Source: Nitrospirales bacterium
GTDB lineage: Bacteria; Nitrospirota; Nitrospiria; Nitrospirales; UBA8639
Reading direction: 5' to 3'
Assembly: GCA_021604105.1 (NCBI GenBank)
Contig: BQIW01000006.1
Location: forward strand, 1-64,000
Length of the DNA: 64,000 nt
The position numbers and the translations under genes were made by a program. Shown here piece by piece: positions 1-64,000 of this stretch (within the stretch, counting starts at the first letter, position 1; each line of letters begins with the position of its first letter). Under the pieces are notes generated by a model, which saw only the letters and a list, made by a program, of their open reading frames with translations, did not search any database and was not told where the DNA came from.

Positions 1-1604
1 AAGGCATCCAATCGAAGGTCGTACCGTTGTTCAGGTCCAATGCGATCCAAAACCCCCAATCCTTCCAGAACGTTAAGGACTCCCGGTGTAATGCCAACAA
101 AGTATAGATTCTGGCGATGTGCCTGAACCATGCGAAGCATATCCTCAACCGCAAGGGCGGCAGTTCCGTCAATGGCCGAAACATCGGACAAATCCAGAAC
201 GACATGGGTAAAGGTGTTGAAGCCTTTGAGCGACTCCAATCGTCTCACCATAGTTTTTGCCGAACCGAAACTCATCGGGCCATCAACATGAATCAGGACA
301 ATCCGACCGTTGTTGCGTTCAAGAATGGCCTTTTCTTCAGGATGAAACGGGATCTCCTGTGTCGGCTCACTAATGACCCGTAAATTGGCTAATTCAAGTT
401 CGGCCATGCGCTTGACAAATAACAGACTCGCCAGGACGATTCCCACGCCAACAGCCGAGATTAAATCCACAAGAACCGTAATGATCAGCACCACCCCCAT
501 AATCAGCACATCGGTTCGTGGGGCCTTGACCAGGTGTCGGAGTAATCTCCAATCAATAATGTCCAGCCCCACTTTGAATAAAATCCCGGCTAACACGGCT
601 AAAGGAATCTTTTCCGCTAAAGGTCCAAGCCCCAGCAATGTGGCCAATAACACCAATGACATGAGGATTCCCGATATGGGCGTTCGCCCGCCACTCCGAA
701 TATTGGCCACAGACCGCATTGTCGCACCTGCTCCCGGAAGGCCCCCAAAGAGACCGGCCACCATATTGCCAACTCCCTGACCAATCAATTCCTGATTCGA
801 ATCATGTTGGGTACGGGTCATGTTGTCACAAACCAACGAGGTGAGCAGACTATCAATACTTCCAAGGAGAGCCAACACCACCGCCCCCTCTACCATCAAG
901 AGCAATACACTGGTCTCCACATCAGGAATGAAAAAAGATGGAAATCCTTCCGGAACATTTCCAATCACTGGTGCGTGAGGGAAAAAGAAATAGGCTCCCA
1001 GGGTGCCTGTACATAGGGCTAAAAGTTGAGGAGGAATCAATTGACTCAGTCGTACTGGTGTCAGATACATGATCGCAATCGTCAGGAAACCCAGAATGGT
1101 CGCTTGGGGGAAAGGATTTGATAAAAATTCCGGAATGGCCAACAGATTGGCATAAATTCCTTCCGGTTTGGCTTCGAATCCAACAAGCGGTCCGACCTGT
1201 AAAATAAGAATAATGCATCCAATCCCGCTCATGAACCCTGAAATCACCGGATAGGGAACAAGGGCAATATAATGCCCGAATCCCAGCAATCCGAAAAGAA
1301 TTTGTAACCCCCCACCCATGATCACCACTGTAAAGGCGAGGGCTGGATTGTCAGAGAATTGAACCAGAATTCCCGCCATCACGACCGTCATGGGACCGGT
1401 AGGGCCGGAACATTGGGCAGGGGTCCCTCCAAATACGGATGCGAACAATCCGACAAGGATGGCGCCATAGAGTCCGGCAATTGCACCGGCCCCTGAGGCC
1501 ACCCCAAAAGCGAGGGCTAATGGTAGTGCAACGACAGCCGCTACTACCCCGCCGTAGATATCTCCTCGAAGGTTGTTGAAATGTAGTCCATGAATGATGG
1601 GCAT
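1..1604 (-). CDS. SulP-family anion/sulfate permease with C-terminal STAS domain (partial, runs off left edge)
   Basis: Reverse-strand translation from ATG at 1602-1604 reads MPIIHGLHFNNLRGDIYGGVVAAVVALPLALAFGVASGAGA...; C-terminal STAS-like segment (VVLDLSDVSAIDGTAAL). Missing from the ORF track, presumably because no stop lies in the window. Confidence 0.9.
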   Translation of the reverse strand, partial: MPIIHGLHFNNLRGDIYGGVVAAVVALPLALAFGVASGAGAIAGLYGAILVGLFASVFGGTPAQCSGPTGPMTVVMAGILVQFSDNPALAFTVVIMGGGLQILFGLLGFGHYIALVPYPVISGFMSGIGCIILILQVGPLVGFEAKPEGIYANLLAIPEFLSNPFPQATILGFLTIAIMYLTPVRLSQLIPPQLLALCTGTLGAYFFFPHAPVIGNVPEGFPSFFIPDVETSVLLLMVEGAVVLALLGSIDSLLTSLVCDNMTRTQHDSNQELIGQGVGNMVAGLFGGLPGAGATMRSVANIRSGGRTPISGILMSLVLLATLLGLGPLAEKIPLAVLAGILFKVGLDIIDWRLLRHLVKAPRTDVLIMGVVLIITVLVDLISAVGVGIVLASLLFVKRMAELELANLRVISEPTQEIPFHPEEKAILERNNGRIVLIHVDGPMSFGSAKTMVRRLESLKGFNTFTHVVLDLSDVSAIDGTAALAVEDMLRMVQAHRQNLYFVGITPGVLNVLEGLGVLDRIGPEQRYDLRLDA

Positions 1605-1988
1605 CGTCTCTCTTGCTCCTTAATAAAAGTTCTCGTAACCATTACTTTCGGTAAATCAGGTGCCCTGCCTGTGCCATGGCTTATTGATGGTGCATCAGAG
1701 GAGAAAATGACCTTGATCTTTACGGTAGGTAGATTCGCCCTCAACATGCATATTTCTAAAAAATGAGCAAAAACGAATAATCCACTGGATAGAAGTCTTT
1801 CTTTGAATCGACTTTAGTCAAGGAATTCCCGATTAGATGGACCGTGGACGAAGATCGTTATGAGTCTTGGTTCTGTGCTTTTACTGGATAAATTAACGGG
1901 AATACGGAGAAAATGGCAGAGGGGAAAACCTGACAAGTCTTACACGAGACTGATTGGGATATTGTTCAATCGAAGAAAATAGGGAAGC

Positions 1989-2663
1989 TTAGAAAAGAGG
2001 CGTTCCGGAGGTCAGCACGCCACAGCTCAGAGCAAACTGCACAAGGTCGGCACGACTACGTAGACCGAGTTTTTCCATAACCCTTGCACGATACGTTTCG
2101 ACCGATTTGATGCTAATCCCCAATTGATCGGCAATTTGTTGATTGGTAAATCCTTGGGCGACCAACCCGAAAATCTCACGCTCTCTCGGACTGAGTTGTC
2201 CCAGCAATCCAGGGGCCCTGTCGGCAAGCCTCTTCCTGGGGCCACCGGGGAGATCCTGTCCCACCCATTTCCCTACCGTCCAATCCACAAAGGTCTTTCC
2301 TTGGGCCACGGTACGGATCGCCGTCAACAGTTCGGTGTCCGCTGCACTCTTGACGACATACCCCGAAGCGCCGGCAGCTAATGACCCGCGAACGTAGCCG
2401 CTTTCGATGTGCATGGTCAGAATAAGAATATACCCGGAAGGACAACATTTTCTCAGTTCGCCGATTGTGTCAATATGCATATGCCCATGCATGGCCAGAT
2501 CCATTAGTATGACCTGAGGCAACAGGTCTTGAACGGCCTCAATGGCGGAACCGGCGTCTCCGGATTCACCAACGACTTCCATATCCGGTTGCCCATTGAT
2601 CAGGAGACGCAATCCCGATCGAAGGACAGCGTGATCATCGACGATAAAAATCCGAATTTTCAA
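1989..2663 (-). CDS. NarL/FixJ-family response regulator (REC + LuxR HTH)
   Basis: MKIRIFIVDDHAVLRSGLRLLI receiver start; LSPREREIFGLVAQGFTNQQIADQLGISIKSVETYRARVMEKLG HTH. Confidence 0.95.
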   Translation of the reverse strand: MKIRIFIVDDHAVLRSGLRLLINGQPDMEVVGESGDAGSAIEAVQDLLPQVILMDLAMHGHMHIDTIGELRKCCPSGYILILTMHIESGYVRGSLAAGASGYVVKSAADTELLTAIRTVAQGKTFVDWTVGKWVGQDLPGGPRKRLADRAPGLLGQLSPREREIFGLVAQGFTNQQIADQLGISIKSVETYRARVMEKLGLRSRADLVQFALSCGVLTSGTPLF

Positions 2664-4564
2664 GTACCCTCTCCTTTTAAGGGGATGTTGACATAGATCG
2701 TAGTTCCGGTTCCCAGAGAGGATTCAATGGAAATCGAACCATTGAGCAACAGGGTTCGCTCCCGCATCCCATGCAGGCCAAGATGCGTACCTGCCGAAGC
2801 CTTCCGAACCATCTCTTGCGCGTCGAATCCCTGACCATTATCCTCCACAATAAGTCGAATCTGCGCCGGGTTTTGCTGCAGAAGTATAGACACGGTGGTG
2901 GCTTTGGCATACTTGCCGATATTCGTCAGCGCTTCCTGAACAATTCGATACAACGCGGTCTCCACTGCGGGAGAGAGTCGGTCCGTACTTTGCCAATTCT
3001 GAGCCACATCCACCTCTATGCCATATGTTGAACTAAATTCGGCCCCATAGCGGGCGATGGCTTCCTCTAGTCCAAAATCATCCAGCACGCTTGGACGCAG
3101 ACCTTTTGCTAGTCGCTGAACCTCCTGCAGTGTCGCACTCGTAATCTTTCGAAGATCACTCACCCGTGCTTCCATGCCATCTGAACGTGCTTCATTTTCA
3201 GCCACACGAAGTCCAACCAAAAGAGAAGTCAGAGATTGGCCAATTTCATCATGTAATTCCCGACTGATTCTACGCCGCTCGTCTTCTTGAGCCGTCATAA
3301 TTTTGTCCAACAAATGGCTATGAAGCGTTTCAGCGTCTTGAAGTTTTTGGTAGGCCAAGGCATTCTGAATGGCAATAGAGGCCACCTGCGACACCCCAAC
3401 CATGGTTTGCTGATCAAAATGTGTGAAGCCGGTGGCCTTCTCTTTGTTATGTACTTCAATACATCCCAAAAGAGTATCCTTGGCATCGAGAATTGGAATG
3501 CTTAAGGCCGAGTGAATATCAAATGTTTGACGAAAATCCTGCTCTATCTGTCTGTCCTCCTGCGCTCGATTCGTGAGATACGCGGTTTTATGCAGGAGAA
3601 GCCAACCGGGTAATCCCTGCCCCGGAGACCACGAACGATGGCAGATTTCTGTTTTCCGACCTTGGATATATTTTTCACATGTCAACGTTTCTCCCGAGGC
3701 CAACCCGGCAAAACCGGCATGTGCCTGAACCAGTTGAATGGCTTCTGTCACCAACTCGTCCAGAAGCGTTTCCAGAACGAACGTGGAATTCAATTTCTCA
3801 CTCAAACGAAGGAGGGCTCGAATAACATCTTCTTCCTGCTTTCGTTTGGTGAGGTCTCCCATCACCGTGGCAAATCCCTGAAGCTGATCATTTTCATCAC
3901 GTAAGACGGTAATGCCCACATGCCCCCAAAACCTCGATCCGTCTTTGCGTACCAACCACTCCTCCTTCATGACACTCCCCGAAGCTCTCGCCTCAGTCAG
4001 GAAATTGGTTGGTTCGCCGGAGTCAATGGCTAAGGGTGCATATAATAATAGGGAATGAGGCTGACCCAAAACATCTCTTGCAGAATAGCCGAATATATGT
4101 GCCGCACCTGCATTCCAGCTGGCAACCTTTCCCTCCGAATCCAGCATCACAATTCCATAATCCTGAATGCTTTCGGCCACCAAGCCAAATCGATCTTCAC
4201 TCGTGCGAAGAGCTTCTAGAGCCCGCCTGCGTTGGAGAGCCAGCAGGGTAATTGCCCAAATACCGCCAATACAAAATGCTCTATTGATGACGGGAAACCG
4301 GAATGGCCAACTCAATGATGACGGTGCCCCACCAAAGTAAAAAAATGTGAGAACAAACCCGATGATCGTGAGGGCGGTGCATCCAATGGCCACAACATAT
4401 ACCATCCTTCGTGGCAAACGTTGTGTCGCAAAGAACACCACCCCTGTGTACAACATTTCTTCCGCAAATCCTCGCGGGAGGAGGAGATCAAACGTGAAAA
4501 CCCCGCCGGCCAGGATAAGGGTTAAGAAAAAATCTTTGGGGTTGTATAATTTGCTTGTATACAT
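2660..4564 (-). CDS. Membrane sensor histidine kinase (TM, PAS, GAF, HisKA_3, HATPase)
   Basis: DERRRISRELHDEIGQSLTSLLVGLR H-box, VEDNGQGFD N-box, PAS (GYSARDVLGQP); 4-bp overlap with the response regulator. Confidence 0.93.
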   Translation of the reverse strand: MYTSKLYNPKDFFLTLILAGGVFTFDLLLPRGFAEEMLYTGVVFFATQRLPRRMVYVVAIGCTALTIIGFVLTFFYFGGAPSSLSWPFRFPVINRAFCIGGIWAITLLALQRRRALEALRTSEDRFGLVAESIQDYGIVMLDSEGKVASWNAGAAHIFGYSARDVLGQPHSLLLYAPLAIDSGEPTNFLTEARASGSVMKEEWLVRKDGSRFWGHVGITVLRDENDQLQGFATVMGDLTKRKQEEDVIRALLRLSEKLNSTFVLETLLDELVTEAIQLVQAHAGFAGLASGETLTCEKYIQGRKTEICHRSWSPGQGLPGWLLLHKTAYLTNRAQEDRQIEQDFRQTFDIHSALSIPILDAKDTLLGCIEVHNKEKATGFTHFDQQTMVGVSQVASIAIQNALAYQKLQDAETLHSHLLDKIMTAQEDERRRISRELHDEIGQSLTSLLVGLRVAENEARSDGMEARVSDLRKITSATLQEVQRLAKGLRPSVLDDFGLEEAIARYGAEFSSTYGIEVDVAQNWQSTDRLSPAVETALYRIVQEALTNIGKYAKATTVSILLQQNPAQIRLIVEDNGQGFDAQEMVRKASAGTHLGLHGMRERTLLLNGSISIESSLGTGTTIYVNIPLKGEGT

Positions 4565-4624
4565 AAGGAGAAAAATCCCTTCTCCTCATTCATTGAAGTT
4601 TTCAGTAAATGTCTGGGAGGGAAA

Positions 4625-4798
4625 CTACCTGGTTCGTGGACGATCGATGGCATTACAGCAACCGCACCAGGCGCAAATAATTTCGTAGAGTTGAACGATG
4701 CCCCATAGCGTTGCAGGAATGATGATAACAAAGAGGGTGACGACGGCAAATAATCGCCACAGAGGATGTTTGGGTTTTGATGGAAGATTTTGCGACAT
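4625..4798 (-). CDS. Small predicted membrane protein with Cys-rich C-terminus (57 aa)
   Basis: Translation MSQNLPSKPKHPLWRLFAVVTLFVIIIPATLWGIVQLYEIICAWCGCCNAIDRPRTR*; one TM; just upstream of the kinase on the same strand. Confidence 0.45.
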   Translation of the reverse strand: MSQNLPSKPKHPLWRLFAVVTLFVIIIPATLWGIVQLYEIICAWCGCCNAIDRPRTR

Positions 4799-4814
4799 GG
4801 AATGAAAAAGACAA

Positions 4815-5471
4815 CTATAGCAGGCCGCGTTTTTCGAGATAATCTCGATTGATCACTGTGGTGGATTTTGGCGAGAGCCCTCCGCTTGCTTGTAATAAAC
4901 GTTCAACATACTTTCCAATCAAGTCGGATTCTAAATTGACCGTGTCCCCTATTTGCTTAAGGCCCATGGTGGTCACTTTGGCGGTATGAGGAATGATCGC
5001 TACGGCAATAGAACGATCCGACACGGCATTGATGGTCAAACTAATCCCATCCACGGTAATTGACCCTTTAACCACACAATACCGGATTATATCCTCTGGG
5101 GCTTCAATGGTGAGTTGAATCGAATTTCCATCCTGCTGTCGAGCACGCAAAAGACCCATTCCATCAATATGCCCTGTAACCAAATGCCCCCCCATCCTGG
5201 CATTGAGTTTCATGGCACGCTCCAAATTGACCGGTGTTCCGACGGTAATGGTTCCTAACGTTGTGCAGTTTAATGTTTCGGTGGACACATCCACCGAAAA
5301 ACCCGCATTACCTAATTGGCTCGCCGTTAAACAGACACCGGCCACACTAATACTATCTCCCAGTTTGAGATCTTCTAAAATCAGAGAAGCCAAAATGGAA
5401 AATTTTGCACCGGCCAAACCTTTATCAATCCCTTGAATCGCTCCGATCTCTTCAACAATTCCGCTAAACAT
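4815..5471 (-). CDS. ribE: Riboflavin synthase alpha chain
   Basis: MFSGIVEEIGAI N-terminus and duplicated lumazine-binding halves (NLERAMKLNARMGGHLVTGHIDG; VNLESDLIGKYVERL). Confidence 0.96.
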   Translation of the reverse strand: MFSGIVEEIGAIQGIDKGLAGAKFSILASLILEDLKLGDSISVAGVCLTASQLGNAGFSVDVSTETLNCTTLGTITVGTPVNLERAMKLNARMGGHLVTGHIDGMGLLRARQQDGNSIQLTIEAPEDIIRYCVVKGSITVDGISLTINAVSDRSIAVAIIPHTAKVTTMGLKQIGDTVNLESDLIGKYVERLLQASGGLSPKSTTVINRDYLEKRGLL

Positions 5472-5486
5472 GTCCCACCTGTTTGG

Positions 5487-5618
5487 TTATTGGATATCCC
5501 TGTCTTTATTTAAGAACACATTTTTCACGACCACGATAAAGACCACGACCAACACCACCACACCGATGGCCGCTATAATTCCGATGATGAGATCACCGGT
5601 TCCCATTTCTTCATTCAT
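5487..5618 (-). CDS. Small single-TM protein (43 aa)
   Basis: MNEEMGTGDLIIGIIAAIGVVVLVVVFIVVVKNVFLNKDRDIQ; internal Met of the 5487..5669 ORF. Confidence 0.4.
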   Translation of the reverse strand: MNEEMGTGDLIIGIIAAIGVVVLVVVFIVVVKNVFLNKDRDIQ

Positions 5619-5658
5619 GGTGTTGGACTCCTTTACCTGCCCTTCACGAAAAAATCCA

Positions 5659-6846
5659 TTATAGCACAACCGGTTTTTTGAACCCTATCATTGTGACACC
5701 AAAAAATGCCGCCGTCAGCAGTAAGAGAACCCCAATACAAAAAAATCCGCCTCCATAGCCTAAGGCATGGATTAGGAGGCCGGCCAGAAGCGGACCCCCT
5801 GCATGCCCCATATCCATAATAGTTCCTCGTAATCCCATACCCGCTCCCAGATCTTTTCCTTCCGAATAATCAGCAACCAGGGCCGTGGTCGAAGATGTCA
5901 CCACCGCTTCGCCAAATCCAAACGCTCCGGCTACCCCTAATAGAAGAAGATACCCCTGAATATGGGGAATAAGCATAACCATGAGGCCACATAGGCACAG
6001 CCCTCCAAAAATCAGGGGCTGCCTAGCCCCACGATCGGAAATTCGTCCCATCAAGGGTTTGGCAATAAACGAAGTCAACGCCTGCACCCCAAACAAGACC
6101 CCGATTTCGGCGGCGTTTAATCCGATTGTCAACCCATACAGCGGCAAAAAAGCCATCAATGTGCCGTTGCCCATCATCTTGGCAGCCTCCACACTACTCG
6201 TGATGAGAATGGGTGGAACCCGGCAGACTCGACGGAGACCTTCGCGCATCTCCTTCCATAGGGCCGGGAAGGAAAATTGGGGGACACGCGATAGAACTGG
6301 TGTCTGAGGAATCATCCAGAAGAAGACCAAAGCGAATATCCCAAATAATCCGGCGAGGAGGAACGTGGGGGTGAATCCATATTCATACACGATCGCTCCC
6401 CCAATCATTGGACCCAGCAGGCCACCGCCCTGGGTGGCCGAGGTGTACCATCCAAACGCCTCGCCCCGACGTTTGGCAAAGAGCTCGGCCACCATCGCTA
6501 AGGCCAGCGGCGTAAACATCGCGGTCGCTAACCCATGAAACAATCTGAGAATACCTAACGTCCAGAGGTCCGAGGTGAACGGATAAAGAAATGGCGGAAT
6601 TGCGAAGGCCAACACTCCTCCATACATCAACCGTTTTCGATTGATCTGGTCGGAGAGCAATCCCATCGGAAGCTTGAGAACGATCCCGGTTATTGTTGAG
6701 ACAGCCACCAACAGGCCGACAAGAAAGGGGCCGGCTCCAAGGCTTTCTACAAACAGAGCCAGGGCCGGTCGACGCACCATGTCATAACTGACAAAACTAC
6801 AAAAACCGACGAGACAAAGACTGATAAAGGTCTTTGAATCTTTCAT
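5659..6846 (-). CDS. MFS transporter
   Basis: About 12 hydrophobic segments; MFS motif-A-like LLSDQINRKRLMYGG and GRISDRGARQPLI. Confidence 0.9.
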   Translation of the reverse strand: MKDSKTFISLCLVGFCSFVSYDMVRRPALALFVESLGAGPFLVGLLVAVSTITGIVLKLPMGLLSDQINRKRLMYGGVLAFAIPPFLYPFTSDLWTLGILRLFHGLATAMFTPLALAMVAELFAKRRGEAFGWYTSATQGGGLLGPMIGGAIVYEYGFTPTFLLAGLFGIFALVFFWMIPQTPVLSRVPQFSFPALWKEMREGLRRVCRVPPILITSSVEAAKMMGNGTLMAFLPLYGLTIGLNAAEIGVLFGVQALTSFIAKPLMGRISDRGARQPLIFGGLCLCGLMVMLIPHIQGYLLLLGVAGAFGFGEAVVTSSTTALVADYSEGKDLGAGMGLRGTIMDMGHAGGPLLAGLLIHALGYGGGFFCIGVLLLLTAAFFGVTMIGFKKPVVL

Positions 6847-7003
6847 ATTAGAAACCAGACGAATGGGAGGTCCGGTGAGAGAAAACGGTCATTGAGAAAT
6901 TGTGAGAAGGGAAACCAAAGTTGAAAAATCAGTGCTGACACGCCATAGTCGTTCAGAAACGTTTCGACCGCGTGGTCAGCCCCCCGATTGGACTCAGAAG
7001 GCC

Positions 7004-7864
7004 TTATGGGTTCGATGACGACACGAACGTCAGCTCAAGGGTCTCTTGCCCGCCAGCACTGAGCGTTATCTTGGCTTCCTGATAGCCCAGCACTGGGTGC
7101 CAGGCCCCGACCGTATGTGCGCCCGCAGGAATATCCGTCAATTGGAAAACCCCGTGCTCGTCGGATACCGTCACATATGGGTTCGCGGTCAACAGAAGCC
7201 AACCTTCCATAAAACTGTGTTGATCGCATGTCCATTTGATAATGCTGCTACGCCGTGCTTTGAGTGGAATAGTGGTTTCCCCACCTTCTCTCAAATTGGG
7301 AATATGAAAAAGAGGCAGACGTCCGTTATCCAACATCTCCCACCCTCGAATCTGATGAAGAATGGAATCGTGCATGGCGATACGGAGATTGTGATCATCC
7401 AAGGTACCAATGACTCGTGGCGTAAATTGACATCGGTCCACAGCCAGAATCGGGGCTTCTGTTGGGAAAGGTTTCCCACGTTCAACCTCTTGAAGAAAAA
7501 CTACCACATCTGCCAAATGCTGTTTGGAAGACACACGGACTTTCGGAATCTTGATGAAACCTTTTTTGTCCGCGATAGTCTGACAGAATTCGGGATTGCT
7601 GCCCATCGTGACTTTATAGGTTTTGGGCGTTGGAACAATTCCGGCAAATTTCATCACACCAGTGATCGCCCCTCCGCCGGCAACCACCTCTTCCTGATAG
7701 GCACCTACCGTTTTTCCGCTCAACAGGGCCCACAACACCATACCCCCCACAAAGAAGGATAGGACCGTACACTTTCTTTTCTGTCTTTTGACCCTATACC
7801 CATCCACGACATAAATCTCCTTCTCATTAATGAGTCCTGAAGAGTGAATCCGGACTTCCGACAC
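7004..7864 (-). CDS. Exported cupredoxin-like / carboxypeptidase-regulatory-like domain protein
   Basis: TM/signal segment, IIKWTCDQHSFMEGWLLLTANPYVTVSDEHGVFQLTDIPAGAHTVGAWHPVLGYQEAKI. Confidence 0.65.
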   Translation of the reverse strand: MSEVRIHSSGLINEKEIYVVDGYRVKRQKRKCTVLSFFVGGMVLWALLSGKTVGAYQEEVVAGGGAITGVMKFAGIVPTPKTYKVTMGSNPEFCQTIADKKGFIKIPKVRVSSKQHLADVVVFLQEVERGKPFPTEAPILAVDRCQFTPRVIGTLDDHNLRIAMHDSILHQIRGWEMLDNGRLPLFHIPNLREGGETTIPLKARRSSIIKWTCDQHSFMEGWLLLTANPYVTVSDEHGVFQLTDIPAGAHTVGAWHPVLGYQEAKITLSAGGQETLELTFVSSSNP

Positions 7865-8444
7865 CCATGAACGGACTTAATTGGGAAATACAATCAGCAA
7901 TTAATACTGGGGAGCAGTGAATATTCAATCCTCGGAGAGTTTCATCTTCAATTCCTCAACACTTCGGCTTGGATTTCCTAAATCGAAAATTACTTGGTGG
8001 AATTTTTTCTACCGGTAGATTAAACAACCTTACACGATATTTTGCCAAGTATTCGCCTTAGGGTTTTCAATTTTTCTTCTGTTAAAATATCCTTCGGCAC
8101 CGATTTTTTCTACGTATATAGGGTCTTGGGGCAATTTTAAAAAGAAACACTCATTCTTTCATTCGTCCCCACAAGAGTTCATCTTGCCGTTTTATATACT
8201 ACGCTGGCAAGAGCAAGGCATTCTCTTTCCTTCGAAAGGACAGCGGATCGTCATTCGGTGTAATTGGGTAATTCTCCTAATGCTTATGCAGAGAACTCCC
8301 CTCAATTTACACAAGGCACTGAGTTGTATGGAGTCACACTTTTGGAAAGAAAAGAGGAAGGAGAATGCCTTTGGGAAACCTTCGGTTTGAGTATCCCGTG
8401 AATTCAAGCACCCATATCATCTCATAAATTCTGGGAAAGCAGGA

Positions 8445-8792
8445 TTAGGAAGGAGAGACGGCAGATAAGGCGTCCTGTTCGGACTGGCACACTGAAATGA
8501 GTTCATGAATTTGGAGATGTTGAAGCAATTCCCCGACACATCCCTGTGGTTGAATCCAACTGATTCTGCGGCGTAATTCTTTGAATTTATAGGAGCACAA
8601 CACCAGAAAACCTAATCCGGCACTATCCACAAACGTTAAACCTTTGAGATTAAGAATCAGGTGCTCTTGTTCGGTGTGGCAGCATTGATTAATAATTGCT
8701 TTAACATGCCACCGGGAGTGCATATCCAACCGACCATGGAAATCTACGACGGTAGCGCCTCGAATTCCACGTATAATGACTTCAATGGCCAT
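8445..8792 (-). CDS. Stand-alone STAS-domain protein (anti-sigma-factor antagonist-like)
   Basis: MAIEVIIRGIRGATVVDFHGRLD...LNLKGLTFVDSAGLGFLVLC; internal start preferred over 8867. Confidence 0.8.
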   Translation of the reverse strand: MAIEVIIRGIRGATVVDFHGRLDMHSRWHVKAIINQCCHTEQEHLILNLKGLTFVDSAGLGFLVLCSYKFKELRRRISWIQPQGCVGELLQHLQIHELISVCQSEQDALSAVSPS

Positions 8793-8965
8793 AATCTTAG
8801 GAGACCTTATCGGTCCATTATGCCAGACCTTAATGACCGTTTCTTCCTGGCTTCTCCTCTTCCACAATCCAGAATGGAGCCAAAGAGTATGGTTCCTTTT
8901 CTTTTAGTTGACCTGTATCATATTAGTGTTTTCTCCCACCGACTCCTGCTACAATTTCACTATCC

Positions 8966-10825
8966 ATGCCACCGGCCATTCATCCTGTTGATCTCATAGA
9001 AATACTCCGCCGGCATCGCTTGACTCCGGCGATTGTCTTTTTGACGTCTCGCCGGGCCTGCGATGAGGCTATTGATACCTTCGCCCACAGTTCTGCCAGG
9101 ATGTCGACCCACCGCTCGGAGGCTATTGGGGAATTTTTTGAGAAATTCACCAAAGACTTCCCGAGTGTTGAGCATCACCCCTTAATTCCTGTTGTGCAAG
9201 AATTTGGAGTCGCAGCTCATCACGCAGGACATCTCCCTTCCTGGAAAATTGCGATTGAAGAACTGATGCGCCAGGGTTTATTGGATGCCGTGTTTGCCAC
9301 AACGACCTTGGCCGCTGGGGTCGACTTCCCGGCTCGAACCGTCGTTATTACCCAATCCAGTGTGCGCAAATCGCAGGATTTCACGGACCTGACGAACAGC
9401 GAAATTCAACAGCTGGCCGGGCGCGGTGGCCGCCGAGGCAAAGATTTGGTGGGTGTGGTCGTTATTACTCCCTCCCCTTACATTGACTTAAACATTCTTG
9501 GCAAAGGACTCACAGGCTATCCGGAACCGATTGACAGTCAATTTGTGGTGTCCTATCCCATGGTGCTTAATCTGCTAAAGGCCCATTCACTGGATCAGAT
9601 TGAGGGACTCCTCGCAAAAAGCTTTGCCCAATTTCAGCTGAATCAACGATCCCGTATCCATCAAGATCATCTGGATCAGATCAAGGAACAATTGACACCC
9701 TACGGACCCAGGGAATGCGCCGATTGGATCACTCAATGGAAAGGTTTTGATTTTGCCCGCCGCCGCAAAGCGCACCGACATCCTATCGTAACCAACGACA
9801 CGCCATTCTTGACAGCCTGCCTGCCATTTCTAACTCCAGGGCGCCTCATCGGACTGCCAAAAGGTCCGGCGATTATTCTCCGTCAATATCGAAGCCGTGG
9901 AACCTTTGCTCCCATGTTATCCGTGATTCGGGCGAAAGGCACCTTGGGTGAGTGTCCGGCCCATTCCGTCACCCAGGTCTACGACCGCCTGTTTGAGTTT
10001 CAGCCATCTCGCACTATTCCCTGGTGTCAGCCAACGGTGCTCTCTCAACTCAAAAAGGAGCTCTCCCAATTACCTGCGCGTCTGCCAACCGTCCCGATTT
10101 TGCCGGAAACCCAGGATACAGATGATCCGTTCCTTGCAGAAAGATTAACTGAGGAATTCCCTTGTCCCACCTGTCCCTCTCATTCGGCATGCAAGAAAGA
10201 CTTTCCTCTGGCGTCTAAACTTCGCCAGAAATCCCAGCAGTTGAGCAAAACAATTCAAGCCCTCCGTGATGGATTGTGGCACCGGTTTCAACAAAAAGCC
10301 GACGTACTCCACAAATTTGGATATATCACCGCCAACTCGCAACTCACCGCTGACGGTGAATGGGCTAGACTCATTCGTATTAACCATTCCTTACTTATCA
10401 CAGAACTGATTCGTATGGAGGCCTTTTCAGGAATTGCTCCAGGATTGTTAGCAGGCGTGATGGCAAGTATTTCCCATGATGATGATCGTCCTGGATCTTA
10501 TATGCGCCTCCCACCCGGACTGGCTTCGATGTTGACCCAGGTGCGGGCCGTCGCTGATTCCTTGAGCCCGTATGAACCCCCGCCCTTGTTACGTTCAGAT
10601 GTCGCTGCACTCGTGGAAAGCTGGATCGGGAATCCTCAACTCACTTGGGCTTCACTGGTTCGTTCCACATCTATGGCCGAAGGGGATGTATATCGTCTCT
10701 TAGCCAGGACCTTGGAATTTCTCTCTCAAATATACGGACTCAAGATTACACATCCCGGCTTGGCCGATACCGCCCACTCCGCGATGGTGACCATGCGCCG
10801 GGAAGTCCTGCAGGAACTTCCCTAA
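8966..10825 (+). CDS. Ski2/HelY-like helicase, RecA2 (C-terminal) half plus downstream region
   Basis: PAIVFLTSRRACDEAID, motif V TTTLAAGVDFPARTVVI, motif VI QLAGRGGRRGKD, Cys cluster CPTCPSHSAC. No Walker A in the ORF. Confidence 0.85.
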   Translation: MPPAIHPVDLIEILRRHRLTPAIVFLTSRRACDEAIDTFAHSSARMSTHRSEAIGEFFEKFTKDFPSVEHHPLIPVVQEFGVAAHHAGHLPSWKIAIEELMRQGLLDAVFATTTLAAGVDFPARTVVITQSSVRKSQDFTDLTNSEIQQLAGRGGRRGKDLVGVVVITPSPYIDLNILGKGLTGYPEPIDSQFVVSYPMVLNLLKAHSLDQIEGLLAKSFAQFQLNQRSRIHQDHLDQIKEQLTPYGPRECADWITQWKGFDFARRRKAHRHPIVTNDTPFLTACLPFLTPGRLIGLPKGPAIILRQYRSRGTFAPMLSVIRAKGTLGECPAHSVTQVYDRLFEFQPSRTIPWCQPTVLSQLKKELSQLPARLPTVPILPETQDTDDPFLAERLTEEFPCPTCPSHSACKKDFPLASKLRQKSQQLSKTIQALRDGLWHRFQQKADVLHKFGYITANSQLTADGEWARLIRINHSLLITELIRMEAFSGIAPGLLAGVMASISHDDDRPGSYMRLPPGLASMLTQVRAVADSLSPYEPPPLLRSDVAALVESWIGNPQLTWASLVRSTSMAEGDVYRLLARTLEFLSQIYGLKITHPGLADTAHSAMVTMRREVLQELP

Positions 10826-10847
10826 CCACAGATGAGAACATAACGCC

Positions 10848-11903
10848 ATGCATCATGATAATCTCAAACGCGAACTCCAAAATTTACCCGTGAAATATTT
10901 GCATCAGATGGCAAGAGGCCGCATTCATCGTCATTTTCGTCTTGGGAAACATCGACTTGTTGAATTAATGCTGGCCTTTCCACCGGACCAGATTCTGGCC
11001 ATTGAAACCGAACTGCAGCGGATACTGATCACCCGCCAGGAACGCCTGGCTGCACAAGATGCCCGCAACGCCGCTCGCCCTCAAATTCCCGCTTCGCCCT
11101 TTCAAGCAAAAAACCGCCCACACAGGAGGAGGCCTACCTTCGGCATTTCTGGGCCATCGATTACGCTTCAGCAAATCTTGGAAGGGATTGGCGTTCCTGA
11201 GCCTCAACCCTTTGCTCCGGATCCCTGGCAAACCGAGGCGGTGGAACATCTGGCGCATTCAGATGTCATCGTTAGCGCGCCGACGGGAAGCGGAAAAACC
11301 TATGTTGCGGTACAAGCGATCAGACAGGCCATGGCACTCAACCAAACGGTGATTTACACCTCTCCACTCAAAGCGCTGTCCAATACAAAATTTATGGAAT
11401 TCACTCAACTTTTTGGACCGGATCAAGTCGGGATTTTAACCGGAGACCGGCGGGACAACGCCCAAGCCCCACTCCTGGTCATGACGACCGAAATATTGAG
11501 AAATTTATTCTATGATGCTGCCAGCGGGGAGATCGATTTACGGTTGCATACTCTGGGACTGGTCATTCTTGATGAATCCCAGTATCTCGCCGATCCGGAA
11601 AGGGGGGTGGTGTGGGAAGAAACCATTATCTTGTGTCCATCCCAAGCGCGGCTTCTTCTTCTTTCAGCCTCTATCGGGAATCCACAAGATCTGGCTGAAT
11701 GGCTGCAAGCCATCAGGCCTATCCCCTGCCATCTTATTCGCCATACCAAACGATCCGTTCCCCTTCGAGGGCTGTATTTGCATCCTACAGGACAAATCGT
11801 TCCGCTATTCAAAAACCAGGATATTCTCCAAGGCAAGGGCTATACATTTCATCCAGAAACGAGACAGCTGTTCGCCCAATATGAAATTAAACCATTCCAT
11901 TAA
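10848..11903 (+). CDS. DEAD/DEAH-like helicase, RecA1 (N-terminal) half only
   Basis: Walker A APTGSGKT, VIYTSPLKALSNTKF, DESQ box VILDESQYLADPERGVVWEE, motif III LLLLSASIGNP; ends without RecA2. Confidence 0.88.
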   Translation: MHHDNLKRELQNLPVKYLHQMARGRIHRHFRLGKHRLVELMLAFPPDQILAIETELQRILITRQERLAAQDARNAARPQIPASPFQAKNRPHRRRPTFGISGPSITLQQILEGIGVPEPQPFAPDPWQTEAVEHLAHSDVIVSAPTGSGKTYVAVQAIRQAMALNQTVIYTSPLKALSNTKFMEFTQLFGPDQVGILTGDRRDNAQAPLLVMTTEILRNLFYDAASGEIDLRLHTLGLVILDESQYLADPERGVVWEETIILCPSQARLLLLSASIGNPQDLAEWLQAIRPIPCHLIRHTKRSVPLRGLYLHPTGQIVPLFKNQDILQGKGYTFHPETRQLFAQYEIKPFH

Positions 11904-12145
11904 TTTAGGCAAAAATATTTATCAGGCTTTATCTAATGCAAAGCATTAACTTATCATCAAACTTCATTTGTGCTAAAAAAACAACACATTGTGGCAATTA
12001 ATATACGCTTCGGCACTCATTCTATTGTCAATATTGCTATTTCACAGTCAAATATCCACATTCATGAAAATTATTTTTTAGCATAAATTTTGCGTGGCAT
12101 TCATAGTTAGTTCAAACATAACGCTATTATATAAATGCTTTCTTC

Positions 12146-12688
12146 GTGAAATTATTTAATGTGAAAAACAGATTTCTTGTTTCAACCCGTATCAAGTATA
12201 TCCTGGTAAGTTTATTCTCGATTGCCTTTATTGGCTGTCAGGGGCTTCAGCCAAAATCCTCTGGAGAACTCGCCATGGAGGATCAGGATTTCCTGGGAAT
12301 TTGGGACGCCTACAACCACTGCGTAGATGGCTCTGATATCCAACGCATGCAAGCCAACCTTGTGGTGTTAGCCTCTGCCCCGAAACCGATTTCTCTCGAC
12401 GATTCACCAATTCCTGTCCCCGCATTTTTAAAAAAATGGTCTACGGCAAGAGGTTCCCGCCTGGCTGTCGATCCACGAGCCATGGCAGCCTCATGCTCAA
12501 TCCATCTCGCAGAAGTAGCCAAATTGTCAGCAGATTGGCCAACGGCATTCCACACATTTCAGGAAATCCTGAAAAATTACCCAGAACCTCAATATGCCTT
12601 CTATGTCAGCAAAGCCAATCAGGCGATTGAACAAATGACTTCCATTCAGCCTGCCTCTCTCTCTTTCCAGGAAACCCTGGTTGACTAA
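12146..12688 (+). CDS. Hypothetical lipoprotein
   Basis: Hydrophobic N-terminus with lipobox-like FIGC; no recognised domain. Confidence 0.6.
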   Translation: MKLFNVKNRFLVSTRIKYILVSLFSIAFIGCQGLQPKSSGELAMEDQDFLGIWDAYNHCVDGSDIQRMQANLVVLASAPKPISLDDSPIPVPAFLKKWSTARGSRLAVDPRAMAASCSIHLAEVAKLSADWPTAFHTFQEILKNYPEPQYAFYVSKANQAIEQMTSIQPASLSFQETLVD

Positions 12689-12830
12689 CCCTGCTCTCTC
12701 ACTATTTTTAACTTAACTGTTCCAGTCCCTCAGGATGACGATTTCGGAAAGATCGTCTTTTGAGGCTGTATTCCAGCAGATCCCTGGAATTTTTTGTGTA
12801 GAACTCTGAATCAAAGGAAAGCAGAAGGGC

Positions 12831-13181
12831 CTAGAGGAGCTGCTTGCTTTTGGGTTTATTGGGTTGGCAAATATCGCATTGGCACATGCGGCGCAATGCG
12901 GTAAAGGAATACAGCCCGGTATCATGCCCGTCACTCCATTTAAATCGAAAGGCATAGCGCCCTACCGGCTCTATATCCTGCAATAATATGAGAAGTGGAA
13001 TAGAGTCTGGCTTAAGACGCAACTCGCCGGTCCATTCATCCGTGCATGCGGCACACGGACAATGTTGTCGTAAATACCGAACTGGGTATACGCCCTTATG
13101 CCCATCACTCCATGTAATGCCTAAGACCCCCTTATCCAACCATTCCATGTCTGTCGGTTCAAGTGATGCTTGAGAAGTCAT
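12831..13181 (-). CDS. DUF971 / gamma-butyrobetaine hydroxylase-like N-terminal domain protein
   Basis: ITWSDGHKGVYPVRYLRQHCPCAACTDEWTGE...YAFRFKWSDGHDTGLYSFTALRRMCQCDIC. Confidence 0.88.
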   Translation of the reverse strand: MTSQASLEPTDMEWLDKGVLGITWSDGHKGVYPVRYLRQHCPCAACTDEWTGELRLKPDSIPLLILLQDIEPVGRYAFRFKWSDGHDTGLYSFTALRRMCQCDICQPNKPKSKQLL

Positions 13182-13208
13182 ATCCGATGTCCTTATGAGT
13201 GGGGCATT

Positions 13209-13958
13209 CTAGGAAACCCATTGTTCAAATGTGGGAAGAGCTTTTCCGACAACTGCCTGGAAATAGGCTTCCATCGCCTCTTCAACCTCGAACCGGACCG
13301 TTCCGATCGCTTTCAATCGAGACAGACTGGCCATAGGCAGGCGCCGAGCTTGTTCAATAAACGCTAAACTGCCTTTAGAAATAGACAATAACCGCCCAAC
13401 ACCCCGTTGACTACAGCCGTGGCATACCAGCCCCCCTAAGCGTGGGGAAAACCACTGAGGCATGTGGGAAGAGGCAATATTTCCGCATTCAGTACAACGA
13501 TCAATTTGAGGTCGAAAACCCGTATGGCCCAGCACATGAATTTGAAATAATAAGGTGGTGAGAGCCAGGTCCCTGTCAGGAAGCAAGTTTTCCAGGGAAT
13601 ATACCAGCGCTGAATACATTTCCGGATTGGGATCACGATCCGGCGTAATCATCTCCACCATATGTACCATTTTGGCTGCGGCTGCCATTACACGTAAATC
13701 TTCTCGTACGGCTTTAAAATGTTTGATCAGATCTATTTGACTAATTTGCCCCAAAGCGTCAGGAGTTTTTTGAAATAGGGTGACATCAACAATCCCAAAT
13801 GGCTCAAGAACACCGCCGAAGCGTGTTTTCATCCGACGAGCTCCACGAGCAGCGCCTCGAATTTTTCCCAGATCGGCAGAATACAGAGTGACAATTCTGT
13901 CAGCATCCCCCCATCGTTGGCTTCGAATAATGACCGCGCGAGTTCTTAAGAGCGGCAT
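13209..13958 (-). CDS. recO: DNA repair protein RecO
   Basis: MPLLRTRAVIIRSQRWGDADRIVTLYSADLGKIRGAARGARR; zinc-like CTECGN...CHGC. Internal start at 13958 preferred over 13994. Confidence 0.92.
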   Translation of the reverse strand: MPLLRTRAVIIRSQRWGDADRIVTLYSADLGKIRGAARGARRMKTRFGGVLEPFGIVDVTLFQKTPDALGQISQIDLIKHFKAVREDLRVMAAAAKMVHMVEMITPDRDPNPEMYSALVYSLENLLPDRDLALTTLLFQIHVLGHTGFRPQIDRCTECGNIASSHMPQWFSPRLGGLVCHGCSQRGVGRLLSISKGSLAFIEQARRLPMASLSRLKAIGTVRFEVEEAMEAYFQAVVGKALPTFEQWVS

Positions 13959-14020
13959 GAGCAGTCTACAAGTACAATCGCAGGTCAGACACAAATCCCA
14001 ATGTAATTAACACTAATTTT

Positions 14021-14917
14021 TTATCCATATCCCAATTCGCTCAATACCCGCACATTATCGCGCCAACCTTCCTGTACTTTCACCCACATCCGCAAATAAA
14101 TTTTCATACCGAACAGGCGCTCCATATCTATCCGCGCACTTTGGCCGATCTCTTTAAGGCGCAGGCCTTTTTTTCCGATCACAATCCCTTTTTGGCTTGT
14201 TTTTTCGACAAGAATAACGGCCCGGATGGACGTCAGGCCTGGCTCTTCTTTAAATTCCTCAATTAAGACACCCACTGCGTAAGGTAATTCATCGTACGTC
14301 TGTTCTAGGACTTTTTCACGAATGAGCTCCGCAGCCATATGGCGCATGGGCTGATTGGTCAAAAAATCTTCGTCATACATTAATTCCGAACATGAGGGCA
14401 GACACGCAAAGGTTAATTCAACTAATCGCGGAACATTTACCCCGGTCTTTGCGGAAATGGGAATAATTTCACTCCAGGAAAACCATGTGCGGTATTGCTC
14501 AATAAGGGGAAGCAACCTGGATTTGGCGACGGCATCGGCTTTATTTAATAATAAAAATACTCCATGAAATGGTCGCTCGTGATGTGCCGAGGATATCTGC
14601 TCCATGACCTGTCGGTCTCCAGGACCTGGCAAAACCTGACTGTCCACAATCATATAGACCACATCAGATTGGGTCAGGGTGCCCAAGGCCGATTGAACCA
14701 TCTGTGTGTTCAGTCGATGGTGAGGCGTATGGAGGCCTGGCGTATCAATGAGAATGAGCTGCCCTTCAGGGTAATGCCCAACCCCTAGAATCAGGTTTCG
14801 AGTTGTCTGTGGTTTATCAGAGACGATGGCGACCTTTTCCCGCACCAAGGCGTTGAGTAACGTCGACTTGCCGACATTGGGTCGGCCTAAAATAGCTAAT
14901 TGGCCTGATTTCATCAA
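14021..14917 (-). CDS. era: GTPase Era
   Basis: GRPNVGKSTLLNALV, DTPGLHTPHHRLN, NKAD, C-terminal KH region VIGKKGLRLKEIGQSARIDMERL. Confidence 0.97.
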   Translation of the reverse strand: MMKSGQLAILGRPNVGKSTLLNALVREKVAIVSDKPQTTRNLILGVGHYPEGQLILIDTPGLHTPHHRLNTQMVQSALGTLTQSDVVYMIVDSQVLPGPGDRQVMEQISSAHHERPFHGVFLLLNKADAVAKSRLLPLIEQYRTWFSWSEIIPISAKTGVNVPRLVELTFACLPSCSELMYDEDFLTNQPMRHMAAELIREKVLEQTYDELPYAVGVLIEEFKEEPGLTSIRAVILVEKTSQKGIVIGKKGLRLKEIGQSARIDMERLFGMKIYLRMWVKVQEGWRDNVRVLSELGYG

Positions 14918-15002
14918 AAAACTTTCAAGTATGAGAAAACCGCAGAACCATTAATGAATGAGTATGAAGGGTAAAAGGGGTATGGCGCAAGAAATCTTGC
15001 GC

Positions 15003-15356
15003 CTAAGGTCTGGCCGTCAACGAGGAAGGGACCGGCTCTACAAATTGATACACCACTTCTCCCTGCCGAACCATACCCAAACGATTTCGGGCCAGTTCCT
15101 CCAGGCGTTGCGGGTCCCGTTGAATACGGATGATATCTTCTTCGAGCGAAGCATTGATGTCTTGTAATTGCTGAATTTGTTCGGTCAAATGCTGACGTGT
15201 TTCTCGCATATGAAAGTATAGCGGCAAGCCATCAGAATTAAAAAACATGGTCCCCGCAAGCACACTCATCATCAAAAAAGCTCCAACCATTGGAAGGCGA
15301 TCCAACAGATCACCCCCCAATCCCGTGGACGTCCGTTTTTTATTATTGGGACGCAT
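15003..15356 (-). CDS. Septum formation initiator (FtsB/DivIC-like)
   Basis: Short TM then coiled coil HLTEQIQQLQDINASLEEDIIRIQRDPQRLEELARNRLGMVRQGEVVYQF. Confidence 0.85.
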   Translation of the reverse strand: MRPNNKKRTSTGLGGDLLDRLPMVGAFLMMSVLAGTMFFNSDGLPLYFHMRETRQHLTEQIQQLQDINASLEEDIIRIQRDPQRLEELARNRLGMVRQGEVVYQFVEPVPSSLTARP

Positions 15357-15365
15357 ACTTGAAAG

Positions 15366-16694
<1,329 letters not shown>

Positions 16695-16724
16695 TTAATC
16701 TTGTACCCTGAGATACGCCTTAGA

Positions 16725-18155
16725 TCAAGTTATAAGATGCTGTTTCAATAGCACATTGACCTTACCGGGATTGGCTTTTCCCTGTGACGCTTTCATCACC
16801 TGTCCTACCAAAAAACCTAATACGGTTTCCTTCCCGGCACGATATTGCTCCACTTGAGTTGGATGCTGGGCCAGCACCTCCTCTATCAGTCTTCCCAGGA
16901 TGCTTTCATCGGAAACCTGAGTCAGACCTTTCTCATTTACTAATTGTTCCGGATTTTTCCCACTGGCATAAAATTCAGGGAAGAGATCTCTGGCAACTTT
17001 CAAGCTAATGGTTCCCTCTTCTACCAATTGTAGGAGTTCAACCAATTGTTCAGGGCTTACGGGGGAAGATTCAGGACTGGTGTTCGCGGCATTGAGCTCA
17101 CGAAGTAATTCGCCCATTACCCAGTTACTGACCGTTTTGGGATGGGGAAAGTGTTTCACGCAGGCCTCAAAATAGTCGGCCAGGTTCTTTGAATCGGTCA
17201 GAATCTTTGCATCGTACTCAGGGAGATGATATTCCGTCATAAATCGATTCATGCGGGCAGCCGGAAGTTCTGGAATAGTTTGACGCAACGACTCAACCCA
17301 CTCCGCATCCACCTGGACGGAAAGCAGGTCCGGATCGGGAAAGTATCGGTAATCATGGGCCTCTTCCTTGCTTCGCATGACAACGGTATGCCCTTTCTGA
17401 ACATCCCACAGCCGGGTTTCCTGACGGATCGTTTCACCCTCCGCTAATGCCTCAGTCTGCCTGGAGATTTCAAAATCTAATGCCTCTTTGGCAAAACGGA
17501 AAGAATTGATATTTTTCAATTCAACCTTGGTCCCGAGGACATCCTGTCCTCGGGGACGAAGCGACACATTCGGCTCACAACGAAAACTCCCTTGTTCCAT
17601 GTTCCCATCACAAACATCTAAATAGACCAAAAGATCATGAAGGGTTTTCAAATAGGCATCAACCTCATCGGACGAATGCAAGTCGGGTTCGGTGACAATT
17701 TCTAATAAGGGAGTCCCTGCTCGATTTAAATCCACCCCACTGCCTTCCACAGGCACATCATGCACATTTTTCCCGGCATCTTCTTCCAAATGAGCTCGGC
17801 GAATCCTCACGCGTTTTGTCTCTCCGTTGACGGAAATGTCCAGCCATCCTGGTCCGCAGATCGGCAACTCAAACTGCGAAATTTGATAGCCCTTCGGCAG
17901 ATCAGGGTATAAGTAATTTTTTCGGGAGAATTGATTCGTCAGCGTGATCTCGCAGTGAAGCGCGAGTCCCGTGCGAACGGCCATTTCCACCGCACCTCGA
18001 TTGAGAACCGGCAAACTTCCAGGGAACCCTAAACAGGTTGGACATACCTGAGTATTCGGCGGAAGACCGAAAGAGGTCGGACAGCCACAAAACAATTTCG
18101 TGTTCGTTTGGAGTTGGGCATGCACCTCAACTCCTATTACAGGTTCATAGGCCAT
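16725..18155 (-). CDS. gatB: Asp-tRNA(Asn)/Glu-tRNA(Gln) amidotransferase subunit B
   Basis: [40 protein letters not shown]-terminal GatB/Yqey region. Confidence 0.97.
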
Positions 18156-18196
18156 AACGCAGCAGAGCCACTCCTCTCAATATCGTCTTTCAAATT

Positions 18197-18511
18197 TTAA
18201 TCCAGGGATTTCATTTCACGTTCACGGCGCATGGCATCCCGACCCGCATCTAAGGCTTCTCGCACGGCACAAGAAATTTCTTCCACCAGTTCACGGCCAC
18301 GACCAACGACATCTTCTACCGCATCAGTGGCCCGTTCCTTAATGTCTCGCAAATCTTCACTCGTTCGCCGGGCATACCCCGTAATGCGTTCTCGGGAATC
18401 TCTTCCGGGCTGAGGAGCTAACATGATCGCCGTCACAGCTCCCAAGAGCGCTCCACTTAAAAACGCTAACGCCACCGAGCCTGCTGATGCCCCTGAATGA
18501 TTAGTTGCCAT
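18197..18511 (-). CDS. YtxH-domain protein
   Basis: ALAFLSGALLGAVTAIMLAPQPGRDSRERITG; start at MATNHS (18511), overlapping the upstream ORF stop. Confidence 0.8.
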   Translation of the reverse strand: MATNHSGASAGSVALAFLSGALLGAVTAIMLAPQPGRDSRERITGYARRTSEDLRDIKERATDAVEDVVGRGRELVEEISCAVREALDAGRDAMRREREMKSLD

Positions 18512-18908
18512 AGGATGGCCCTCCTTTTTGTTCTTTATGTACACGTTTTCTCACAGTCGAGGTCGCCGCTTTGAGTCCGGCAAGTAAACTGGAAACGCCG
18601 ACGGCAAGGGCACCCCCTTTCCCGCGAACCGTCTGATGGACCTGGTTCACGGTTTCCCCCACATCTCCAACTGCGTGCAAGAAAATGGTGGCCCGATCCA
18701 TGCCGAGCCTGGCTTGATCGGTTAGAGCTAAAATGTTTTCGTTAGTCCCCTTGACGTCCTTTAATAAACCCGGCAATTCATGATTCAGGCGGATCAGCAA
18801 GCGTTCTGATTGCCCAACCGTGCGTTTCACTTGAAGAATCATCGGAACCAGATAGCCCACCAAAACCACAAAGGCCACGGCAATGATGATCGCTGCCAAA
18901 TCCACCAT
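18501..18908 (-). CDS. DUF948-like membrane protein
   Basis: N-terminal TM followed by a helical region (VGYLVPMILQVKRTVGQSERLL). Confidence 0.75.
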   Translation of the reverse strand: MVDLAAIIIAVAFVVLVGYLVPMILQVKRTVGQSERLLIRLNHELPGLLKDVKGTNENILALTDQARLGMDRATIFLHAVGDVGETVNQVHQTVRGKGGALAVGVSSLLAGLKAATSTVRKRVHKEQKGGPSYGN

Positions 18909-18922
18909 ACCTCGCTATCCTT

Positions 18923-20395
18923 TCATGACCGAATCACGGGTCGTTTCATTCGCCAGTCCGTGGCTTGTTCGTAGGCATAAGCTGCACGCAAGACCATGGC
19001 TTCTTCGAACGGACGCCCCATCAATTGTAATCCGATGGGAAGTCCGATTTTACTCAATCCACAGGGAACAGAAATCGCGGGAAGCCCGGACAAACTCGCA
19101 GGAATCGTATAAATGTCGGACAAATACATCTGCAAGGGATCGTCCAATCGCTCTCCTAATTGAAAAGCTGGCGTCGGCATAACCGGACTCACCAACAAAT
19201 CGACCTCCTGGAACACGGCATCAAATTCCCGTTGAATCAAAGTGCGAACGGCTTGGGCTTTCCCATAATACGCTTCGTAATAACCCGCACTCAGGGCATA
19301 AGTTCCCAACATGATACGCCGTTTCACTTCCGGTCCAAAACCTTGCGACCGAGTGCTCCGATACATCTCGGCCAAATCTCGGGACTCTTTGGCACGGAAC
19401 CCATATCTGACCCCGTCATAGCGAGCCAAATTAGAGCTGGCCTCTGCCGTGGCAATGAGGTAATAGGTTGCAATGGCCCGTTCAGTGGAAGGCAATGTCA
19501 CCTCTCGAATGGTGCCGCCTAGCTCCTGCAACACCTGTATGGCATCTTGCACCTTTTCGGAGACTTCCGTATCAAGACCCTCGGAAAAATATTCACGTGG
19601 TACCCCGATAATGAGTTTTTTGATGTCTTTCTTTTTCACGGCTTTAGTGAAATCCGGGAGTTCACGATTGGCGGAAGTGGCATCCATCGGGTCAAATCCG
19701 GCAATGACATTCAACAGGATAGCGGCATCCGTCACGGTTTTGGTAATAGGGCCGATTTGATCCAAGGATGAGGCAAAGGCAACTAATCCAAAACGAGACA
19801 CGCGCCCATAGGTTGGCTTTAACCCAACAACCCCGCAACAAGCCGCAGGTTGTCGAATCGACCCGCCGGTATCGGAGCCTAAAGCCGCCACACATTCATC
19901 TGCAGCCACTGCCGCCGCCGATCCACCACTGGATCCTCCCGGTATAAACTTTTGATTCCACGGATTCCTTGACGGACCGAACACTGAATGTTCCGTGGAC
20001 GATCCCATGGCAAATTCATCCAGATTGGTTTTACCCAGAATCAAGGGTTGGTGAGTTCGAAGACTGCCGACCACTGTGGCATCATAAGGAGGGACAAAGT
20101 TTTCCAACATGCGAGATCCACAAGTCGTCCGGATCCCTTCTGTACAAATATTATCTTTGATGCCTAAGGGCATGCCCATAAGCGGCTGTGTTTTTCGCCA
20201 GGCTTTCAGCCCATCATCAATCGTTTTGGCTTGTTGGAGAATCGTTTCTTTCGGTGTCAAAGTAATATAAGCTTTGATTTTTGGCTCCACCTGATTGAGC
20301 CGCAGCAAATAAGACCTGGCGATATCCACAGCGCTAATCTCGCCAGCGGTGAATTTCCCCTGAAGCTCTTTTAGCGTAAGTTTAAATAGAGACAT
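18923..20395 (-). CDS. gatA: Asp-tRNA(Asn)/Glu-tRNA(Gln) amidotransferase subunit A
   Basis: Amidase signature [45 protein letters not shown]. Confidence 0.98.
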
Positions 20396-20481
20396 ACAAA
20401 CCCGATTCTGGGATTAGTAGGTAAAAGAAAATGGAAAGAAGAAGGCCTTCAACGGGAATAACCCGTTCCCACGGGACTTGG

Positions 20482-20829
20482 TTACTTGGCTTTATTCTGG
20501 TGGTCCACTTGGATAATTTGAGGGACGTGCCGCTTGGCTTCTTCGTCATTAAATAATTCATAACAAAAAATAATGACCTTATCGCCAATCACTCCCAATC
20601 TCGCCGTGGGACCATTTAAGATGATTTCTCCCCTGCCCCGCGTCCCTGGAAGCGCGTACGTCGAAAAACGCTCTCCGTTATTCAAATTGGATACCATCAC
20701 CGCTTCATAGGACATAATACCCGCCTGCTCCATCAGGTCTTCGTCAATCGTTAAACTACCTTCATACTCCAAACTGGACCCGGTGACGGTCGCTCGGTGA
20801 ATTTTACATCGTAACAGTTGTCGATACAT
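20482..20829 (-). CDS. panD: Aspartate 1-decarboxylase
   Basis: MYRQLLRCKIHRATVTGSSLEYEGSLTID, self-cleavage Gly-Ser context, GERFSTYALPG. Confidence 0.95.
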   Translation of the reverse strand: MYRQLLRCKIHRATVTGSSLEYEGSLTIDEDLMEQAGIMSYEAVMVSNLNNGERFSTYALPGTRGRGEIILNGPTARLGVIGDKVIIFCYELFNDEEAKRHVPQIIQVDHQNKAK

Positions 20830-20879
20830 TTTTTCCTTGCCATTCTCAAGCCGTGCGTTTTGAGTGAATCGCGTGGGCT

Positions 20880-21173
20880 CTATTTTCCTAAAATATTCGG
20901 GACGACAAAAAATCCATTATGTGACTCCGGGGCATTGGCCAAGGCTTTCTCTACCGGCAAGCATTCGCGTGGGCTATCCTCACGTAACACCGGTTCCTCA
21001 TGAGCGACGGAAGCTGTGAGAGGGACGCCCTCCGTCGACACCCCCTGCAATTGGTCCACATACGATAAAATATGATTCAGTTGGTCTGCAAACATGGGTT
21101 TTTCCGCTTCCGTTAAGTCTAAGCGAGCCAATTGGGCAACATGTTCGACTTCTTTTTGGGTAATGGAGGCCAT
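20880..21173 (-). CDS. gatC: Asp-tRNA(Asn)/Glu-tRNA(Gln) amidotransferase subunit C
   Basis: VEHVAQLARLDLTEAEKPMFADQLNHILSYVDQLQ; C-terminal HNGFFVVPNILG. Confidence 0.95.
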   Translation of the reverse strand: MASITQKEVEHVAQLARLDLTEAEKPMFADQLNHILSYVDQLQGVSTEGVPLTASVAHEEPVLREDSPRECLPVEKALANAPESHNGFFVVPNILGK

Positions 21174-21348
21174 AATTGTTCCTTATGAAATCAGGAATTA
21201 GAAAAACATGAGGACACTGCAAGCGGAAACTACCAATTACCACGTATTTTTACCATGAAATTCTCATGAAAAGCTACTCAGAACAGAGGATTAAACCAGC
21301 CGTGAAAACGGGGAGTTCAAGAAAATCTAGAGAAAGAAGCGGAGGCCA

Positions 21349-22095
21349 TCAACGGTCAAATGTGGGAGTTGAAGAAAGAAGAAAACCTTCGTCCGCAAAG
21401 CTCACATAGCGCCCATCTCCAATAACAATATGATCCAATACCCGGATACCCAAAATTTCCCCTGCTGCGATGAGTCGACGTGTTAAGGCATGATCCTCCT
21501 CGCTGGGGTGAGGGTCACCACTTGGATGATTGTGGACAAAGATGACTGCCGCGGCAGATTCTCGTACGGCCAGGTTGAACACTTCCCTCGGATGAACAAT
21601 GCTCACCGTCAGACTTCCCTCGGAGATGGTGACATCTCGAATAAGCCCATGTTTGGCATCTAACAACAGGGCCTTAAAGACCTCGTGCCTAAGATCTCGT
21701 AAGAGGGGATAGTAGTGCTGATAAATGTCTTGGCTCTGATGAATCCGTAATCCTGCCGTTAGCGGGACCGCTAAGGCCCGTTTTCCCAACTCAACTGCCG
21801 CGAGAATCTGAGCCGCCTTTGCAGGCCCAATACCTGGAACAACACATAGTTCTTGCAGGCTTCGATTGGCCAAGCCCCTGAGTCCATTAAGCCGAGTGAG
21901 CAGGTCCAATGCCACATCCACTGCCGAAGAATCGGGTCGACCAATTCGTAGTAGGATGGCCACCAGTTGGGCATCTGATAAACCCTGAGCGCCACGGTTC
22001 AGGAGAAGTTCACGGGGGCGTTCCTTTTCAGGCCAGGATTGAATGCCTTTTTTGAGCTGCGGGTCATTCATATTCATACAACCAGGGTTTGCCAT
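21349..22095 (-). CDS. radC: RadC family JAMM protein
   Basis: HNHPSGDPHPSEEDHALTRRLIAAGEILGIRVLDHIVIG. Confidence 0.95.
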   Translation of the reverse strand: MANPGCMNMNDPQLKKGIQSWPEKERPRELLLNRGAQGLSDAQLVAILLRIGRPDSSAVDVALDLLTRLNGLRGLANRSLQELCVVPGIGPAKAAQILAAVELGKRALAVPLTAGLRIHQSQDIYQHYYPLLRDLRHEVFKALLLDAKHGLIRDVTISEGSLTVSIVHPREVFNLAVRESAAAVIFVHNHPSGDPHPSEEDHALTRRLIAAGEILGIRVLDHIVIGDGRYVSFADEGFLLSSTPTFDR

Positions 22096-22203
22096 TCGAG
22101 AATGGGTTGAACTATACGCAGCTATTTTTCACCCCGTCAAAAACAATTCCTCCCATTTTGTCATTGAGATTGTTGAGGTTTCCAGAACTATGATATCGTC
22201 CAC

Positions 22204-22806
22204 GTGCATATGAAACCATCTTCTATCAGGATCGTTGCAGGGCAATTTAAGGGTCGAACAATCCCTACACTTCCGGGGCGAACCACCCGTCCCACCTCCC
22301 AGCGAGCCAGGGAAGCGCTGTTTTCTATCCTGGGTGGCCAAATTCAGGATGCCACGGTAGTTGACCTGTTTGCGGGAACAGGAGCGGTAGGACTTGAAGC
22401 CTTAAGCCGGGGGGCGACAAAGGCGCTCTTTGTTGAGCAAAATCCGTTGGCCGGAGCAAGTATTCAGCGGATGCTTACCCAACTTAAGGTTTGCTCATCA
22501 AGCCGGGTCCTCATTGAGGATGTGGCACTCGCCATACAAAATTCAATTTTGGTAGGATGGCGTCCGTTTGACATGATATTCATGGACCCACCTTACCGGC
22601 TCCCGAATGTTCAACAGATTTTACATCAATTAGAGGAAGCGGACGTCATCGCCTCGACCGGCCGAATCATTTATGAACATTTTCATAAAACCACTCCTCC
22701 GATTCCCCTTGGGAAATGGTCACTCCTCCGAACTGCCCGATATGGGGATACGGCGTTGACGTTTTACGGACCTTTCCCTCCGACAAAAGGCGATTTGGAC
22801 CAATGA
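22204..22806 (+). CDS. rsmD: 16S rRNA (guanine966-N2)-methyltransferase RsmD
   Basis: RIVAGQFKGRTIPTLPGRTTRPTSQRAREALFSIL; VDLFAGTGAVGLEALSRGA; FMDPPY. Confidence 0.95.
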   Translation: MHMKPSSIRIVAGQFKGRTIPTLPGRTTRPTSQRAREALFSILGGQIQDATVVDLFAGTGAVGLEALSRGATKALFVEQNPLAGASIQRMLTQLKVCSSSRVLIEDVALAIQNSILVGWRPFDMIFMDPPYRLPNVQQILHQLEEADVIASTGRIIYEHFHKTTPPIPLGKWSLLRTARYGDTALTFYGPFPPTKGDLDQ

Positions 22807-23291
22807 CCATTGGCATTTATCCAGGCACGTTTGATCCTATTACACGGGGCCATACGGATGTCATTGCTCGAAGCCTCAGGCTGGTCGAGCAGGTGATCGT
22901 CGCTGTTGCCCCTAACCCTCGCAAAGCTCCTTTGTTCGACTTGGATGAACGAGTCCAATTGGCAAAAATCGCCACAAGCGACCTGAAGGGAGTCACGGTT
23001 GAACCGTTTGATGGCTTACTGGTGAATTACGTTAGGAAACGCGGGGCTTTGGCCATTATCCGTGGACTAAGAGCTGTGTCAGATTTCGAACATGAATTTC
23101 AAATGGCCTTACTTAACCGAAAACTAGACTCGAGCCTGGAAACGGTCTTTCTGATGTCGAGCGAGGAATTTTCGTATCTCACCTCCAGCATGGTCAAAGA
23201 AGTGGCCTCCGTTGGCGGTCCCCTCCACCATTTCCTTCATCCCGAGGTGGCCGACTGGCTCCAGGGTCGATTACGGAGAAATGCCAAATGA
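22803..23291 (+). CDS. coaD: Pantetheine-phosphate adenylyltransferase
   Basis: MTIGIYPGTFDPITRGHTDVIARSLRLV; start at 22803 overlaps the rsmD stop (ATGA) rather than 22716. Confidence 0.97.
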   Translation: MTIGIYPGTFDPITRGHTDVIARSLRLVEQVIVAVAPNPRKAPLFDLDERVQLAKIATSDLKGVTVEPFDGLLVNYVRKRGALAIIRGLRAVSDFEHEFQMALLNRKLDSSLETVFLMSSEEFSYLTSSMVKEVASVGGPLHHFLHPEVADWLQGRLRRNAK

Positions 23292-24481
23292 AACTTGCCT
23301 CGCGAACGACCCGCATTACCCCCTCCCCCACGTTGCAACTCTCCGCCACCGTGAAAGCCCTGGTCGCGCAAGGGCAGCAAGTTTTCGATTTTACAGCAGG
23401 TGAACCTTCTTTCGATTCTCCCGAAGAGGCCAAAGAAGCAGCCTACGAAGCCATTCGCTCCGGCTTTACCAAATATACGGCCGTGACGGGGATCGATGAT
23501 TTAAAAGAGGCCATCATTGAAAAATTTCAGCGTGACCAGGGCCTAACCTACTCCCGATCACAAATCCTGGTGTCCTGTGGGGCGAAGCACACATTATTTA
23601 ATCTCGCACTGGCTTTATTTGAAACCGACGATGAAGTCCTCATTCCCGCTCCCTACTGGGTCTCTTATCCCGAACAAGTCCTCGTGGCAGACGCTAAGCC
23701 TGTTATTTTCCCCACGTCCGAATCCTCCGGCTATGCCATTAACGTGAAAGCACTGGAATCCTCAATCACTGATCGCACAAAAGCGATCATTCTGAACTCA
23801 CCGTGCAATCCGACCGGCAGTATGTATGATCGACAAACCCTGGAGGGCATTGCCCATTTGGCCCTCCAACATAATCTGCTTATTATCTCTGATGAAATTT
23901 ACGAAAAGATGGTTTACGATCAACATCGACACTATAGTATCGCATCGCTCGGTGCCGACATCGCTAAGCACACCATCATTGTGAATGGGGTGTCCAAAAG
24001 CTACTCGATGACAGGATGGCGGATTGGTTATGCCGCCGGCCCGGAGAAGCTGATCAAGGCCATGGGAGACATTCAAAGCCAAAGCACGTCGAATCCGAGC
24101 TCCATCTCGCAAAAGGCAGCAATTGGGGCCCTCCGAAACTCTGATGCGTTCATTCAACATATGGTGAAAGAGTTGGAGATTCGACGAAAGGCCATTGTTG
24201 AGGGGTTAAATCGGATTCCGGGGATTCACTGTCCTATGCCTGCAGGCGCATTTTATGCGTTTCCCAGCGTTGGTCAACTCCTGGGCCGACGCTTCCAAGG
24301 AGAAACCTTGTCCACTCCGTTGGCTTTTGCCAATTTTTTTCTCAAAGAAGCTCAAGTGGCGTGCGTCCCTGGGGAACCATTTGGAAGCCCCACGCATCTA
24401 CGATTTTCATATACCGGAACATTAGAGATGATTGAGGAGGGGTTGCAACATCTGTCCGAGGCCGTGGCCAAACTTGAATAG
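23288..24481 (+). CDS. Pyridoxal-phosphate aminotransferase (aspartate aminotransferase-like, class I)
   Basis: SPCNPTGSMYDRQTLE, ISDEIYEKMVYD, VNGVSKSYSMTGWRIGYAAGP. Confidence 0.95.
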   Translation: MKLASRTTRITPSPTLQLSATVKALVAQGQQVFDFTAGEPSFDSPEEAKEAAYEAIRSGFTKYTAVTGIDDLKEAIIEKFQRDQGLTYSRSQILVSCGAKHTLFNLALALFETDDEVLIPAPYWVSYPEQVLVADAKPVIFPTSESSGYAINVKALESSITDRTKAIILNSPCNPTGSMYDRQTLEGIAHLALQHNLLIISDEIYEKMVYDQHRHYSIASLGADIAKHTIIVNGVSKSYSMTGWRIGYAAGPEKLIKAMGDIQSQSTSNPSSISQKAAIGALRNSDAFIQHMVKELEIRRKAIVEGLNRIPGIHCPMPAGAFYAFPSVGQLLGRRFQGETLSTPLAFANFFLKEAQVACVPGEPFGSPTHLRFSYTGTLEMIEEGLQHLSEAVAKLE

Positions 24482-24617
24482 CCTATTCCTCCCCGGCTGG
24501 GGATCATTTATTTCAATCCAAGCCCTTCCAAAATCTTGACCTGAATGAAATCAGCCTTATTCTATTAACATATGCTTATAATCCGCTTAATTGACGTATA
24601 TTCTCTGGAGGTACACC

Positions 24618-25067
24618 GTGCCCATTTATGAATATCAATGCACCGGTAGCGGTGAACGGTTTGAAATTCAACAAAAAATGTCAGATCCGTCTATTCAAAC
24701 CTGCGATCAATTATCCTGTGGATGTGGAAAAGCTGAACCCGTCACAAAAGTCATCTCAGCTCCCGCGATCATGTTCAAAGGATCGGGATGGTATGTCACG
24801 GACTACTCAGACAAGCTCAAAGCGCCCGAAAGTAAATCGGAGAATAAAGGGAAACCCGCTGACTCCAGCACCGGCGAATCTAAAACCGACAACAAGACCG
24901 GTCCGTCCAGTTCTGATAGTGGATCCAGCACAACATCCTCAACATCCGCATCTTCTCCCTCTTCCACTGGCTCTACGGGATCCGGGACAACTTCGGGATC
25001 AGGAACATCGTCCAGTTCCAATGCCTCTACGGGATCCAGCCCTTCTTCGTCTACCAGTCAATCCTAA
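24618..25067 (+). CDS. FmdB-type zinc-ribbon protein with Ser/Thr/Gly-rich tail (GTG start)
   Basis: (V/M)PIYEYQCTGSGERFEIQQKMSD; GTG at 24618 preceded by ctggaggt; tail SSTTSSTSASSPSSTGSTGSGTTSGSG. Confidence 0.85.
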   Translation: MPIYEYQCTGSGERFEIQQKMSDPSIQTCDQLSCGCGKAEPVTKVISAPAIMFKGSGWYVTDYSDKLKAPESKSENKGKPADSSTGESKTDNKTGPSSSDSGSSTTSSTSASSPSSTGSTGSGTTSGSGTSSSSNASTGSSPSSSTSQS

Positions 25068-25370
25068 CCCTTCATGCTGATGCACTGGCCGGGGCAACTG
25101 CGCAACAATTCCAACCTTCACCGAAATTCTGTCCCCCAGGAATACCCGGCCAAAATTTCAGCCCTGACCCCTTAAACCTTCCCAAAATACATTTCCATCT
25201 ATAACGATCATCCGCCAATCGCAACGACAATGCTGTTTCCCCACAAGGCGTTGCGACTCTTGACAGCTCCGCCTACCGTCGGTACTCTCATCAGGCTTAA
25301 CCGTAATTGCAGCCTCTTCGGTTACTCAGGCCGAATGGAAGATCATCCTTTAAACGCTAGAGGGAAAAGC

Positions 25371-25952
25371 ATGAAGAAGATGTGTCTGAATGGTTTGACA
25401 AAATGTATTGGGGTCCTATTCATCACTGGTATCTGTATGCTGAGTGTGGTTTCGGAACAGCATGCCCTTGCCGCTGGGAAAAATACCTTCCGCGTCGGTG
25501 TCCTTGATCCTCAAACCGTGATTGAGAAGTCAAAGGCAGGAAGCCGCGCCCTGGCAGCTTTAAAAGAACATGCCCAAGCCAGGGAAACCGTGATGAAAAA
25601 CGATCAAAAAGAATTGGAGAGTCTTCAGGAAGAACTCAAAGCCGCAGAGACCAACTCCACGCTGAGTGAGGAGGAGCAAAAACGCAAACAAGAACGGTTT
25701 GCACAAAAATATCAAGCCTGGCAAAAACAAGGTCAGGATTTCCAGAATGAACTCGGCCAAAAGCAAAAAGACCTGGTTCAGGAATATATGAAGAAAATCG
25801 AAGAAGCCACAAGTGCCGTCGCCGCACGCCATGGCTTTGATGTAGTCATTGATAAGGGTAGTGAAAACACGCTAAAAATTGTGCTGTACAATAGAGATGG
25901 GTTAGATCTGACAAATGAAGTTGTGAAGGAATTTGACCGGCGATTTAAATAA
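25371..25952 (+). CDS. OmpH/Skp-family periplasmic chaperone-like protein
   Basis: Signal peptide MKKMCLNGLTKCIGVLFITGICMLSVVSEQHALAA; FRVGVLDPQTVIEKSKAGSRALAALKEH; coiled coil; C-term VVIDKGSENTLKIVLYNRDGLDLTNEVVKEFDRRFK. Confidence 0.9.
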   Translation: MKKMCLNGLTKCIGVLFITGICMLSVVSEQHALAAGKNTFRVGVLDPQTVIEKSKAGSRALAALKEHAQARETVMKNDQKELESLQEELKAAETNSTLSEEEQKRKQERFAQKYQAWQKQGQDFQNELGQKQKDLVQEYMKKIEEATSAVAARHGFDVVIDKGSENTLKIVLYNRDGLDLTNEVVKEFDRRFK

Positions 25953-25984
25953 CCCTCAATTCAAAGCAAGCTCTTCAACAATTT

Positions 25985-26016
25985 CCCCTGTGAGTCAAAC
26001 TCACAGGGGATTTTTG
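25985..26016 (+). terminator. Rho-independent terminator after the OmpH-like gene
   Basis: CCCCTGTGAG-TCAAA-CTCACAGGGG (perfect 10-bp stem, 5-nt loop) followed by ATTTTTG. Confidence 0.92.
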
Positions 26017-26310
26017 TATTCTCCCGACTTCACATCGTGTGGAATAAAAAATCCCAGGCGTTTAACCGTCAACGAATACTCCTTCAACTGTGAGATTGGA
26101 ATTGAGTCAACATGAATCATGAACAAGTAGGTTTTTTATTGCCGACAATGGCATTTTCGCTGTGCGCATTCTGAATGCAGCCAGTGATGGCCTTTCCAAC
26201 TATTTCTTTCTAAGGCCCTTGAAGCATGGGACCTATAGAGGCAAAAATATTCTTCAATTTTGTCTTTCTGAATAAAGGAGGCTGGATAAGAAGAGAAGGA
26301 GAACCCTGAG

Positions 26311-26685
26311 TCAACCCCCACTGCCCCAAACAGCTTCTTCCTCGGACTGGTAGATGGGAATTACCTGAGGCAAATTAGCATATTCAAGCAACTCTCTGAC
26401 ATGGGATTGAGGACTCACAATACTCAACCGAATGCGATGGGGCTTCATCCGATGGTACCAATGAAACATCTGCCCCAATCCCATCGAGTCGATCCAGGTG
26501 ATGTTCGAGAAATTCAGAATTATATGATGGCATCCTATTTCCTGAGCACCCAATATGGCCACTTCGAGTCCAAGCTTAGAGTCATAATCAAAACGTCCAG
26601 ATAACTCCAATACTTTTGTATCTTTGCGAACATGTTCCCTGACAGTCAGCATTCCAGACTTTCCTCTTATTGACCCTTTCGGCAA
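26311..26685 (-). CDS. Stand-alone STAS-domain protein (anti-sigma-factor antagonist-like)
   Basis: MLTVREHVRKDTKVLELSGRFDYDSKL...ILNFSNITWIDSMGLGQMF. Confidence 0.8.
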   Translation of the reverse strand: MPKGSIRGKSGMLTVREHVRKDTKVLELSGRFDYDSKLGLEVAILGAQEIGCHHIILNFSNITWIDSMGLGQMFHWYHRMKPHRIRLSIVSPQSHVRELLEYANLPQVIPIYQSEEEAVWGSGG

Positions 26686-27310
26686 TCACACAGTAAAAAT
26701 TTACTGATCTCATAGTAAGACACAATAATCAGATCTCCGACTGACCTTGGATAATACAAAGCTTCGCACTCAATCCATCCAGATATTACTTTCGATTCAA
26801 CAACATCCCTTTGATTGCGGTAGTCTAAAAATAGGATGAGCCCTTGAGGTGTCAGGCTTTTTTATTACATTCCCGACTGTAGAACTTTTCTTCGGCAGTT
26901 TTTCCTTCATTCCTGCCAAACTATGAATCCACTTTTCACTTTTTGTGAGAAGTGAGATAAAACGATCGAGTTTCATTACCATAACCTTAATACTTGTAGA
27001 TGATTGGGCCTTTCACATCGCCTAGCCATGAACGGCAAACTTTCTCTGATTAGATGCAGATCGTTAAATTTAAGATGATTCTTATTAGCATCCTAGCAAC
27101 TCGAGGGTGATGATGGTGTCCTCAGGGAAGTGGCATACCCATCAAAGCCAAGCGCACATTCAATTAATCTGTGACGAAAATTCCTGCTTGGTCCGAATGG
27201 ATGGTCCAAAGGGAAAATTGAGTGAAAAGGTGGGTATGGAACTAGGCTTGTTGAAGCAATTTGATCCGTTAGATGAGAACTTGCAACGACTTGGTTGTTT
27301 TTGGTGTAGG

Positions 27311-27387
27311 TGGTGCGCCCGGCAGGAATCGAACCTGCGACCCCCGGCTTAGAAGGCCGGTGCTCTATCCAACTGAGCTACGGGCGC
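27311..27387 (-). tRNA. tRNA-Arg(TCT), CCA encoded
   Basis: Reverse complement GCGCCCGTAGCTCAGTTGGATAGAGCACCGGCCTTCTAAGCCGGGGGTCGCAGGTTCGATTCCTGCCGGGCGCACCA; 7-bp acceptor, anticodon loop CTTCTAA. Confidence 0.97.
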
Positions 27388-27727
27388 ACGATAGGAAAAT
27401 CGCATAGTTAGGGAGTTTGAGTCAACGACCTGGCAGCCTGGGGAGCCAATTGTTGCATTCGTCATTTCAGCCCAGAAAATCAAACAAAAAACCACAGTTT
27501 TTGAATGAGGGGATCATTGGCTCCACAGAAACGAAGCAAGTCCAAAGCTTTTAACACCCCTGTTCAGGCAACAGGGTGAAGACCAAGTAAACCCGGTCCT
27601 ATCATCAAAAATGTCGAAAAACGAAAACGGTTCACCTCTAAACTATCCGATTTTCACACAACATGCTTACCGTGTCGTTCATGCATATAGGATATTCGCA
27701 TCCAACCGATAGGGTGAGCTATCGGAG

Positions 27728-28201
27728 GTGGAAATGCAAAATAATTTCATTCTTGGTGTTGTAGGTTTTTTTCTACTCCTTGGTGCCTGCGCCTCGCAGC
27801 ATTCGTCCAATAATAACGTTGATGAACAGGTGGATCTCTATCTCAGCACACTAGATGATAAGCATTTCGTCTGGTGCGAATTAGATCTGGAGCAATGTCG
27901 GCGTGACTTTGAGGCATGGAAACTCACCAAACACGGTCTCAGCATGATCAAGGAATTCGAACGAGAGAATACTGATCAACCGGACAATACCCAGCACTTG
28001 CCGAATGTCTTTCGTACGCGATTTGTGGAGGAAGGCCGGTTAGAAGAAGAAATGGTAGGAAAAGACGGCAAGGGGCAGAGCATCGATCGGGATCCAGAAG
28101 GCTTGAATTGGTCCTATTGGACTATCGAGAATAATCGACATCCCATCCAGGAAAGCATGAGTATGCCGCCAAGAACTCATGGTCCCCATGTCGCACCCTG
28201 A
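27728..28201 (+). CDS. Hypothetical lipoprotein
   Basis: MEMQNNFILGVVGFFLLLGACASQHSS lipobox LGAC. Confidence 0.6.
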   Translation: MEMQNNFILGVVGFFLLLGACASQHSSNNNVDEQVDLYLSTLDDKHFVWCELDLEQCRRDFEAWKLTKHGLSMIKEFERENTDQPDNTQHLPNVFRTRFVEEGRLEEEMVGKDGKGQSIDRDPEGLNWSYWTIENNRHPIQESMSMPPRTHGPHVAP

Positions 28202-28387
28202 TAGCCTCAGGGAGCTCACCCCAAAGGGGATTTTCCCTACCCATTCCCAGACTTTTATATTCTTTCTAACACGACAGGTTTACTCTCATCATTCTGTTCA
28301 GATCCATCTACCTGATACTCCATAACGCCGTTTGAAAAACCTCCAACAGAAAAAAGTGCTGACAAACAAAGGATCTATTCGAAAAAC

Positions 28388-29179
28388 TTATTCCCCAACT
28401 CGAACCAGCATGCCACGATCTTTACAGATATTGAAGGTGTGGTAGAACCATGCCACGATGATCAAAAGGAATCCACCATTGAGGCCCGTGGCCCACAGCA
28501 AATGTGTCACCGGGGCGTTACCGGTAGTGAGGACCCCACGCATTCCTTCAAAGATATGCGCAGGAGGAACTATCCAGGCAAGAGATTGCAGCACCGGCGG
28601 AAGGACCTCAATGGGGTAAAACACGCACGAGATGGGTTGAAAGAGAAAGACCATGCCCCAGGCCAGCACTTCGGCCTGTTGCCCAAAGCGCATGATGATG
28701 GAAGTGGTGAGCACGCCGATAATCCAACCTGATATAACAAGATTGAGAACGAAGGGGAGCAAGGAGAGTCCCATCTGGAGGATATCGTAGGAATAAAACA
28801 CCCAGGCGAAAAGCATCATCAGACCGCCCACGGCCGTGACCTTGAGCACGCTCATGGTCATAGTCGCAACGAGATATTCTCCGACCGTTAATGGACTGGC
28901 AAACAGGTTCATCAGATTGCGAGCCCACATTTCTTCTAGAAATGAGACGGCAATGCCCTGCTGCGCCCGAAACAACACATCCCAGAGGATCAGCGCCCCA
29001 AGAAAAAATGAGACGGCGCCATGCAGCGACATCCCAACCTTTTCCAGATAAATCGTAATGAATCCCCACACCACGAGATCTAAAAACGGCCAATAAAAAA
29101 TCTCCAGCAACCGGGCAAAGCTTCGCTTGTAGAGATACATATGACGGGATAAGAGAGCAACGATACGACCAAGACTCAT
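28388..29179 (-). CDS. ABC-2 type transporter permease
   Basis: Six hydrophobic segments; ABC-2 signature-like FLFQPISCVFYPIEVLPPVLQSLAWIVPPAHIFEGMRG. Confidence 0.9.
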   Translation of the reverse strand: MSLGRIVALLSRHMYLYKRSFARLLEIFYWPFLDLVVWGFITIYLEKVGMSLHGAVSFFLGALILWDVLFRAQQGIAVSFLEEMWARNLMNLFASPLTVGEYLVATMTMSVLKVTAVGGLMMLFAWVFYSYDILQMGLSLLPFVLNLVISGWIIGVLTTSIIMRFGQQAEVLAWGMVFLFQPISCVFYPIEVLPPVLQSLAWIVPPAHIFEGMRGVLTTGNAPVTHLLWATGLNGGFLLIIVAWFYHTFNICKDRGMLVRVGE

Positions 29180-29931
29180 GGACCGTTCTGTTCCCTGGCC
29201 AGCTTTAAAAAGACCTCTTCCAGATCCCGTTGACCGTACCGTTGAATGATTTCCGTGGCGGTGCCTTCCGCCACAATTTTCCCCCGTTGCAGGAAGATAA
29301 TCCGATCGGACATTTCCTCCATCTCCCGCATGTTGTGCGAGGTATAGAGAATACTCAATCCTTCCGAGCGTTGGTATTCTTTTAAAAACGATTTAATCTT
29401 ATTGACGATATCAGGATCCAAGCTGGCTGTCGGCTCGTCTAGAAACAACACCTTGGGTTCGGTCATGATGGCTTTGGCCAAAGTCAGTCTGGACATTTGG
29501 CCGGAAGACAGTTTTCTCGTGAGGCGATGCCGGATATCTTCCATCTCCAACTTTTTGACGATGTCATCAATGCGCTGCTGAATATGCTTGAGTTCATAGA
29601 GCCTCGCGATGACCTTCAGGTTTTCCTCTACAGTTAAAGAAAACGGCATCGAAATATAGGTGGAGGAAAAATTCACTTGCTGTAGGATCGTTTCTCGATG
29701 TGTGGCCAGATCCAGCCCAAACATGTGAATACTTCCGATGGTTGGTGTGATCAAACCCAACAACATATGAATCGTGGTGGTTTTGCCGGCGCCATTCGGG
29801 CCAAGCAAACCGAGGATTTCACCTTTTTTGATGTCGAAGGAGATATTATCGACGGCCGTAAAGCCTTGAAACCGTTTGCTGAGATTTCGAACTTCAACGA
29901 CAGAGGAAGCCATGGAATCGGAGGCAGGCAT
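29176..29931 (-). CDS. ABC transporter ATP-binding protein
   Basis: GPNGAGKTTTIHMLLG, LSSGQMSRLTLAKAIMTEPKVLFLDEPTASLDP. Confidence 0.96.
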   Translation of the reverse strand: MPASDSMASSVVEVRNLSKRFQGFTAVDNISFDIKKGEILGLLGPNGAGKTTTIHMLLGLITPTIGSIHMFGLDLATHRETILQQVNFSSTYISMPFSLTVEENLKVIARLYELKHIQQRIDDIVKKLEMEDIRHRLTRKLSSGQMSRLTLAKAIMTEPKVLFLDEPTASLDPDIVNKIKSFLKEYQRSEGLSILYTSHNMREMEEMSDRIIFLQRGKIVAEGTATEIIQRYGQRDLEEVFLKLAREQNGP

Positions 29932-30629
29932 TAAAACAAAAATCCACCAATTTTATCGGGTAAGTGACAGGTTTCACAGCGATTACTCAGCACCTCGCCT
30001 TCGTACTGTTGTTTGCCATCATGACAACGAAGGCAATCGGCCATACTGGCTTTCCAGAGCATCGAGTCTTTTGGCTGATCTGGTTCATGGGGTTGGTCAT
30101 CAAGTTTAACATGCCCGCGCGGGATCACAATGGGATACCCTTTAATCGGCGATCCATGGACGACGCGCCCGTGACAGGTTGTACACCCCTCACCTTTTCC
30201 ACGCTTTTTAAAGGCCTCCATATGTTCCCGGTGATTCATGATCAGTCCGACATCTTTCACGGGTGTGGGCAGATCACGGACGGAGACTTCCGTCACCCGC
30301 AAGATGGCTCGATGACAACTGATGCACACGGAAGAAGTCACATGGGATTCAAGATTATGGGGTTCGGTCGGGGTTCCGAAAACCGTGATCGTGACGTCTT
30401 CTATCCCGGCGAAGATTTTATCCTGAATAAACCCGGAAATGCCTGGACGCACGTGGCAATCGACACAGGTGACATCTTTATGACTGGATTGTATCCAGGA
30501 ATCGTAGGATGGTCTGATGGTATGACAACTCGCACAGAAGGTGGGCTGATTGGTCAGCGGGATAGCCGCAGCCCCTCCTAAGGCCAGCACCAGGAGTGTG
30601 GCCGCCATAAGGATCAGGCCTTTTCCCAT
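29931..30629 (-). CDS. NapC/NirT-like hexaheme c-type cytochrome
   Basis: N-terminal TM, six CXXCH motifs: CASCH, CVDCH, CISCH, CTTCH, CLRCH, CETCH. Confidence 0.9.
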   Translation of the reverse strand: MGKGLILMAATLLVLALGGAAAIPLTNQPTFCASCHTIRPSYDSWIQSSHKDVTCVDCHVRPGISGFIQDKIFAGIEDVTITVFGTPTEPHNLESHVTSSVCISCHRAILRVTEVSVRDLPTPVKDVGLIMNHREHMEAFKKRGKGEGCTTCHGRVVHGSPIKGYPIVIPRGHVKLDDQPHEPDQPKDSMLWKASMADCLRCHDGKQQYEGEVLSNRCETCHLPDKIGGFLF

Positions 30630-30634
30630 GAAGG

Positions 30635-31138
30635 CTACGAATCCCTGTGGAGGGGGAACTGTTTCATGATCAGTTGCGCCAGTCCCTGGACGTCGTCGCG
30701 ATCAAACCAGGGAGCCGAGCATTCGATGCGTTTCATCGAGGCGACCGCCAACAAACCATCCAACGATACATCCACTTCTTGTAACTGCTCACGCACGACG
30801 ACGACCTTGGGAAGACCTTGGCTTTTCCAGCCTTCGGCAATAATCAAATCGATTTCACCATTGATAAACCGATCCCGAACTTGATCGACAGGAAGTTCTT
30901 CCGGGACATCAGCAAACATGGCCAAGCTCCCTTTGGATAAGACAATGACCGTACTGGCCCCTGCACGTTTGTGACGCCAACTGTCTTTGCCTTCGGTATC
31001 CAGGTCAAACCCGTGACCGGCATGCTTAATCGTGGCCACTCGATAGCCCGCATGCGTCAGTTCCGGGATCAGGCGTTCGATAAGCGTCGTTTTGCCACTG
31101 TTGGAGCGGCCAACAAAACCCACAATGGGAGGTATCAT
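30635..31138 (-). CDS. mobB: Molybdopterin-guanine dinucleotide biosynthesis protein B
   Basis: MIPPIVGFVGRSNSGKTTLIERLIPELTHAGYRVATIKHAGHGFDLDTEGKDSWRHKRAGA. Confidence 0.95.
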   Translation of the reverse strand: MIPPIVGFVGRSNSGKTTLIERLIPELTHAGYRVATIKHAGHGFDLDTEGKDSWRHKRAGASTVIVLSKGSLAMFADVPEELPVDQVRDRFINGEIDLIIAEGWKSQGLPKVVVVREQLQEVDVSLDGLLAVASMKRIECSAPWFDRDDVQGLAQLIMKQFPLHRDS

Positions 31139-31220
31139 GATGAGCCCTATACTTCCTTCTCGGAGATCAAAAATTCCCAGTAGGCGCCATGAATGATAAA
31201 AAAAATAAAGCCTCGGTTGC

Positions 31221-32450
31221 TTAAAAGTTTCGAGATAATAATTGGACGTTTACGGAATCACCTGGCTTGAGAGATTCAACTTCTTCCGGGACATCAATAA
31301 ACCCATTGGCTTTCACCATTGAGGTGAGTATGCCTGACCCTTGCCCACCGGTTGTCCTGACCGTGAGAACGCCATTTTCGTGCTGAAGAATTCCCCGGAG
31401 AAAATGCCGCCGGTCTGTATGTTTGGAAAATGATTCTTGAAACAGCGCCTTTACAACCGGGCGTTCCCATTTCCGATGCCCACCCATTTTCAACATGGCC
31501 GGGCGCACGAGTTGATCAAAAGTGACCATGGAGGAAACCGGGTTCCCAGGCAAGCCAAATGCGAGTTTCCCTTGGATTTTCCCGAATGCGACCGGTTGCC
31601 CGGGGCGAATCGCCAATTTCCAGAAATTCATGTCTGCACCAAGTTCCGCAAACACCGGCTTGGTAAAATCGTAATCTCCCATGGAGACCCCGCCGGACAA
31701 CACTAAAATGTCACAGGTGAGGCCTTGACGGATTTTGTCTTTTAAGGAGACCGGGTCATCTTTCGCAATACCCAAGAGGACCGGAATGCCCCCTGATTCC
31801 TGAACAGCAGCAGCTATACCATAACTGTTGGAATTCACGATCTTATGCTCATCAAATGATTCATCCAGATCTGCCAATTCATCCCCGGTAGAAAGGATCG
31901 CCACCCGAGGACGCTGTGACACGAGGACGAAGGATTTGGCCAGAATAGCCAACATGCCGATTTCCCCCGAACGCAATTGAGTTCCTTTGGGGATAATACA
32001 CTCTCCTTCGATAACATCTTCCCCTTTTGGCCTGATATTGGAACCCTGACCGGCTTCAGCCTTCATAATACGGACTGTGGTATCCGTGGGCTCAGTATAT
32101 TCCACTCGTACAACAGTATCTGCCCCAGCCGGCACGGGAGCCCCGGTCATAATCCGAATCGCTTCGCCTGGTCCGACGGTTTTGGTAGCTACGGCCCCCG
32201 CTGCAACATCCTCCACAATTTTTAATTCAGGAATGCGTGTGATGGCATAATCCTGCTTAATGTCCGCCCAGCGGACCGCAAAGCCGTCCATCGCTGAATT
32301 GTCCCACGGCGGATTGGATCGTGGAGCAAGAATATCTTCTCCCAAAACCCGCCCAAGGGAATCAAGAAGGCCTATTTTTTCACAACCCAAAGGATTCGCC
32401 GTGTTCAGGACGGTTTGTTGGGCTGAAGTCAACGAAGTAAGCTGATCCAT
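31221..32450 (-). CDS. moeA: Molybdopterin molybdenumtransferase
   Basis: PPWDNSAMDGFAVR, SGGVSMGDYDFTKPVF, GLPGNPVSSMVTF. Confidence 0.96.
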   Translation of the reverse strand: MDQLTSLTSAQQTVLNTANPLGCEKIGLLDSLGRVLGEDILAPRSNPPWDNSAMDGFAVRWADIKQDYAITRIPELKIVEDVAAGAVATKTVGPGEAIRIMTGAPVPAGADTVVRVEYTEPTDTTVRIMKAEAGQGSNIRPKGEDVIEGECIIPKGTQLRSGEIGMLAILAKSFVLVSQRPRVAILSTGDELADLDESFDEHKIVNSNSYGIAAAVQESGGIPVLLGIAKDDPVSLKDKIRQGLTCDILVLSGGVSMGDYDFTKPVFAELGADMNFWKLAIRPGQPVAFGKIQGKLAFGLPGNPVSSMVTFDQLVRPAMLKMGGHRKWERPVVKALFQESFSKHTDRRHFLRGILQHENGVLTVRTTGGQGSGILTSMVKANGFIDVPEEVESLKPGDSVNVQLLSRNF

Positions 32451-32621
32451 ATACCTTGCCTAATCCTGCCGAAGGTTAAAGTAGCGCCCCCAAAAAAAGA
32501 CCTGCATTCTGCAGGAGTCTCGCACGGTGACACCACAAAAAAATATGCATTCGTTCCTATGCCGTTCGTGTCAAAAAGTCGGATAGTCGGAGACCTCACC
32601 CTACCCTGCTCCAGGTACCGA

Positions 32622-33605
32622 TTAGGCCTTTTTGAATGGAGCCGGCCTGGCCGACACCTTCACCAGAGAATCTTTTTTCTTACAAAACTCCTCGACTTTG
32701 TTCGCAATCCCATGAATAGAGTCAGCCGTGGGAAGATCAGAATGAAACAAGGCATAGGGTTCGCCACGATCACATTGGAGAACCATCTCCGGATCCAGTG
32801 GCACGCGCCCGAGGAAAGGGACGCCCATGCCTTCAGCCGAGGCTTCGCCTCCACCTTTTCTAAACAACTCAATGGATTTGTGGCAATGAGGGCAGTCTAA
32901 ACCGCTCATATTTTCCACAATACCAATGATAGGAAGCTCACTATCCCTCGCAAAGGTGACCGACTTACGGGAATCTAACAGAGCCACCTCCTGCGGAGTA
33001 GATACAATCACGCAACCTGTCACATCACCGATGAGATCAATCGTCGTCACCGATTCATTCCCGGTTCCTGGCGGAAGGTCGATGAGCAGAAAATTGAGGT
33101 CTTGCCATTCTACTCCACCCAGCAATTGATTGATGAATTCAAACTTGTAGGCATCCCGCCAAATGATAGGATCATCGGAATTTTGCAAAAGAAACGACAT
33201 CGAGGCAATTTTTAGATTATAGGCTTGGTGCGGAATTATTCCACCGCCTGTACTAATTTTGAGTTTTTGGCCTTCGGCCCCTACCATTTTGGGGATATTA
33301 GGGCCATGAATATCCATGTCGCATATCCCCACCTCATAGCCTTTAAGGGCCAGACTAATGGCGAGATTGGTGGTCATCGTACTTTTCCCGACTCCGCCCT
33401 TATTGCTCATCACCAGGATTTTGTAATCGATACGCTCCATGCGTTTTCCAACCAGCCAGCGACTATGACCCTCACGGTCTTTTTGGCAGGTTTCAGTTTC
33501 ATCACAAATTGCACAGGCCCACATATAAGTACAGACATCCCCACTCGAACTCGGGGATGGTTGAATCATATTCAGTTCAGTTGCCATGAATCCCTCCACA
33601 TACAT
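32622..33605 (-). CDS. Mrp/NBP35-family P-loop ATPase
   Basis: MSNKGGVGKSTMTTNLAISLA; GLDCPHCHKSIELF; N-terminal CTYMWACAICDETETC. Start may be 33587. Confidence 0.93.
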   Translation of the reverse strand: MYVEGFMATELNMIQPSPSSSGDVCTYMWACAICDETETCQKDREGHSRWLVGKRMERIDYKILVMSNKGGVGKSTMTTNLAISLALKGYEVGICDMDIHGPNIPKMVGAEGQKLKISTGGGIIPHQAYNLKIASMSFLLQNSDDPIIWRDAYKFEFINQLLGGVEWQDLNFLLIDLPPGTGNESVTTIDLIGDVTGCVIVSTPQEVALLDSRKSVTFARDSELPIIGIVENMSGLDCPHCHKSIELFRKGGGEASAEGMGVPFLGRVPLDPEMVLQCDRGEPYALFHSDLPTADSIHGIANKVEEFCKKKDSLVKVSARPAPFKKA

Positions 33606-33645
33606 CCACTACGATGATAATTTCCTATAAATCCGGCCACATAGG

Positions 33646-34125
33646 TCATAACGTGACTTTACGTCCTATTTTCTCCACCATATGCTCTACAAGCGGTAAC
33701 ACGATATCAAGATTTTCCTGTACGCCTTTCACACTTCCCGGCAAATTCATAATCAGTGTGGTTCCCTTAATTCCAGCCGTTCCGCGGGAGAGCATGGCGG
33801 TCCGGACTTTTTTAAAACTTTCAGCCCGCATGGCTTCTCCGATACCAGGGATCTCTTTGTCAATCACGTCCTTGGTTGCCTCTGGCGCCCAATCTGTTGG
33901 TCGCACACCCGTTCCCCCCAGGGTCAAAATGATATGGGGCTCGGTCGTTTCACAGAGTGTGTCTAACTTGCGGGAAATGGCCTGACGGTCATCCCCCACA
34001 ACATCATAAGATAAAAGGGTTAGCTGGTGGTTCGTCAAGATTTTTTCCAAATGTTTACGATTCTCATCTGGCTGTTGGCCTGACTGTATTTTGCTGCTGA
34101 CTAGTATCACCGCCACCTGGATCAT
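33646..34125 (-). CDS. MoaB/MogA-family molybdenum cofactor protein
   Basis: ILTLGGTGVRPTDWAPEATKDVIDKEIPGIGEAMRAESFKKVRTAMLSRGTAGIKGTTLIMNLPGS. Confidence 0.93.
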   Translation of the reverse strand: MIQVAVILVSSKIQSGQQPDENRKHLEKILTNHQLTLLSYDVVGDDRQAISRKLDTLCETTEPHIILTLGGTGVRPTDWAPEATKDVIDKEIPGIGEAMRAESFKKVRTAMLSRGTAGIKGTTLIMNLPGSVKGVQENLDIVLPLVEHMVEKIGRKVTL

Positions 34126-34149
34126 CTCGAGCCTCGGCTGAGTGCCATG

Positions 34150-35106
34150 TTATCTCGGACCAGAGTCCGGAACGTCGACATATTCTTCATCCCCGCTAGA
34201 CCCAGCGCCCACTGGTTGCGGAGCTAAGGGGGGACGCCGGACTACCGGTTGGCCGGAGGCCGGAGTTGGCGCCGTAGCATCCTCACTTTCTGGAGATTTC
34301 TTCTTGCCAAAGACCTGGGCACTGATAATCCCCACCTCATAAAAGAAATACATCGGGATGGCCATAATACATTGATTAAAGGGATCAGGCGTGGGGGTAA
34401 GGATTGCTGCGAAGAGAAATGACCCCAAAAATGCCCATTTCCGGTATTTTCGTAAAATAGGAGCATCCACCCACCCTAATTTCGCCATCAAGGTCAACGC
34501 GAGCGGCACTTCAAAAATCAACCCAAAGACCAACAGGAACCAGAGAATAAACCCCACATAATTGGCGATAGAAATTTGTGCAATAAATCCCGAAGCCAGG
34601 CCATAGGAAATTAAAAAATGCAACGCGAAGGGCAACACGACAAAGAAACAAAAGGTCAATCCCAAATAAAAGGCGACGGTGCTAATCGCAGTGAAAGGCC
34701 CGACAAATCGGCGTTCCTGGGCATGTAACCCCGGAAGAACAAATTGCCACACTTCCCACAACCAGTGCGGGGTCGACAAGACCAGGGCGCATAAGCCGGC
34801 CACCTTCACATTTTGCCACAAGGCTTCAGCCGGGGAGAGAAAGACGAAGGGAATTTTTGGCAAATCCGACGGCATCCATTCCCATGAATCTAAAATAAAA
34901 TAATTTTGCAGAGGAATCCGAAGCCAGGACACCAGTGTATCCGCATAAAAGAATGTCCCAACAAAAACACAGGCCATGACAATGACTGCCCGCGTGAGTC
35001 GCCATTGGAACTCTTGCAAATGCTCCATGACGGGCATTTTCTTGTCTTCCAGTGGTTTAAAGACTTTCTCTTCAAACCAGGAGCCCAGCTTACTTTGTTT
35101 GGCCAT
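34150..35106 (-). CDS. tatC: Sec-independent translocase TatC
   Basis: MPVMEHLQEFQWRLTRAVIVMA; LWEVWQFVLPGLHAQERR; FGLIFEVPLALTLMAKLGWVDAPILRKYRKWAFLGSFLFAAILTPTPDP. Confidence 0.95.
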   Translation of the reverse strand: MAKQSKLGSWFEEKVFKPLEDKKMPVMEHLQEFQWRLTRAVIVMACVFVGTFFYADTLVSWLRIPLQNYFILDSWEWMPSDLPKIPFVFLSPAEALWQNVKVAGLCALVLSTPHWLWEVWQFVLPGLHAQERRFVGPFTAISTVAFYLGLTFCFFVVLPFALHFLISYGLASGFIAQISIANYVGFILWFLLVFGLIFEVPLALTLMAKLGWVDAPILRKYRKWAFLGSFLFAAILTPTPDPFNQCIMAIPMYFFYEVGIISAQVFGKKKSPESEDATAPTPASGQPVVRRPPLAPQPVGAGSSGDEEYVDVPDSGPR

Positions 35107-35170
35107 GTTACTCCCACACCCTCATAGGTCGAGGGGGGCTCAGAGTCGCCCCCCTCAGTGCTCTCATCCC

Positions 35171-36694
35171 TTATTGGGGATTCACCGCGATAAACAGATT
35201 ATTGCCACGACGGTTGACCAATAGAACGGCCAACTCATCTTTGCCGATTTTTGAGGCAATCTGTTTGAAATCGTCGATGGTTTTCACGGCTTGACGACTC
35301 ACCTCCTGAATGACGTCACCAACTTGGATACCAGCAGCCTCTACGGCACTGCCGGATTCCACTTTGGAGACAACCACACCTTTGATTTGTTCAGGAATAT
35401 TGAACTCGCTCCGGCTTTCCCCACTAATCGGGGCAACGGCCAATCCCGATAACACGTTATCGAGTTTTTCCATAGCGGGAGCTTTTTCCTCTTCCACCGG
35501 CGCATTCTTTGCCAGTACTTGATCGGAGGGCCGTTCTCCCAATTCCAAGGTCAGTACCGTCTCTTTGCCTTCACGGAGAACGGTAATTTCTTTTTGCATG
35601 CCCACCTTTGTTCGGGCGACAATGTTGCGTAGATGATTGACATCTTTAACCGCTTCCCCTCCGTATTCCAGGATCACGTCGCCCCGCTGAAGTCCAGCCT
35701 TGGCCGATGGACCAGCTTCGTGGACTTCACTGATTAATACCCCGCCCTGTTGACCCTCAGGTAATTGGAATGATTGGGCTAAGGCGGGGGTTAATTCCTG
35801 AATGGCCACTCCCATCCATCCCCTAACCACCTTTCCTGTTTCGATCAGGCTTGCGGCAATATCCTTCGCAATACTGACCGCGATCGCAAAGCCCACGCCT
35901 TCGGAACCGCCCGTCCTGGAAAAAATGGCCGTATTGATTCCGATCAGTTCCCCTTTCATATTTACCAGGGCCCCGCCAGAATTTCCCGGGTTAATCGCGG
36001 CATCCGTTTGAATGAAATCTTCATATTCCGTAATACCGACACTACCTCGGCCGAGGGCACTGATAATTCCCAAGGACACGGTATTACGTAAGCCAAATGG
36101 ACTCCCGAGGGCCAACACCACATCCCCAACACGAAGGGACTCATATTCTCCCCAGGCCACCGAAGGAAGTGGGCCATTTTCAAGTTTGACTTTAATGACG
36201 GCTAGATCGGTCTTTGGATCGGTCCCGACAACGGTGGCTGACATCTCTCGTCCATCATGAAAGGACACCTTAATATCACTCGCATCTTCCACGACGTGGT
36301 TATTCGTCAGAATATACCCCCGAGAATCAATAATTACTCCAGACCCGGCACTCATACCAGGAGGTCCGCCAGGACCTCCCCCTGGAGGACCACCACCAGG
36401 AGGACCACCGCCAGGAGGCCCACCGAACGGCCCGGGAGGTAAGCCTCTGGATGGACCTCCCCCACCCGTCACGGCCACGTTGACAACCGCCGGACCTACT
36501 TTTTCTACAATTTCTGAGAACCCCTCAATAAACGCTCCGGGTATAGCCGCTTCTGTGTGGGCAGGGGCAAACCACCCGTTTCCCAAAAATCCACCGACTA
36601 TCCCTAGTCCTAAAAATAGGACAAGGAAACCCCTTAGAGGGGCAATTCGAAACGGCCTGGCAGTGCCAGCAAACAACCGTGACATGTGCATCAT
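35171..36694 (-). CDS. HtrA/DegP-family serine protease with two PDZ domains
   Basis: LTNNHVVEDASD, DPKTDLAVIKV, NPGNSGGALVN triad motifs; PDZ-like regions; Gly/Pro-rich insert after the signal peptide. Confidence 0.96.
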   Translation of the reverse strand: MMHMSRLFAGTARPFRIAPLRGFLVLFLGLGIVGGFLGNGWFAPAHTEAAIPGAFIEGFSEIVEKVGPAVVNVAVTGGGGPSRGLPPGPFGGPPGGGPPGGGPPGGGPGGPPGMSAGSGVIIDSRGYILTNNHVVEDASDIKVSFHDGREMSATVVGTDPKTDLAVIKVKLENGPLPSVAWGEYESLRVGDVVLALGSPFGLRNTVSLGIISALGRGSVGITEYEDFIQTDAAINPGNSGGALVNMKGELIGINTAIFSRTGGSEGVGFAIAVSIAKDIAASLIETGKVVRGWMGVAIQELTPALAQSFQLPEGQQGGVLISEVHEAGPSAKAGLQRGDVILEYGGEAVKDVNHLRNIVARTKVGMQKEITVLREGKETVLTLELGERPSDQVLAKNAPVEEEKAPAMEKLDNVLSGLAVAPISGESRSEFNIPEQIKGVVVSKVESGSAVEAAGIQVGDVIQEVSRQAVKTIDDFKQIASKIGKDELAVLLVNRRGNNLFIAVNPQ

Positions 36695-37111
36695 TCCGAT
36701 CTCCTGTTCAAAAAAAATTTAATAGAAACGGAGTGAATAGGAAAATTTCTATCTCACTACTCTGGGCGTTCTTAAGAAATTCCCCCAAGACAGATCGCCT
36801 CACTTCGTATAACCGTTTGATTCTACAATAATTGTTTTCCCACGTTCAAAGTCAAATCGTCGGTTTTTTTCCGGCCACCTATACAGACGTATTCCCAACA
36901 AAGTCTCGACCATGTTGTCAAGGGATTCATTCTTTAAAAAAAATACTCTTGGGGAAGATAAACATCTTCAGAACCAGTTGTTTGGATTGATGAAGACCAA
37001 TGAATGCACTGTTCTCATGAGCGAAAAGCCCATGAAATTACTCTGGGAAACAGTAGAGGAAATAAAGAAGATGGAATGGAATGAAGAATGGTGACATTCA
37101 GGCAGGAAGCA

Positions 37112-37468
37112 TCACTCGGTAATATCCAAGATGGAGCCCAAAAATTTTTCCTGAATTCTCATGCTGGCCATATTGGCTTCTATGAGATTCACCGCTTGCA
37201 GATGGGAAATGAGTTCTTCGCCTAGATCGACATTTGATCCTTCTTGAGGATTGAACGAATGTTCACTAGAGAGCAATGGAGAGGAGGGACGTTCATCCGT
37301 TTGCAAAGTAATCCTCACTCCGGCACCCGCTGGGGATTCCTCTGGAAGGGCGCGGGTTCGTTTAAAACTTTCTGTTTGGGCATTGGCAATATTATGGCCC
37401 CCGACGTTGAGCATTCTTCCCCCGGCTTGGATTCCAGATGCAGCAGAGGCCATACCGGCAATCATCAT
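37112..37468 (-). CDS. Short flagellar basal-body rod-like protein (orphan)
   Basis: MMIAGMASAASGIQAGGRMLNVGGHNIANAQTESFKRTRA ... GSNVDLGEELISHLQAVNLIEANMASMRIQEKFLGSILDI, matching flagellar rod N- and C-terminal patterns. Confidence 0.75.
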   Translation of the reverse strand: MMIAGMASAASGIQAGGRMLNVGGHNIANAQTESFKRTRALPEESPAGAGVRITLQTDERPSSPLLSSEHSFNPQEGSNVDLGEELISHLQAVNLIEANMASMRIQEKFLGSILDITE

Positions 37469-37705
37469 GTCTTCCCCTTTGTTAAGATGGGCATCCCACC
37501 ACCCTCCATACACCTTGACGTTATCGACCGTAATCTCAAAACCTTTCCTGACAAAAAAGATGAGTTTTTATGCAGGCCGGAGATCCAGATACCTATAGTG
37601 TAAAAATTTTCCCTACTGAATATTCATAGAAATTGCTGAAGATTGAAAGTCTTTTTGCTATGATTCTTTCTCGTCATTTCCTAAGAAATTTCATGAAGGA
37701 GCCAT

Positions 37706-38659
37706 ATGCGGGGACTTGTTCTTCATCAGAAGCTTCACCTTCAAACCGACCTGCCCCTGCCCCTGCGCCCACAGGGGGAAGCGAGGATCAGGGTCATCCA
37801 AGCTGGAATCTGCTCTACCGATCTCCAGCTACTCAAAGGGTATATGGCCTTTCAAGGAGTCTTAGGACATGAATTTGTTGGAATAGTCGAGGAGGCCCCC
37901 GACACAGAATTGATAGGAAAACGAGTCGTCGGAGAAATCAATGCCTCCTGTCGTGTCTGTGAAACCTGCACCAATGGACATCCCACCCATTGTCCTCATC
38001 GCACCACATTAGGAATCCAGGGCCGGGATGGAGCCTTTGCTGATTTTTTGAACCTGCCGGTCGAAAACCTTTTTGTCGTGCCTGATTCCATTTCTGATGA
38101 TCAGGCCGTCTTTATCGAACCCTTAGCCGCGGCCTGTGAAATTCCTCAATTAGTGGCGATCAAACCTACAGACCGGGTGGTCGTTATCGGAGATGGAAAG
38201 TTGGGAATACTGTGCGCACAAATTCTTGTGCTTTCAGGATGTGGCGTAACCCTCTTGGGTCGCCATTCAGACCATGACGCCTGGCTTACCCATATGGGAA
38301 TCAGAGTGACCTCGTACCCAGCTGATATTTCCCAAGGCGCAGATATAATTGTGGAAGCCACCGGAAGCCCCGAAGGACTTTCCACGGCCATACACTTGAT
38401 TCGGCCAAGGGGTACCATTGTACTCAAATCCACGTATCATGGAGACGCGTCTTTAAATATGGCGACTTTGGTCATTCAAGAAATTTCCGTAATTGGATCT
38501 CGTTGTGGCCCTTTCTCTCCGGCCATCCGCCTATTAGAATCGAAGCACATCCGGGTTGACCCGCTAATCCATGCCCGGTATCCACTTCTGGATGGCGTTC
38601 TGGCCATGGAAAAAGCCGCACAACGTGGCGTACGAAAAGTTCTGCTGCAAATGACCTAA
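37706..38659 (+). CDS. Zinc-type medium-chain alcohol dehydrogenase-like protein
   Basis: AGICSTDLQLLKGYMAFQGVLGHEFVGIVEEA; Zn-site CRVCETCTNGHPTHC; Rossmann VVVIGDGKLGILCAQ. Confidence 0.92.
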   Translation: MRGLVLHQKLHLQTDLPLPLRPQGEARIRVIQAGICSTDLQLLKGYMAFQGVLGHEFVGIVEEAPDTELIGKRVVGEINASCRVCETCTNGHPTHCPHRTTLGIQGRDGAFADFLNLPVENLFVVPDSISDDQAVFIEPLAAACEIPQLVAIKPTDRVVVIGDGKLGILCAQILVLSGCGVTLLGRHSDHDAWLTHMGIRVTSYPADISQGADIIVEATGSPEGLSTAIHLIRPRGTIVLKSTYHGDASLNMATLVIQEISVIGSRCGPFSPAIRLLESKHIRVDPLIHARYPLLDGVLAMEKAAQRGVRKVLLQMT

Positions 38660-38748
38660 TTCGTGCCCAGTTGGGGAAAAAACATTTTTTAGGTATCCAA
38701 TACTGGTTGAATGCAACATACCTTTGGTATGATAATGCTTCTAGCCGA

Positions 38749-38824
38749 GCTGGCGTAGCTCAATCGGTAGAGCAGCGGTTTTGTAAACCGCAGGTCGGAG
38801 GTTCAATTCCTCTCGCCAGCTCCA
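38749..38824 (+). tRNA. tRNA-Thr(TGT), CCA encoded
   Basis: GCTGGCGTAGCTCAATCGGTAGAGCAGCGGTTTTGTAAACCGCAGGTCGGAGGTTCAATTCCTCTCGCCAGCTCCA. Confidence 0.97.
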
Positions 38825-39317
38825 CACAACTCATGTGCCTGCTGAAATTCGGCAGGAGCACAAAAGCACAGCCACCAGGGAAGAAATCACTTTTCATTAA
38901 TTGGTTCCTCCAACCCTTCCACCGGGTTGCCCCCAACCTATTTGTTCCAAAACATTCCAATTACGTCAGGCGGCATCTCCCACCTTCTGAACCTTGCAAA
39001 TCAGGATACAAGGCCTCATGTCTTCATTATAAAGTGACAAGTTCAACTGATTGTCCAGATTCACAGTTGTCACCCTTTGTATAATTCTTATTGAATTTTT
39101 ACATTAAGAAAAACTGCTTTTGTTCAGGGAATTATCTGTTAAAATAACTTGACTTGACGATAGGCCGGTCCCACAAGAAATAGTGAAAGTCCCCGGTCCG
39201 TCATGAAGGAGGAAAGGCCCTATCCTCTAACAGGACGAAAAATCGCAGTAGTATTAGGAATATCTCCAACAGGCCACTTATTTCCTTTCGCCTGTGCATG
39301 GTCAGATCGCGCACCCC

Positions 39318-40367
39318 ATGAACGACGATAAGCAAACCACCCTTCCCGCGGAAAAATCTTCTCCCACACCCTTGGCCGATCGCACAAAGGCTGACAATCC
39401 CAGACGCCAAGCGGTTTCTGGGAAGCCTTCGTCTAAGACCAGAACACCGAGTCTAAATTCTCCTGAATCTTCGTATGAAGAAACCGTGTCCATGCTGAAA
39501 AAACAGTTTCAGCTAGCCAAGCGTCAGAAACGTTGGATAAAACGAGCAGGGTTCATGGGTGTCGGTCTTTTGCTACTGGGTGGATTGGGCACATGGTTGG
39601 CGGAGGAGAATAGAACTTTTAAGATGGCCATCCTGAAAGTCGTCGCGCCGGTAGTGAGCATCCATCTGAATCCCGAAATGGTTTCAATACCCCCCGGGAC
39701 TTTTCAACAGGGCGATAGCCGGGAAGAGGATGGGTCAAGCGAACATCCGCTACGAGAGGTCAAAATCAAAAAATTTGCTCTGGGGCGATTCGAGGTCACC
39801 TTTGAAGAATATGACCGGTTCGCCATATCGACGGGTCGGCCCTTTCCGGGTGATGAGGGATGGGGACGTGAAAGGCATCCGGTCATCAATGTTTCTTGGA
39901 AAGACGCGGTGGACTACGCAACGTGGTTATCGAAGGAAACCGGTTATCGCTATCGACTTCCCACAGAGTCTGAGTGGGAATATGCAGCCAAAAACATGGG
40001 GAAAAATGAAATATGGGCGGGGACTTCAGAACAAGAACACCTTGAGACCTATGCCTGGTTCAACACAAACAGTACCGGAAGAACTCAGCCAGTTGGAACC
40101 CAACAAGCCAACGGCCTCGGCCTCCATGACATGAGCGGAAATGTATGGGAATGGGTCCAGGATTGCTGGCACGACGACTATCAGGATGCCCCAACAAACG
40201 GCTCGGCCTGGCTAAAGGCCAATAACGGAAATTGCGGAACACGTGTGAGGCGCGGCGGTGGCTGGACTAATGCGCCCATGTCTTTGCGTTCCTCGTTTCG
40301 TAATGGATACAGCGCCGACTCGCGGAGCATCCAGATTGGCTTTCGCCTCGCGCAGGATATCGAATAG
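39318..40367 (+). CDS. Membrane-anchored FGE-sulfatase/SUMF-fold protein lacking the FGE cysteines
   Basis: TM LLLLGGLGTWLAEE; MVSIPPGTFQQGDS; HPVINVSWKDAVDYATWLSKETGYRYRLPTESEWEYAAKN; LHDMSGNVWEWVQDC; RVRRGGGWTN...IGFRLAQ. Confidence 0.9.
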   Translation: MNDDKQTTLPAEKSSPTPLADRTKADNPRRQAVSGKPSSKTRTPSLNSPESSYEETVSMLKKQFQLAKRQKRWIKRAGFMGVGLLLLGGLGTWLAEENRTFKMAILKVVAPVVSIHLNPEMVSIPPGTFQQGDSREEDGSSEHPLREVKIKKFALGRFEVTFEEYDRFAISTGRPFPGDEGWGRERHPVINVSWKDAVDYATWLSKETGYRYRLPTESEWEYAAKNMGKNEIWAGTSEQEHLETYAWFNTNSTGRTQPVGTQQANGLGLHDMSGNVWEWVQDCWHDDYQDAPTNGSAWLKANNGNCGTRVRRGGGWTNAPMSLRSSFRNGYSADSRSIQIGFRLAQDIE

Positions 40368-40461
40368 CAGCCATCCCCCTTTTTCTTATTATCTGAGAAC
40401 TACCTTTCCCCCTAAAACATCATTCCCAAAAACAACAGTGCCGGGGTGACGATTCACTTCT

Positions 40462-41736
40462 TTAAAAGGTCGCTCCAACGCCTAATGTCCAGACTGCATC
40501 CGGACGGAGCCCTTCATTTTTATTGAGAGGAAGCTGGACTGCGGCCTGAAGCAAAGTGTTGGGAAGAGGAGCCCATTTTAACCCGGGAGCCAAATCGACG
40601 ATGTCCTTTCCACTGTTATCCTTATCGTCCAATTCGTGACGACCCAGAAGATCAAGTGAGAAAGCAAAGACCGGAATCGGTGCCAGATCAAATCCTGCCA
40701 CATAGGTAAAAAGATTCAGTTCGGATTTATTGTTGACGAGCACGAAGCCCGTATTCACATGGGGTCCAATCATGCCGATCGGGGATGAATAGTATTTAGA
40801 AGCCACAGCCAATCCCTCAAATTTGAATTCTCCGACTCCCATGAAATTATCTTCGTTTCCCGTGGGAAAAGAAATGCCCCCACGTACGCCCAAATCCGGA
40901 AGGATCTCATGATTTTTTAGAAAGTTATATTTGGTTCGCAGAAGAACGTCGCCGATCCCGGTTTTGTCCTCAGACGAACTGTCTTTTGAAGGATCTCCCG
41001 TACCGGGTGTTGTGCCATTGATCACGTAAATACCACTGCAATTTCCACCCTGGGTACAAGGGACGCCGTTGGCATCAAGCATGGTTGCCTTCGCTTTGGC
41101 CTTGATCTTGTTATTGATGAGAGGAACCAAAAGATTGACATCCCAATTATCCGTGAGGCCATACGTGCCAAAAAATCCCACAAAATTGGTGATCACTTTG
41201 ACGTCCAGGTTAATTTGTAATAACTCATCTAATCCTGGGGCATTCGGTGGAGTTCCAGGTCCGGCTGTGGGAGAGACATCTTCACTGAGAGAGGATAGCT
41301 TCTGCCCATTAAATTTCTTGTAATTGGCGTTGGACCAGACGACCTGGAAATCAAATCGCCCTTTTCCAAGCGTGTCCGCCCGTTCCGCAAATAGAGGACC
41401 GAGGCTTTTGGTGACTTCAACCGGAACTCCCCGTTCAACATCAAACCGATAGGCTGCCACAGTAGAGTTCACCGCAAATTGCCCTGTTTGTGCCCCAATG
41501 CCATTGGTCAATTCATTAAATGAATTAAATACCGCATTGCCAAAATCATTGGACCGATTGCCTGCAAAATTAGGATCTGTTTGAAACCCATTTCCCCCAT
41601 AAAGACCAGGAATCACGTTTTTTAAGTCTTTGGCCATAGTCACAGGTGGACCGATGACGAGCATCACCAACAGAAGGATGCAAGCCAACGGCTGAATTCC
41701 TCTACATAAAGGGTTCTGCATGAGCCAATAGGTCAT
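40462..41736 (-). CDS. Predicted outer-membrane beta-barrel (MetA/phenol-degradation-like transporter)
   Basis: Signal peptide, FGTYGLTDNWDVNLLVPLI, GIGDVLLRTKYNFLKN...GVRGGISFPTGNEDNF, terminal aromatic F. Confidence 0.7.
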   Translation of the reverse strand: MTYWLMQNPLCRGIQPLACILLLVMLVIGPPVTMAKDLKNVIPGLYGGNGFQTDPNFAGNRSNDFGNAVFNSFNELTNGIGAQTGQFAVNSTVAAYRFDVERGVPVEVTKSLGPLFAERADTLGKGRFDFQVVWSNANYKKFNGQKLSSLSEDVSPTAGPGTPPNAPGLDELLQINLDVKVITNFVGFFGTYGLTDNWDVNLLVPLINNKIKAKAKATMLDANGVPCTQGGNCSGIYVINGTTPGTGDPSKDSSSEDKTGIGDVLLRTKYNFLKNHEILPDLGVRGGISFPTGNEDNFMGVGEFKFEGLAVASKYYSSPIGMIGPHVNTGFVLVNNKSELNLFTYVAGFDLAPIPVFAFSLDLLGRHELDDKDNSGKDIVDLAPGLKWAPLPNTLLQAAVQLPLNKNEGLRPDAVWTLGVGATF

Positions 41737-42365
41737 GATTGTTCCTCATAAATTAAAATAAACAAAAGGGGTTCCCCAAAAAATTCCCCATAAAGGATTT
41801 GGCGCAATGATCCAGGCGCAGATATCGACTTTATCTATGGGTTTGGGGGATGGTACGCTCAACACCACAGGTCCCAAAGAAGGGCTCCACTCACACCCCT
41901 CTTCAGCTTCAGTGGGTATCAGATGGAATCATATCCAAAAAACGCAATGCTGACGAAGGAGAGAAAACCAGGCGATCCTATAAACTCTTTTCCATGAAGT
42001 CAATCCATTATTTCCCAGAGAGACCGCCCGCACCTGTTCTCCACTCAGACAGAGGCTCCCCATTTTGGAAAATGATCGACAGGCTTCAAGAAGGACACGT
42101 CTCTTAGGTCTTGATTTGTGCACAAAGCTAACATTGGCATCTCTGACGCAAAACCCAGTAAACTGGTCCCAAGAATCGACGACGCCACGACCAACACATA
42201 CCAATTCCTCCTTCTTTCACTCGTTGCCGTACCCGTGGACCGAACGACACGAAAAAAGGAGACCAAAGAGGAAATTCTGATCCATAAAGAGAATGGGCCA
42301 TTGCCTATTTTCTTCCGGAAATTTTCTTGAGTAAAATCGACAGAAGTCACAGGAGCAAGTGATCG

Positions 42366-45300
42366 GTGTTCGATCGCGTTCTACATCATCCCATCCTGAG
42401 AAGAGGATCCCTCCTCTGCCCCAGCTTCCTGCTGCTTTCTCTCTTGTTATTCAGTTTGATCCCGTTGCTCCTCCCGGTCCAGGTCTATGCTGATACCTCA
42501 AGTATTACCGTCAACGGAAAAACGCCTGCCCAATATATAACCGCGACCCAAGGAAAATCCTGGGCGGTGATCATAGGAATTGATAAATATCTGAACCTCG
42601 CCGGCTTGGCCTATGCGGTTGATGATGCGAAATCCGTGGCTCGCATGCTCGGGCGTCAAGGATTTACGATCACATCACTCTACAACACCCAGGCCACCAA
42701 AAAAGCGATCCTTAGGGAATTGCGCCAAAACCTTCTTTCAAAAGTGCAAAAAGACGATCAAGTGCTCATCTTTTTTGCCGGTCATATTGGAGAAACTCCC
42801 GGCACAGGAAAACAACAACCCGCGGGTTATATGATGCCCGTCGATACCGAACCAGGACTCCTTGCGGACACCGCAATCAACGTGGACCTTCTTCGTGAAC
42901 TTTCGGAAACACTTCCGGCGAAACAGGTTTTATTTCTCATTGATATTTGTTATGGAGGGATTGCTGGTCGCAGCCAGCGTTCATTGCCCCCCATGACCGG
43001 TAATTATTTGAAGATGATTGGCCGTGAACCTGCACGCCAATTGATTACCGCAGGAGGGACCGGACAACAAGCCTTAGCCGGACCAAAGTGGAAACATAGC
43101 GTGTTTACCTATTATCTTCTGGAAGGCATTGGGAAGGGCAAGGGTGACCTGAACGGCGATGGCATCATTCCCGCGTCCGAACTCTTTGCCTTTCTCGATG
43201 AGCACGTGCAATCGGCAGCTCTCACCCATAAACATGTGCAACAACCGGAAATGTGGGCGTTGAAGTCGGAAAAAGGAGAATTTGTCTTTATTCCTAAGAA
43301 AATTTCCTCCACCCCCCAAGTCGCGAACACCCCCAATCGTCAAGAAAAAACAAGCAATCCTGCATCTGGTACAGTCGAGACCATTGTCGGACTCCTAAAG
43401 AGTTTTGGCAATCCCTTGGATATCTTCAACAACGACGTTCCATCTGGAAAGGGCGAGCAGGCTGATAAACAAAAAACGATAGAAGAAGAGGCCGCGGCGC
43501 TAGAAGCAGAGCGGGAAAAATTTGAATTGCAGGCTCTTCAATCCTTAAAGGAGCAACGACAGCGGGAGAAGGATCTTCAAGCGCAACTGGCCGAAGCCCA
43601 GCGCCTGGCCGCGGAAGAGGAACGCCGGCGGGTCGCCGCCGAACAGGCCCGCCAGGAAAAAGAAGCCCTCTTAGTGCAACAACAAGCCGCCCTAAAAGCT
43701 CAACAAGCCAAACTCGCCGCGGAGGAGGAGCGCCGCAAACAACTCTTGGCCCAACGAGAACGGGAATTTCAGACTCAACTGGCCATAGCCCAGCGAATGG
43801 TAGCCGAAGAAGAACGGCGACGAGTGGAAGCGGAAAGGGCCCGACTCGCTTCAGAGGAGCAAAAACGAAAACAACTCTTGGCGGAACAGGAACTTACGCG
43901 TCAAACTCAACTCGCTGAAGCTCGACGCATGGCCGAGGAACAGGCCAGAATTGAAGCCGAGAAACAGCGCCGAAAGGAGGCAGAACTCACCCGCCAAACC
44001 CAACTGGCTGAAGCTCGACGCATGGCCGAAGAACAGGCCAGAATTGAAGCCGAGGAACAGCGCCGCAAGGAGGCAGAACTCACCCGCCAAGCCCAATTGG
44101 CTGAAGCCCGGCGAGTGGCTGAAGAACAGGCCAGAATTGAAGCCGAAGAACAGCGCCGGAGGGAAGCCTTGGCCAAACAGGAACTTACCCGCCAACTCCA
44201 ATTGGCTGAAGCCCGACGAGTGGCTGAAGAACAGGCCAGAATTGAAGCCGAGAAACAGCGCCGAAAGGAGGCAGAACTCACCCGCCAAACCCAACTGGCT
44301 GAAGCCCGACGAGTGGCTGAAGAACAGGCGCGCATTAAACAAGAGGCGGCGATGAAAGCCGAAAAGGCCAGACTCGCGGCCCTGGAAGAAGAGCGGGAAC
44401 AAGTCGCCCGGCTCAAGCAAGAGGCGGCGATGAAAGCCGAACAGGCCAGACTTGCCGCGAAAGAGCAACAACGTCAGCAAGCTGAGGAAGCGCGTCGCCT
44501 GGCTGAGTTGGAAGAAGAGCGACGACGAGTCGCCGCAGAACGGGAGCGCAAGGAACTAGAGGAGAAACTTGCGCAACCACAAATCGTCCCGAATGGTGGA
44601 AATGATCCGGCAGAGCCTTCTCCTGAAAGTTCCCCATCGCCTGGAACCATTTCCGCGTTCACTCCTACTCCCCCATCCCCCTCTGCCATTGAACCATCCT
44701 CGAATGAAAGTTCGGGGTTTTTCGGATTTTTTAAGAATATGTTCCACCAAGACCCTACCTCGCAGCCGGCGACCAGCGAGCAACCGAATGGATCTCAACC
44801 GGAACCTATCCTGGAAGCACGGCTCCATCAACAAGAGTTACCTGACGCCGTTCAATCTGCCCTGTCAGAAAATGATGATGTCCCCATGATCTTGATTCCC
44901 GCAGGGAAATTTAGGATGGGAAGTACTGAAGATCAAATTTCCAGCGTCCTGAAAAATTTTGAAGGAATCCAGTTCAATGCTTTTCGAGCCGAAATTCCTC
45001 AACGCCAGATTCAACTCAATGCCTATTACATTGATCAATATGAGGTCAGCTATCGCCACTATCGCGCATTTCTGGAATCTACCGGTCGGGCACCTCCTGC
45101 ATTCTGGGAGAATGAACGATTTCACAAACCGGATCATCCGGTCCTTGGAGTGACCTGGTATGATGCAACCGCCTATTGCACCTGGGCGGGCAAACGCCTT
45201 CCAACCGAGGCAGAATGGGAACACGCCGCCAGAGGATCCCAGGACTATGCCTATCCTTGGGGGAATTCGTGGGATCCTCAACGAACCAATACGGCGAGTT

Positions 45301-45662
45301 ATTGGGCAGGCAAAAATTTTTCATCCATGGCGAAATGGGGTGAATGGATGCAAACCGCGTTGGATCGTGGGAAAGCCGGCCCGTTAGAGATTGGCACATT
45401 CTCGAATGGCGTCAGTCCATTTGGTGTTCATGACATGGCCGGAAATATATCTGAGTGGGTCTTCGATTGGTATGCGCCATACGAGAGCCAACTGATGCTC
45501 ATTCACAATCCCAACGGGGCGGATTCCGGGACTATGAAAGTGCATCGTGGAGGATCTTGGAGTGTGAGTTCGATTTTTGCCCGGTCGACCTATCGGGCGC
45601 GAGAAAATCCTGAGAAGAGAAGTCCATACATTGGAATGCGTTGCGCCAAATCCTATCAGTAA
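42366..45662 (+). CDS. Predicted-exported caspase-like (C14) / coiled-coil / FGE-sulfatase-fold fusion protein
   Basis: Signal segment LLLFSLIPLLLPVQVYADTS; caspase region WAVIIGIDKYLNLAGLAYAVDDAKSVARML with candidate dyad FFAGHIG and LIDICYGG; ~330-aa charged coiled coil; C-terminal MILIPAGKFRMGS...LPTEAEWEHAARG...VHDMAGNISEWVFDWY...VHRGGSWSVSS. Confidence 0.9.
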   Translation: MFDRVLHHPILRRGSLLCPSFLLLSLLLFSLIPLLLPVQVYADTSSITVNGKTPAQYITATQGKSWAVIIGIDKYLNLAGLAYAVDDAKSVARMLGRQGFTITSLYNTQATKKAILRELRQNLLSKVQKDDQVLIFFAGHIGETPGTGKQQPAGYMMPVDTEPGLLADTAINVDLLRELSETLPAKQVLFLIDICYGGIAGRSQRSLPPMTGNYLKMIGREPARQLITAGGTGQQALAGPKWKHSVFTYYLLEGIGKGKGDLNGDGIIPASELFAFLDEHVQSAALTHKHVQQPEMWALKSEKGEFVFIPKKISSTPQVANTPNRQEKTSNPASGTVETIVGLLKSFGNPLDIFNNDVPSGKGEQADKQKTIEEEAAALEAEREKFELQALQSLKEQRQREKDLQAQLAEAQRLAAEEERRRVAAEQARQEKEALLVQQQAALKAQQAKLAAEEERRKQLLAQREREFQTQLAIAQRMVAEEERRRVEAERARLASEEQKRKQLLAEQELTRQTQLAEARRMAEEQARIEAEKQRRKEAELTRQTQLAEARRMAEEQARIEAEEQRRKEAELTRQAQLAEARRVAEEQARIEAEEQRRREALAKQELTRQLQLAEARRVAEEQARIEAEKQRRKEAELTRQTQLAEARRVAEEQARIKQEAAMKAEKARLAALEEEREQVARLKQEAAMKAEQARLAAKEQQRQQAEEARRLAELEEERRRVAAERERKELEEKLAQPQIVPNGGNDPAEPSPESSPSPGTISAFTPTPPSPSAIEPSSNESSGFFGFFKNMFHQDPTSQPATSEQPNGSQPEPILEARLHQQELPDAVQSALSENDDVPMILIPAGKFRMGSTEDQISSVLKNFEGIQFNAFRAEIPQRQIQLNAYYIDQYEVSYRHYRAFLESTGRAPPAFWENERFHKPDHPVLGVTWYDATAYCTWAGKRLPTEAEWEHAARGSQDYAYPWGNSWDPQRTNTASYWAGKNFSSMAKWGEWMQTALDRGKAGPLEIGTFSNGVSPFGVHDMAGNISEWVFDWYAPYESQLMLIHNPNGADSGTMKVHRGGSWSVSSIFARSTYRARENPEKRSPYIGMRCAKSYQ
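43935..44330 (+). repeat. Imperfect ~93-bp tandem repeats encoding the coiled coil
   Basis: Four copies of EEQARIEAE(K/E)QRR(K/R)EAELTRQxQLAEARR(M/V)A, with nearly identical DNA; one copy is 35 aa instead of 31. Confidence 0.9.
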
Positions 45663-45759
45663 TTGCTTCAATCAATTCCCTGATCTCACTCGACGGTCCA
45701 TATCCGAATAGCCTCATTGCCTGACATCACACCACCATGCTCCTCCCGGCAAACAGAAA

Positions 45760-48573
45760 CTACTGAATCTCCCAATCCGTGGAGGTCGACCCTGGAAAAC
45801 CCACCGAGGAAATCGTCAATCCGTCCATCAGCCAGACCGCTACCGTCCCATTTCTGCTATTGCGCCAAATGACATCCGCCTTGCCATCCCCGTTCACATC
45901 CCGGGCCTCTGAAATGTGCCAGGCCACCGGCACTCCACCCGGAAAACCTGAGGCCGCCATGGCGGTCCCGTTCATCAACCAGATCGCCGTATTGCCGTCA
46001 GTCGTATTGCGCCAAATCAGGTCCGCCTTGCCATCCCCGCTTACATCACCCACACCCGTGATTTCAAAAGCCGGCGAGGCACTTCCAGGAAAGCCCACAG
46101 CTGTCACCGACAATCCGTTCATCAGCCACACGGCCACTCCCCCACTGGTGCCATTGCGCCAAATCACATCGGCCTTGTTATCCCCGTTCACATCACCCAC
46201 CCCCGCAATGTGCCAGGCCACCGGCACTCCACCCGGAAAACCTGAGGCCGCAATCGTGGTTCCATCCATCAACCAGATCGCCGTACTGCCGTCAGTCGTA
46301 TTGCGCCAAATCAGGTCCGCCTTGCCATTTCCGTTCACATCGCCCACACCCATGATCTTAAAATCCGTCGAGGCACTACCCGGAAACCCGGTGGAAATAA
46401 TTGTTAACCCATCCATCAGCCACACGGCCACTCCCCCACTGGTGCCATTACGCCAAATCACATCGGCCTTGTTATCCCCGTTCACATCGCCCACCCCCGC
46501 AATGTGCCAGGCCACCGGCACTCCACCGGGAAAGCCTGAGGCCGCAATCGTGGTTCCATCCATCAACCAGATCGCCGTGCTGCCATTAGAATTGTTCCGC
46601 CAAACCAGATCAGCTTTGCCATTGGCATCGAGATCTCCCAAGGCCGGTGCAGTTCTGGGTGGAACCAACGTCAAGGCCGTCGTCACAAAAAAGTCCGGAC
46701 CCGTGAGTTCCATCTCGGTTCTGGTTTGATTGTTCAGATTGATCCTTTCAAATAGAATATTTTTGGTAAATCCTGAGGTCACCTTATGCTGCCCGGAAAA
46801 ATGATACAGGAAGTCCGGTGACGTTCCCACACCAATGGTCTCACTTTCCCGGAAATCCGGTTGCCCCGCCACGGCACCGGCCGAGACATCCAGGAATTCC
46901 ATCGTAGCTCCCGTTGTTTTATTCACCCTATAAATCCGTGCCGGAAGCACCGACGTTCCCCCGGGCACCGGTCGGTTGTCCGTGATCACATAGAGAGTTC
47001 CGGCCGCATCAAACGCCAGGTCCATAAAGTTTCCTTGAAGTTTGGCCTTTTGGGTGGCCACCCCCGTCGTCGGATTAATCGTCACTAACCGGCGGATACT
47101 GTTCACTTCGGACGTCACGACAAGTAAGCCCCATAGCTGACCGGTTCCAGGCTCTGTCGCCAACCCACGCCCCCCTTCTAAGGATTCACCCGTCGATAAC
47201 GACAAAGGGATCTTGGCCAGCGTGGCACCGGTTTCGGGATTGAGCCGATACAGATTTGGCCGGGCTCCGGACTGTTGCCCAAGCATCAGCTCTTCCACGG
47301 AATACAACGTGGACCCGACAAAGGCCAATCCGTGCGTGCGGTGGGTCAAATCGGCAATTTTGGTTACCGCCCCATCAGTGCGAAGTCGGTAGAGGCTATT
47401 CACCAGCGGTCCGGTCTTGGGGTCATTTTGTACGCCCATGAGAAAAACTGGCGGTCCCGAGGAAATGACCAGAGCCACTGAACTCCCCGGAGTCACTTTT
47501 ATTCCGGCCACGGGCGTTTGACTGATGACGGTTCCGCTTGGCACCGTTTCGCTATTGGCGGTCGTCACAATCCCCACGGTTAAGCCCGCATCGCCCAGAG
47601 CCGTTTGGGCACGGCTCTGCGTCAAGCCTACGACATTGGGCACGGTCGTTCCCAGCGATACTACCAATGCAACCGCACTTCCAGGGTTCACAGTTGTGCC
47701 AGCCCCCGGGTTTTGACTCATGATTCTACCGGCCCCTACCGTAGCGCTATTGGCCGTGGTCACGGTTCCCACAGTTAAGCCTGCAGTGGTCAGGGCATTT
47801 CGGGCGTCAGCTTGTGTGCGACCAACAACATTCGGGACTTGTGCCCCTTGGGACACAACCAGGCCCACCGCGCTGCCCTCCGCCACCTTGGTTCCTGCTA
47901 CCGGATTTTGACTCAAAACCTTTCCTGTTGCTACAGAGATACTAATAGCTGTTATGACTGCCCCGACGGTTAAACCGGCTGTGGTAATTGCGGTTTGCGC
48001 GGCCGTCTGCGTTAAACCCACCACATTCGGCACCCCGTTGCCCAGTGACACCACCAGATCAATCGGACTCCCAAATGCCACACCGGTTCCCGCCGTGGGG
48101 TTCTGACTGATGACCCTGCCCTCCCCCACGGTAGCACTATTGACCGTCGCCACCTTCCCTACGGATAATCCTGCTTTGGTCAGATCCTTTAGGGCGTTAG
48201 CCTGTTTTCGACCAACAACGTCCGGGACGGCCACTCCGGAAACCACCAAATCAACCTTGGTACCCCGGATCACATTAATCCCTGCTGCTGGATCTTGCCT
48301 GATGATGGTCCCTGGCAGGACAGCCACATTATTAGCCGAGGTGACCTTTCCCACTCTCAGATTGGCTTTGACAAGATCCGCCTCCGCCTTAGCCTGTGAG
48401 CTACCCACGACATTGGGGATTTCGACGGCTCTTGCTGTTTCAGGTAAGGCACCGGCAAGAAACAGCAGACTTCCGAGGACGACGAGTTGTAAGACCATGC
48501 ACTTGAAACTCTGACGGGTTCCCCTGTTTGTGCAGTTCAAGCTCCCCTGATGCTGGACTGTCATTGCGTCCAT
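45760..48573 (-). CDS. Secreted PASTA(x5) / central propeller-like domain / FG-GAP-like (x6) protein, paralog A
   Basis: Signal peptide, then five ~65-aa VPNVVGxxQ...VVSxG units, then FLMGVQNDPKTGPLVNSLYRLRTDG domain, then six DxNGDGKADxIWRN blades. Confidence 0.92.
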   Translation of the reverse strand: MDAMTVQHQGSLNCTNRGTRQSFKCMVLQLVVLGSLLFLAGALPETARAVEIPNVVGSSQAKAEADLVKANLRVGKVTSANNVAVLPGTIIRQDPAAGINVIRGTKVDLVVSGVAVPDVVGRKQANALKDLTKAGLSVGKVATVNSATVGEGRVISQNPTAGTGVAFGSPIDLVVSLGNGVPNVVGLTQTAAQTAITTAGLTVGAVITAISISVATGKVLSQNPVAGTKVAEGSAVGLVVSQGAQVPNVVGRTQADARNALTTAGLTVGTVTTANSATVGAGRIMSQNPGAGTTVNPGSAVALVVSLGTTVPNVVGLTQSRAQTALGDAGLTVGIVTTANSETVPSGTVISQTPVAGIKVTPGSSVALVISSGPPVFLMGVQNDPKTGPLVNSLYRLRTDGAVTKIADLTHRTHGLAFVGSTLYSVEELMLGQQSGARPNLYRLNPETGATLAKIPLSLSTGESLEGGRGLATEPGTGQLWGLLVVTSEVNSIRRLVTINPTTGVATQKAKLQGNFMDLAFDAAGTLYVITDNRPVPGGTSVLPARIYRVNKTTGATMEFLDVSAGAVAGQPDFRESETIGVGTSPDFLYHFSGQHKVTSGFTKNILFERINLNNQTRTEMELTGPDFFVTTALTLVPPRTAPALGDLDANGKADLVWRNNSNGSTAIWLMDGTTIAASGFPGGVPVAWHIAGVGDVNGDNKADVIWRNGTSGGVAVWLMDGLTIISTGFPGSASTDFKIMGVGDVNGNGKADLIWRNTTDGSTAIWLMDGTTIAASGFPGGVPVAWHIAGVGDVNGDNKADVIWRNGTSGGVAVWLMNGLSVTAVGFPGSASPAFEITGVGDVSGDGKADLIWRNTTDGNTAIWLMNGTAMAASGFPGGVPVAWHISEARDVNGDGKADVIWRNSRNGTVAVWLMDGLTISSVGFPGSTSTDWEIQ
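47455..48423 (-). repeat. PASTA repeat array, 5 copies (approximate limits)
   Basis: Counted by eye in paralog A; ~65-aa / 195-bp unit. Confidence 0.85.
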
Positions 48574-48718
48574 GTAGTGTTTGCTCCATTCACCAACAAT
48601 TGACTAACCATATGACAAAACAAGGATTTGAATCCATACTTTGGTTCCGGCAATCCCTCTCTTGAATGCCACTTTTACTTATTATCGTGACATGAAGCGA
48701 AGATGCCGCAACCAATGT

Positions 48719-51700
48719 CTACTGAATCTCCCAGTCTGAGGGAGCCGAGCCGGGGAACCCCACGCTTGAAATCGATGATCCATTCATCAGCCAGACGGCC
48801 ACTGTCCCGCTTCCCCCATTTCGCCAGATAACATCCGATTTGCCATCGCCGTTGATATCGCCGACTTGAGAAATCTGCCATGCCAGGGGTACCCCGCCAG
48901 GAAAACCGGGAGCAGCAATGACGGTCCCATTCATCAACCAGATCGCGGTACTGCCGTCCGTCGAATTGCGCCAGACCAGATCCGCTTTGCCATCCCCATT
49001 CACATCGCCGACCCCCGCAATCTCAAATGCGGTCGACGCACTGCCGGGAAAGCCGACCCCCGTGATACCTAATCCGTTCATCAGCCACACCGCTACGGTG
49101 CCGTTCCCACCATTGCGCCAGATGACATCCGCCTTACTATCCCCATTCACATCCCCGACACCTGAGATTTGCCAGCCTACCGGCACCCCGCCCGGAAAAC
49201 CAGGAGCCGCGATTTTCGTTCCATTCATCAGCCAGATAGCGGTACTGCCATCAGTTCTGTTGCGCCAGATCAGGTCGGCTTTCCCATCGCCGTTGACATC
49301 GCCCACACCCGCAATCTCAAACGCGGTCGTCGCGCTTCCGGGAAACCCCACGGCCGATACCGACACTCCGTTCATCAGCCACACCGCCACAGTGCCACTT
49401 GTGCCATTGCGCCAGATGACATCCCCCTTGCCGTCTCCATTCACATCGCCCACACCCGCAATCTTCCAGGCCGCTGGCACCCCGCCTGGAAAGCCGGAAG
49501 CCGCAATCCTGGTTCCATTCATTAACCAGATGGCCGTGCTGCCATCTTGGGTGTTTTGCCAGATCAGATCGGTCGTGCCGGACGCATCCAGATCGGCCAA
49601 AGCCGGAGTACCTGCACCGGTATTCGTATTTGTGGGTGGCACCAACGTCAAGGCTGTCGTGACAAAAAAGTCCGGGCCCGAGAGCGCAATGGCTTTTCTG
49701 GCCTTCGTGGTTCGATGGATCTGCTCAAACAAAATATTCTTGGTAAATCCTGAGGTCACCTTATGTTGCCCGGAGAGATGATACAGGAGATCCGACGACG
49801 ACCCGACCCCTATGGTTTCACTCTCCCGGAAATTCGGTTGCCCCGCTACGGCGCCGGCCGAGACGTCCAGGAATTCCGTCGCAGCCCCTGTCGTTTTATT
49901 TACCGTATAAATCCGGGCCGGAGCCACAGCCCCACCCGATACGGGTCGGTTATCCGTGATTGCGTACAGCGTCCCGGCCGCATCAAACGCCAGGTCCATG
50001 AAGTTTCCAAACAGTTTGGCCTTTTGCGTGGCGACCCCGGTCGTCGGATTGATTGTTACCAGCCGGCGGATGGTATTGACCTCGGAGGTCACCACGAGTA
50101 ACCCCCACAGTTGGTTGGTTCCAGGCTCCGTGGCCAGACCCCGCCCTCCTTCTAAGGATTCCCCTGTTGATAAGGACAGGCGGATCGTGGCCAGCGTGGC
50201 CCCGGTGCTGGGATTGAGCCGATACAAATTCGGCGGAGTCCCCGCTGATTTCGCCAGCGTCAGCTCTTCTACGGAATACAAGTTGGACCCGACATAGGCC
50301 AAACCATGGGTACGGTGCGTGAGATCTCCAATCTTGGACACCACCCCATCGGTACGAAGGCGGTAGAGGCTATTCACCAGCGGCCCGGTCTTGGGATCAT
50401 TTTGCACACCCATCAGGAGAACCGGTGGACCCGAGGAAATCACCAAACCGACGCCACTACCTGGGGAAACATTCGTCCCCGCTGTCGGGTTTTGACTAAT
50501 CACATTTCCCGAAGCCACCGTGTCGCTAAAAACTGAGGTCACATTCTCCACCGTCAAGCCTACACCGGCAATGGCAGCTTGCGCCGCAGACTGCGATTTA
50601 TTGACCACATCGGGCACAGCCGTCCCCAGCGACACCACCAGAGCGACAGAACTGCCAGGGGCCACATTAGACCCCGCTGTCGGATCTTGACTGATAACGT
50701 TTCCGATGGCCACCGTCTGACTGTTGGCCGAAGTCACTGTACCAACTTTCAGCCCGGCTGAGCTCAAAGCGGTTTGTGCACTACCCCTCGAAATCCCGAC
50801 GACATCGGGCACCTTTGCCCCAAGGGACACGACTAGGGCCACGGCACTGCCTGCCTCCACCTTAGCCTCTGCAGCCGGATTCTGACTGATGACCCTGCCC
50901 GCCGCCACGGAACCACTATTAGCGGTCGTCACCCTGCCTAACGTTAGGTTGGCCTCGGTAATCGCTGTTTCCGCGGCAGCCCTGGTCAAGCCCACCACCT
51001 TCGGCACCACCACACCCAGAGATACCACCAATGTCACAGCGGTTCCTGGAGCCACATTAACCCCAGCCTCGGGAGATTGATTGATCACCGTGCCCGCCGG
51101 CACGGTCGTACTGGTCGCGCTCGTTATCGTCCCCAGGGTTAATCCCCCACTGGTAATGGCTGTTTCTGCCGCATCCTGCGTTAAGCCAACCACATCGGGC
51201 ACCTTTGCCCCAAGGGACACTTCAAGGGCAACGGCACTCCCCGGAGGCACATTACTCCCCGCTGTCGGCGTTTGACTGATTACGTTGCCGATAGGCACCG
51301 TGGCACTATTGGTTGTCGACCCTGTCCCCACTGTCAGACCTGCCGCTGTAATGGCGGTTTCCGCCGCGGCCTGGGCCAATCCAACCAGATCCGGGACTGC
51401 GGTGCCCAGAGACACCACCAGTGTTACAGCACTATCCGGCAATACATTGGTACCCGCTGCCGGCGTTTGACTGATTACAGTGCCGATGGGCACTGTGGTA
51501 CTATTGACTGTCGACCCTGTCCCCACTGTGAGACCCGCTGCCGTAATGGCAGATTCCGCGGACTCCTGTGCCAACTCCACGACATTTGGAACCGTCACTC
51601 CGGATATCACGAGGTCCACCGGACTGCCTGGTACCACATTGATCCCGGCCGCCGGATCCTGACTGATCACGCTGCCGATGGGCACCGTCGCACTATTGAC

Positions 51701-51964
51701 CGACGTCACAACCCCCACCGATAGATCCGAGTTGGTAATGGCCGCCTCTGCCGTTGCTTGTGGATTTCCGATAACATCGGGGACCTCTGCAGCGCCTGCC
51801 GTTGTAGGTAAAGTACAGATGAATACTAACAGGCACATAGGAACCATCAACTTCAAAAGAATCGAGGTGAGATCTCCTGGCAATTTCTGACAGGTGAAAT
51901 TCAACATAAATCTGTTCGTGTGCAGAATTTTCATCACGTTCATGTCATTGACTCCATTCAGCAA
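48719..51964 (-). CDS. Secreted PASTA(x7) / central propeller-like domain / FG-GAP-like (x6) protein, paralog B
   Basis: Same architecture as paralog A; seven PASTA units counted, six blades counted. Confidence 0.92.
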   Translation of the reverse strand: MLNGVNDMNVMKILHTNRFMLNFTCQKLPGDLTSILLKLMVPMCLLVFICTLPTTAGAAEVPDVIGNPQATAEAAITNSDLSVGVVTSVNSATVPIGSVISQDPAAGINVVPGSPVDLVISGVTVPNVVELAQESAESAITAAGLTVGTGSTVNSTTVPIGTVISQTPAAGTNVLPDSAVTLVVSLGTAVPDLVGLAQAAAETAITAAGLTVGTGSTTNSATVPIGNVISQTPTAGSNVPPGSAVALEVSLGAKVPDVVGLTQDAAETAITSGGLTLGTITSATSTTVPAGTVINQSPEAGVNVAPGTAVTLVVSLGVVVPKVVGLTRAAAETAITEANLTLGRVTTANSGSVAAGRVISQNPAAEAKVEAGSAVALVVSLGAKVPDVVGISRGSAQTALSSAGLKVGTVTSANSQTVAIGNVISQDPTAGSNVAPGSSVALVVSLGTAVPDVVNKSQSAAQAAIAGVGLTVENVTSVFSDTVASGNVISQNPTAGTNVSPGSGVGLVISSGPPVLLMGVQNDPKTGPLVNSLYRLRTDGVVSKIGDLTHRTHGLAYVGSNLYSVEELTLAKSAGTPPNLYRLNPSTGATLATIRLSLSTGESLEGGRGLATEPGTNQLWGLLVVTSEVNTIRRLVTINPTTGVATQKAKLFGNFMDLAFDAAGTLYAITDNRPVSGGAVAPARIYTVNKTTGAATEFLDVSAGAVAGQPNFRESETIGVGSSSDLLYHLSGQHKVTSGFTKNILFEQIHRTTKARKAIALSGPDFFVTTALTLVPPTNTNTGAGTPALADLDASGTTDLIWQNTQDGSTAIWLMNGTRIAASGFPGGVPAAWKIAGVGDVNGDGKGDVIWRNGTSGTVAVWLMNGVSVSAVGFPGSATTAFEIAGVGDVNGDGKADLIWRNRTDGSTAIWLMNGTKIAAPGFPGGVPVGWQISGVGDVNGDSKADVIWRNGGNGTVAVWLMNGLGITGVGFPGSASTAFEIAGVGDVNGDGKADLVWRNSTDGSTAIWLMNGTVIAAPGFPGGVPLAWQISQVGDINGDGKSDVIWRNGGSGTVAVWLMNGSSISSVGFPGSAPSDWEIQ
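50430..51790 (-). repeat. PASTA repeat array, 7 copies (approximate limits)
   Basis: Counted by eye in paralog B; spurious antisense ORFs at 51285 and 51480 are spaced 195 bp, matching the unit. Confidence 0.85.
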
Positions 51965-52240
51965 GAATCAGCTGCCCAGTCCACGGCGATCCAGGCTCGC
52001 CTGGTTCAATCAGACACTTACGCGCCCACCATGGATTGCTGTTGCTTTTTTCAGTGAATTTAAGAAGGGGCGTTCGTTGTCTCTACAATGGGGGAGGGTT
52101 CGGCCGTGTATTAAATCAGGTGGCTGAAATAATTCTGATCGGGAACACGAAAAATTAAAGTGAAGTATAACATGAGAAGGTTGACGCGTTCCATCCTTAG
52201 CTCGCTGACCCTGGTGATCCCATCCAACCGGAATGAAAAT

Positions 52241-55200
52241 CTACTGAATCTGCCAAACTGAGGATGCCGAGCCAGGGAAACCCACGGCCGAAATTGACAA
52301 CCCGTTCATCAGCCATACCGCAACAGTACCGCTCGTGCCATTGCGCCAGATGACATCCGCCTTGCCATCCCCATTCACATCGCCGACTTGTGAAATTTGC
52401 CATGCTAGGGGTACCCCGCCAGGAAAACCGGGGCCGGCAATGGTGGTTCCATTCATTAACCAGATGGCCGTGCTGCCATCAGTCCTGTTTCGCCAAACCA
52501 GATCGGCTTTGCCATCCCCATTCACATCACCCACGCCTGCGATCTCAAATGCCGTCGACGCACTACCGGGAAAGCCGACCTCGGTGATACTTAAACCGTT
52601 CATCAACCATACGGCCACGGTGCCTACGGCGTTCCGCCAAATGACATCCGCCTTGCCATCTCCATTCACATCGCCCACGCCCGCAATCTGCCAGGCCAAA
52701 GGCAACCCGCCAGGAAAACCGGAAGAGCCAATGGCAGTCCCATTCATCAACCAGATCGCCGTGCTGCCATCATTCTGGTTGCGCCAGACCAGATCCGCTT
52801 TGCCATCCCCATTCACATCGCCGACTCCCGCAATCTCAAACGCTGTTGACGTGCTTCCGGGAAAACCCAAGGTCGTCACCGATATTCCGTTCATGAGCCA
52901 CACGGCCACGGTGCCGGTGGCATTCCGCCAGACGAGATCGGCCTTGCCATTGCCGTTCACATCGCCTACGCCCGCGATCTGCCAGGACATCGGAACACCC
53001 CCCGGAAAGCCGGAGGCGGCGATCGTCGTTCCATTCATCAACCAGATCGCCGTACTGCCATCAGTTGTATTCCGCCAAATCAGGTCGGTCGTACCGGACG
53101 CATCCAGATCGCCCAGGGCAGATACATTCGGACTCATGGGTGGCACCAAGGTCAAGGCCGTGGTCACAAAAAAGTCCGGGCCGGTGAGTTCCATCTCGGT
53201 TCTGGTTTGATTGTTCAGATTGATCCTTTCAAACAGAATATTTCTGGTAAATCCTGAGGTCACCTTATGCTGCCCGGAAAGATGATACAGCAGGTCAGAG
53301 GCAGTCCCCACCCCAATCGTTTCACTTTCTCGAAAATTCGGTTGCCCCGCCACGGCGCCAGCCGAGACATCCAGAAATTCCGTCGTAGTCCCGGTCGTCT
53401 TATTCACCGTATAAATTCTGGCCGGAGACACGCCTCCCCCCGAAACCGGTCGGTTATCCGTAATCGCATACAGCGTCCCGGCCGCATCAAAGGCCAGATC
53501 CATAAAGTTTCCAAACAGTTTGGCCTTTTGAGTAGCCAGACCCGTTGTCGGATTAATCGTCACTAACCGCCGGGCATTGTTTACTTCGGACGTCACCACC
53601 AGCAACCCCCACAGCTGATTGGTCCCAGGCTCCGTGGCCAGCCCTCGTCCCCCAACTAACGATTCGCCCGTGGACAAGGAAAGGGAGATCGTCTCCAGTG
53701 TGGCACCGGTGTCGGGATTGAGCCGATACATCTTCGGCGGGGCCCCAGCCTGTTGCGCAAGCGTCAGTTCTTCCAAGGAATACAAGGTGGACCCGACAAA
53801 GGCCAAGCCATGCGTGCGATGCGTCAGGTCTGCGATTTTGGTCACCACTCCATCTGTGCGAAGGCGGTAGAGGCTATTCACTAGCGGCCCGGTATTAGGA
53901 TCATTTTGCACCCCCATAAGAAAAGCCGGCGGTCCGGAGGAAATCTCCAGGGCCACCCCGCTGCCTGGAGCCACATTCGTCCCCGCTAACGGGTTTTGAC
54001 TGATCACGGTTCCCAGGGGTACGGTATCGCTAAAAACCGGGGTCACTGTCCCCACAGTAAGGCCCGCCGTGATCAAAGCCGTTTGAGCTATACTTTGTGT
54101 CAAACCCACAACATCTGGCACCTGAGCTCCAAGCGATATCACCAGGGCTACCGTACTGCCAGGCGCCACATTGTTCCCGGCTGTCGGATTTTGACTAATG
54201 ACAGCACCAATTGCCACAGTGGGACTCGTGGCGGTCGTCACGGTCCCCACTATCAAGCCCGCCGTAGTAATTGCAGATTGCGCCGCTGCCTGCGCCAAGC
54301 CCACCACATTCGGGACTGCGGCACCGAGGGAGACGACCATATTCACGGCACTACCCTCCGTCACGCTAGTTCCTGAAGAGGGAGTTTGACTGATGACTCT
54401 TCCAATGGACACCGTCGGACTTGTGGCGGTCGTCACCGTCCCCACTGTCAAGCCCGCCGTGGTAATCGCGGATTGCGCCGCCGCCTGCGTTAAACCCACC
54501 ACATCCGGTACCACCGGCCCCAAGGACACCACCAAGGCCACAGCACTGCCTGGCGCTACATTGCTCCCGGCCTCTGGATTCTGACTGATGACATTTCCAG
54601 GGGGTACCGTCGGACTCGCGGTAGTCGTCACATCCCCCACTGTTAAACCGACATTCGTAATGGCTGTCTGGGCGGCGGCTTCCGCCAAGCCCACCACATT
54701 AGGCACCGCAGTGCCCTGGGAGACGACAAAATTCACGGCGCTGCCCGCATTGACACTGGTTCCTGGAGCAGGAGTTTGACTGATGACCCTTCCGATTGCC
54801 ACCGTCTGACTATTGGTTGAGGTCACAGTGCCCACGGTCAAGCCGGCATTGGTAATTTCGGTCTGCGCGGCAGTCTGCGTTAAACCCACCACATCCGGAA
54901 CAGCAGGCCCCAGCGACACCACGAAAGCCACAGCACTGCCTGGCGCTACATTGTTCCCGGCCCCTGGATCCTGACTGATGACATTCCCGGCCGGCACCGA
55001 TGGATGACTGGCTGTTGTGATGGCCCCTATCGTCAACCCGGCATTGGTAATCGCCGTTTGGGCAGCCGACTGTGCCATGCCCACCACATCCGGCACCGCA
55101 GTTCCCAGGGACACCACGAAAGCCACGGCACTACCTGGTTCCACATTGCCCCCTGCTGCGGGGTTCTGACTGATAACCGTCCCAATAGGTACAGTGGCAC

Positions 55201-56095
55201 TATTCGCTGACGTCACCGTCCCAACCGTAAGCCCCGCGTTTGTGATGGCGGTTTGGGCATTTCCCTGTGTGAACCCAACCACATCCGGCACAACCGCGCC
55301 CAGAGACACCACCAAGGACACCGCACTGCCAGCCTCCACATTGGTCCCCGCCACTGGATTCTGGCCGATGACGTTTCCAATGGCCACCGTTGTACTATTG
55401 GCTGACGTCACCGTCCCCACTGCCAGGTTGGCACTGGAAATCGCCGTTTGCGCGGTGCCTTGGGCCAACCCCACGACATTTGGCACCGCGATACCCAGAG
55501 AGACCACCAAGGCGACCGCATTACCCTGAAAAACATTGGTCCCCGCAGCCGGATTCTGATCGATGATGTTTCCAATAGGCACGGTCGCATTATTCGCTGA
55601 CGTCACCGTCCCCACCGTGAGATCCGCATTCGTGATGGCAGTTTGGGCCGCCGCCTGTGCAAATCCCACCACATTCGGTACCGCCACTCCAGAAATTACA
55701 AGATCCACCGGACTGCCCGGTACCACATTGATCCGCGCTGCCGGATCTTGGTTGATAACGTGGCCAATGGGCACACCACCATCAATGGCCGCCGTCACAA
55801 CTCCCACAGTGAGACCGACGTTTATAATATCGGACTCTGCTGTAGCCTGTGGGCTCCCGATAACATCCGGAACTTCTATGGCTCTTGCTGTTGCTGGAAA
55901 TATTAAGTTGAAGAAAAAGAGGCTTACGGGAACCACCAGCCACAAAAAGATCAACTTGTGACCTCTTTCCAATTTCTGGTGGGTTAGATTCAACCCGATC
56001 AGGTGCTGAACCTTCATCACATCCCTAAAGGATCCGGTCGTGGATAGACCTAAGTGGCCGAAAGATATCTCATGATGCGCACAAGAGAAACACAA
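52241..56095 (-). CDS. Secreted PASTA(x10) / central propeller-like domain / FG-GAP-like (x6) protein, paralog C
   Basis: Ten PASTA units counted; six blades. Likely start MKVQHLIGLN at 56017 with upstream AGGGA. Confidence 0.92.
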   Translation of the reverse strand: MCFSCAHHEISFGHLGLSTTGSFRDVMKVQHLIGLNLTHQKLERGHKLIFLWLVVPVSLFFFNLIFPATARAIEVPDVIGSPQATAESDIINVGLTVGVVTAAIDGGVPIGHVINQDPAARINVVPGSPVDLVISGVAVPNVVGFAQAAAQTAITNADLTVGTVTSANNATVPIGNIIDQNPAAGTNVFQGNAVALVVSLGIAVPNVVGLAQGTAQTAISSANLAVGTVTSANSTTVAIGNVIGQNPVAGTNVEAGSAVSLVVSLGAVVPDVVGFTQGNAQTAITNAGLTVGTVTSANSATVPIGTVISQNPAAGGNVEPGSAVAFVVSLGTAVPDVVGMAQSAAQTAITNAGLTIGAITTASHPSVPAGNVISQDPGAGNNVAPGSAVAFVVSLGPAVPDVVGLTQTAAQTEITNAGLTVGTVTSTNSQTVAIGRVISQTPAPGTSVNAGSAVNFVVSQGTAVPNVVGLAEAAAQTAITNVGLTVGDVTTTASPTVPPGNVISQNPEAGSNVAPGSAVALVVSLGPVVPDVVGLTQAAAQSAITTAGLTVGTVTTATSPTVSIGRVISQTPSSGTSVTEGSAVNMVVSLGAAVPNVVGLAQAAAQSAITTAGLIVGTVTTATSPTVAIGAVISQNPTAGNNVAPGSTVALVISLGAQVPDVVGLTQSIAQTALITAGLTVGTVTPVFSDTVPLGTVISQNPLAGTNVAPGSGVALEISSGPPAFLMGVQNDPNTGPLVNSLYRLRTDGVVTKIADLTHRTHGLAFVGSTLYSLEELTLAQQAGAPPKMYRLNPDTGATLETISLSLSTGESLVGGRGLATEPGTNQLWGLLVVTSEVNNARRLVTINPTTGLATQKAKLFGNFMDLAFDAAGTLYAITDNRPVSGGGVSPARIYTVNKTTGTTTEFLDVSAGAVAGQPNFRESETIGVGTASDLLYHLSGQHKVTSGFTRNILFERINLNNQTRTEMELTGPDFFVTTALTLVPPMSPNVSALGDLDASGTTDLIWRNTTDGSTAIWLMNGTTIAASGFPGGVPMSWQIAGVGDVNGNGKADLVWRNATGTVAVWLMNGISVTTLGFPGSTSTAFEIAGVGDVNGDGKADLVWRNQNDGSTAIWLMNGTAIGSSGFPGGLPLAWQIAGVGDVNGDGKADVIWRNAVGTVAVWLMNGLSITEVGFPGSASTAFEIAGVGDVNGDGKADLVWRNRTDGSTAIWLMNGTTIAGPGFPGGVPLAWQISQVGDVNGDGKADVIWRNGTSGTVAVWLMNGLSISAVGFPGSASSVWQIQ
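53935..55880 (-). repeat. PASTA repeat array, 10 copies (approximate limits)
   Basis: Counted by eye; antisense ORFs at 54198, 54393 and 54588 are spaced exactly 195 bp, matching the unit. Confidence 0.87.
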
Positions 56096-56176
56096 TATTA
56101 CCTAACAATGTCGTTTGTGAGAATTAATGCCTTCTTACTCGATGTCCCCTGTAAGTCAGCAGCTCGGATATTCAAA

Positions 56177-59100
56177 CTACTGAATTTCCCAATCGGAGGG
56201 AGCGGAACCCGGGAAACCCACAGTCGAAATTGACAACCCGTTCATCAACCAGACCGCTACTATGGCACTGGTATCATTGCGCCAGATGACATCGGCATGA
56301 CCATCTCCGTTCACGTCGCCGACTTGAGAAATTTGCCACGCTACGGGCACGCCCCCAGGGAAGCCGGCCGTGGTAATGGCTGTCCCATCCATTAACCAAA
56401 TCGCCGTACTGCCATTGCTCTGGTTTCGCCAGATCAAGTCCGCCTTTCCATCGCCATTCACATCCCCAACCCCCGCCATATCAAAAGCGGTTGGGGCAAC
56501 TCCGACAAAGCCTACGTCTGTCACCGATAACCCATTCATCAGCCATATAGCCACTCCCCCACTAATACCATTGCGCCAAATGACATCTGCTCTATTATCC
56601 CCATTGACATCGCCCACCCCCTCGAGTTGCCAGGCCACGGGCACTCCCCCCGGAAAGCCGGAGGCGGCAATTGTCGTTCCATTCATCAACCAAATGGCGG
56701 TGCTACCGTCAGTGATGTTACGCCAAACCAGGTCGGCTTTACCATCGCCGTTCACATCGCCCACGCCTGCAATCTCAAACGCCGTCGAAGTGCTTCCCGG
56801 AAAGCCAACAGCCGTCACCGACACCCCGTTCATGAGCCACACGGCTACGGTGCCGGTGGTATTATTGCGCCAGATGACATCCGCCTTGCCATCGCCGTTG
56901 ACATCGCCCACGCCCGCGATATGCCAAGCCCTCGGAACACCTCCCGGAAAGCCGGAGGCGGCGATTGTCGTTCCATTCATCAACCAGATCGCGGTGCTGC
57001 CATCACTCTGGTTACGCCATATGAGGTCGGCCGTGCCCGACGCATCCAGATCTCCCAATGCCGGAGGACCCGTAGGTGGCACCATGGTCAGGGCGGTTGT
57101 CACAAAAAAATCCGGACCTGTGAGGGCCATCGCGGTTCTGGCTTTTGTCGTCAGATGAATCGTTTCAAACAAAATATTCTTAGTAAAGCCTGTGGTTACC
57201 TTATGCTGCCCGGAGAGATGATACAATAGGTCGGAAGAAGACCCCACCCCGATCGTTTCGCTTTCTCGAAAATTCGGTTGCCCCGCCACGGCCCCGGCCG
57301 AAACATCCAGAAATTCCGTCGTAGCTCCTGTCGATGTATTCACCGTATAAATCCGCGCCGGAAACACCGCCGCCCCCCCTGGCACCGTTCGGTTGTCCGT
57401 GATCACATAGAGCGTCCCGGATTCATCAAATGCCAAGTCCATAAAGTTCCCAAACAATTTAGCCTTTTGGGTTGCCACCCCCGTGGTCGGATTAATGGTC
57501 ACTAACCGCCGCGCACTGTTCACTTCGGACGTCACGACAAGTAACCCCCACAGCTGATTGGTTCCAGGTTCCGTCGCCAGCCCTCGCCCCCCCTCTAAGG
57601 ATTCGCCCGTTGATAATGATAAAGGTATCCTGGCCAGCGTGGCCCCGCTTTCGGGGTTCAGCCTATACAAATTCGGTGAAGCTCCGGACTGCGGAGAAAG
57701 GGACAGTTCCTCGATGGAATACAACGTGGTCCCGACATAGGCCAAGCCATGCGTGCGATGAGACAATTCCCCAATTTTGGTCACTACTCCATCGGTACGA
57801 AGTCGGTAGAGGCTATTCACCAGGGGTCCGGTCTTGGGATCATTTTGCACCCCCATCAGAAAAACCGGCGGTCCGGAAGAAATTACCAGGGCTACCGAAC
57901 TGCCCGGATCCACATTGACGCCTGCTTTTGGATTTTGACCAATAACGTCGCCAATCGGCACCGTAGAACTAATGGTTGTCGTCACTATTCCCACGGTCAG
58001 TCCAGCCGTGGTCAATGCCTTTTGAGCATTGATCTGCGTCAAACCCACGACACCGGGCACCTGAGTCCCTAGCGATACTACTAGGGCCACTGCACTTCCC
58101 GGAGCCACATTGTCCCCCGCTGGCGGGGTTTGACGGATGATAGTACCAATCTCCTTTGTTGAACTCGTGGCAGTCGTCACCGTGCCCACCGTCAAGCCAG
58201 CATTGGTAATGGCGGTTTGCGCCGCGGGTTGCGTCAAGCCCTCAACATTCGGCACTGAAGCTCCAAGAGAAACGACCAGGTTCACTGCACTATCCGCCGC
58301 CACTTTGGTTCCTGGATCGGGAGTTTGACTGATGACTCTGCCAATAGGGACTGTCTGACTATTGGCGGATGTTACCGTGCCCAGCTTCAACCCTGCCGAG
58401 GAAAGCGCTGTTTGGGCCGCAGCCCGGGTTTTTCCCACGACATTCGGCACTACCGGACCTGTCGACACCACCAGGCTCACCGCACTATCCACCGCCACAC
58501 TCGCCCCCGCCGCCGGCGTTTGACTGATGACCCGCCCCGCGGCCACCGTGGCATGACTGCTCTCCGTGACGGTCCCTACCTTGAGCCCCGCATTGGTGAG
58601 CGCGGTCTGCGCCGCCCCCTGCGTGCTGCCCACCACATTCGGCACCGTCACCGGCGCCGGGCCTGTCGACACCACCAGGGCCACCGCACTATCCACCGCC
58701 ACACTCGCCCCCGCCGCCGGCGTTTGACTGATGACACTGCCCGAAGGCACCGTGGCATGGTTGGCAGTCGTGATGGGTCCCACCGCCAAACCCGCTCCTG
58801 TAATGGCTGACTCGGCCGCCCCCTGCGTGCTGCCCACCACATTCGGCACCGTCACCGGCGCCGGGCCCGTCGACACCACCAGGCTCACCGCACTGCCGGC
58901 CGCCACACTCGCTCCCGCCGCCGGCGTTTGACTGATGACACTGCCCGAAGGCACCGTGGCATGGTTGGCGGTCGTGATGGGTCCCACCGCCAAGCCCGCT
59001 CCTGTAATGGCTGACTCGGCCGCCCCCTGACTCAACCCAACCACATCGGGGACATCTTCAGCCCATACTGTGGGCAACGCGAAGGTGGGTAACAACATTC

Positions 59101-59209
59101 CCACCACAACCATGATCTTGAAAAGATGTATCAGCCAACTATGGGCTTTATCACTTTGTTTCAGTTTCCGGACATCATTAAGCTGTTGCTCTGCGGCGTT
59201 CATGCGCAA
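56177..59209 (-). CDS. Secreted PASTA(x6) / central propeller-like domain / FG-GAP-like (x6) protein, paralog D
   Basis: Six PASTA units counted; first units carry a GPAPVT linker; six blades; signal peptide MVVVGMLLPTFALPTVWAED. Confidence 0.92.
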   Translation of the reverse strand: MRMNAAEQQLNDVRKLKQSDKAHSWLIHLFKIMVVVGMLLPTFALPTVWAEDVPDVVGLSQGAAESAITGAGLAVGPITTANHATVPSGSVISQTPAAGASVAAGSAVSLVVSTGPAPVTVPNVVGSTQGAAESAITGAGLAVGPITTANHATVPSGSVISQTPAAGASVAVDSAVALVVSTGPAPVTVPNVVGSTQGAAQTALTNAGLKVGTVTESSHATVAAGRVISQTPAAGASVAVDSAVSLVVSTGPVVPNVVGKTRAAAQTALSSAGLKLGTVTSANSQTVPIGRVISQTPDPGTKVAADSAVNLVVSLGASVPNVEGLTQPAAQTAITNAGLTVGTVTTATSSTKEIGTIIRQTPPAGDNVAPGSAVALVVSLGTQVPGVVGLTQINAQKALTTAGLTVGIVTTTISSTVPIGDVIGQNPKAGVNVDPGSSVALVISSGPPVFLMGVQNDPKTGPLVNSLYRLRTDGVVTKIGELSHRTHGLAYVGTTLYSIEELSLSPQSGASPNLYRLNPESGATLARIPLSLSTGESLEGGRGLATEPGTNQLWGLLVVTSEVNSARRLVTINPTTGVATQKAKLFGNFMDLAFDESGTLYVITDNRTVPGGAAVFPARIYTVNTSTGATTEFLDVSAGAVAGQPNFRESETIGVGSSSDLLYHLSGQHKVTTGFTKNILFETIHLTTKARTAMALTGPDFFVTTALTMVPPTGPPALGDLDASGTADLIWRNQSDGSTAIWLMNGTTIAASGFPGGVPRAWHIAGVGDVNGDGKADVIWRNNTTGTVAVWLMNGVSVTAVGFPGSTSTAFEIAGVGDVNGDGKADLVWRNITDGSTAIWLMNGTTIAASGFPGGVPVAWQLEGVGDVNGDNRADVIWRNGISGGVAIWLMNGLSVTDVGFVGVAPTAFDMAGVGDVNGDGKADLIWRNQSNGSTAIWLMDGTAITTAGFPGGVPVAWQISQVGDVNGDGHADVIWRNDTSAIVAVWLMNGLSISTVGFPGSAPSDWEIQ
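57870..59055 (-). repeat. PASTA repeat array, 6 copies (approximate limits)
   Basis: Counted by eye in paralog D; first two units nearly identical. Confidence 0.85.
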
Positions 59210-59624
59210 TGCCTCTTGGGGGTGGAAGCAAGCGAAACATCATTGAAAGAGAGATGAACAACACGGACATCTTTGCCCGGAAATCTCTCCTCGGATAAAA
59301 AATTATGTGTGCAGACTAGCCGAACACCGCTGTCTTTTCAATGTACCTTTATTTCACCCTTTTTATGCTTTTTTTATACATCTGGTGAAAGAGTTCCACC
59401 TTTACCAATGATTAGATTCTGACAGAAGGGTTTTTGAAAAACTAAATTGTTGACCCGGCAAAATGTCCCATTCGACCAATGAGAATGAGGACTTCAAACG
59501 TCCTCCGGACCTCGCTCCACTCCGAACGGTTGTCCACCTCTCCTGAGATCCTTATAATGGTCCTCAGTGTTCGCTCAATCAGCCTGATCACATACCCGAC
59601 ATCACAGGAAAAGGAGTCTTCGAG

Positions 59625-60302
59625 ATGGAAAAGAATACAGACGAAAAACCAACCACCGAGGTGCAGGATGATCCAAAAGCCCGCGAGCTGCTACAAGCCG
59701 CTTTTGCCAAAACCGCCCGGTGGCAACCAGACTTCAAAGGCTTTCAGGCCGACCTCCGCATTAATGTGAACGGAAAAGAAACTAAAGGGACCGTGACCGT
59801 GAAAGGGCCGCGGGATGTGACGGTGGTCATCGATGATACCGAATTACAAACCTGGGCCCAAAACCAGATTGGAATGATTGCCGTGCATCGGGGGCCCAGA
59901 ACGTTCGAGGAATCAGACGGGAAACACACCCTGACTTTAGGGGGAGAAGAACAGCACCCTTTAGGTCAACGGATTACCATTCATGGAGATGGAATGGGTT
60001 CCTGGTACCGGGTGAAAGACAACCGCATTACCCAAATCAATCGAAACATGCCTCAGGCAGCTTTTACCATCAACGTGGAAGATAGTGCCGTCACCCAGGA
60101 TCAACATTTTCTCACTACCCGATATACGGTCTATTATTTTTCCCCAAAAGACCGGTCACTGAAAAATGTCGACAGTTTTTCGGATACACATATCAGGATA
60201 GGCAACTCAGACCTTCCGGCGACCCGAAGGATTATTTCTTATGAAAACGGCGAAATCGTCGTGCGATCCCTCACGTTTGAAAATCACAACATGCTGTCAT
60301 AA
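59625..60302 (+). CDS. DUF3386-like protein
   Basis: DPKARELLQAAFAKTARWQPDFKGFQADLRINVNGKETKGTVTVKGPRDVTV; family assignment from recall. Confidence 0.7.
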   Translation: MEKNTDEKPTTEVQDDPKARELLQAAFAKTARWQPDFKGFQADLRINVNGKETKGTVTVKGPRDVTVVIDDTELQTWAQNQIGMIAVHRGPRTFEESDGKHTLTLGGEEQHPLGQRITIHGDGMGSWYRVKDNRITQINRNMPQAAFTINVEDSAVTQDQHFLTTRYTVYYFSPKDRSLKNVDSFSDTHIRIGNSDLPATRRIISYENGEIVVRSLTFENHNMLS

Positions 60303-60309
60303 ACCATAT

Positions 60310-60355
60310 CCCCCACGCCGACGTCATGTTGGCCTGGGGGTGTCGATTTTCTTTT
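60310..60355 (+). terminator. Probable Rho-independent terminator
   Basis: CCCCCACGCC-gacgtcatgtt-GGCCTGGGGG (one mismatch) followed by a T-rich stretch gattttctttt. Confidence 0.6.
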
Positions 60356-60513
60356 GGGGTTCGAACCTGCCAACATTATCTCTCGACATAAAAAGAATTT
60401 CTACAGAACGGGTGAAAATTCTGCAAAGGAATGGCGAACAAACGCTTCACCAAGGATCCCCCGACATATTGCATGGTGAACATGGAGAGTGTGATCAGTT
60501 CGGTTCATCTTCA

Positions 60514-61248
60514 TCAACGTAATCCCTGGCCTCCCGTTCCTCCGCCAAATCCCCCAAAATTTCCACCAAATCCCCCCTGCCCTGTTCCCCAATATTCTCC
60601 CTTTCTCCAACGGGGAAACGGATGACGCCGTTCAGGACGGGTGAACCGCCATAGGGCGTAAACCATCAGCACCACCACCGCGATATTCATCCAAAAAGCG
60701 GCCGATCGCTGAGGTTTTGGTTTCTCCTTCTGAATGGTAGCCCGGGCAGCCAGTGTGGAAAGTGATACGGCCGACCGGTAGATATTGATCCCATACTCTC
60801 CAGACCGAAACATCGGACGCAAATATTTGAGAGAAATCTCATCCAACTGTTGGGGAGTCACGACCGACAAAAGGTTCTTCCCGACAACCACCACCGCTTG
60901 GCGTTCTTTGACAGCCACCAGTAATAGGATGCCACGCTCCTGTTGCGCCGTCCCAATCCGCCAGGCTTCATAAAGACGGGAGGCATACTCTTGAGCATGA
61001 GAAAGTGGGCTGATACTCGGGAGAGTGACCACCAGCATTTCAACACCGGAAGAGGATTCAAGATCTTTGCACACGGATCGAATTTGTTTGTACCATTCTT
61101 CATCGAGCAGGTGGGCATAATCACTCACATACCCCAAGGGGGTCGGGAGGTTTTGTTCCTGGGGAGTCATCCCCATCGAAAGTGCAGGGCACGCCAGCAC
61201 AACCACCAGGATAAGCGGACCGACAAGCCCTTTGAGAGACCTGGTCAT
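60514..61248 (-). CDS. TPM-domain membrane protein
   Basis: LPTPLGYVSDYAHLLDEEWYKQIRSVCKDLESSSGVEMLVVTLPSI; WRIGTAQQERGILLLVAVKERQAVVVVGKNL; C-terminal TM and Gly-rich tail. Confidence 0.9.
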   Translation of the reverse strand: MTRSLKGLVGPLILVVVLACPALSMGMTPQEQNLPTPLGYVSDYAHLLDEEWYKQIRSVCKDLESSSGVEMLVVTLPSISPLSHAQEYASRLYEAWRIGTAQQERGILLLVAVKERQAVVVVGKNLLSVVTPQQLDEISLKYLRPMFRSGEYGINIYRSAVSLSTLAARATIQKEKPKPQRSAAFWMNIAVVVLMVYALWRFTRPERRHPFPRWRKGEYWGTGQGGFGGNFGGFGGGTGGQGLR

Positions 61249-62012
61249 ACGCCGTTCTCCTGACGAACCGACTGAACCCGTTTACACAAACCCTCCAAAG
61301 TCTGAAGATACCGCTCATACACCTTGGACCATTCAAGCGTACCCGGACTATTCATCCCACGCTTCATCTGCAGGATTTCCAGGAGAACCGTCGGGTCAAA
61401 CTGCAGGGCATGGGGAAGACATTCAAGAATTGGGACGTCTTTTCCCCTCGAGGGTTGGCCTATGACCCGTAGAATACCTCGCACACAGGGGAGAACGGAG
61501 GTTATAGAGAGCATGAGCAAGGCCCGGATCGCTTCAGCCCGTCCTTCTCCTTCGACAAACCGTTGCCGCATCCGAAACACATTGGCCAGAAGTTCATGTT
61601 CACATTGCCAGGCCAACTGCTGACGATCAATAGATCCTGCGCCGAACGGGTCTGTGCCAGCCAGGCGCACATGATGCTCCTGCATTTGAAAATATTCCAA
61701 CGGGAACAGATCACGTGATCGGGACAATTCCTCCAGAGTCATCACCAGAGGTGCAACGATTTGGTGCTTGCCCCATTGGCGATGCAATTGTCCGGCACGC
61801 TGGAGCCCGTTCACCGACAGTGCCCGGACCAGCACCAAAAAATTGAAATTAGACCGGCCGGCAATGAAATCCCCACGGGCCGCGCTGCCATACAGAAGAA
61901 GCCCTGCTAAATCAGCACCCCAATCCTTTTGAAGCTGTGTTAAAAATTGGTTGAGTGTTTCCCGCAGGTCTTCGGGAAGTTCAAGTGAGGGCAACATTAT
62001 TGATGTGAGCAT
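61245..62012 (-). CDS. Nucleotidyltransferase-fold-like protein with degenerate catalytic motif
   Basis: LAGLLLYGSAARGDFIAGRSNFNFLVLVRAL; overlaps the TPM gene by 4 bp. Confidence 0.65.
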   Translation of the reverse strand: MLTSIMLPSLELPEDLRETLNQFLTQLQKDWGADLAGLLLYGSAARGDFIAGRSNFNFLVLVRALSVNGLQRAGQLHRQWGKHQIVAPLVMTLEELSRSRDLFPLEYFQMQEHHVRLAGTDPFGAGSIDRQQLAWQCEHELLANVFRMRQRFVEGEGRAEAIRALLMLSITSVLPCVRGILRVIGQPSRGKDVPILECLPHALQFDPTVLLEILQMKRGMNSPGTLEWSKVYERYLQTLEGLCKRVQSVRQENGV

Positions 62013-62070
62013 GGAATACGAGCCAAATATTGGAAAAAGGATGAGTGACGAAGGTGGACTCCGGAGTTAA

Positions 62071-63345
62071 TTACGCAGACGGTGCATGATTGGGAATCTG
62101 ATGGGCCCGGGAATCCGGTAACAAGCCCGCAGCTTGAAACCGATCCATCCAACCAAAGGGGGAGGTAGTCCGCAGCCCTGCTGTGGCCGTCAATACTTGA
62201 TATTGCAACCGCGGATTTTTATCCATCGTGGAGAACACGCGGTCTCGCAACATCCCCAGGAGAGGATTTCCGGTATTCCAGAAAAAGACCTCTTCATCAG
62301 CTAAACGTTGCAACATGGTGACTTGGGGACGCCGTTGAATTTCAAACGTCTTGAGATTCGCGGCCGACCAGTTTCCGGTTCGATGACAATCATCAAGTAC
62401 CTCCGCGAGGGTGACCGCATCCGCCATCGCTTGCATCCGACCCTGTGAGGCATGCGGATTCATCCCATGGGCGGCATCACCCATGACCACCGCCCCATCC
62501 TGAACCCATGTTTTCGCCCGGACCCTTCCGGTTCCCATATAGGCCGTCTGATTCCAATCAAGGAGTGAGTCAAAGATCGGGGCAAGGTCGGGAGCAATTG
62601 TTTTCCATTTTTCCCGAAGGACTGATACTCCATCGGCCTTGACCTGACCCAGGGAATCCGACGAAACCATATAAAAGGCATAAACCTTTTGACCGGCAGC
62701 GGGGAAAATTCCCAGAATGGATTTTTTCCCCACATAATACTGCGCTTCCTCAAGGGATGTTGGTGATTCCAACATGGCCACAAGATAACTGTCGAGATAC
62801 CGATGAAGCGCGGTGGGGATGCCAAGGGCTCTCCGGACTTCCGAAAACGGTCCGTCGGCTCCAACTACCACCTGAGCCTCGATCGTTACCTGGCTGCCCC
62901 CAATGTCCGCCTTGACACCTGTGATGCCTTTGCCATTCCGGAGCAGAGAACGAAAGCTTGCCCCATACCGCAGTCCCTCTGGATTCTCCCGATTTAGAGC
63001 ATCGAGAATGGTGTGATGCACGACATGAGGCCACATCACCAACGCTCGATTGAAAGGGGGGGGCAACATCGCATAGTCAATGGTACAGAGCCGCCTTCCT
63101 CCACTTCGACGGAAATGGAAGTACCGGACCGGTTTATAGGCATGAACCGGCAACTGCTCTAATAGCCCAAGTCTTTGAAGGATTTCCTGTCCATTGGGTT
63201 GAAGAATTTCCCCCCTTAAGCCCTGTGGAGGACCTGCAGCCTGTTCCAGGACGATATTGGCAATCCCTTTTCGGGCTAAGAGAAGGCCCAGGACAGCTCC
63301 CCCGCCACCGGCACCGATGATCAGAACCTCTGTCTGTAGATCCAT
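62071..63345 (-). CDS. FAD-dependent monooxygenase (UbiH/PHBH-type)
   Basis: VLIIGAGGGGAVLGLLLARKGI; VVGADGPFSEVRRALGI; VVMGDAAHGMNPHASQGRMQAMADAVTLAEVL. Confidence 0.92.
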   Translation of the reverse strand: MDLQTEVLIIGAGGGGAVLGLLLARKGIANIVLEQAAGPPQGLRGEILQPNGQEILQRLGLLEQLPVHAYKPVRYFHFRRSGGRRLCTIDYAMLPPPFNRALVMWPHVVHHTILDALNRENPEGLRYGASFRSLLRNGKGITGVKADIGGSQVTIEAQVVVGADGPFSEVRRALGIPTALHRYLDSYLVAMLESPTSLEEAQYYVGKKSILGIFPAAGQKVYAFYMVSSDSLGQVKADGVSVLREKWKTIAPDLAPIFDSLLDWNQTAYMGTGRVRAKTWVQDGAVVMGDAAHGMNPHASQGRMQAMADAVTLAEVLDDCHRTGNWSAANLKTFEIQRRPQVTMLQRLADEEVFFWNTGNPLLGMLRDRVFSTMDKNPRLQYQVLTATAGLRTTSPFGWMDRFQAAGLLPDSRAHQIPNHAPSA

Positions 63346-63440
63346 AACTCAGACCTTACGAATAACATTCTCACCCCAACCAGCACACCAGAGTGAGGCC
63401 GATCTCAGTAACCGGCTATCCTCCGGCAAAAATGAAGAAA

Positions 63441-63818
63441 TCAGCTTTCGGAGAAAATGGACTGAAAGTGGTCGTCAGACTCTTCCCAGGCCGGCGGATA
63501 AGTACTCGACAACCATTGCCGAAGATACATTTTCTGCTCGGAGGACAACATGCTTTTGATTTGGTGGGTCCGTCCTTGAAGGGGCTGAAGAAATCCAACC
63601 CCTTTCTCCGGATCTAATGTGGCCGTTCGAACATACACCGTCGTATAGACACGTGGCTTGGTCTCGTCGCCATCCCCTTGAAGCCAGACGGAAATATATT
63701 TATCCATTTGTAAGCCTGAACTATCCAGGGCCGGGTCCGTATCATGAAACAACTCGTTTTCGGTCTGCTCCAGGGGTACCGCCCCTTCCGCACGAAACAA
63801 AAAATTATGCTTCCACAT
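63441..63818 (-). CDS. Hypothetical protein
   Basis: MWKHNFLFRAEGAVPLEQTENELFHDTDPALDSSGLQMDKY...; sense of the flanking gene strand; no recognised domain. Confidence 0.5.
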   Translation of the reverse strand: MWKHNFLFRAEGAVPLEQTENELFHDTDPALDSSGLQMDKYISVWLQGDGDETKPRVYTTVYVRTATLDPEKGVGFLQPLQGRTHQIKSMLSSEQKMYLRQWLSSTYPPAWEESDDHFQSIFSES

Positions 63819-64000
63819 GAAGAATTTCCTTTGGATTAACAATCAAACCAGGTATGATAGTGTCAAGCGCTTTACGACAATGTCAAGACAGATCATGTCA
63901 TCATCAGGTGAGTATGTGCCGGAATCATGAATGGCGGGCTCATCATGAAATTGTACGCAAGACTAGATTAAATTCCGCAGGTTTATTATTCTTAGGCTGT

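Follow-up and report, generated by a model that had tools for sequence, protein, structure and literature searches.

Bacterial caspase homologues have been discussed mostly as cell-death or defence factors. Fusions of caspase and FGE domains were described in 2012, together with N-terminal helices or signal peptides and the abundance of metacaspases in Nitrospirae; FGE was the fifth most frequent partner domain of prokaryotic metacaspases (PMC3501461). For archaeal orthocaspases, a 2019 publication described FGE domains as well as EF-hand motifs, and for cyanobacterial pseudo-orthocaspases it described signals of the A-x-A type (PMC6426788). In T. brucei MCA2, basic P1 residues are bound by Asp95 and Asp211 (PMC6426788), and the Gly adjoining the catalytic His is described in a review of clan CD as structurally conserved in all families (PMC4357240). 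The DNA analyzed here, a stretch of 64,000 nucleotides referred to as the window, comes from a 4.9-Mb assembly of a Nitrospirales genus whose named close relatives are Nitrospirota/Nitrospirales MAGs; the host is a relative of the nitrite-oxidising Nitrospira bacteria. It encodes a caspase-FGE protein whose arrangement, consisting of a long helix, an H-I-G insertion and a link to surface proteins, was not found in the literature on metacaspase-FGE proteins (PMC3501461; PMC6426788). Nothing specific was found in the literature on secreted orthocaspases, periplasmic single alpha-helices and Nitrospira FG-GAP sorting tails.

The gene (42366..45662, forward strand) is an open reading frame for a 1098-aa protein with a GTG start, preceded by AGGAG. 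Along the protein come a signal peptide, a C14 caspase domain, a long charged helix and, at the C-terminus, an FGE fold (Table 1). This reading frame and the order of caspase-like domain, helix and FGE fold had been proposed in an initial annotation, and were confirmed by the ORF call and by Pfam matches to Peptidase_C14 and FGE-sulfatase, both well above the cut-off. Against four orthologues, dN/dS was 0.13–0.16 for the caspase domain and 0.08–0.17 for the FGE domain. Both domains are under purifying selection, which indicates a gene beyond chance. A small ORF upstream (42045-42350, reverse strand) is probably not a gene, since its reading frame is broken in most orthologues. Rfam detected two tRNAs and no other RNA elements over the window, and the caspase matches among plasmid records were distant only (<60% identity).

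Table 1. Coordinates of the caspase-FGE gene features and of the neighbouring genes in the window.
Feature	Position	Strand	Evidence or remark
AGGAG motif	42351-42355		10 nt 5' of GTG
Signal peptide, residues 1-42, predicted cut VYA|DTS	42366..42491	+	Hydrophobic core and small-x-small site
Caspase (C14) domain, residues 65-296	42558..43253	+	Pfam E 1.3e-16; AlphaFold2; Foldseek
His140-Ile-Gly, one residue inserted ahead of the usual Gly	42783..42791	+	35-row alignment
Asp193-Ile-Cys195, catalytic Cys and acidic S1-pocket residue	42942..42950	+	Asp 35/35, Cys 34/35
EF-hand-type Ca2+ loop DLNGDGIIPASE, residues 261-272	43146..43181	+	Pattern in 27/35 relatives
Long charged helix, residues 364-737, single-alpha-helix pattern	43455..44576	+	Pro/Gly/Cys-free run of 374 aa
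FGE/SUMF-fold domain, residues 841-1095, without FGE catalytic cysteines	44886..45650	+	Pfam E 1.7e-56
Second FGE-fold protein, N-terminal membrane segment	39294..40367	+	Pfam E 3e-56
Outer-membrane-type beta-barrel protein (Phenol_MetA_deg-like)	40462..41736	-	Pfam E 1.8e-5
Exported PASTA-propeller-FG-GAP protein 1	45760..48573	-	
FG-GAP C-terminal module of array protein 1	45763-46656	-	Equivalent ends in 48719-51964, 52241-56095, 56177-59209
Exported PASTA-propeller-FG-GAP protein 2	48719..51964	-	
Exported PASTA-propeller-FG-GAP protein 3	52241..56095	-	
Exported PASTA-propeller-FG-GAP protein 4	56177..59209	-	

The signal-peptide-like start was judged by hydropathy and a small-x-small scan, which bore out the cleavage site VYA-DTS named in the initial annotation. 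A hydrophobic N-terminal segment directly preceded the caspase domain in 20/20 homologues scanned, including distant ones with other C-terminal halves. The caspase-FGE protein is predicted to be exported, its signal-peptide-like start being conserved; absence of a signal peptide, which had been named beforehand as a point against export, was not seen. The AlphaFold2 model of the caspase domain (pLDDT 86, pTM 0.88) was matched by Foldseek to MALT1 paracaspase, GSU0716 (3bij) and yeast, Candida and trypanosome metacaspases with E-values from 1e-9 to 7e-13, and the family profile matched metacaspase-1 (E 1e-14). By its predicted fold and dyad, the domain is assigned to peptidase family C14. In a 35-row alignment of relatives, the catalytic His140 was kept in 35 and Cys195 in 34 rows, the Asp193-Ile-Cys195 segment aligning with DSCHSG of metacaspases. 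The His (FFAGHIG) and Cys (LIDICYGG) that had been picked as the catalytic pair were hence the right ones, and a degenerate dyad was not observed in the window protein. In L049 (G085), the catalytic Cys is replaced by Gly, and that protein is likely a pseudo-caspase. Two acidic S1 residues, Asp87 and Asp193, were invariant across the 35 relatives and correspond to Asp95 and Asp211 of T. brucei MCA2 by motif alignment (PMC6426788). Judged by sequence, the window protein thus carries the two S1 Asp residues that mark the Arg/Lys preference of metacaspases and orthocaspases. The C14 feature of a Gly directly after the catalytic His is absent from the window protein, a displacement by the inserted Ile that had been overlooked when the active site was first described. 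This insertion was confined to nine of the 35 rows, all of the window clade, while the Gly follows the His directly in G007, a genome outside the clade, and in distant relatives (one has HA instead).

Between the two domains, the Pro/Gly/Cys-free run spans 502–532 residues in four complete orthologues and is shorter in the window protein. Charge pairs at i,i+4 in the window helix were opposite rather than same in a ratio of 65:8, and opposite pairs also dominated at i+3. Hydrophobic 3.5-residue periodicity was not detected in the window protein and two clade orthologues (z from −2.3 to 1.4), and a heptad or TolA-like coiled coil was rejected for the window clade on this ground. The helix corresponds in pattern to a charged single alpha-helix (SAH-like), so that of the TolA-like coiled coil of ~330 aa in the initial annotation the long helix stands, with 374 aa, and the heptads do not. 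Some heptad signal was seen in the G007 helix (z 3.7 with the ILMVF set), on account of which a mixed helix (SAH and heptad) is possible. At 0.15 nm/residue, these helices would extend for about 56–80 nm. The FGE fold was supported by Pfam and by PDB sequence matches, among which human FGE was the closest (127 bits), in agreement with the FGE/SUMF assignment made earlier. That assignment had missed the replacement of both catalytic cysteines, which we take to be C336/C341 in human numbering: GGSWSVSSIFA is aligned to GGSYMCHRSYC of human FGE. FGE catalysis was rejected, as the cysteines are absent, and the domain may instead have a binding role. Its C-termini were near-identical across orthologues from different species. 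In G064, a caspase with a signal peptide is fused to an FGE domain that is 54% identical to the second FGE-fold protein encoded upstream (Table 1). On sequence, this is a Rosetta-stone joining of a signal-peptide caspase with an FGE protein of this type.

The caspase locus is a syntenic chromosomal site near an HtrA-type protease, TatC and MoeA. The HtrA-type protein, a PDZ protease beside TatC (34150-36694, reverse strand), lies a few kilobases from the caspase gene and is syntenic in the clade. A block of a dehydrogenase, the membrane-anchored FGE protein, the outer-membrane-type barrel and the caspase was common to ten other genomes of the clade. The PASTA-propeller-FG-GAP array follows the caspase gene in four long-contig clade genomes (G019, G011, G015 and G003), and a separate contig of G009 joins the FGE end of the gene to an array protein; array proteins thus follow in all five clade genomes with sequence past the gene, and in G007. 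Short contigs of G002, G004, G013, G017 and G018 stop inside the caspase gene, placing the array outside the synteny comparison there. Among 98 relatives, the caspase orthologue and a strong barrel match occurred in the same 12 genomes (12/12), and the propeller domain occurred in seven, all with the orthologue (7/7), plus one weak unrelated match in G060. A lack of co-occurrence with the array genes was hence not seen. The locus genes are divergent or convergent and do not form a single operon, and an operon with the array was rejected because the caspase gene and the array are convergent.

G007 lies outside the clade, with TatC and MoeA at 85–86% and as distant as in the orthologue-negative genomes. 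Three of its contigs, C76, C37 and C12 (L095, L056, L096), have overlapping ends and look like one locus equivalent to that of the window; the C76/C37 overlap of 141 bp was checked, and C12 was joined to C76 by a shared protein end. Barrel, caspase and propeller/FG-GAP proteins were found together there despite different flanks, which speaks for a functional tie that goes further than mere synteny, with data from one genus. Since all these genomes fall within one genus, shared ancestry explains part of the co-occurrence. The G007 array proteins carry InlB-type repeats in place of PASTA, so the conserved partner of the caspase is judged to be the propeller plus FG-GAP module and not PASTA as such. 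The link to a PASTA array suggested in the initial annotation holds as co-occurrence, with this change of partner.

The FG-GAP C-terminal module has six repeats in ~298 aa and usually ends in ..WEIQ at the very C-terminus. Many exported proteins in each genome share it: in the complete genome G019, about 16 distinct ones carry it, and it also occurs at L118, L119, L121-L125 and L095. Its N-terminal partners are unrelated to one another (multicopper oxidase, purple acid phosphatase, Ig/fn3, InlB repeats and PASTA), and the G007 locus likewise encodes a multicopper oxidase bearing this tail. The model of the module is a beta-propeller (pLDDT 79), with GlcNAc-binding PVL-type lectins among its PDB matches. 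This module merits a separate study.

We consider that the protein may well be an exported cell-envelope cysteine peptidase of the orthocaspase/metacaspase type, a reading to which we give about an even chance. That it is inherited along with large surface proteins suggests a role in the envelope, not in cell death or defence. The protein would be exported by Sec and cut by signal peptidase after VYA; Ca2+ outside the cytoplasm would bind the 261-272 loop and order the active site, and the enzyme would cut after Arg/Lys. The FGE domain may bind an envelope partner, and the helix would hold the protease at a distance of 56–80 nm from this anchor. Its putative substrates or partners would probably be found among the envelope proteins inherited with it, namely the outer-membrane-type barrel and the surface proteins of the propeller/FG-GAP type. 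It counts against this reading that other Nitrospirales have signal-peptide caspases without these partners, the propeller protein being absent there. Also counting against it are the H-I-G insertion, the array linkers, in which no Arg/Lys is conserved, the divergent and convergent orientation of the genes, and the confinement of the co-occurrence to one genus. A whole conserved family of caspase homologues with predicted export and with envelope genes as co-inherited partners offers a concrete candidate function other than cell death. In the H-I-G insertion there is also a natural experiment on a glycine that is described as conserved in the whole of clan CD.

Whether the enzyme is active is the largest uncertainty of this analysis. 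The H-I-G insertion breaks the conserved His-Gly adjacency, so activity may be weak or lost, and the protein could be a catalytically dead or weak pseudo-caspase that serves as an envelope binding scaffold by means of the Ca2+ loop, the helix and the FGE fold. An inserted Ile, seen in the window clade only, would spoil the active-site geometry, given the structural conservation of the Gly in clan CD (PMC4357240); pseudo-variants are also common, the dyad being kept in only 57% of Nitrospirae metacaspases (PMC3501461), and the FGE domain likewise lacks its catalytic cysteines. However, His, Cys and both S1 Asp were unchanged in all clade members at 73–88% domain identity, whereas in a dead enzyme the dyad would be expected to disappear, as it has in other pseudo-orthocaspases. 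As the dyad is not decaying and the caspase domain is under purifying selection, the enzyme is probably active rather than inactive, proteolysis being likely but not secure, and we regard the scaffold reading as possible but doubtful.

The initial annotation had suggested a possible envelope processing protease, and one form of this idea is a maturation protease or sortase with the PASTA/propeller/FG-GAP proteins as its direct substrates. These are adjacent to the caspase gene and co-occur with it in all seven propeller genomes, including G007 with its otherwise different surroundings. Nevertheless, the linkers between PASTA and propeller and between propeller and tail, several of which were missed by the text pattern used, showed no conserved Arg/Lys, and this leaves direct processing of the array unproven. 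It is also not supported by three genus members (G010, G016 and G020), which carry FG-GAP-tailed proteins without a caspase orthologue, and we hold such direct cutting to be unlikely. A cytoplasmic defence or programmed-death effector, similar to the caspases of conflict systems, would agree with a match to the PADLOC 'caspase' model (E 1e-12), though this model is generic. The conserved signal-peptide-like start speaks against it, as does the syntenic site, which is unlike a variable defence island. A diversity-generating-retroelement target was rejected as well, because the C-terminal end of the FGE domain hardly varies among orthologues and the dN/dS of the domain is low. We consider an effector of this kind highly improbable.

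Bacteroidetes type IX secretion employs the caspase-fold sortase PorU, the FGE-fold lipoprotein PorK and C-terminally tagged cargo. The exported caspase-fold and FGE-fold proteins, the outer-membrane barrel and the cargo sharing a C-terminal domain resemble this system by analogy only. Por_Secre_tail (PF18962) gave no match in G000, G011 and G019, while a control genome matched, and membership in the type IX system was rejected; a SprA_N search of the same three genomes gave no match, nor did any control genome match, so that it had no positive control. A Nitrospirota surface sorting that is type-IX-like but unrelated, in which caspase-fold and FGE-fold proteins and the barrel mature or anchor FG-GAP-tailed exports, has in our estimate a slim chance. 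The C-terminal domain is similar to the formylglycine-generating enzyme (SUMF1) in sequence and fold, but unlike SUMF1 it has lost both catalytic cysteines. Related proteins are the signal-peptide caspases of Nitrospirales (G089, G068, G064, G094, G010 and G092), whose caspase domains are about 38–57% identical and which share the signal-peptide-like start, the dyad and the EF-type loop. Three of the six are fused to FGE, and the others have Sel1-like or further C-terminal regions; in contrast to the window protein, they have a canonical HG and lack the long helix and PASTA/propeller neighbours. Given these varied C-terminal regions and the unrelated neighbours in the wider order, the caspase family probably predates its association with the surface proteins. 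A second long caspase family (open frame of ~1180–1230 aa, C-terminal caspase domain, about 33% identical; L070, L071, L043-L046, L048 and L050) is widespread in the same bacterial family. The window protein agrees with prokaryotic metacaspase/orthocaspase-FGE proteins in its C14 His/Cys dyad, acidic S1 residues and C-terminal FGE fold (PMC3501461; PMC6426788), and with many prokaryotic metacaspases and orthocaspases in its N-terminal helix or signal peptide. Unlike them, it has a long charged helix between the domains and the H-I-G insertion, and its link to propeller/FG-GAP surface proteins and an outer-membrane-type protein is conserved. The caspase-FGE fusion and its N-terminal signal were thus already known, whereas the long-helix insertion, the H-I-G and the conserved surface-protein context are new.

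Follow-up and report, generated by a model that had tools for sequence, protein, structure and literature searches.

What are four consecutive, apparently secreted proteins, each joining a row of PASTA repeats to a beta-propeller head, doing in a marine nitrite-oxidising Nitrospirales bacterium? The genes lie in the first 64,000 nucleotides of contig BQIW01000006.1 (hereafter the window), from a genome of 4.9 Mb in 217 contigs with an assembly completeness of 96%. As a first-pass annotation had claimed, four tandem open reading frames, all on the minus strand, fill the whole interval from 45760 to 59209 (Table 1). The transcription order given there (D, C, B, A) stands as to strand and otherwise hinges on which gene is labelled A; with the labels used here, transcription starts at the 59209 end and runs A, B, C, D from 5′ to 3′. 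The proposed signal peptides are apparent by eye in all four proteins as hydrophobic N-termini with AxA-type sites at their ends, and the gene A product is 1010 aa long when counted from a TTG, with the ATG at 59203 as its likely start. Scans of the array for promoters and terminators returned operon signals no better than chance. The GC content of positions 44001-60000 is 0.55-0.57, as against 0.46-0.52 in the rest of the window, a rise that Ala/Gly/Val/Thr-rich repeats alone may cause.

Table 1 Features of the array and its flanks, in window coordinates
Feature	Coordinates	Strand	Description
Gene A	56177..59209	-	Apparent signal peptide, 6 PASTA, central propeller, 6 FG-GAP repeats
Gene A 204-bp tandem PASTA units	58453..59029	-	2.8 copies, 88% match
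Gene A central domain	57074..57874	-	DUF6923/DUF4394-related beta domain
Gene A FG-GAP/VCBS propeller	56180..57073	-	Six blades (predicted)
Gene B	52241..56095	-	Apparent signal peptide, 10 PASTA; likely start near 56017-56020
Gene B central propeller	53138-53935	-	
Gene B FG-GAP repeats	52244-53137	-	Six repeats
Gene C	48719..51964	-	Apparent signal peptide, 7 PASTA
Gene C central propeller	49634-50431	-	
Gene C FG-GAP repeats	48722-49633	-	Six repeats
Gene D	45760..48573	-	Apparent signal peptide, 5 PASTA
Gene D central propeller	46657-47457	-	
Gene D FG-GAP repeats	45763-46656	-	Six repeats
Caspase-FGE gene	42366..45662	+	Hydrophobic N-terminus, caspase-like domain, long charged coiled-coil-type region, FGE-sulfatase domain
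Outer-membrane-type protein gene	40462..41736	-	Phenol_MetA_deg family
DUF3386 gene	59625..60302	+	Upstream edge of array

Profile searches on all four ORFs recovered both of the expected domain families. Pfam PASTA (PF03793) matched with E-values of 1.7e-74 to 4.3e-126, and FG-GAP together with FG-GAP_3 with E-values of 3.1e-22 to 7.6e-35, in every case above the gathering score and far beyond chance; the C-terminal DxNGDGKADxIWRN blades noted earlier correspond to six 48-49-aa repeats per protein with Dx[DN]xDG loops. PASTA Ser/Thr kinases such as PknB and Stk1 have a cytoplasmic kinase domain joined to PASTA by a transmembrane helix. The Pfam scan found such a kinase domain in none of the four, the NCBIfam PknB_PASTA_kin match is restricted to their PASTA part, and the PknB chains in the PDB also match the stalk. 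The search of the genome (assembly completeness 96%) yielded 28 PASTA domains, every one of them in the array, so that no PASTA kinase or penicillin-binding protein (PBP) was found, and a kinase or PBP link was rejected. Wall sensing through a kinase or PBP, the customary role of PASTA, seems not to apply to this host. A role in anti-phage defence was likewise set aside, the PADLOC hits being to PD-T4-6 models that are matched, at best, along their C-terminal PASTA part, with the N-terminal part unmatched. Other Nitrospirota loci (L055, L057, L058, L061 and L067) encode, between an rsmB-like and an rpe-like gene, a small protein that seems to be membrane-anchored and has 2-3 PASTA domains.

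The array is conserved in relatives, as the full set of four genes was also found in four sister species of the same genus (G003, G011, G015 and G019). In G015 it breaks at a contig end inside the gene A repeats, and the contig carrying DUF3386 opens with the start of gene A. The start of a gene-A-type protein was found in G017 and G002 on contigs that end there, within the gene, so that absence of the array from fragmented genomes is not established; G009 keeps one array-type gene, and in G008, G010 and G020 DUF3386, a gene widespread in the genus also where the array is missing, is present with no array found. Across 296 genomes sampled from the phylum, the central domain hardly occurs otherwise; among GTDB species genomes, a scan added one MAG that carries the Nitrospinaceae label. 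The locus with that label (L032, OFTM7) holds the same head type plus a gene resembling a neighbour in the Nitrospirales genome G007 (OFTM42); transfer and misbinning are both possible, since the names OFTM7 and OFTM42 point to a single sample series. Trees built from either the central domain or the FG-GAP part sort the sequences by paralog and not by species, which makes the array ancestral to these species; A and B are clades whichever part is used, C is one for the central domain and D for the FG-GAP part, and the other forks are poorly resolved. Recent amplification or duplication during assembly is ruled out by the same trees, since the paralogs are older than the species split. Plasmid carriage was also rejected: tblastn matches were partial only, none covering 80%, and those listed were FG-GAP-type or PASTA-kinase genes.

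Stalk length follows a pattern of its own. Over the five species, PASTA counts are constant at 10 in B, 7 in C and 5 in D, for which lack of recombination may be responsible as well as selection, because the internal repeats have diverged. Gene A combines four proximal PASTA domains of 65 aa with a block of expandable 68-aa (204-bp) units, of which there is 1 in G017, 2 in the window genome, 3 in G003 (a 3 + 4 split inferred from its total of 7 PASTA), ~10 in G011 and 13 in G019 (13.5 copies of the 204-bp repeat), where the units match at 96%; the total thus ranges from about 5 to 17 among genomes, and the count of 2 in the window may be a lower bound, as near-identical units can collapse in assemblies. 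Between orthologs, dN/dS is 0.05-0.15 in the central domain and 0.05-0.16 in the FG-GAP part, and 0.15-0.27 in the stalk in most comparisons (one value, 0.45, was obtained with additional N-terminal residues whose start is uncertain), so purifying selection is stronger on heads than on stalks and the heads are the constrained part. Stalks have also been exchanged. Two G007 proteins with the same head type (central domain 50% and 45% identical) carry InlB-B-type repeats (PF18998, E=6.6e-37 and 4.5e-38) and no PASTA; at the gene A site beside DUF3386 in G018, the signal-peptide region shares 46% identity with its G002 counterpart and leads into other repeats of no assigned family, the remainder of the gene not being on the contig; and in G002 a gene-A-type signal region precedes PASTA domains that share 76% identity with those at the start of the gene B stalk. 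Together, these swaps point to the stalk as a replaceable spacer.

This behaviour of the stalk bears directly on whether the proteins might instead be periplasmic or wall-associated, with PASTA binding peptidoglycan or muropeptides and the heads scaffolding envelope proteins or measuring the periplasm. Peptidoglycan contact is what PASTA is best known for, the stalks match PknB structures, and the fixed numbers in D, C and B over five species also speak for this reading; in pneumococcal StkP, PASTA repeats are described as controlling septal wall thickness (Zucchini 2018 as cited in PMC6593474). However, InlB-B or other repeats stand in for PASTA within the family or at an equivalent site, constraint is lowest on the stalk, A varies from about 5 to 17 domains, and the genome yielded no PASTA kinase or PBP, so we hold a wall-bound function to be unlikely. 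The earlier suggestion of peptidoglycan-linked display is weakened by the same facts, namely a stalk that evolves faster than the head, a variable length in gene A and non-PASTA repeats in relatives.

The head, by comparison of paralogs, is the well-conserved module that had been recognised at first pass. Its central block of ~265 aa is 83-87% identical between paralogs, with 151 of 266 columns invariant in an alignment of 20 sequences. Matches to known families are weak: the block reaches 27.1 bits against DUF6923 (cut-off 27) in one member only, falls below the Pfam cut-off for DUF4394, and weakly matches DUF5074 and phytase-like models. An AlphaFold2 model of the head, built on an alignment of 22 heads, is all-beta with a mean pLDDT of 83.8, and has ~20 strands in the central block and 24 in the FG-GAP part, the latter arranged as six four-strand blades (pLDDT mostly >85); the FG-GAP part is thus predicted to be a six-blade propeller and the central block a propeller-like beta domain. 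FG-GAP repeats of the same parity are on average 70-76% identical and those of opposite parity 53-57%, which suggests that the propeller is a two-blade unit repeated three times. Its profile matched the Ca-binding blades of integrin alpha-IIb/alpha-V in the PDB (E=0.0035), and among the 50 Foldseek matches listed the PVL lectin had the lowest rmsd (5.3 Å, TM 0.36/0.48), most of those ranked above it being tandem propellers with very large rmsd. Calcium binding by the head is predicted from the DxNxDG loop motif. A full-length model of D shows five separate PASTA folds before the head, with a pTM of 0.41 at which the domain arrangement is unreliable; profiles and structure prediction together back the overall plan of a PASTA stalk with an FG-GAP head, to which they add a second propeller.

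Could one of the two propellers be catalytic, a lyase, hydrolase or phytase-like enzyme that PASTA and FG-GAP merely target? The scattered weak matches of the central domain, phytase-like models among them, and its many invariant columns are what such an enzyme might show, but no named enzyme family reached its cut-off in the four proteins or the central block, and no PDB relative of the block was found by sequence, which leaves a secreted enzyme a rather remote prospect.

In both single-contig genomes the repeats of gene A contain a break in the reading frame, of 1 bp in G019 and of a 127-bp partial unit in G011 (L018:13212-18562 and L019:13244-17885), which may reflect phase variation or an assembly or sequencing error in near-identical repeats. 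That the proteins are variable self-recognition or phase-variable surface antigens, switched on and off by repeat recombination, would fit these frame breaks, the expanding and contracting 204-bp units and the gene-A-type signal peptide before a B-type stalk in G002, but is very improbable given heads under purifying selection, constant repeat numbers in B, C and D, and frame breaks that may be sequencing errors. Self-recognition as first proposed is accordingly unsupported, the heads being under strong purifying selection with no diversification.

The neighbourhood offers one candidate partner. The caspase-FGE gene, convergent with the array, adjoins gene D in the window genome, G003, G011, G015 and G019, the single array-type gene in G009, and one head gene in G007, though DUF3386 of G007 sits on another contig; as a matter of gene order, this linkage to head genes is suggestive of a shared function. 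Both catalytic-type motifs of the caspase-like domain are visible by eye (FFAGH and DICYGG), and the protein has 16 matches in the genome, mostly to FGE domains. An outer-membrane-type gene similar to that in the window adjoins the caspase-FGE gene in G002, G007, G009, G013 and G018. A second FGE-sulfatase protein (39294-40367) lies on the far side of the outer-membrane-type gene, and genes resembling it occupy the same place in G002, G009, G013 and G018.

On balance we lean, by a modest degree, towards four secreted, stalked 'lollipop' proteins with two-propeller heads that would serve as adhesins or cross-link the matrix in the aggregates formed by nitrite oxidisers of this sort. All four would be exported by Sec; the PASTA repeats would form a rod of paralog-specific length, mainly a spacer, that keeps the head away from its attachment point; and the head, a DUF6923/DUF4394-like propeller followed by a probably Ca-stabilised FG-GAP/VCBS propeller, would most likely bind a glycan or matrix component. 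Against a role in adhesion, many propellers serve as enzymes or as scaffolds for proteins and are not lectins. What favours it is that VCBS propellers are typically linked to carbohydrate or protein binding (PMC9218822, PMC8023676), that aggregation of cells is seen in some cultured marine Nitrospirales (PMC10579370), and that the head matches the PVL lectin by fold and integrins by profile. Relatives of the type II secretin scored below the curated GspD cut-off and none above it was found, which leaves the passage through the outer membrane open and a periplasmic location conceivable. An out-of-frame gene A in both single-contig relatives is also odd for a needed protein, unless due to assembly error or phase variation. 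More tentatively, and with less confidence than in the adhesin or cross-linker role itself, PASTA may here have turned from a wall sensor into a length-graded spacer, with three fixed heights (5, 7 and 10) and an adjustable A presenting nearly the same head at differing distances from the cell, on exchangeable stalks and with a caspase/FGE partner.

Each module is already known, and a stalked propeller surface protein is a known kind. The closest functional parallel may be Bap1 and RbmC of Vibrio cholerae, two related secreted FG-GAP-repeat proteins with proposed carbohydrate-binding roles in the matrix (PMC3161981). The array proteins are likewise FG-GAP-repeat proteins in related copies, and we favour, by analogy, that they would work in a similar way, the sequence likeness being FG-GAP; Bap1 and RbmC, however, are without PASTA and a DUF4394-like propeller, and their beta-prism lectin domain is missing from the array proteins in Pfam and NCBIfam scans, so that the latter are not members of that family. 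With PASTA kinases (PknB/Stk1/PrkC) and PASTA PBPs the stalks share tandem PASTA, but the array proteins have no kinase or transpeptidase domain and carry 5 to ~17 PASTA N-terminal to a propeller head. VCBS/integrin-like propellers (PVL lectin, integrin alpha) share the DxNxDG loops, the ~49-aa blades and the profile and fold matches; in the array, though, the FG-GAP propeller follows another propeller and a PASTA rod in one fused protein, and has six blades built as three two-blade units where integrins have seven. Exported DUF4394/DUF6923 propellers, such as PEP-CTERM-like proteins of G230 from the same order, weakly match the central domain in sequence but, unlike the array, are stand-alone ORFs of 310-360 aa without PASTA or FG-GAP. 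At one G230 locus (L108), several stand-alone exported proteins, DUF4394-like ones among them, are encoded in a row and finish in PEP-CTERM-like sequences (VPIPAAVWLFGSGLA..R). Within partial coverage of the literature, we did not find described either the architecture of PASTA with a double propeller or the 5/7/10/variable stalk series combined with an absence of other PASTA proteins.

If this reading is true, PASTA would do duty as a structural stalk in a host where neither a PASTA kinase nor a PASTA PBP has been found, and the array would supply concrete candidate surface or matrix proteins behind the aggregation of marine nitrite oxidisers. A series of stalk lengths on near-identical heads also makes the question of whether display height matters directly testable.

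Follow-up and report, generated by a model that had tools for sequence, protein, structure and literature searches.

A marine nitrite oxidiser of the order Nitrospirales carries four adjacent genes that, to judge from domain matches and structural models, probably code for secreted, sugar-binding proteins mounted on repeat stalks. All four lie on the reverse strand of the window, the 64,000-nucleotide stretch of contig BQIW01000006.1 (assembly GCA_021604105.1) that was analysed. Gene A (45760..48573, 937 aa) combines a signal peptide, five PASTA units, a central propeller-like domain and a six-bladed propeller; its stalk spans 47443..48420 and its head, of 560 aa, 45763..47442, with the blades running from about 46635 down to 45763. 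Gene B (48719..51964) has seven PASTA units (stalk 50417..51784) and a six-bladed head of 565 aa (48722..50416); it measures 1081 aa when counted from the first TTG, and its true start is probably an internal ATG instead. Gene C (52241..56095, 1284 aa from the first TTG, with a likely start at an ATG downstream) has ten units (stalk 53921..55873) and a six-bladed head of 559 aa (52244..53920). Gene D (56177..59209) is 1008 aa long from an ATG at 59203 that is kept in its orthologs, and comprises six PASTA units and a six-bladed head of 560 aa (56180..57859). Its stalk falls into two parts: a variable block of 204-bp units with a GPAPVT linker (58451..59053), three of them in this genome, and a constant block formed by the last three units (57860..58450), which are position-conserved across species. 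Signal peptides in A to D were judged by eye; no anchor domain figures among the Pfam matches of the four proteins, and nothing besides the signal peptide was found for attachment. The interval assigned to the feature by the initial annotation, 47455-59055, covers the four PASTA arrays and omits the head of A.

Searched whole, the window genome contains 28 PASTA units (Pfam PF03793), every one in ORFs A to D. All 28 lie above the Pfam curated cut-off, with E-values of 1e-9 to 1e-18 per unit, and the pattern is far from chance. The counts of 5, 7, 10 and 6 units in A, B, C and D, with six blades everywhere, which had been made by eye, are exact: a cluster-specific HMM agrees with Pfam on the units, and a blade HMM recovers six blades in each of the four heads at 80-100 bits per blade. 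The statement that the heads are near-constant stands as well, the central domain being 83-88% and the blade domain 75-83% identical between the window paralogs. The central domain has weak Pfam leads only (DUF6923, DUF4394); of 295 genomes sampled from the phylum just four gave a match, which in one was weak, and the other three belong to this genus. As a separate observation, the search of the whole window genome detected no PASTA kinase and no PASTA penicillin-binding protein.

Among 59 relatives searched, the four-gene cluster is also present in G010, G018, G014 and G003, which belong to the same genus but to different species, so that five species were compared, with one genome per species; G010 and G018 are closed single-contig genomes. 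Across these species the dS of head orthologs ranges from 0.13 to 0.85. Both flanks are conserved. On one side, adjoining A, stands a gene for a caspase (Peptidase_C14) - coiled coil - FGE-sulfatase protein (42366..45662, forward strand); on the other, adjoining D, a gene for a DUF3386 protein (59625..60302, forward strand) belongs to the DUF3386-TPM genes, a side that in G014 is on a separate contig. In G002, DUF3386 adjoins a C-type gene and D was not found. The caspase - coiled coil - FGE protein itself varies by species, with open frames of 1099, 1250, 1278, 1267 and 1309 aa, a repeat-rich coiled coil in its centre and its recognisable domains at the termini; a further FGE-sulfatase domain protein lies at 39294-40367, about 2 kb before that gene.

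The head was modelled with AlphaFold2 at middling confidence (pLDDT 71 for the head, 79 for the blades alone). In the whole-head model the blade domain matches UmbA4 of the Streptomyces umbrella particles (9oee_A) with a Z of 27.7 and an rmsd of 2.8 over 293 residues, and when modelled alone with a Z of 25.5 and an rmsd of 3.1 over 290 residues; the next-best structural match has a Z of about 16. UmbA4, the best match and a full-length one, has a six-bladed propeller that binds teichuronic acid (PMC13274773), and the blade domain of A to D is predicted to have six blades, a lectin fold and calcium-type loops in common with it. However, UmbA4 joins the Umb particle through a trypsin-like domain at its N-terminus, whereas the Pfam scan finds no trypsin domain in A to D, which have a PASTA stalk instead. 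Because neither the head nor the blade profile matched any PDB sequence at E 0.01, hence no solved lectin, it is from the fold that we take the lectin reading, and carbohydrate binding is what this fold would suggest for the head. Bacterial integrin-type FG-GAP propellers (PMC3192720) have FG-GAP repeats, DxDxDG-type calcium loops and Pfam FG-GAP matches as A to D do; by contrast, the integrin-type propeller has seven blades, and the cluster heads six (20 out of 20). Most of the blade proteins in the genus whose N-termini are different also have six blades, a number that recurs in an Acidobacteria MAG. The constant blade number had been taken as a sign that the head is constrained relative to the stalk, an argument that loses its force when six is usual in proteins without this N-terminus; most simply, six may be the closure number of a closed propeller, a feature of the fold. 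The genus has many blade-only FG-GAP proteins that carry other N-termini, a large six-blade family (an example is L049:5568-9549). A distant homolog in G009 (L046:1-3016), which adjoins a caspase-FGE gene at the position of A, has three blades, so that blade number is not absolutely fixed; its longest exact repeat is 21 bp and an origin of the three-blade head in repeat collapse is unlikely.

The stalks of A, B and C do not vary. They have 5, 7 and 10 units in the window genome, G010, G018, G003 and G014 alike, in arrays of 978, 1368 and 1953 bp whose lengths are identical to the base in the five species. With head orthologs as diverged as they are, equal array lengths mean that these stalks have been held over real divergence. 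The units are locked in position: the best cross-species match of 108 of the 110 is the same paralog at the same position, and none of the 110 has a nearer match within its own genome. They have also drifted well apart, adjacent units having DNA identities of 55-67% in A, 58-77% in B and 61-80% in C, the best pair of any kind reaching 66-71%, 70-77% and 78-83%, and the longest exact repeat within an array 11-18, 17-29 and 27-65 bp, respectively. A higher-order similarity of 390 bp (two units) in the stalk of C suggests that its ten units arose via an old two-unit duplication. Since counts are fixed and units position-locked, the differences between A, B and C represent old divergence, not ongoing length variation.

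D behaves differently. It has 5 units in a sixth genome, G016, whose contig stops within the gene, in a unit that identity marks as terminal, 6 in the window genome, 7 in G003, 14 in G010 and 17 in G018; in G014 the assembly breaks inside D, the 5' end of the gene starting contig C3 and its 3' end closing contig C7. Only the N-terminal 204-bp units differ in number, 3 in the window and 2, 4, 11 and 14 in the other species; the last three units stay the same throughout. Within genomes the N-terminal block is homogenised: 27 of its 30 units are nearest to another unit of the genome they belong to, many at 97-100% identity, against only 1 of the 15 terminal units. Adjacent units of the variable block share 77-100% of their DNA sequence in G010, 83-99% in G018 and 81-89% in the window genome. 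Resolved D arrays contain exact repeats, the longest of which measures 56-394 bp. Such long exact repeats are largely missing in A to C; D therefore has a substrate for unequal recombination or slippage, and across the four genes the identity between repeats tracks the variability of the stalk. The comparison of orthologous loci thus divides the initial proposal of a variable stalk under a constant head. It is borne out for D, with 5, 6, 7, 14 and 17 units, and fails for the other three genes, where counts are the same in every species; ongoing length variation in all paralogs is contradicted by these counts and array lengths and by the position-conserved units.

The frame of D adds a complication. 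Read from its conserved ATG, it stays open to the end of the head in the window genome (1008 aa) and in G003 (1075 aa). It closes before the head after 324 aa in G010, where unit 3 has lost 77 bp, and after 846 aa in G018, where unit 12 lacks 1 bp, so that D as assembled in both closed genomes yields no full-length protein. Neither array length nor lesion can be separated from assembly type, since long arrays are visible only in closed assemblies, where unpolished indels hide, and the frame breaks may be either assembly errors or real inactivation.

The account that we consider likely brings these observations together as four tandem paralogs with fixed stalks in A to C, an expandable minisatellite in D and a six-bladed, lectin-like head. 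A to D would be paralogs of an exported protein in which a signal peptide is followed by an N-terminal PASTA rod, perhaps serving as a spacer, then by a propeller-like central domain and, at the C-terminus, by a closed six-bladed propeller with loops of calcium-binding type. Stalk length would be specific to each gene and fixed in A (5), B (7) and C (10), where the units are presumably too diverged to recombine readily with each other. The N-terminal part of D would be a coding minisatellite, its 204-bp units gained, lost and homogenised as near-identical copies recombine or slip against one another, with no effect on the last three units or the head. That stalk length instead varies under selection in each of the four genes and tunes the reach of a constrained head from the surface was suggested by counts that differ among paralogs when heads do not, and D does differ across species too; but counts and array lengths that are identical across five species in each of A, B and C, units locked in position, and six blades in so many proteins devoid of a PASTA stalk make it very improbable. 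We would give more room, still short of an even chance, to the idea that PASTA number sets avidity for peptidoglycan, and hence retention, not reach: the N-terminal repeats would be the wall-binding part, the protein being kept in the envelope through PASTA and the head presented wherever the protein is held. Several PknB-type kinase PASTA regions bind wall fragments, PASTA regions of this type are the only notable solved sequence relatives of the stalk, and the signal peptide is the sole candidate for attachment in A to D. However, not all PASTA domains bind peptidoglycan, and the fixed copy number in A to C fits reach equally well. PASTA Ser/Thr kinases (PknB, StkP) likewise have tandem extracytoplasmic PASTA units, and the stalk of A to D matches PknB PASTA structures by sequence; yet these enzymes have a cytoplasmic kinase domain, absent from A to D according to Pfam, where PASTA is joined to propellers.

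For D, several further readings compete with that of an expandable, functional minisatellite. The gene may be decaying, a functionless, drifting array with real pseudogene lesions, and it is the case that two distinct frame breaks fall in the two genomes with long arrays and that in G002 D was not found where a C-type gene adjoins DUF3386. Nevertheless D heads are under purifying selection (dN/dS about 0.08-0.14, to be compared with 0.05-0.13 in the other paralogs), two genomes keep the gene intact and the 204-bp units hold frame in every copy besides the two lesioned, which leads us to regard decay as unlikely. A little less likely still, counts and frame breaks could be partly artefacts, as short-read assembly can recover an array only if it is short or diverged, and hybrid long-read assembly leaves indels in arrays that short reads are unable to polish. 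The breaks inside D on both sides in the G014 assembly and the end of the G016 contig within the gene point that way, as does the single base lost in a G run in G018, and repeats are a known source of such errors (PMC6868369). Against this, the longest exact repeat of D in the window, 56 bp, is resolvable by short reads, units in long arrays bear distinct substitutions, and a 77-bp deletion is atypical of read error. With about the same reserve, and as one joint proposal, D might be a contingency locus. In marine nitrite-oxidiser populations the length of its 204-bp array, together with frame breaks in it, would act as a switch that makes a lectin-like protein of the surface or envelope long, short or headless, the three paralogs of frozen length keeping the basic function.

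The minisatellite reading of D finds a counterpart in the periscope proteins (Sgo_0707, SasG, Rib; PMC8201768, PMC9704523), whose stalks are made of near-identical tandem domains of more than 50 residues, as that of D is. In these proteins copy number varies between relatives under a constant functional domain and length variation is largest where repeat identity is highest (PMC8201768). D is alike in these respects, its variation being seen between species with one genome each, and its variable block reaches 100% DNA identity; A, B and C, with diverged repeats and fixed counts, do not resemble them. Unlike periscope proteins, A to D have the stalk at the N-terminus and the head at the C-terminus, and neither a sortase motif nor an autotransporter barrel was found in them. 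The main texts of PMC8201768 and PMC9704523 make no mention of PASTA, a literature search found 'PASTA domain' and 'FG-GAP' together in no paper, and none was found linking N. marina with PASTA. With this locus the idea of variable stalks comes to include PASTA domains and a marine chemolithoautotroph, an organism in which host immunity is unlikely to drive the variation. It amounts to a natural controlled experiment: four adjacent paralogs share head and stalk domain, three are frozen and one is hypervariable, and DNA identity between repeats predicts which. It also calls for caution, differences between paralogs not being a measure of ongoing length variation. Finally, a 2060-aa DUF7948/SBBP protein of G005 (L045:6509-7516) displays five consecutive 204-bp PASTA units with a GPAPVT-type linker, 81-94% identical in DNA; the expandable unit is thus present in a gene unrelated to D.
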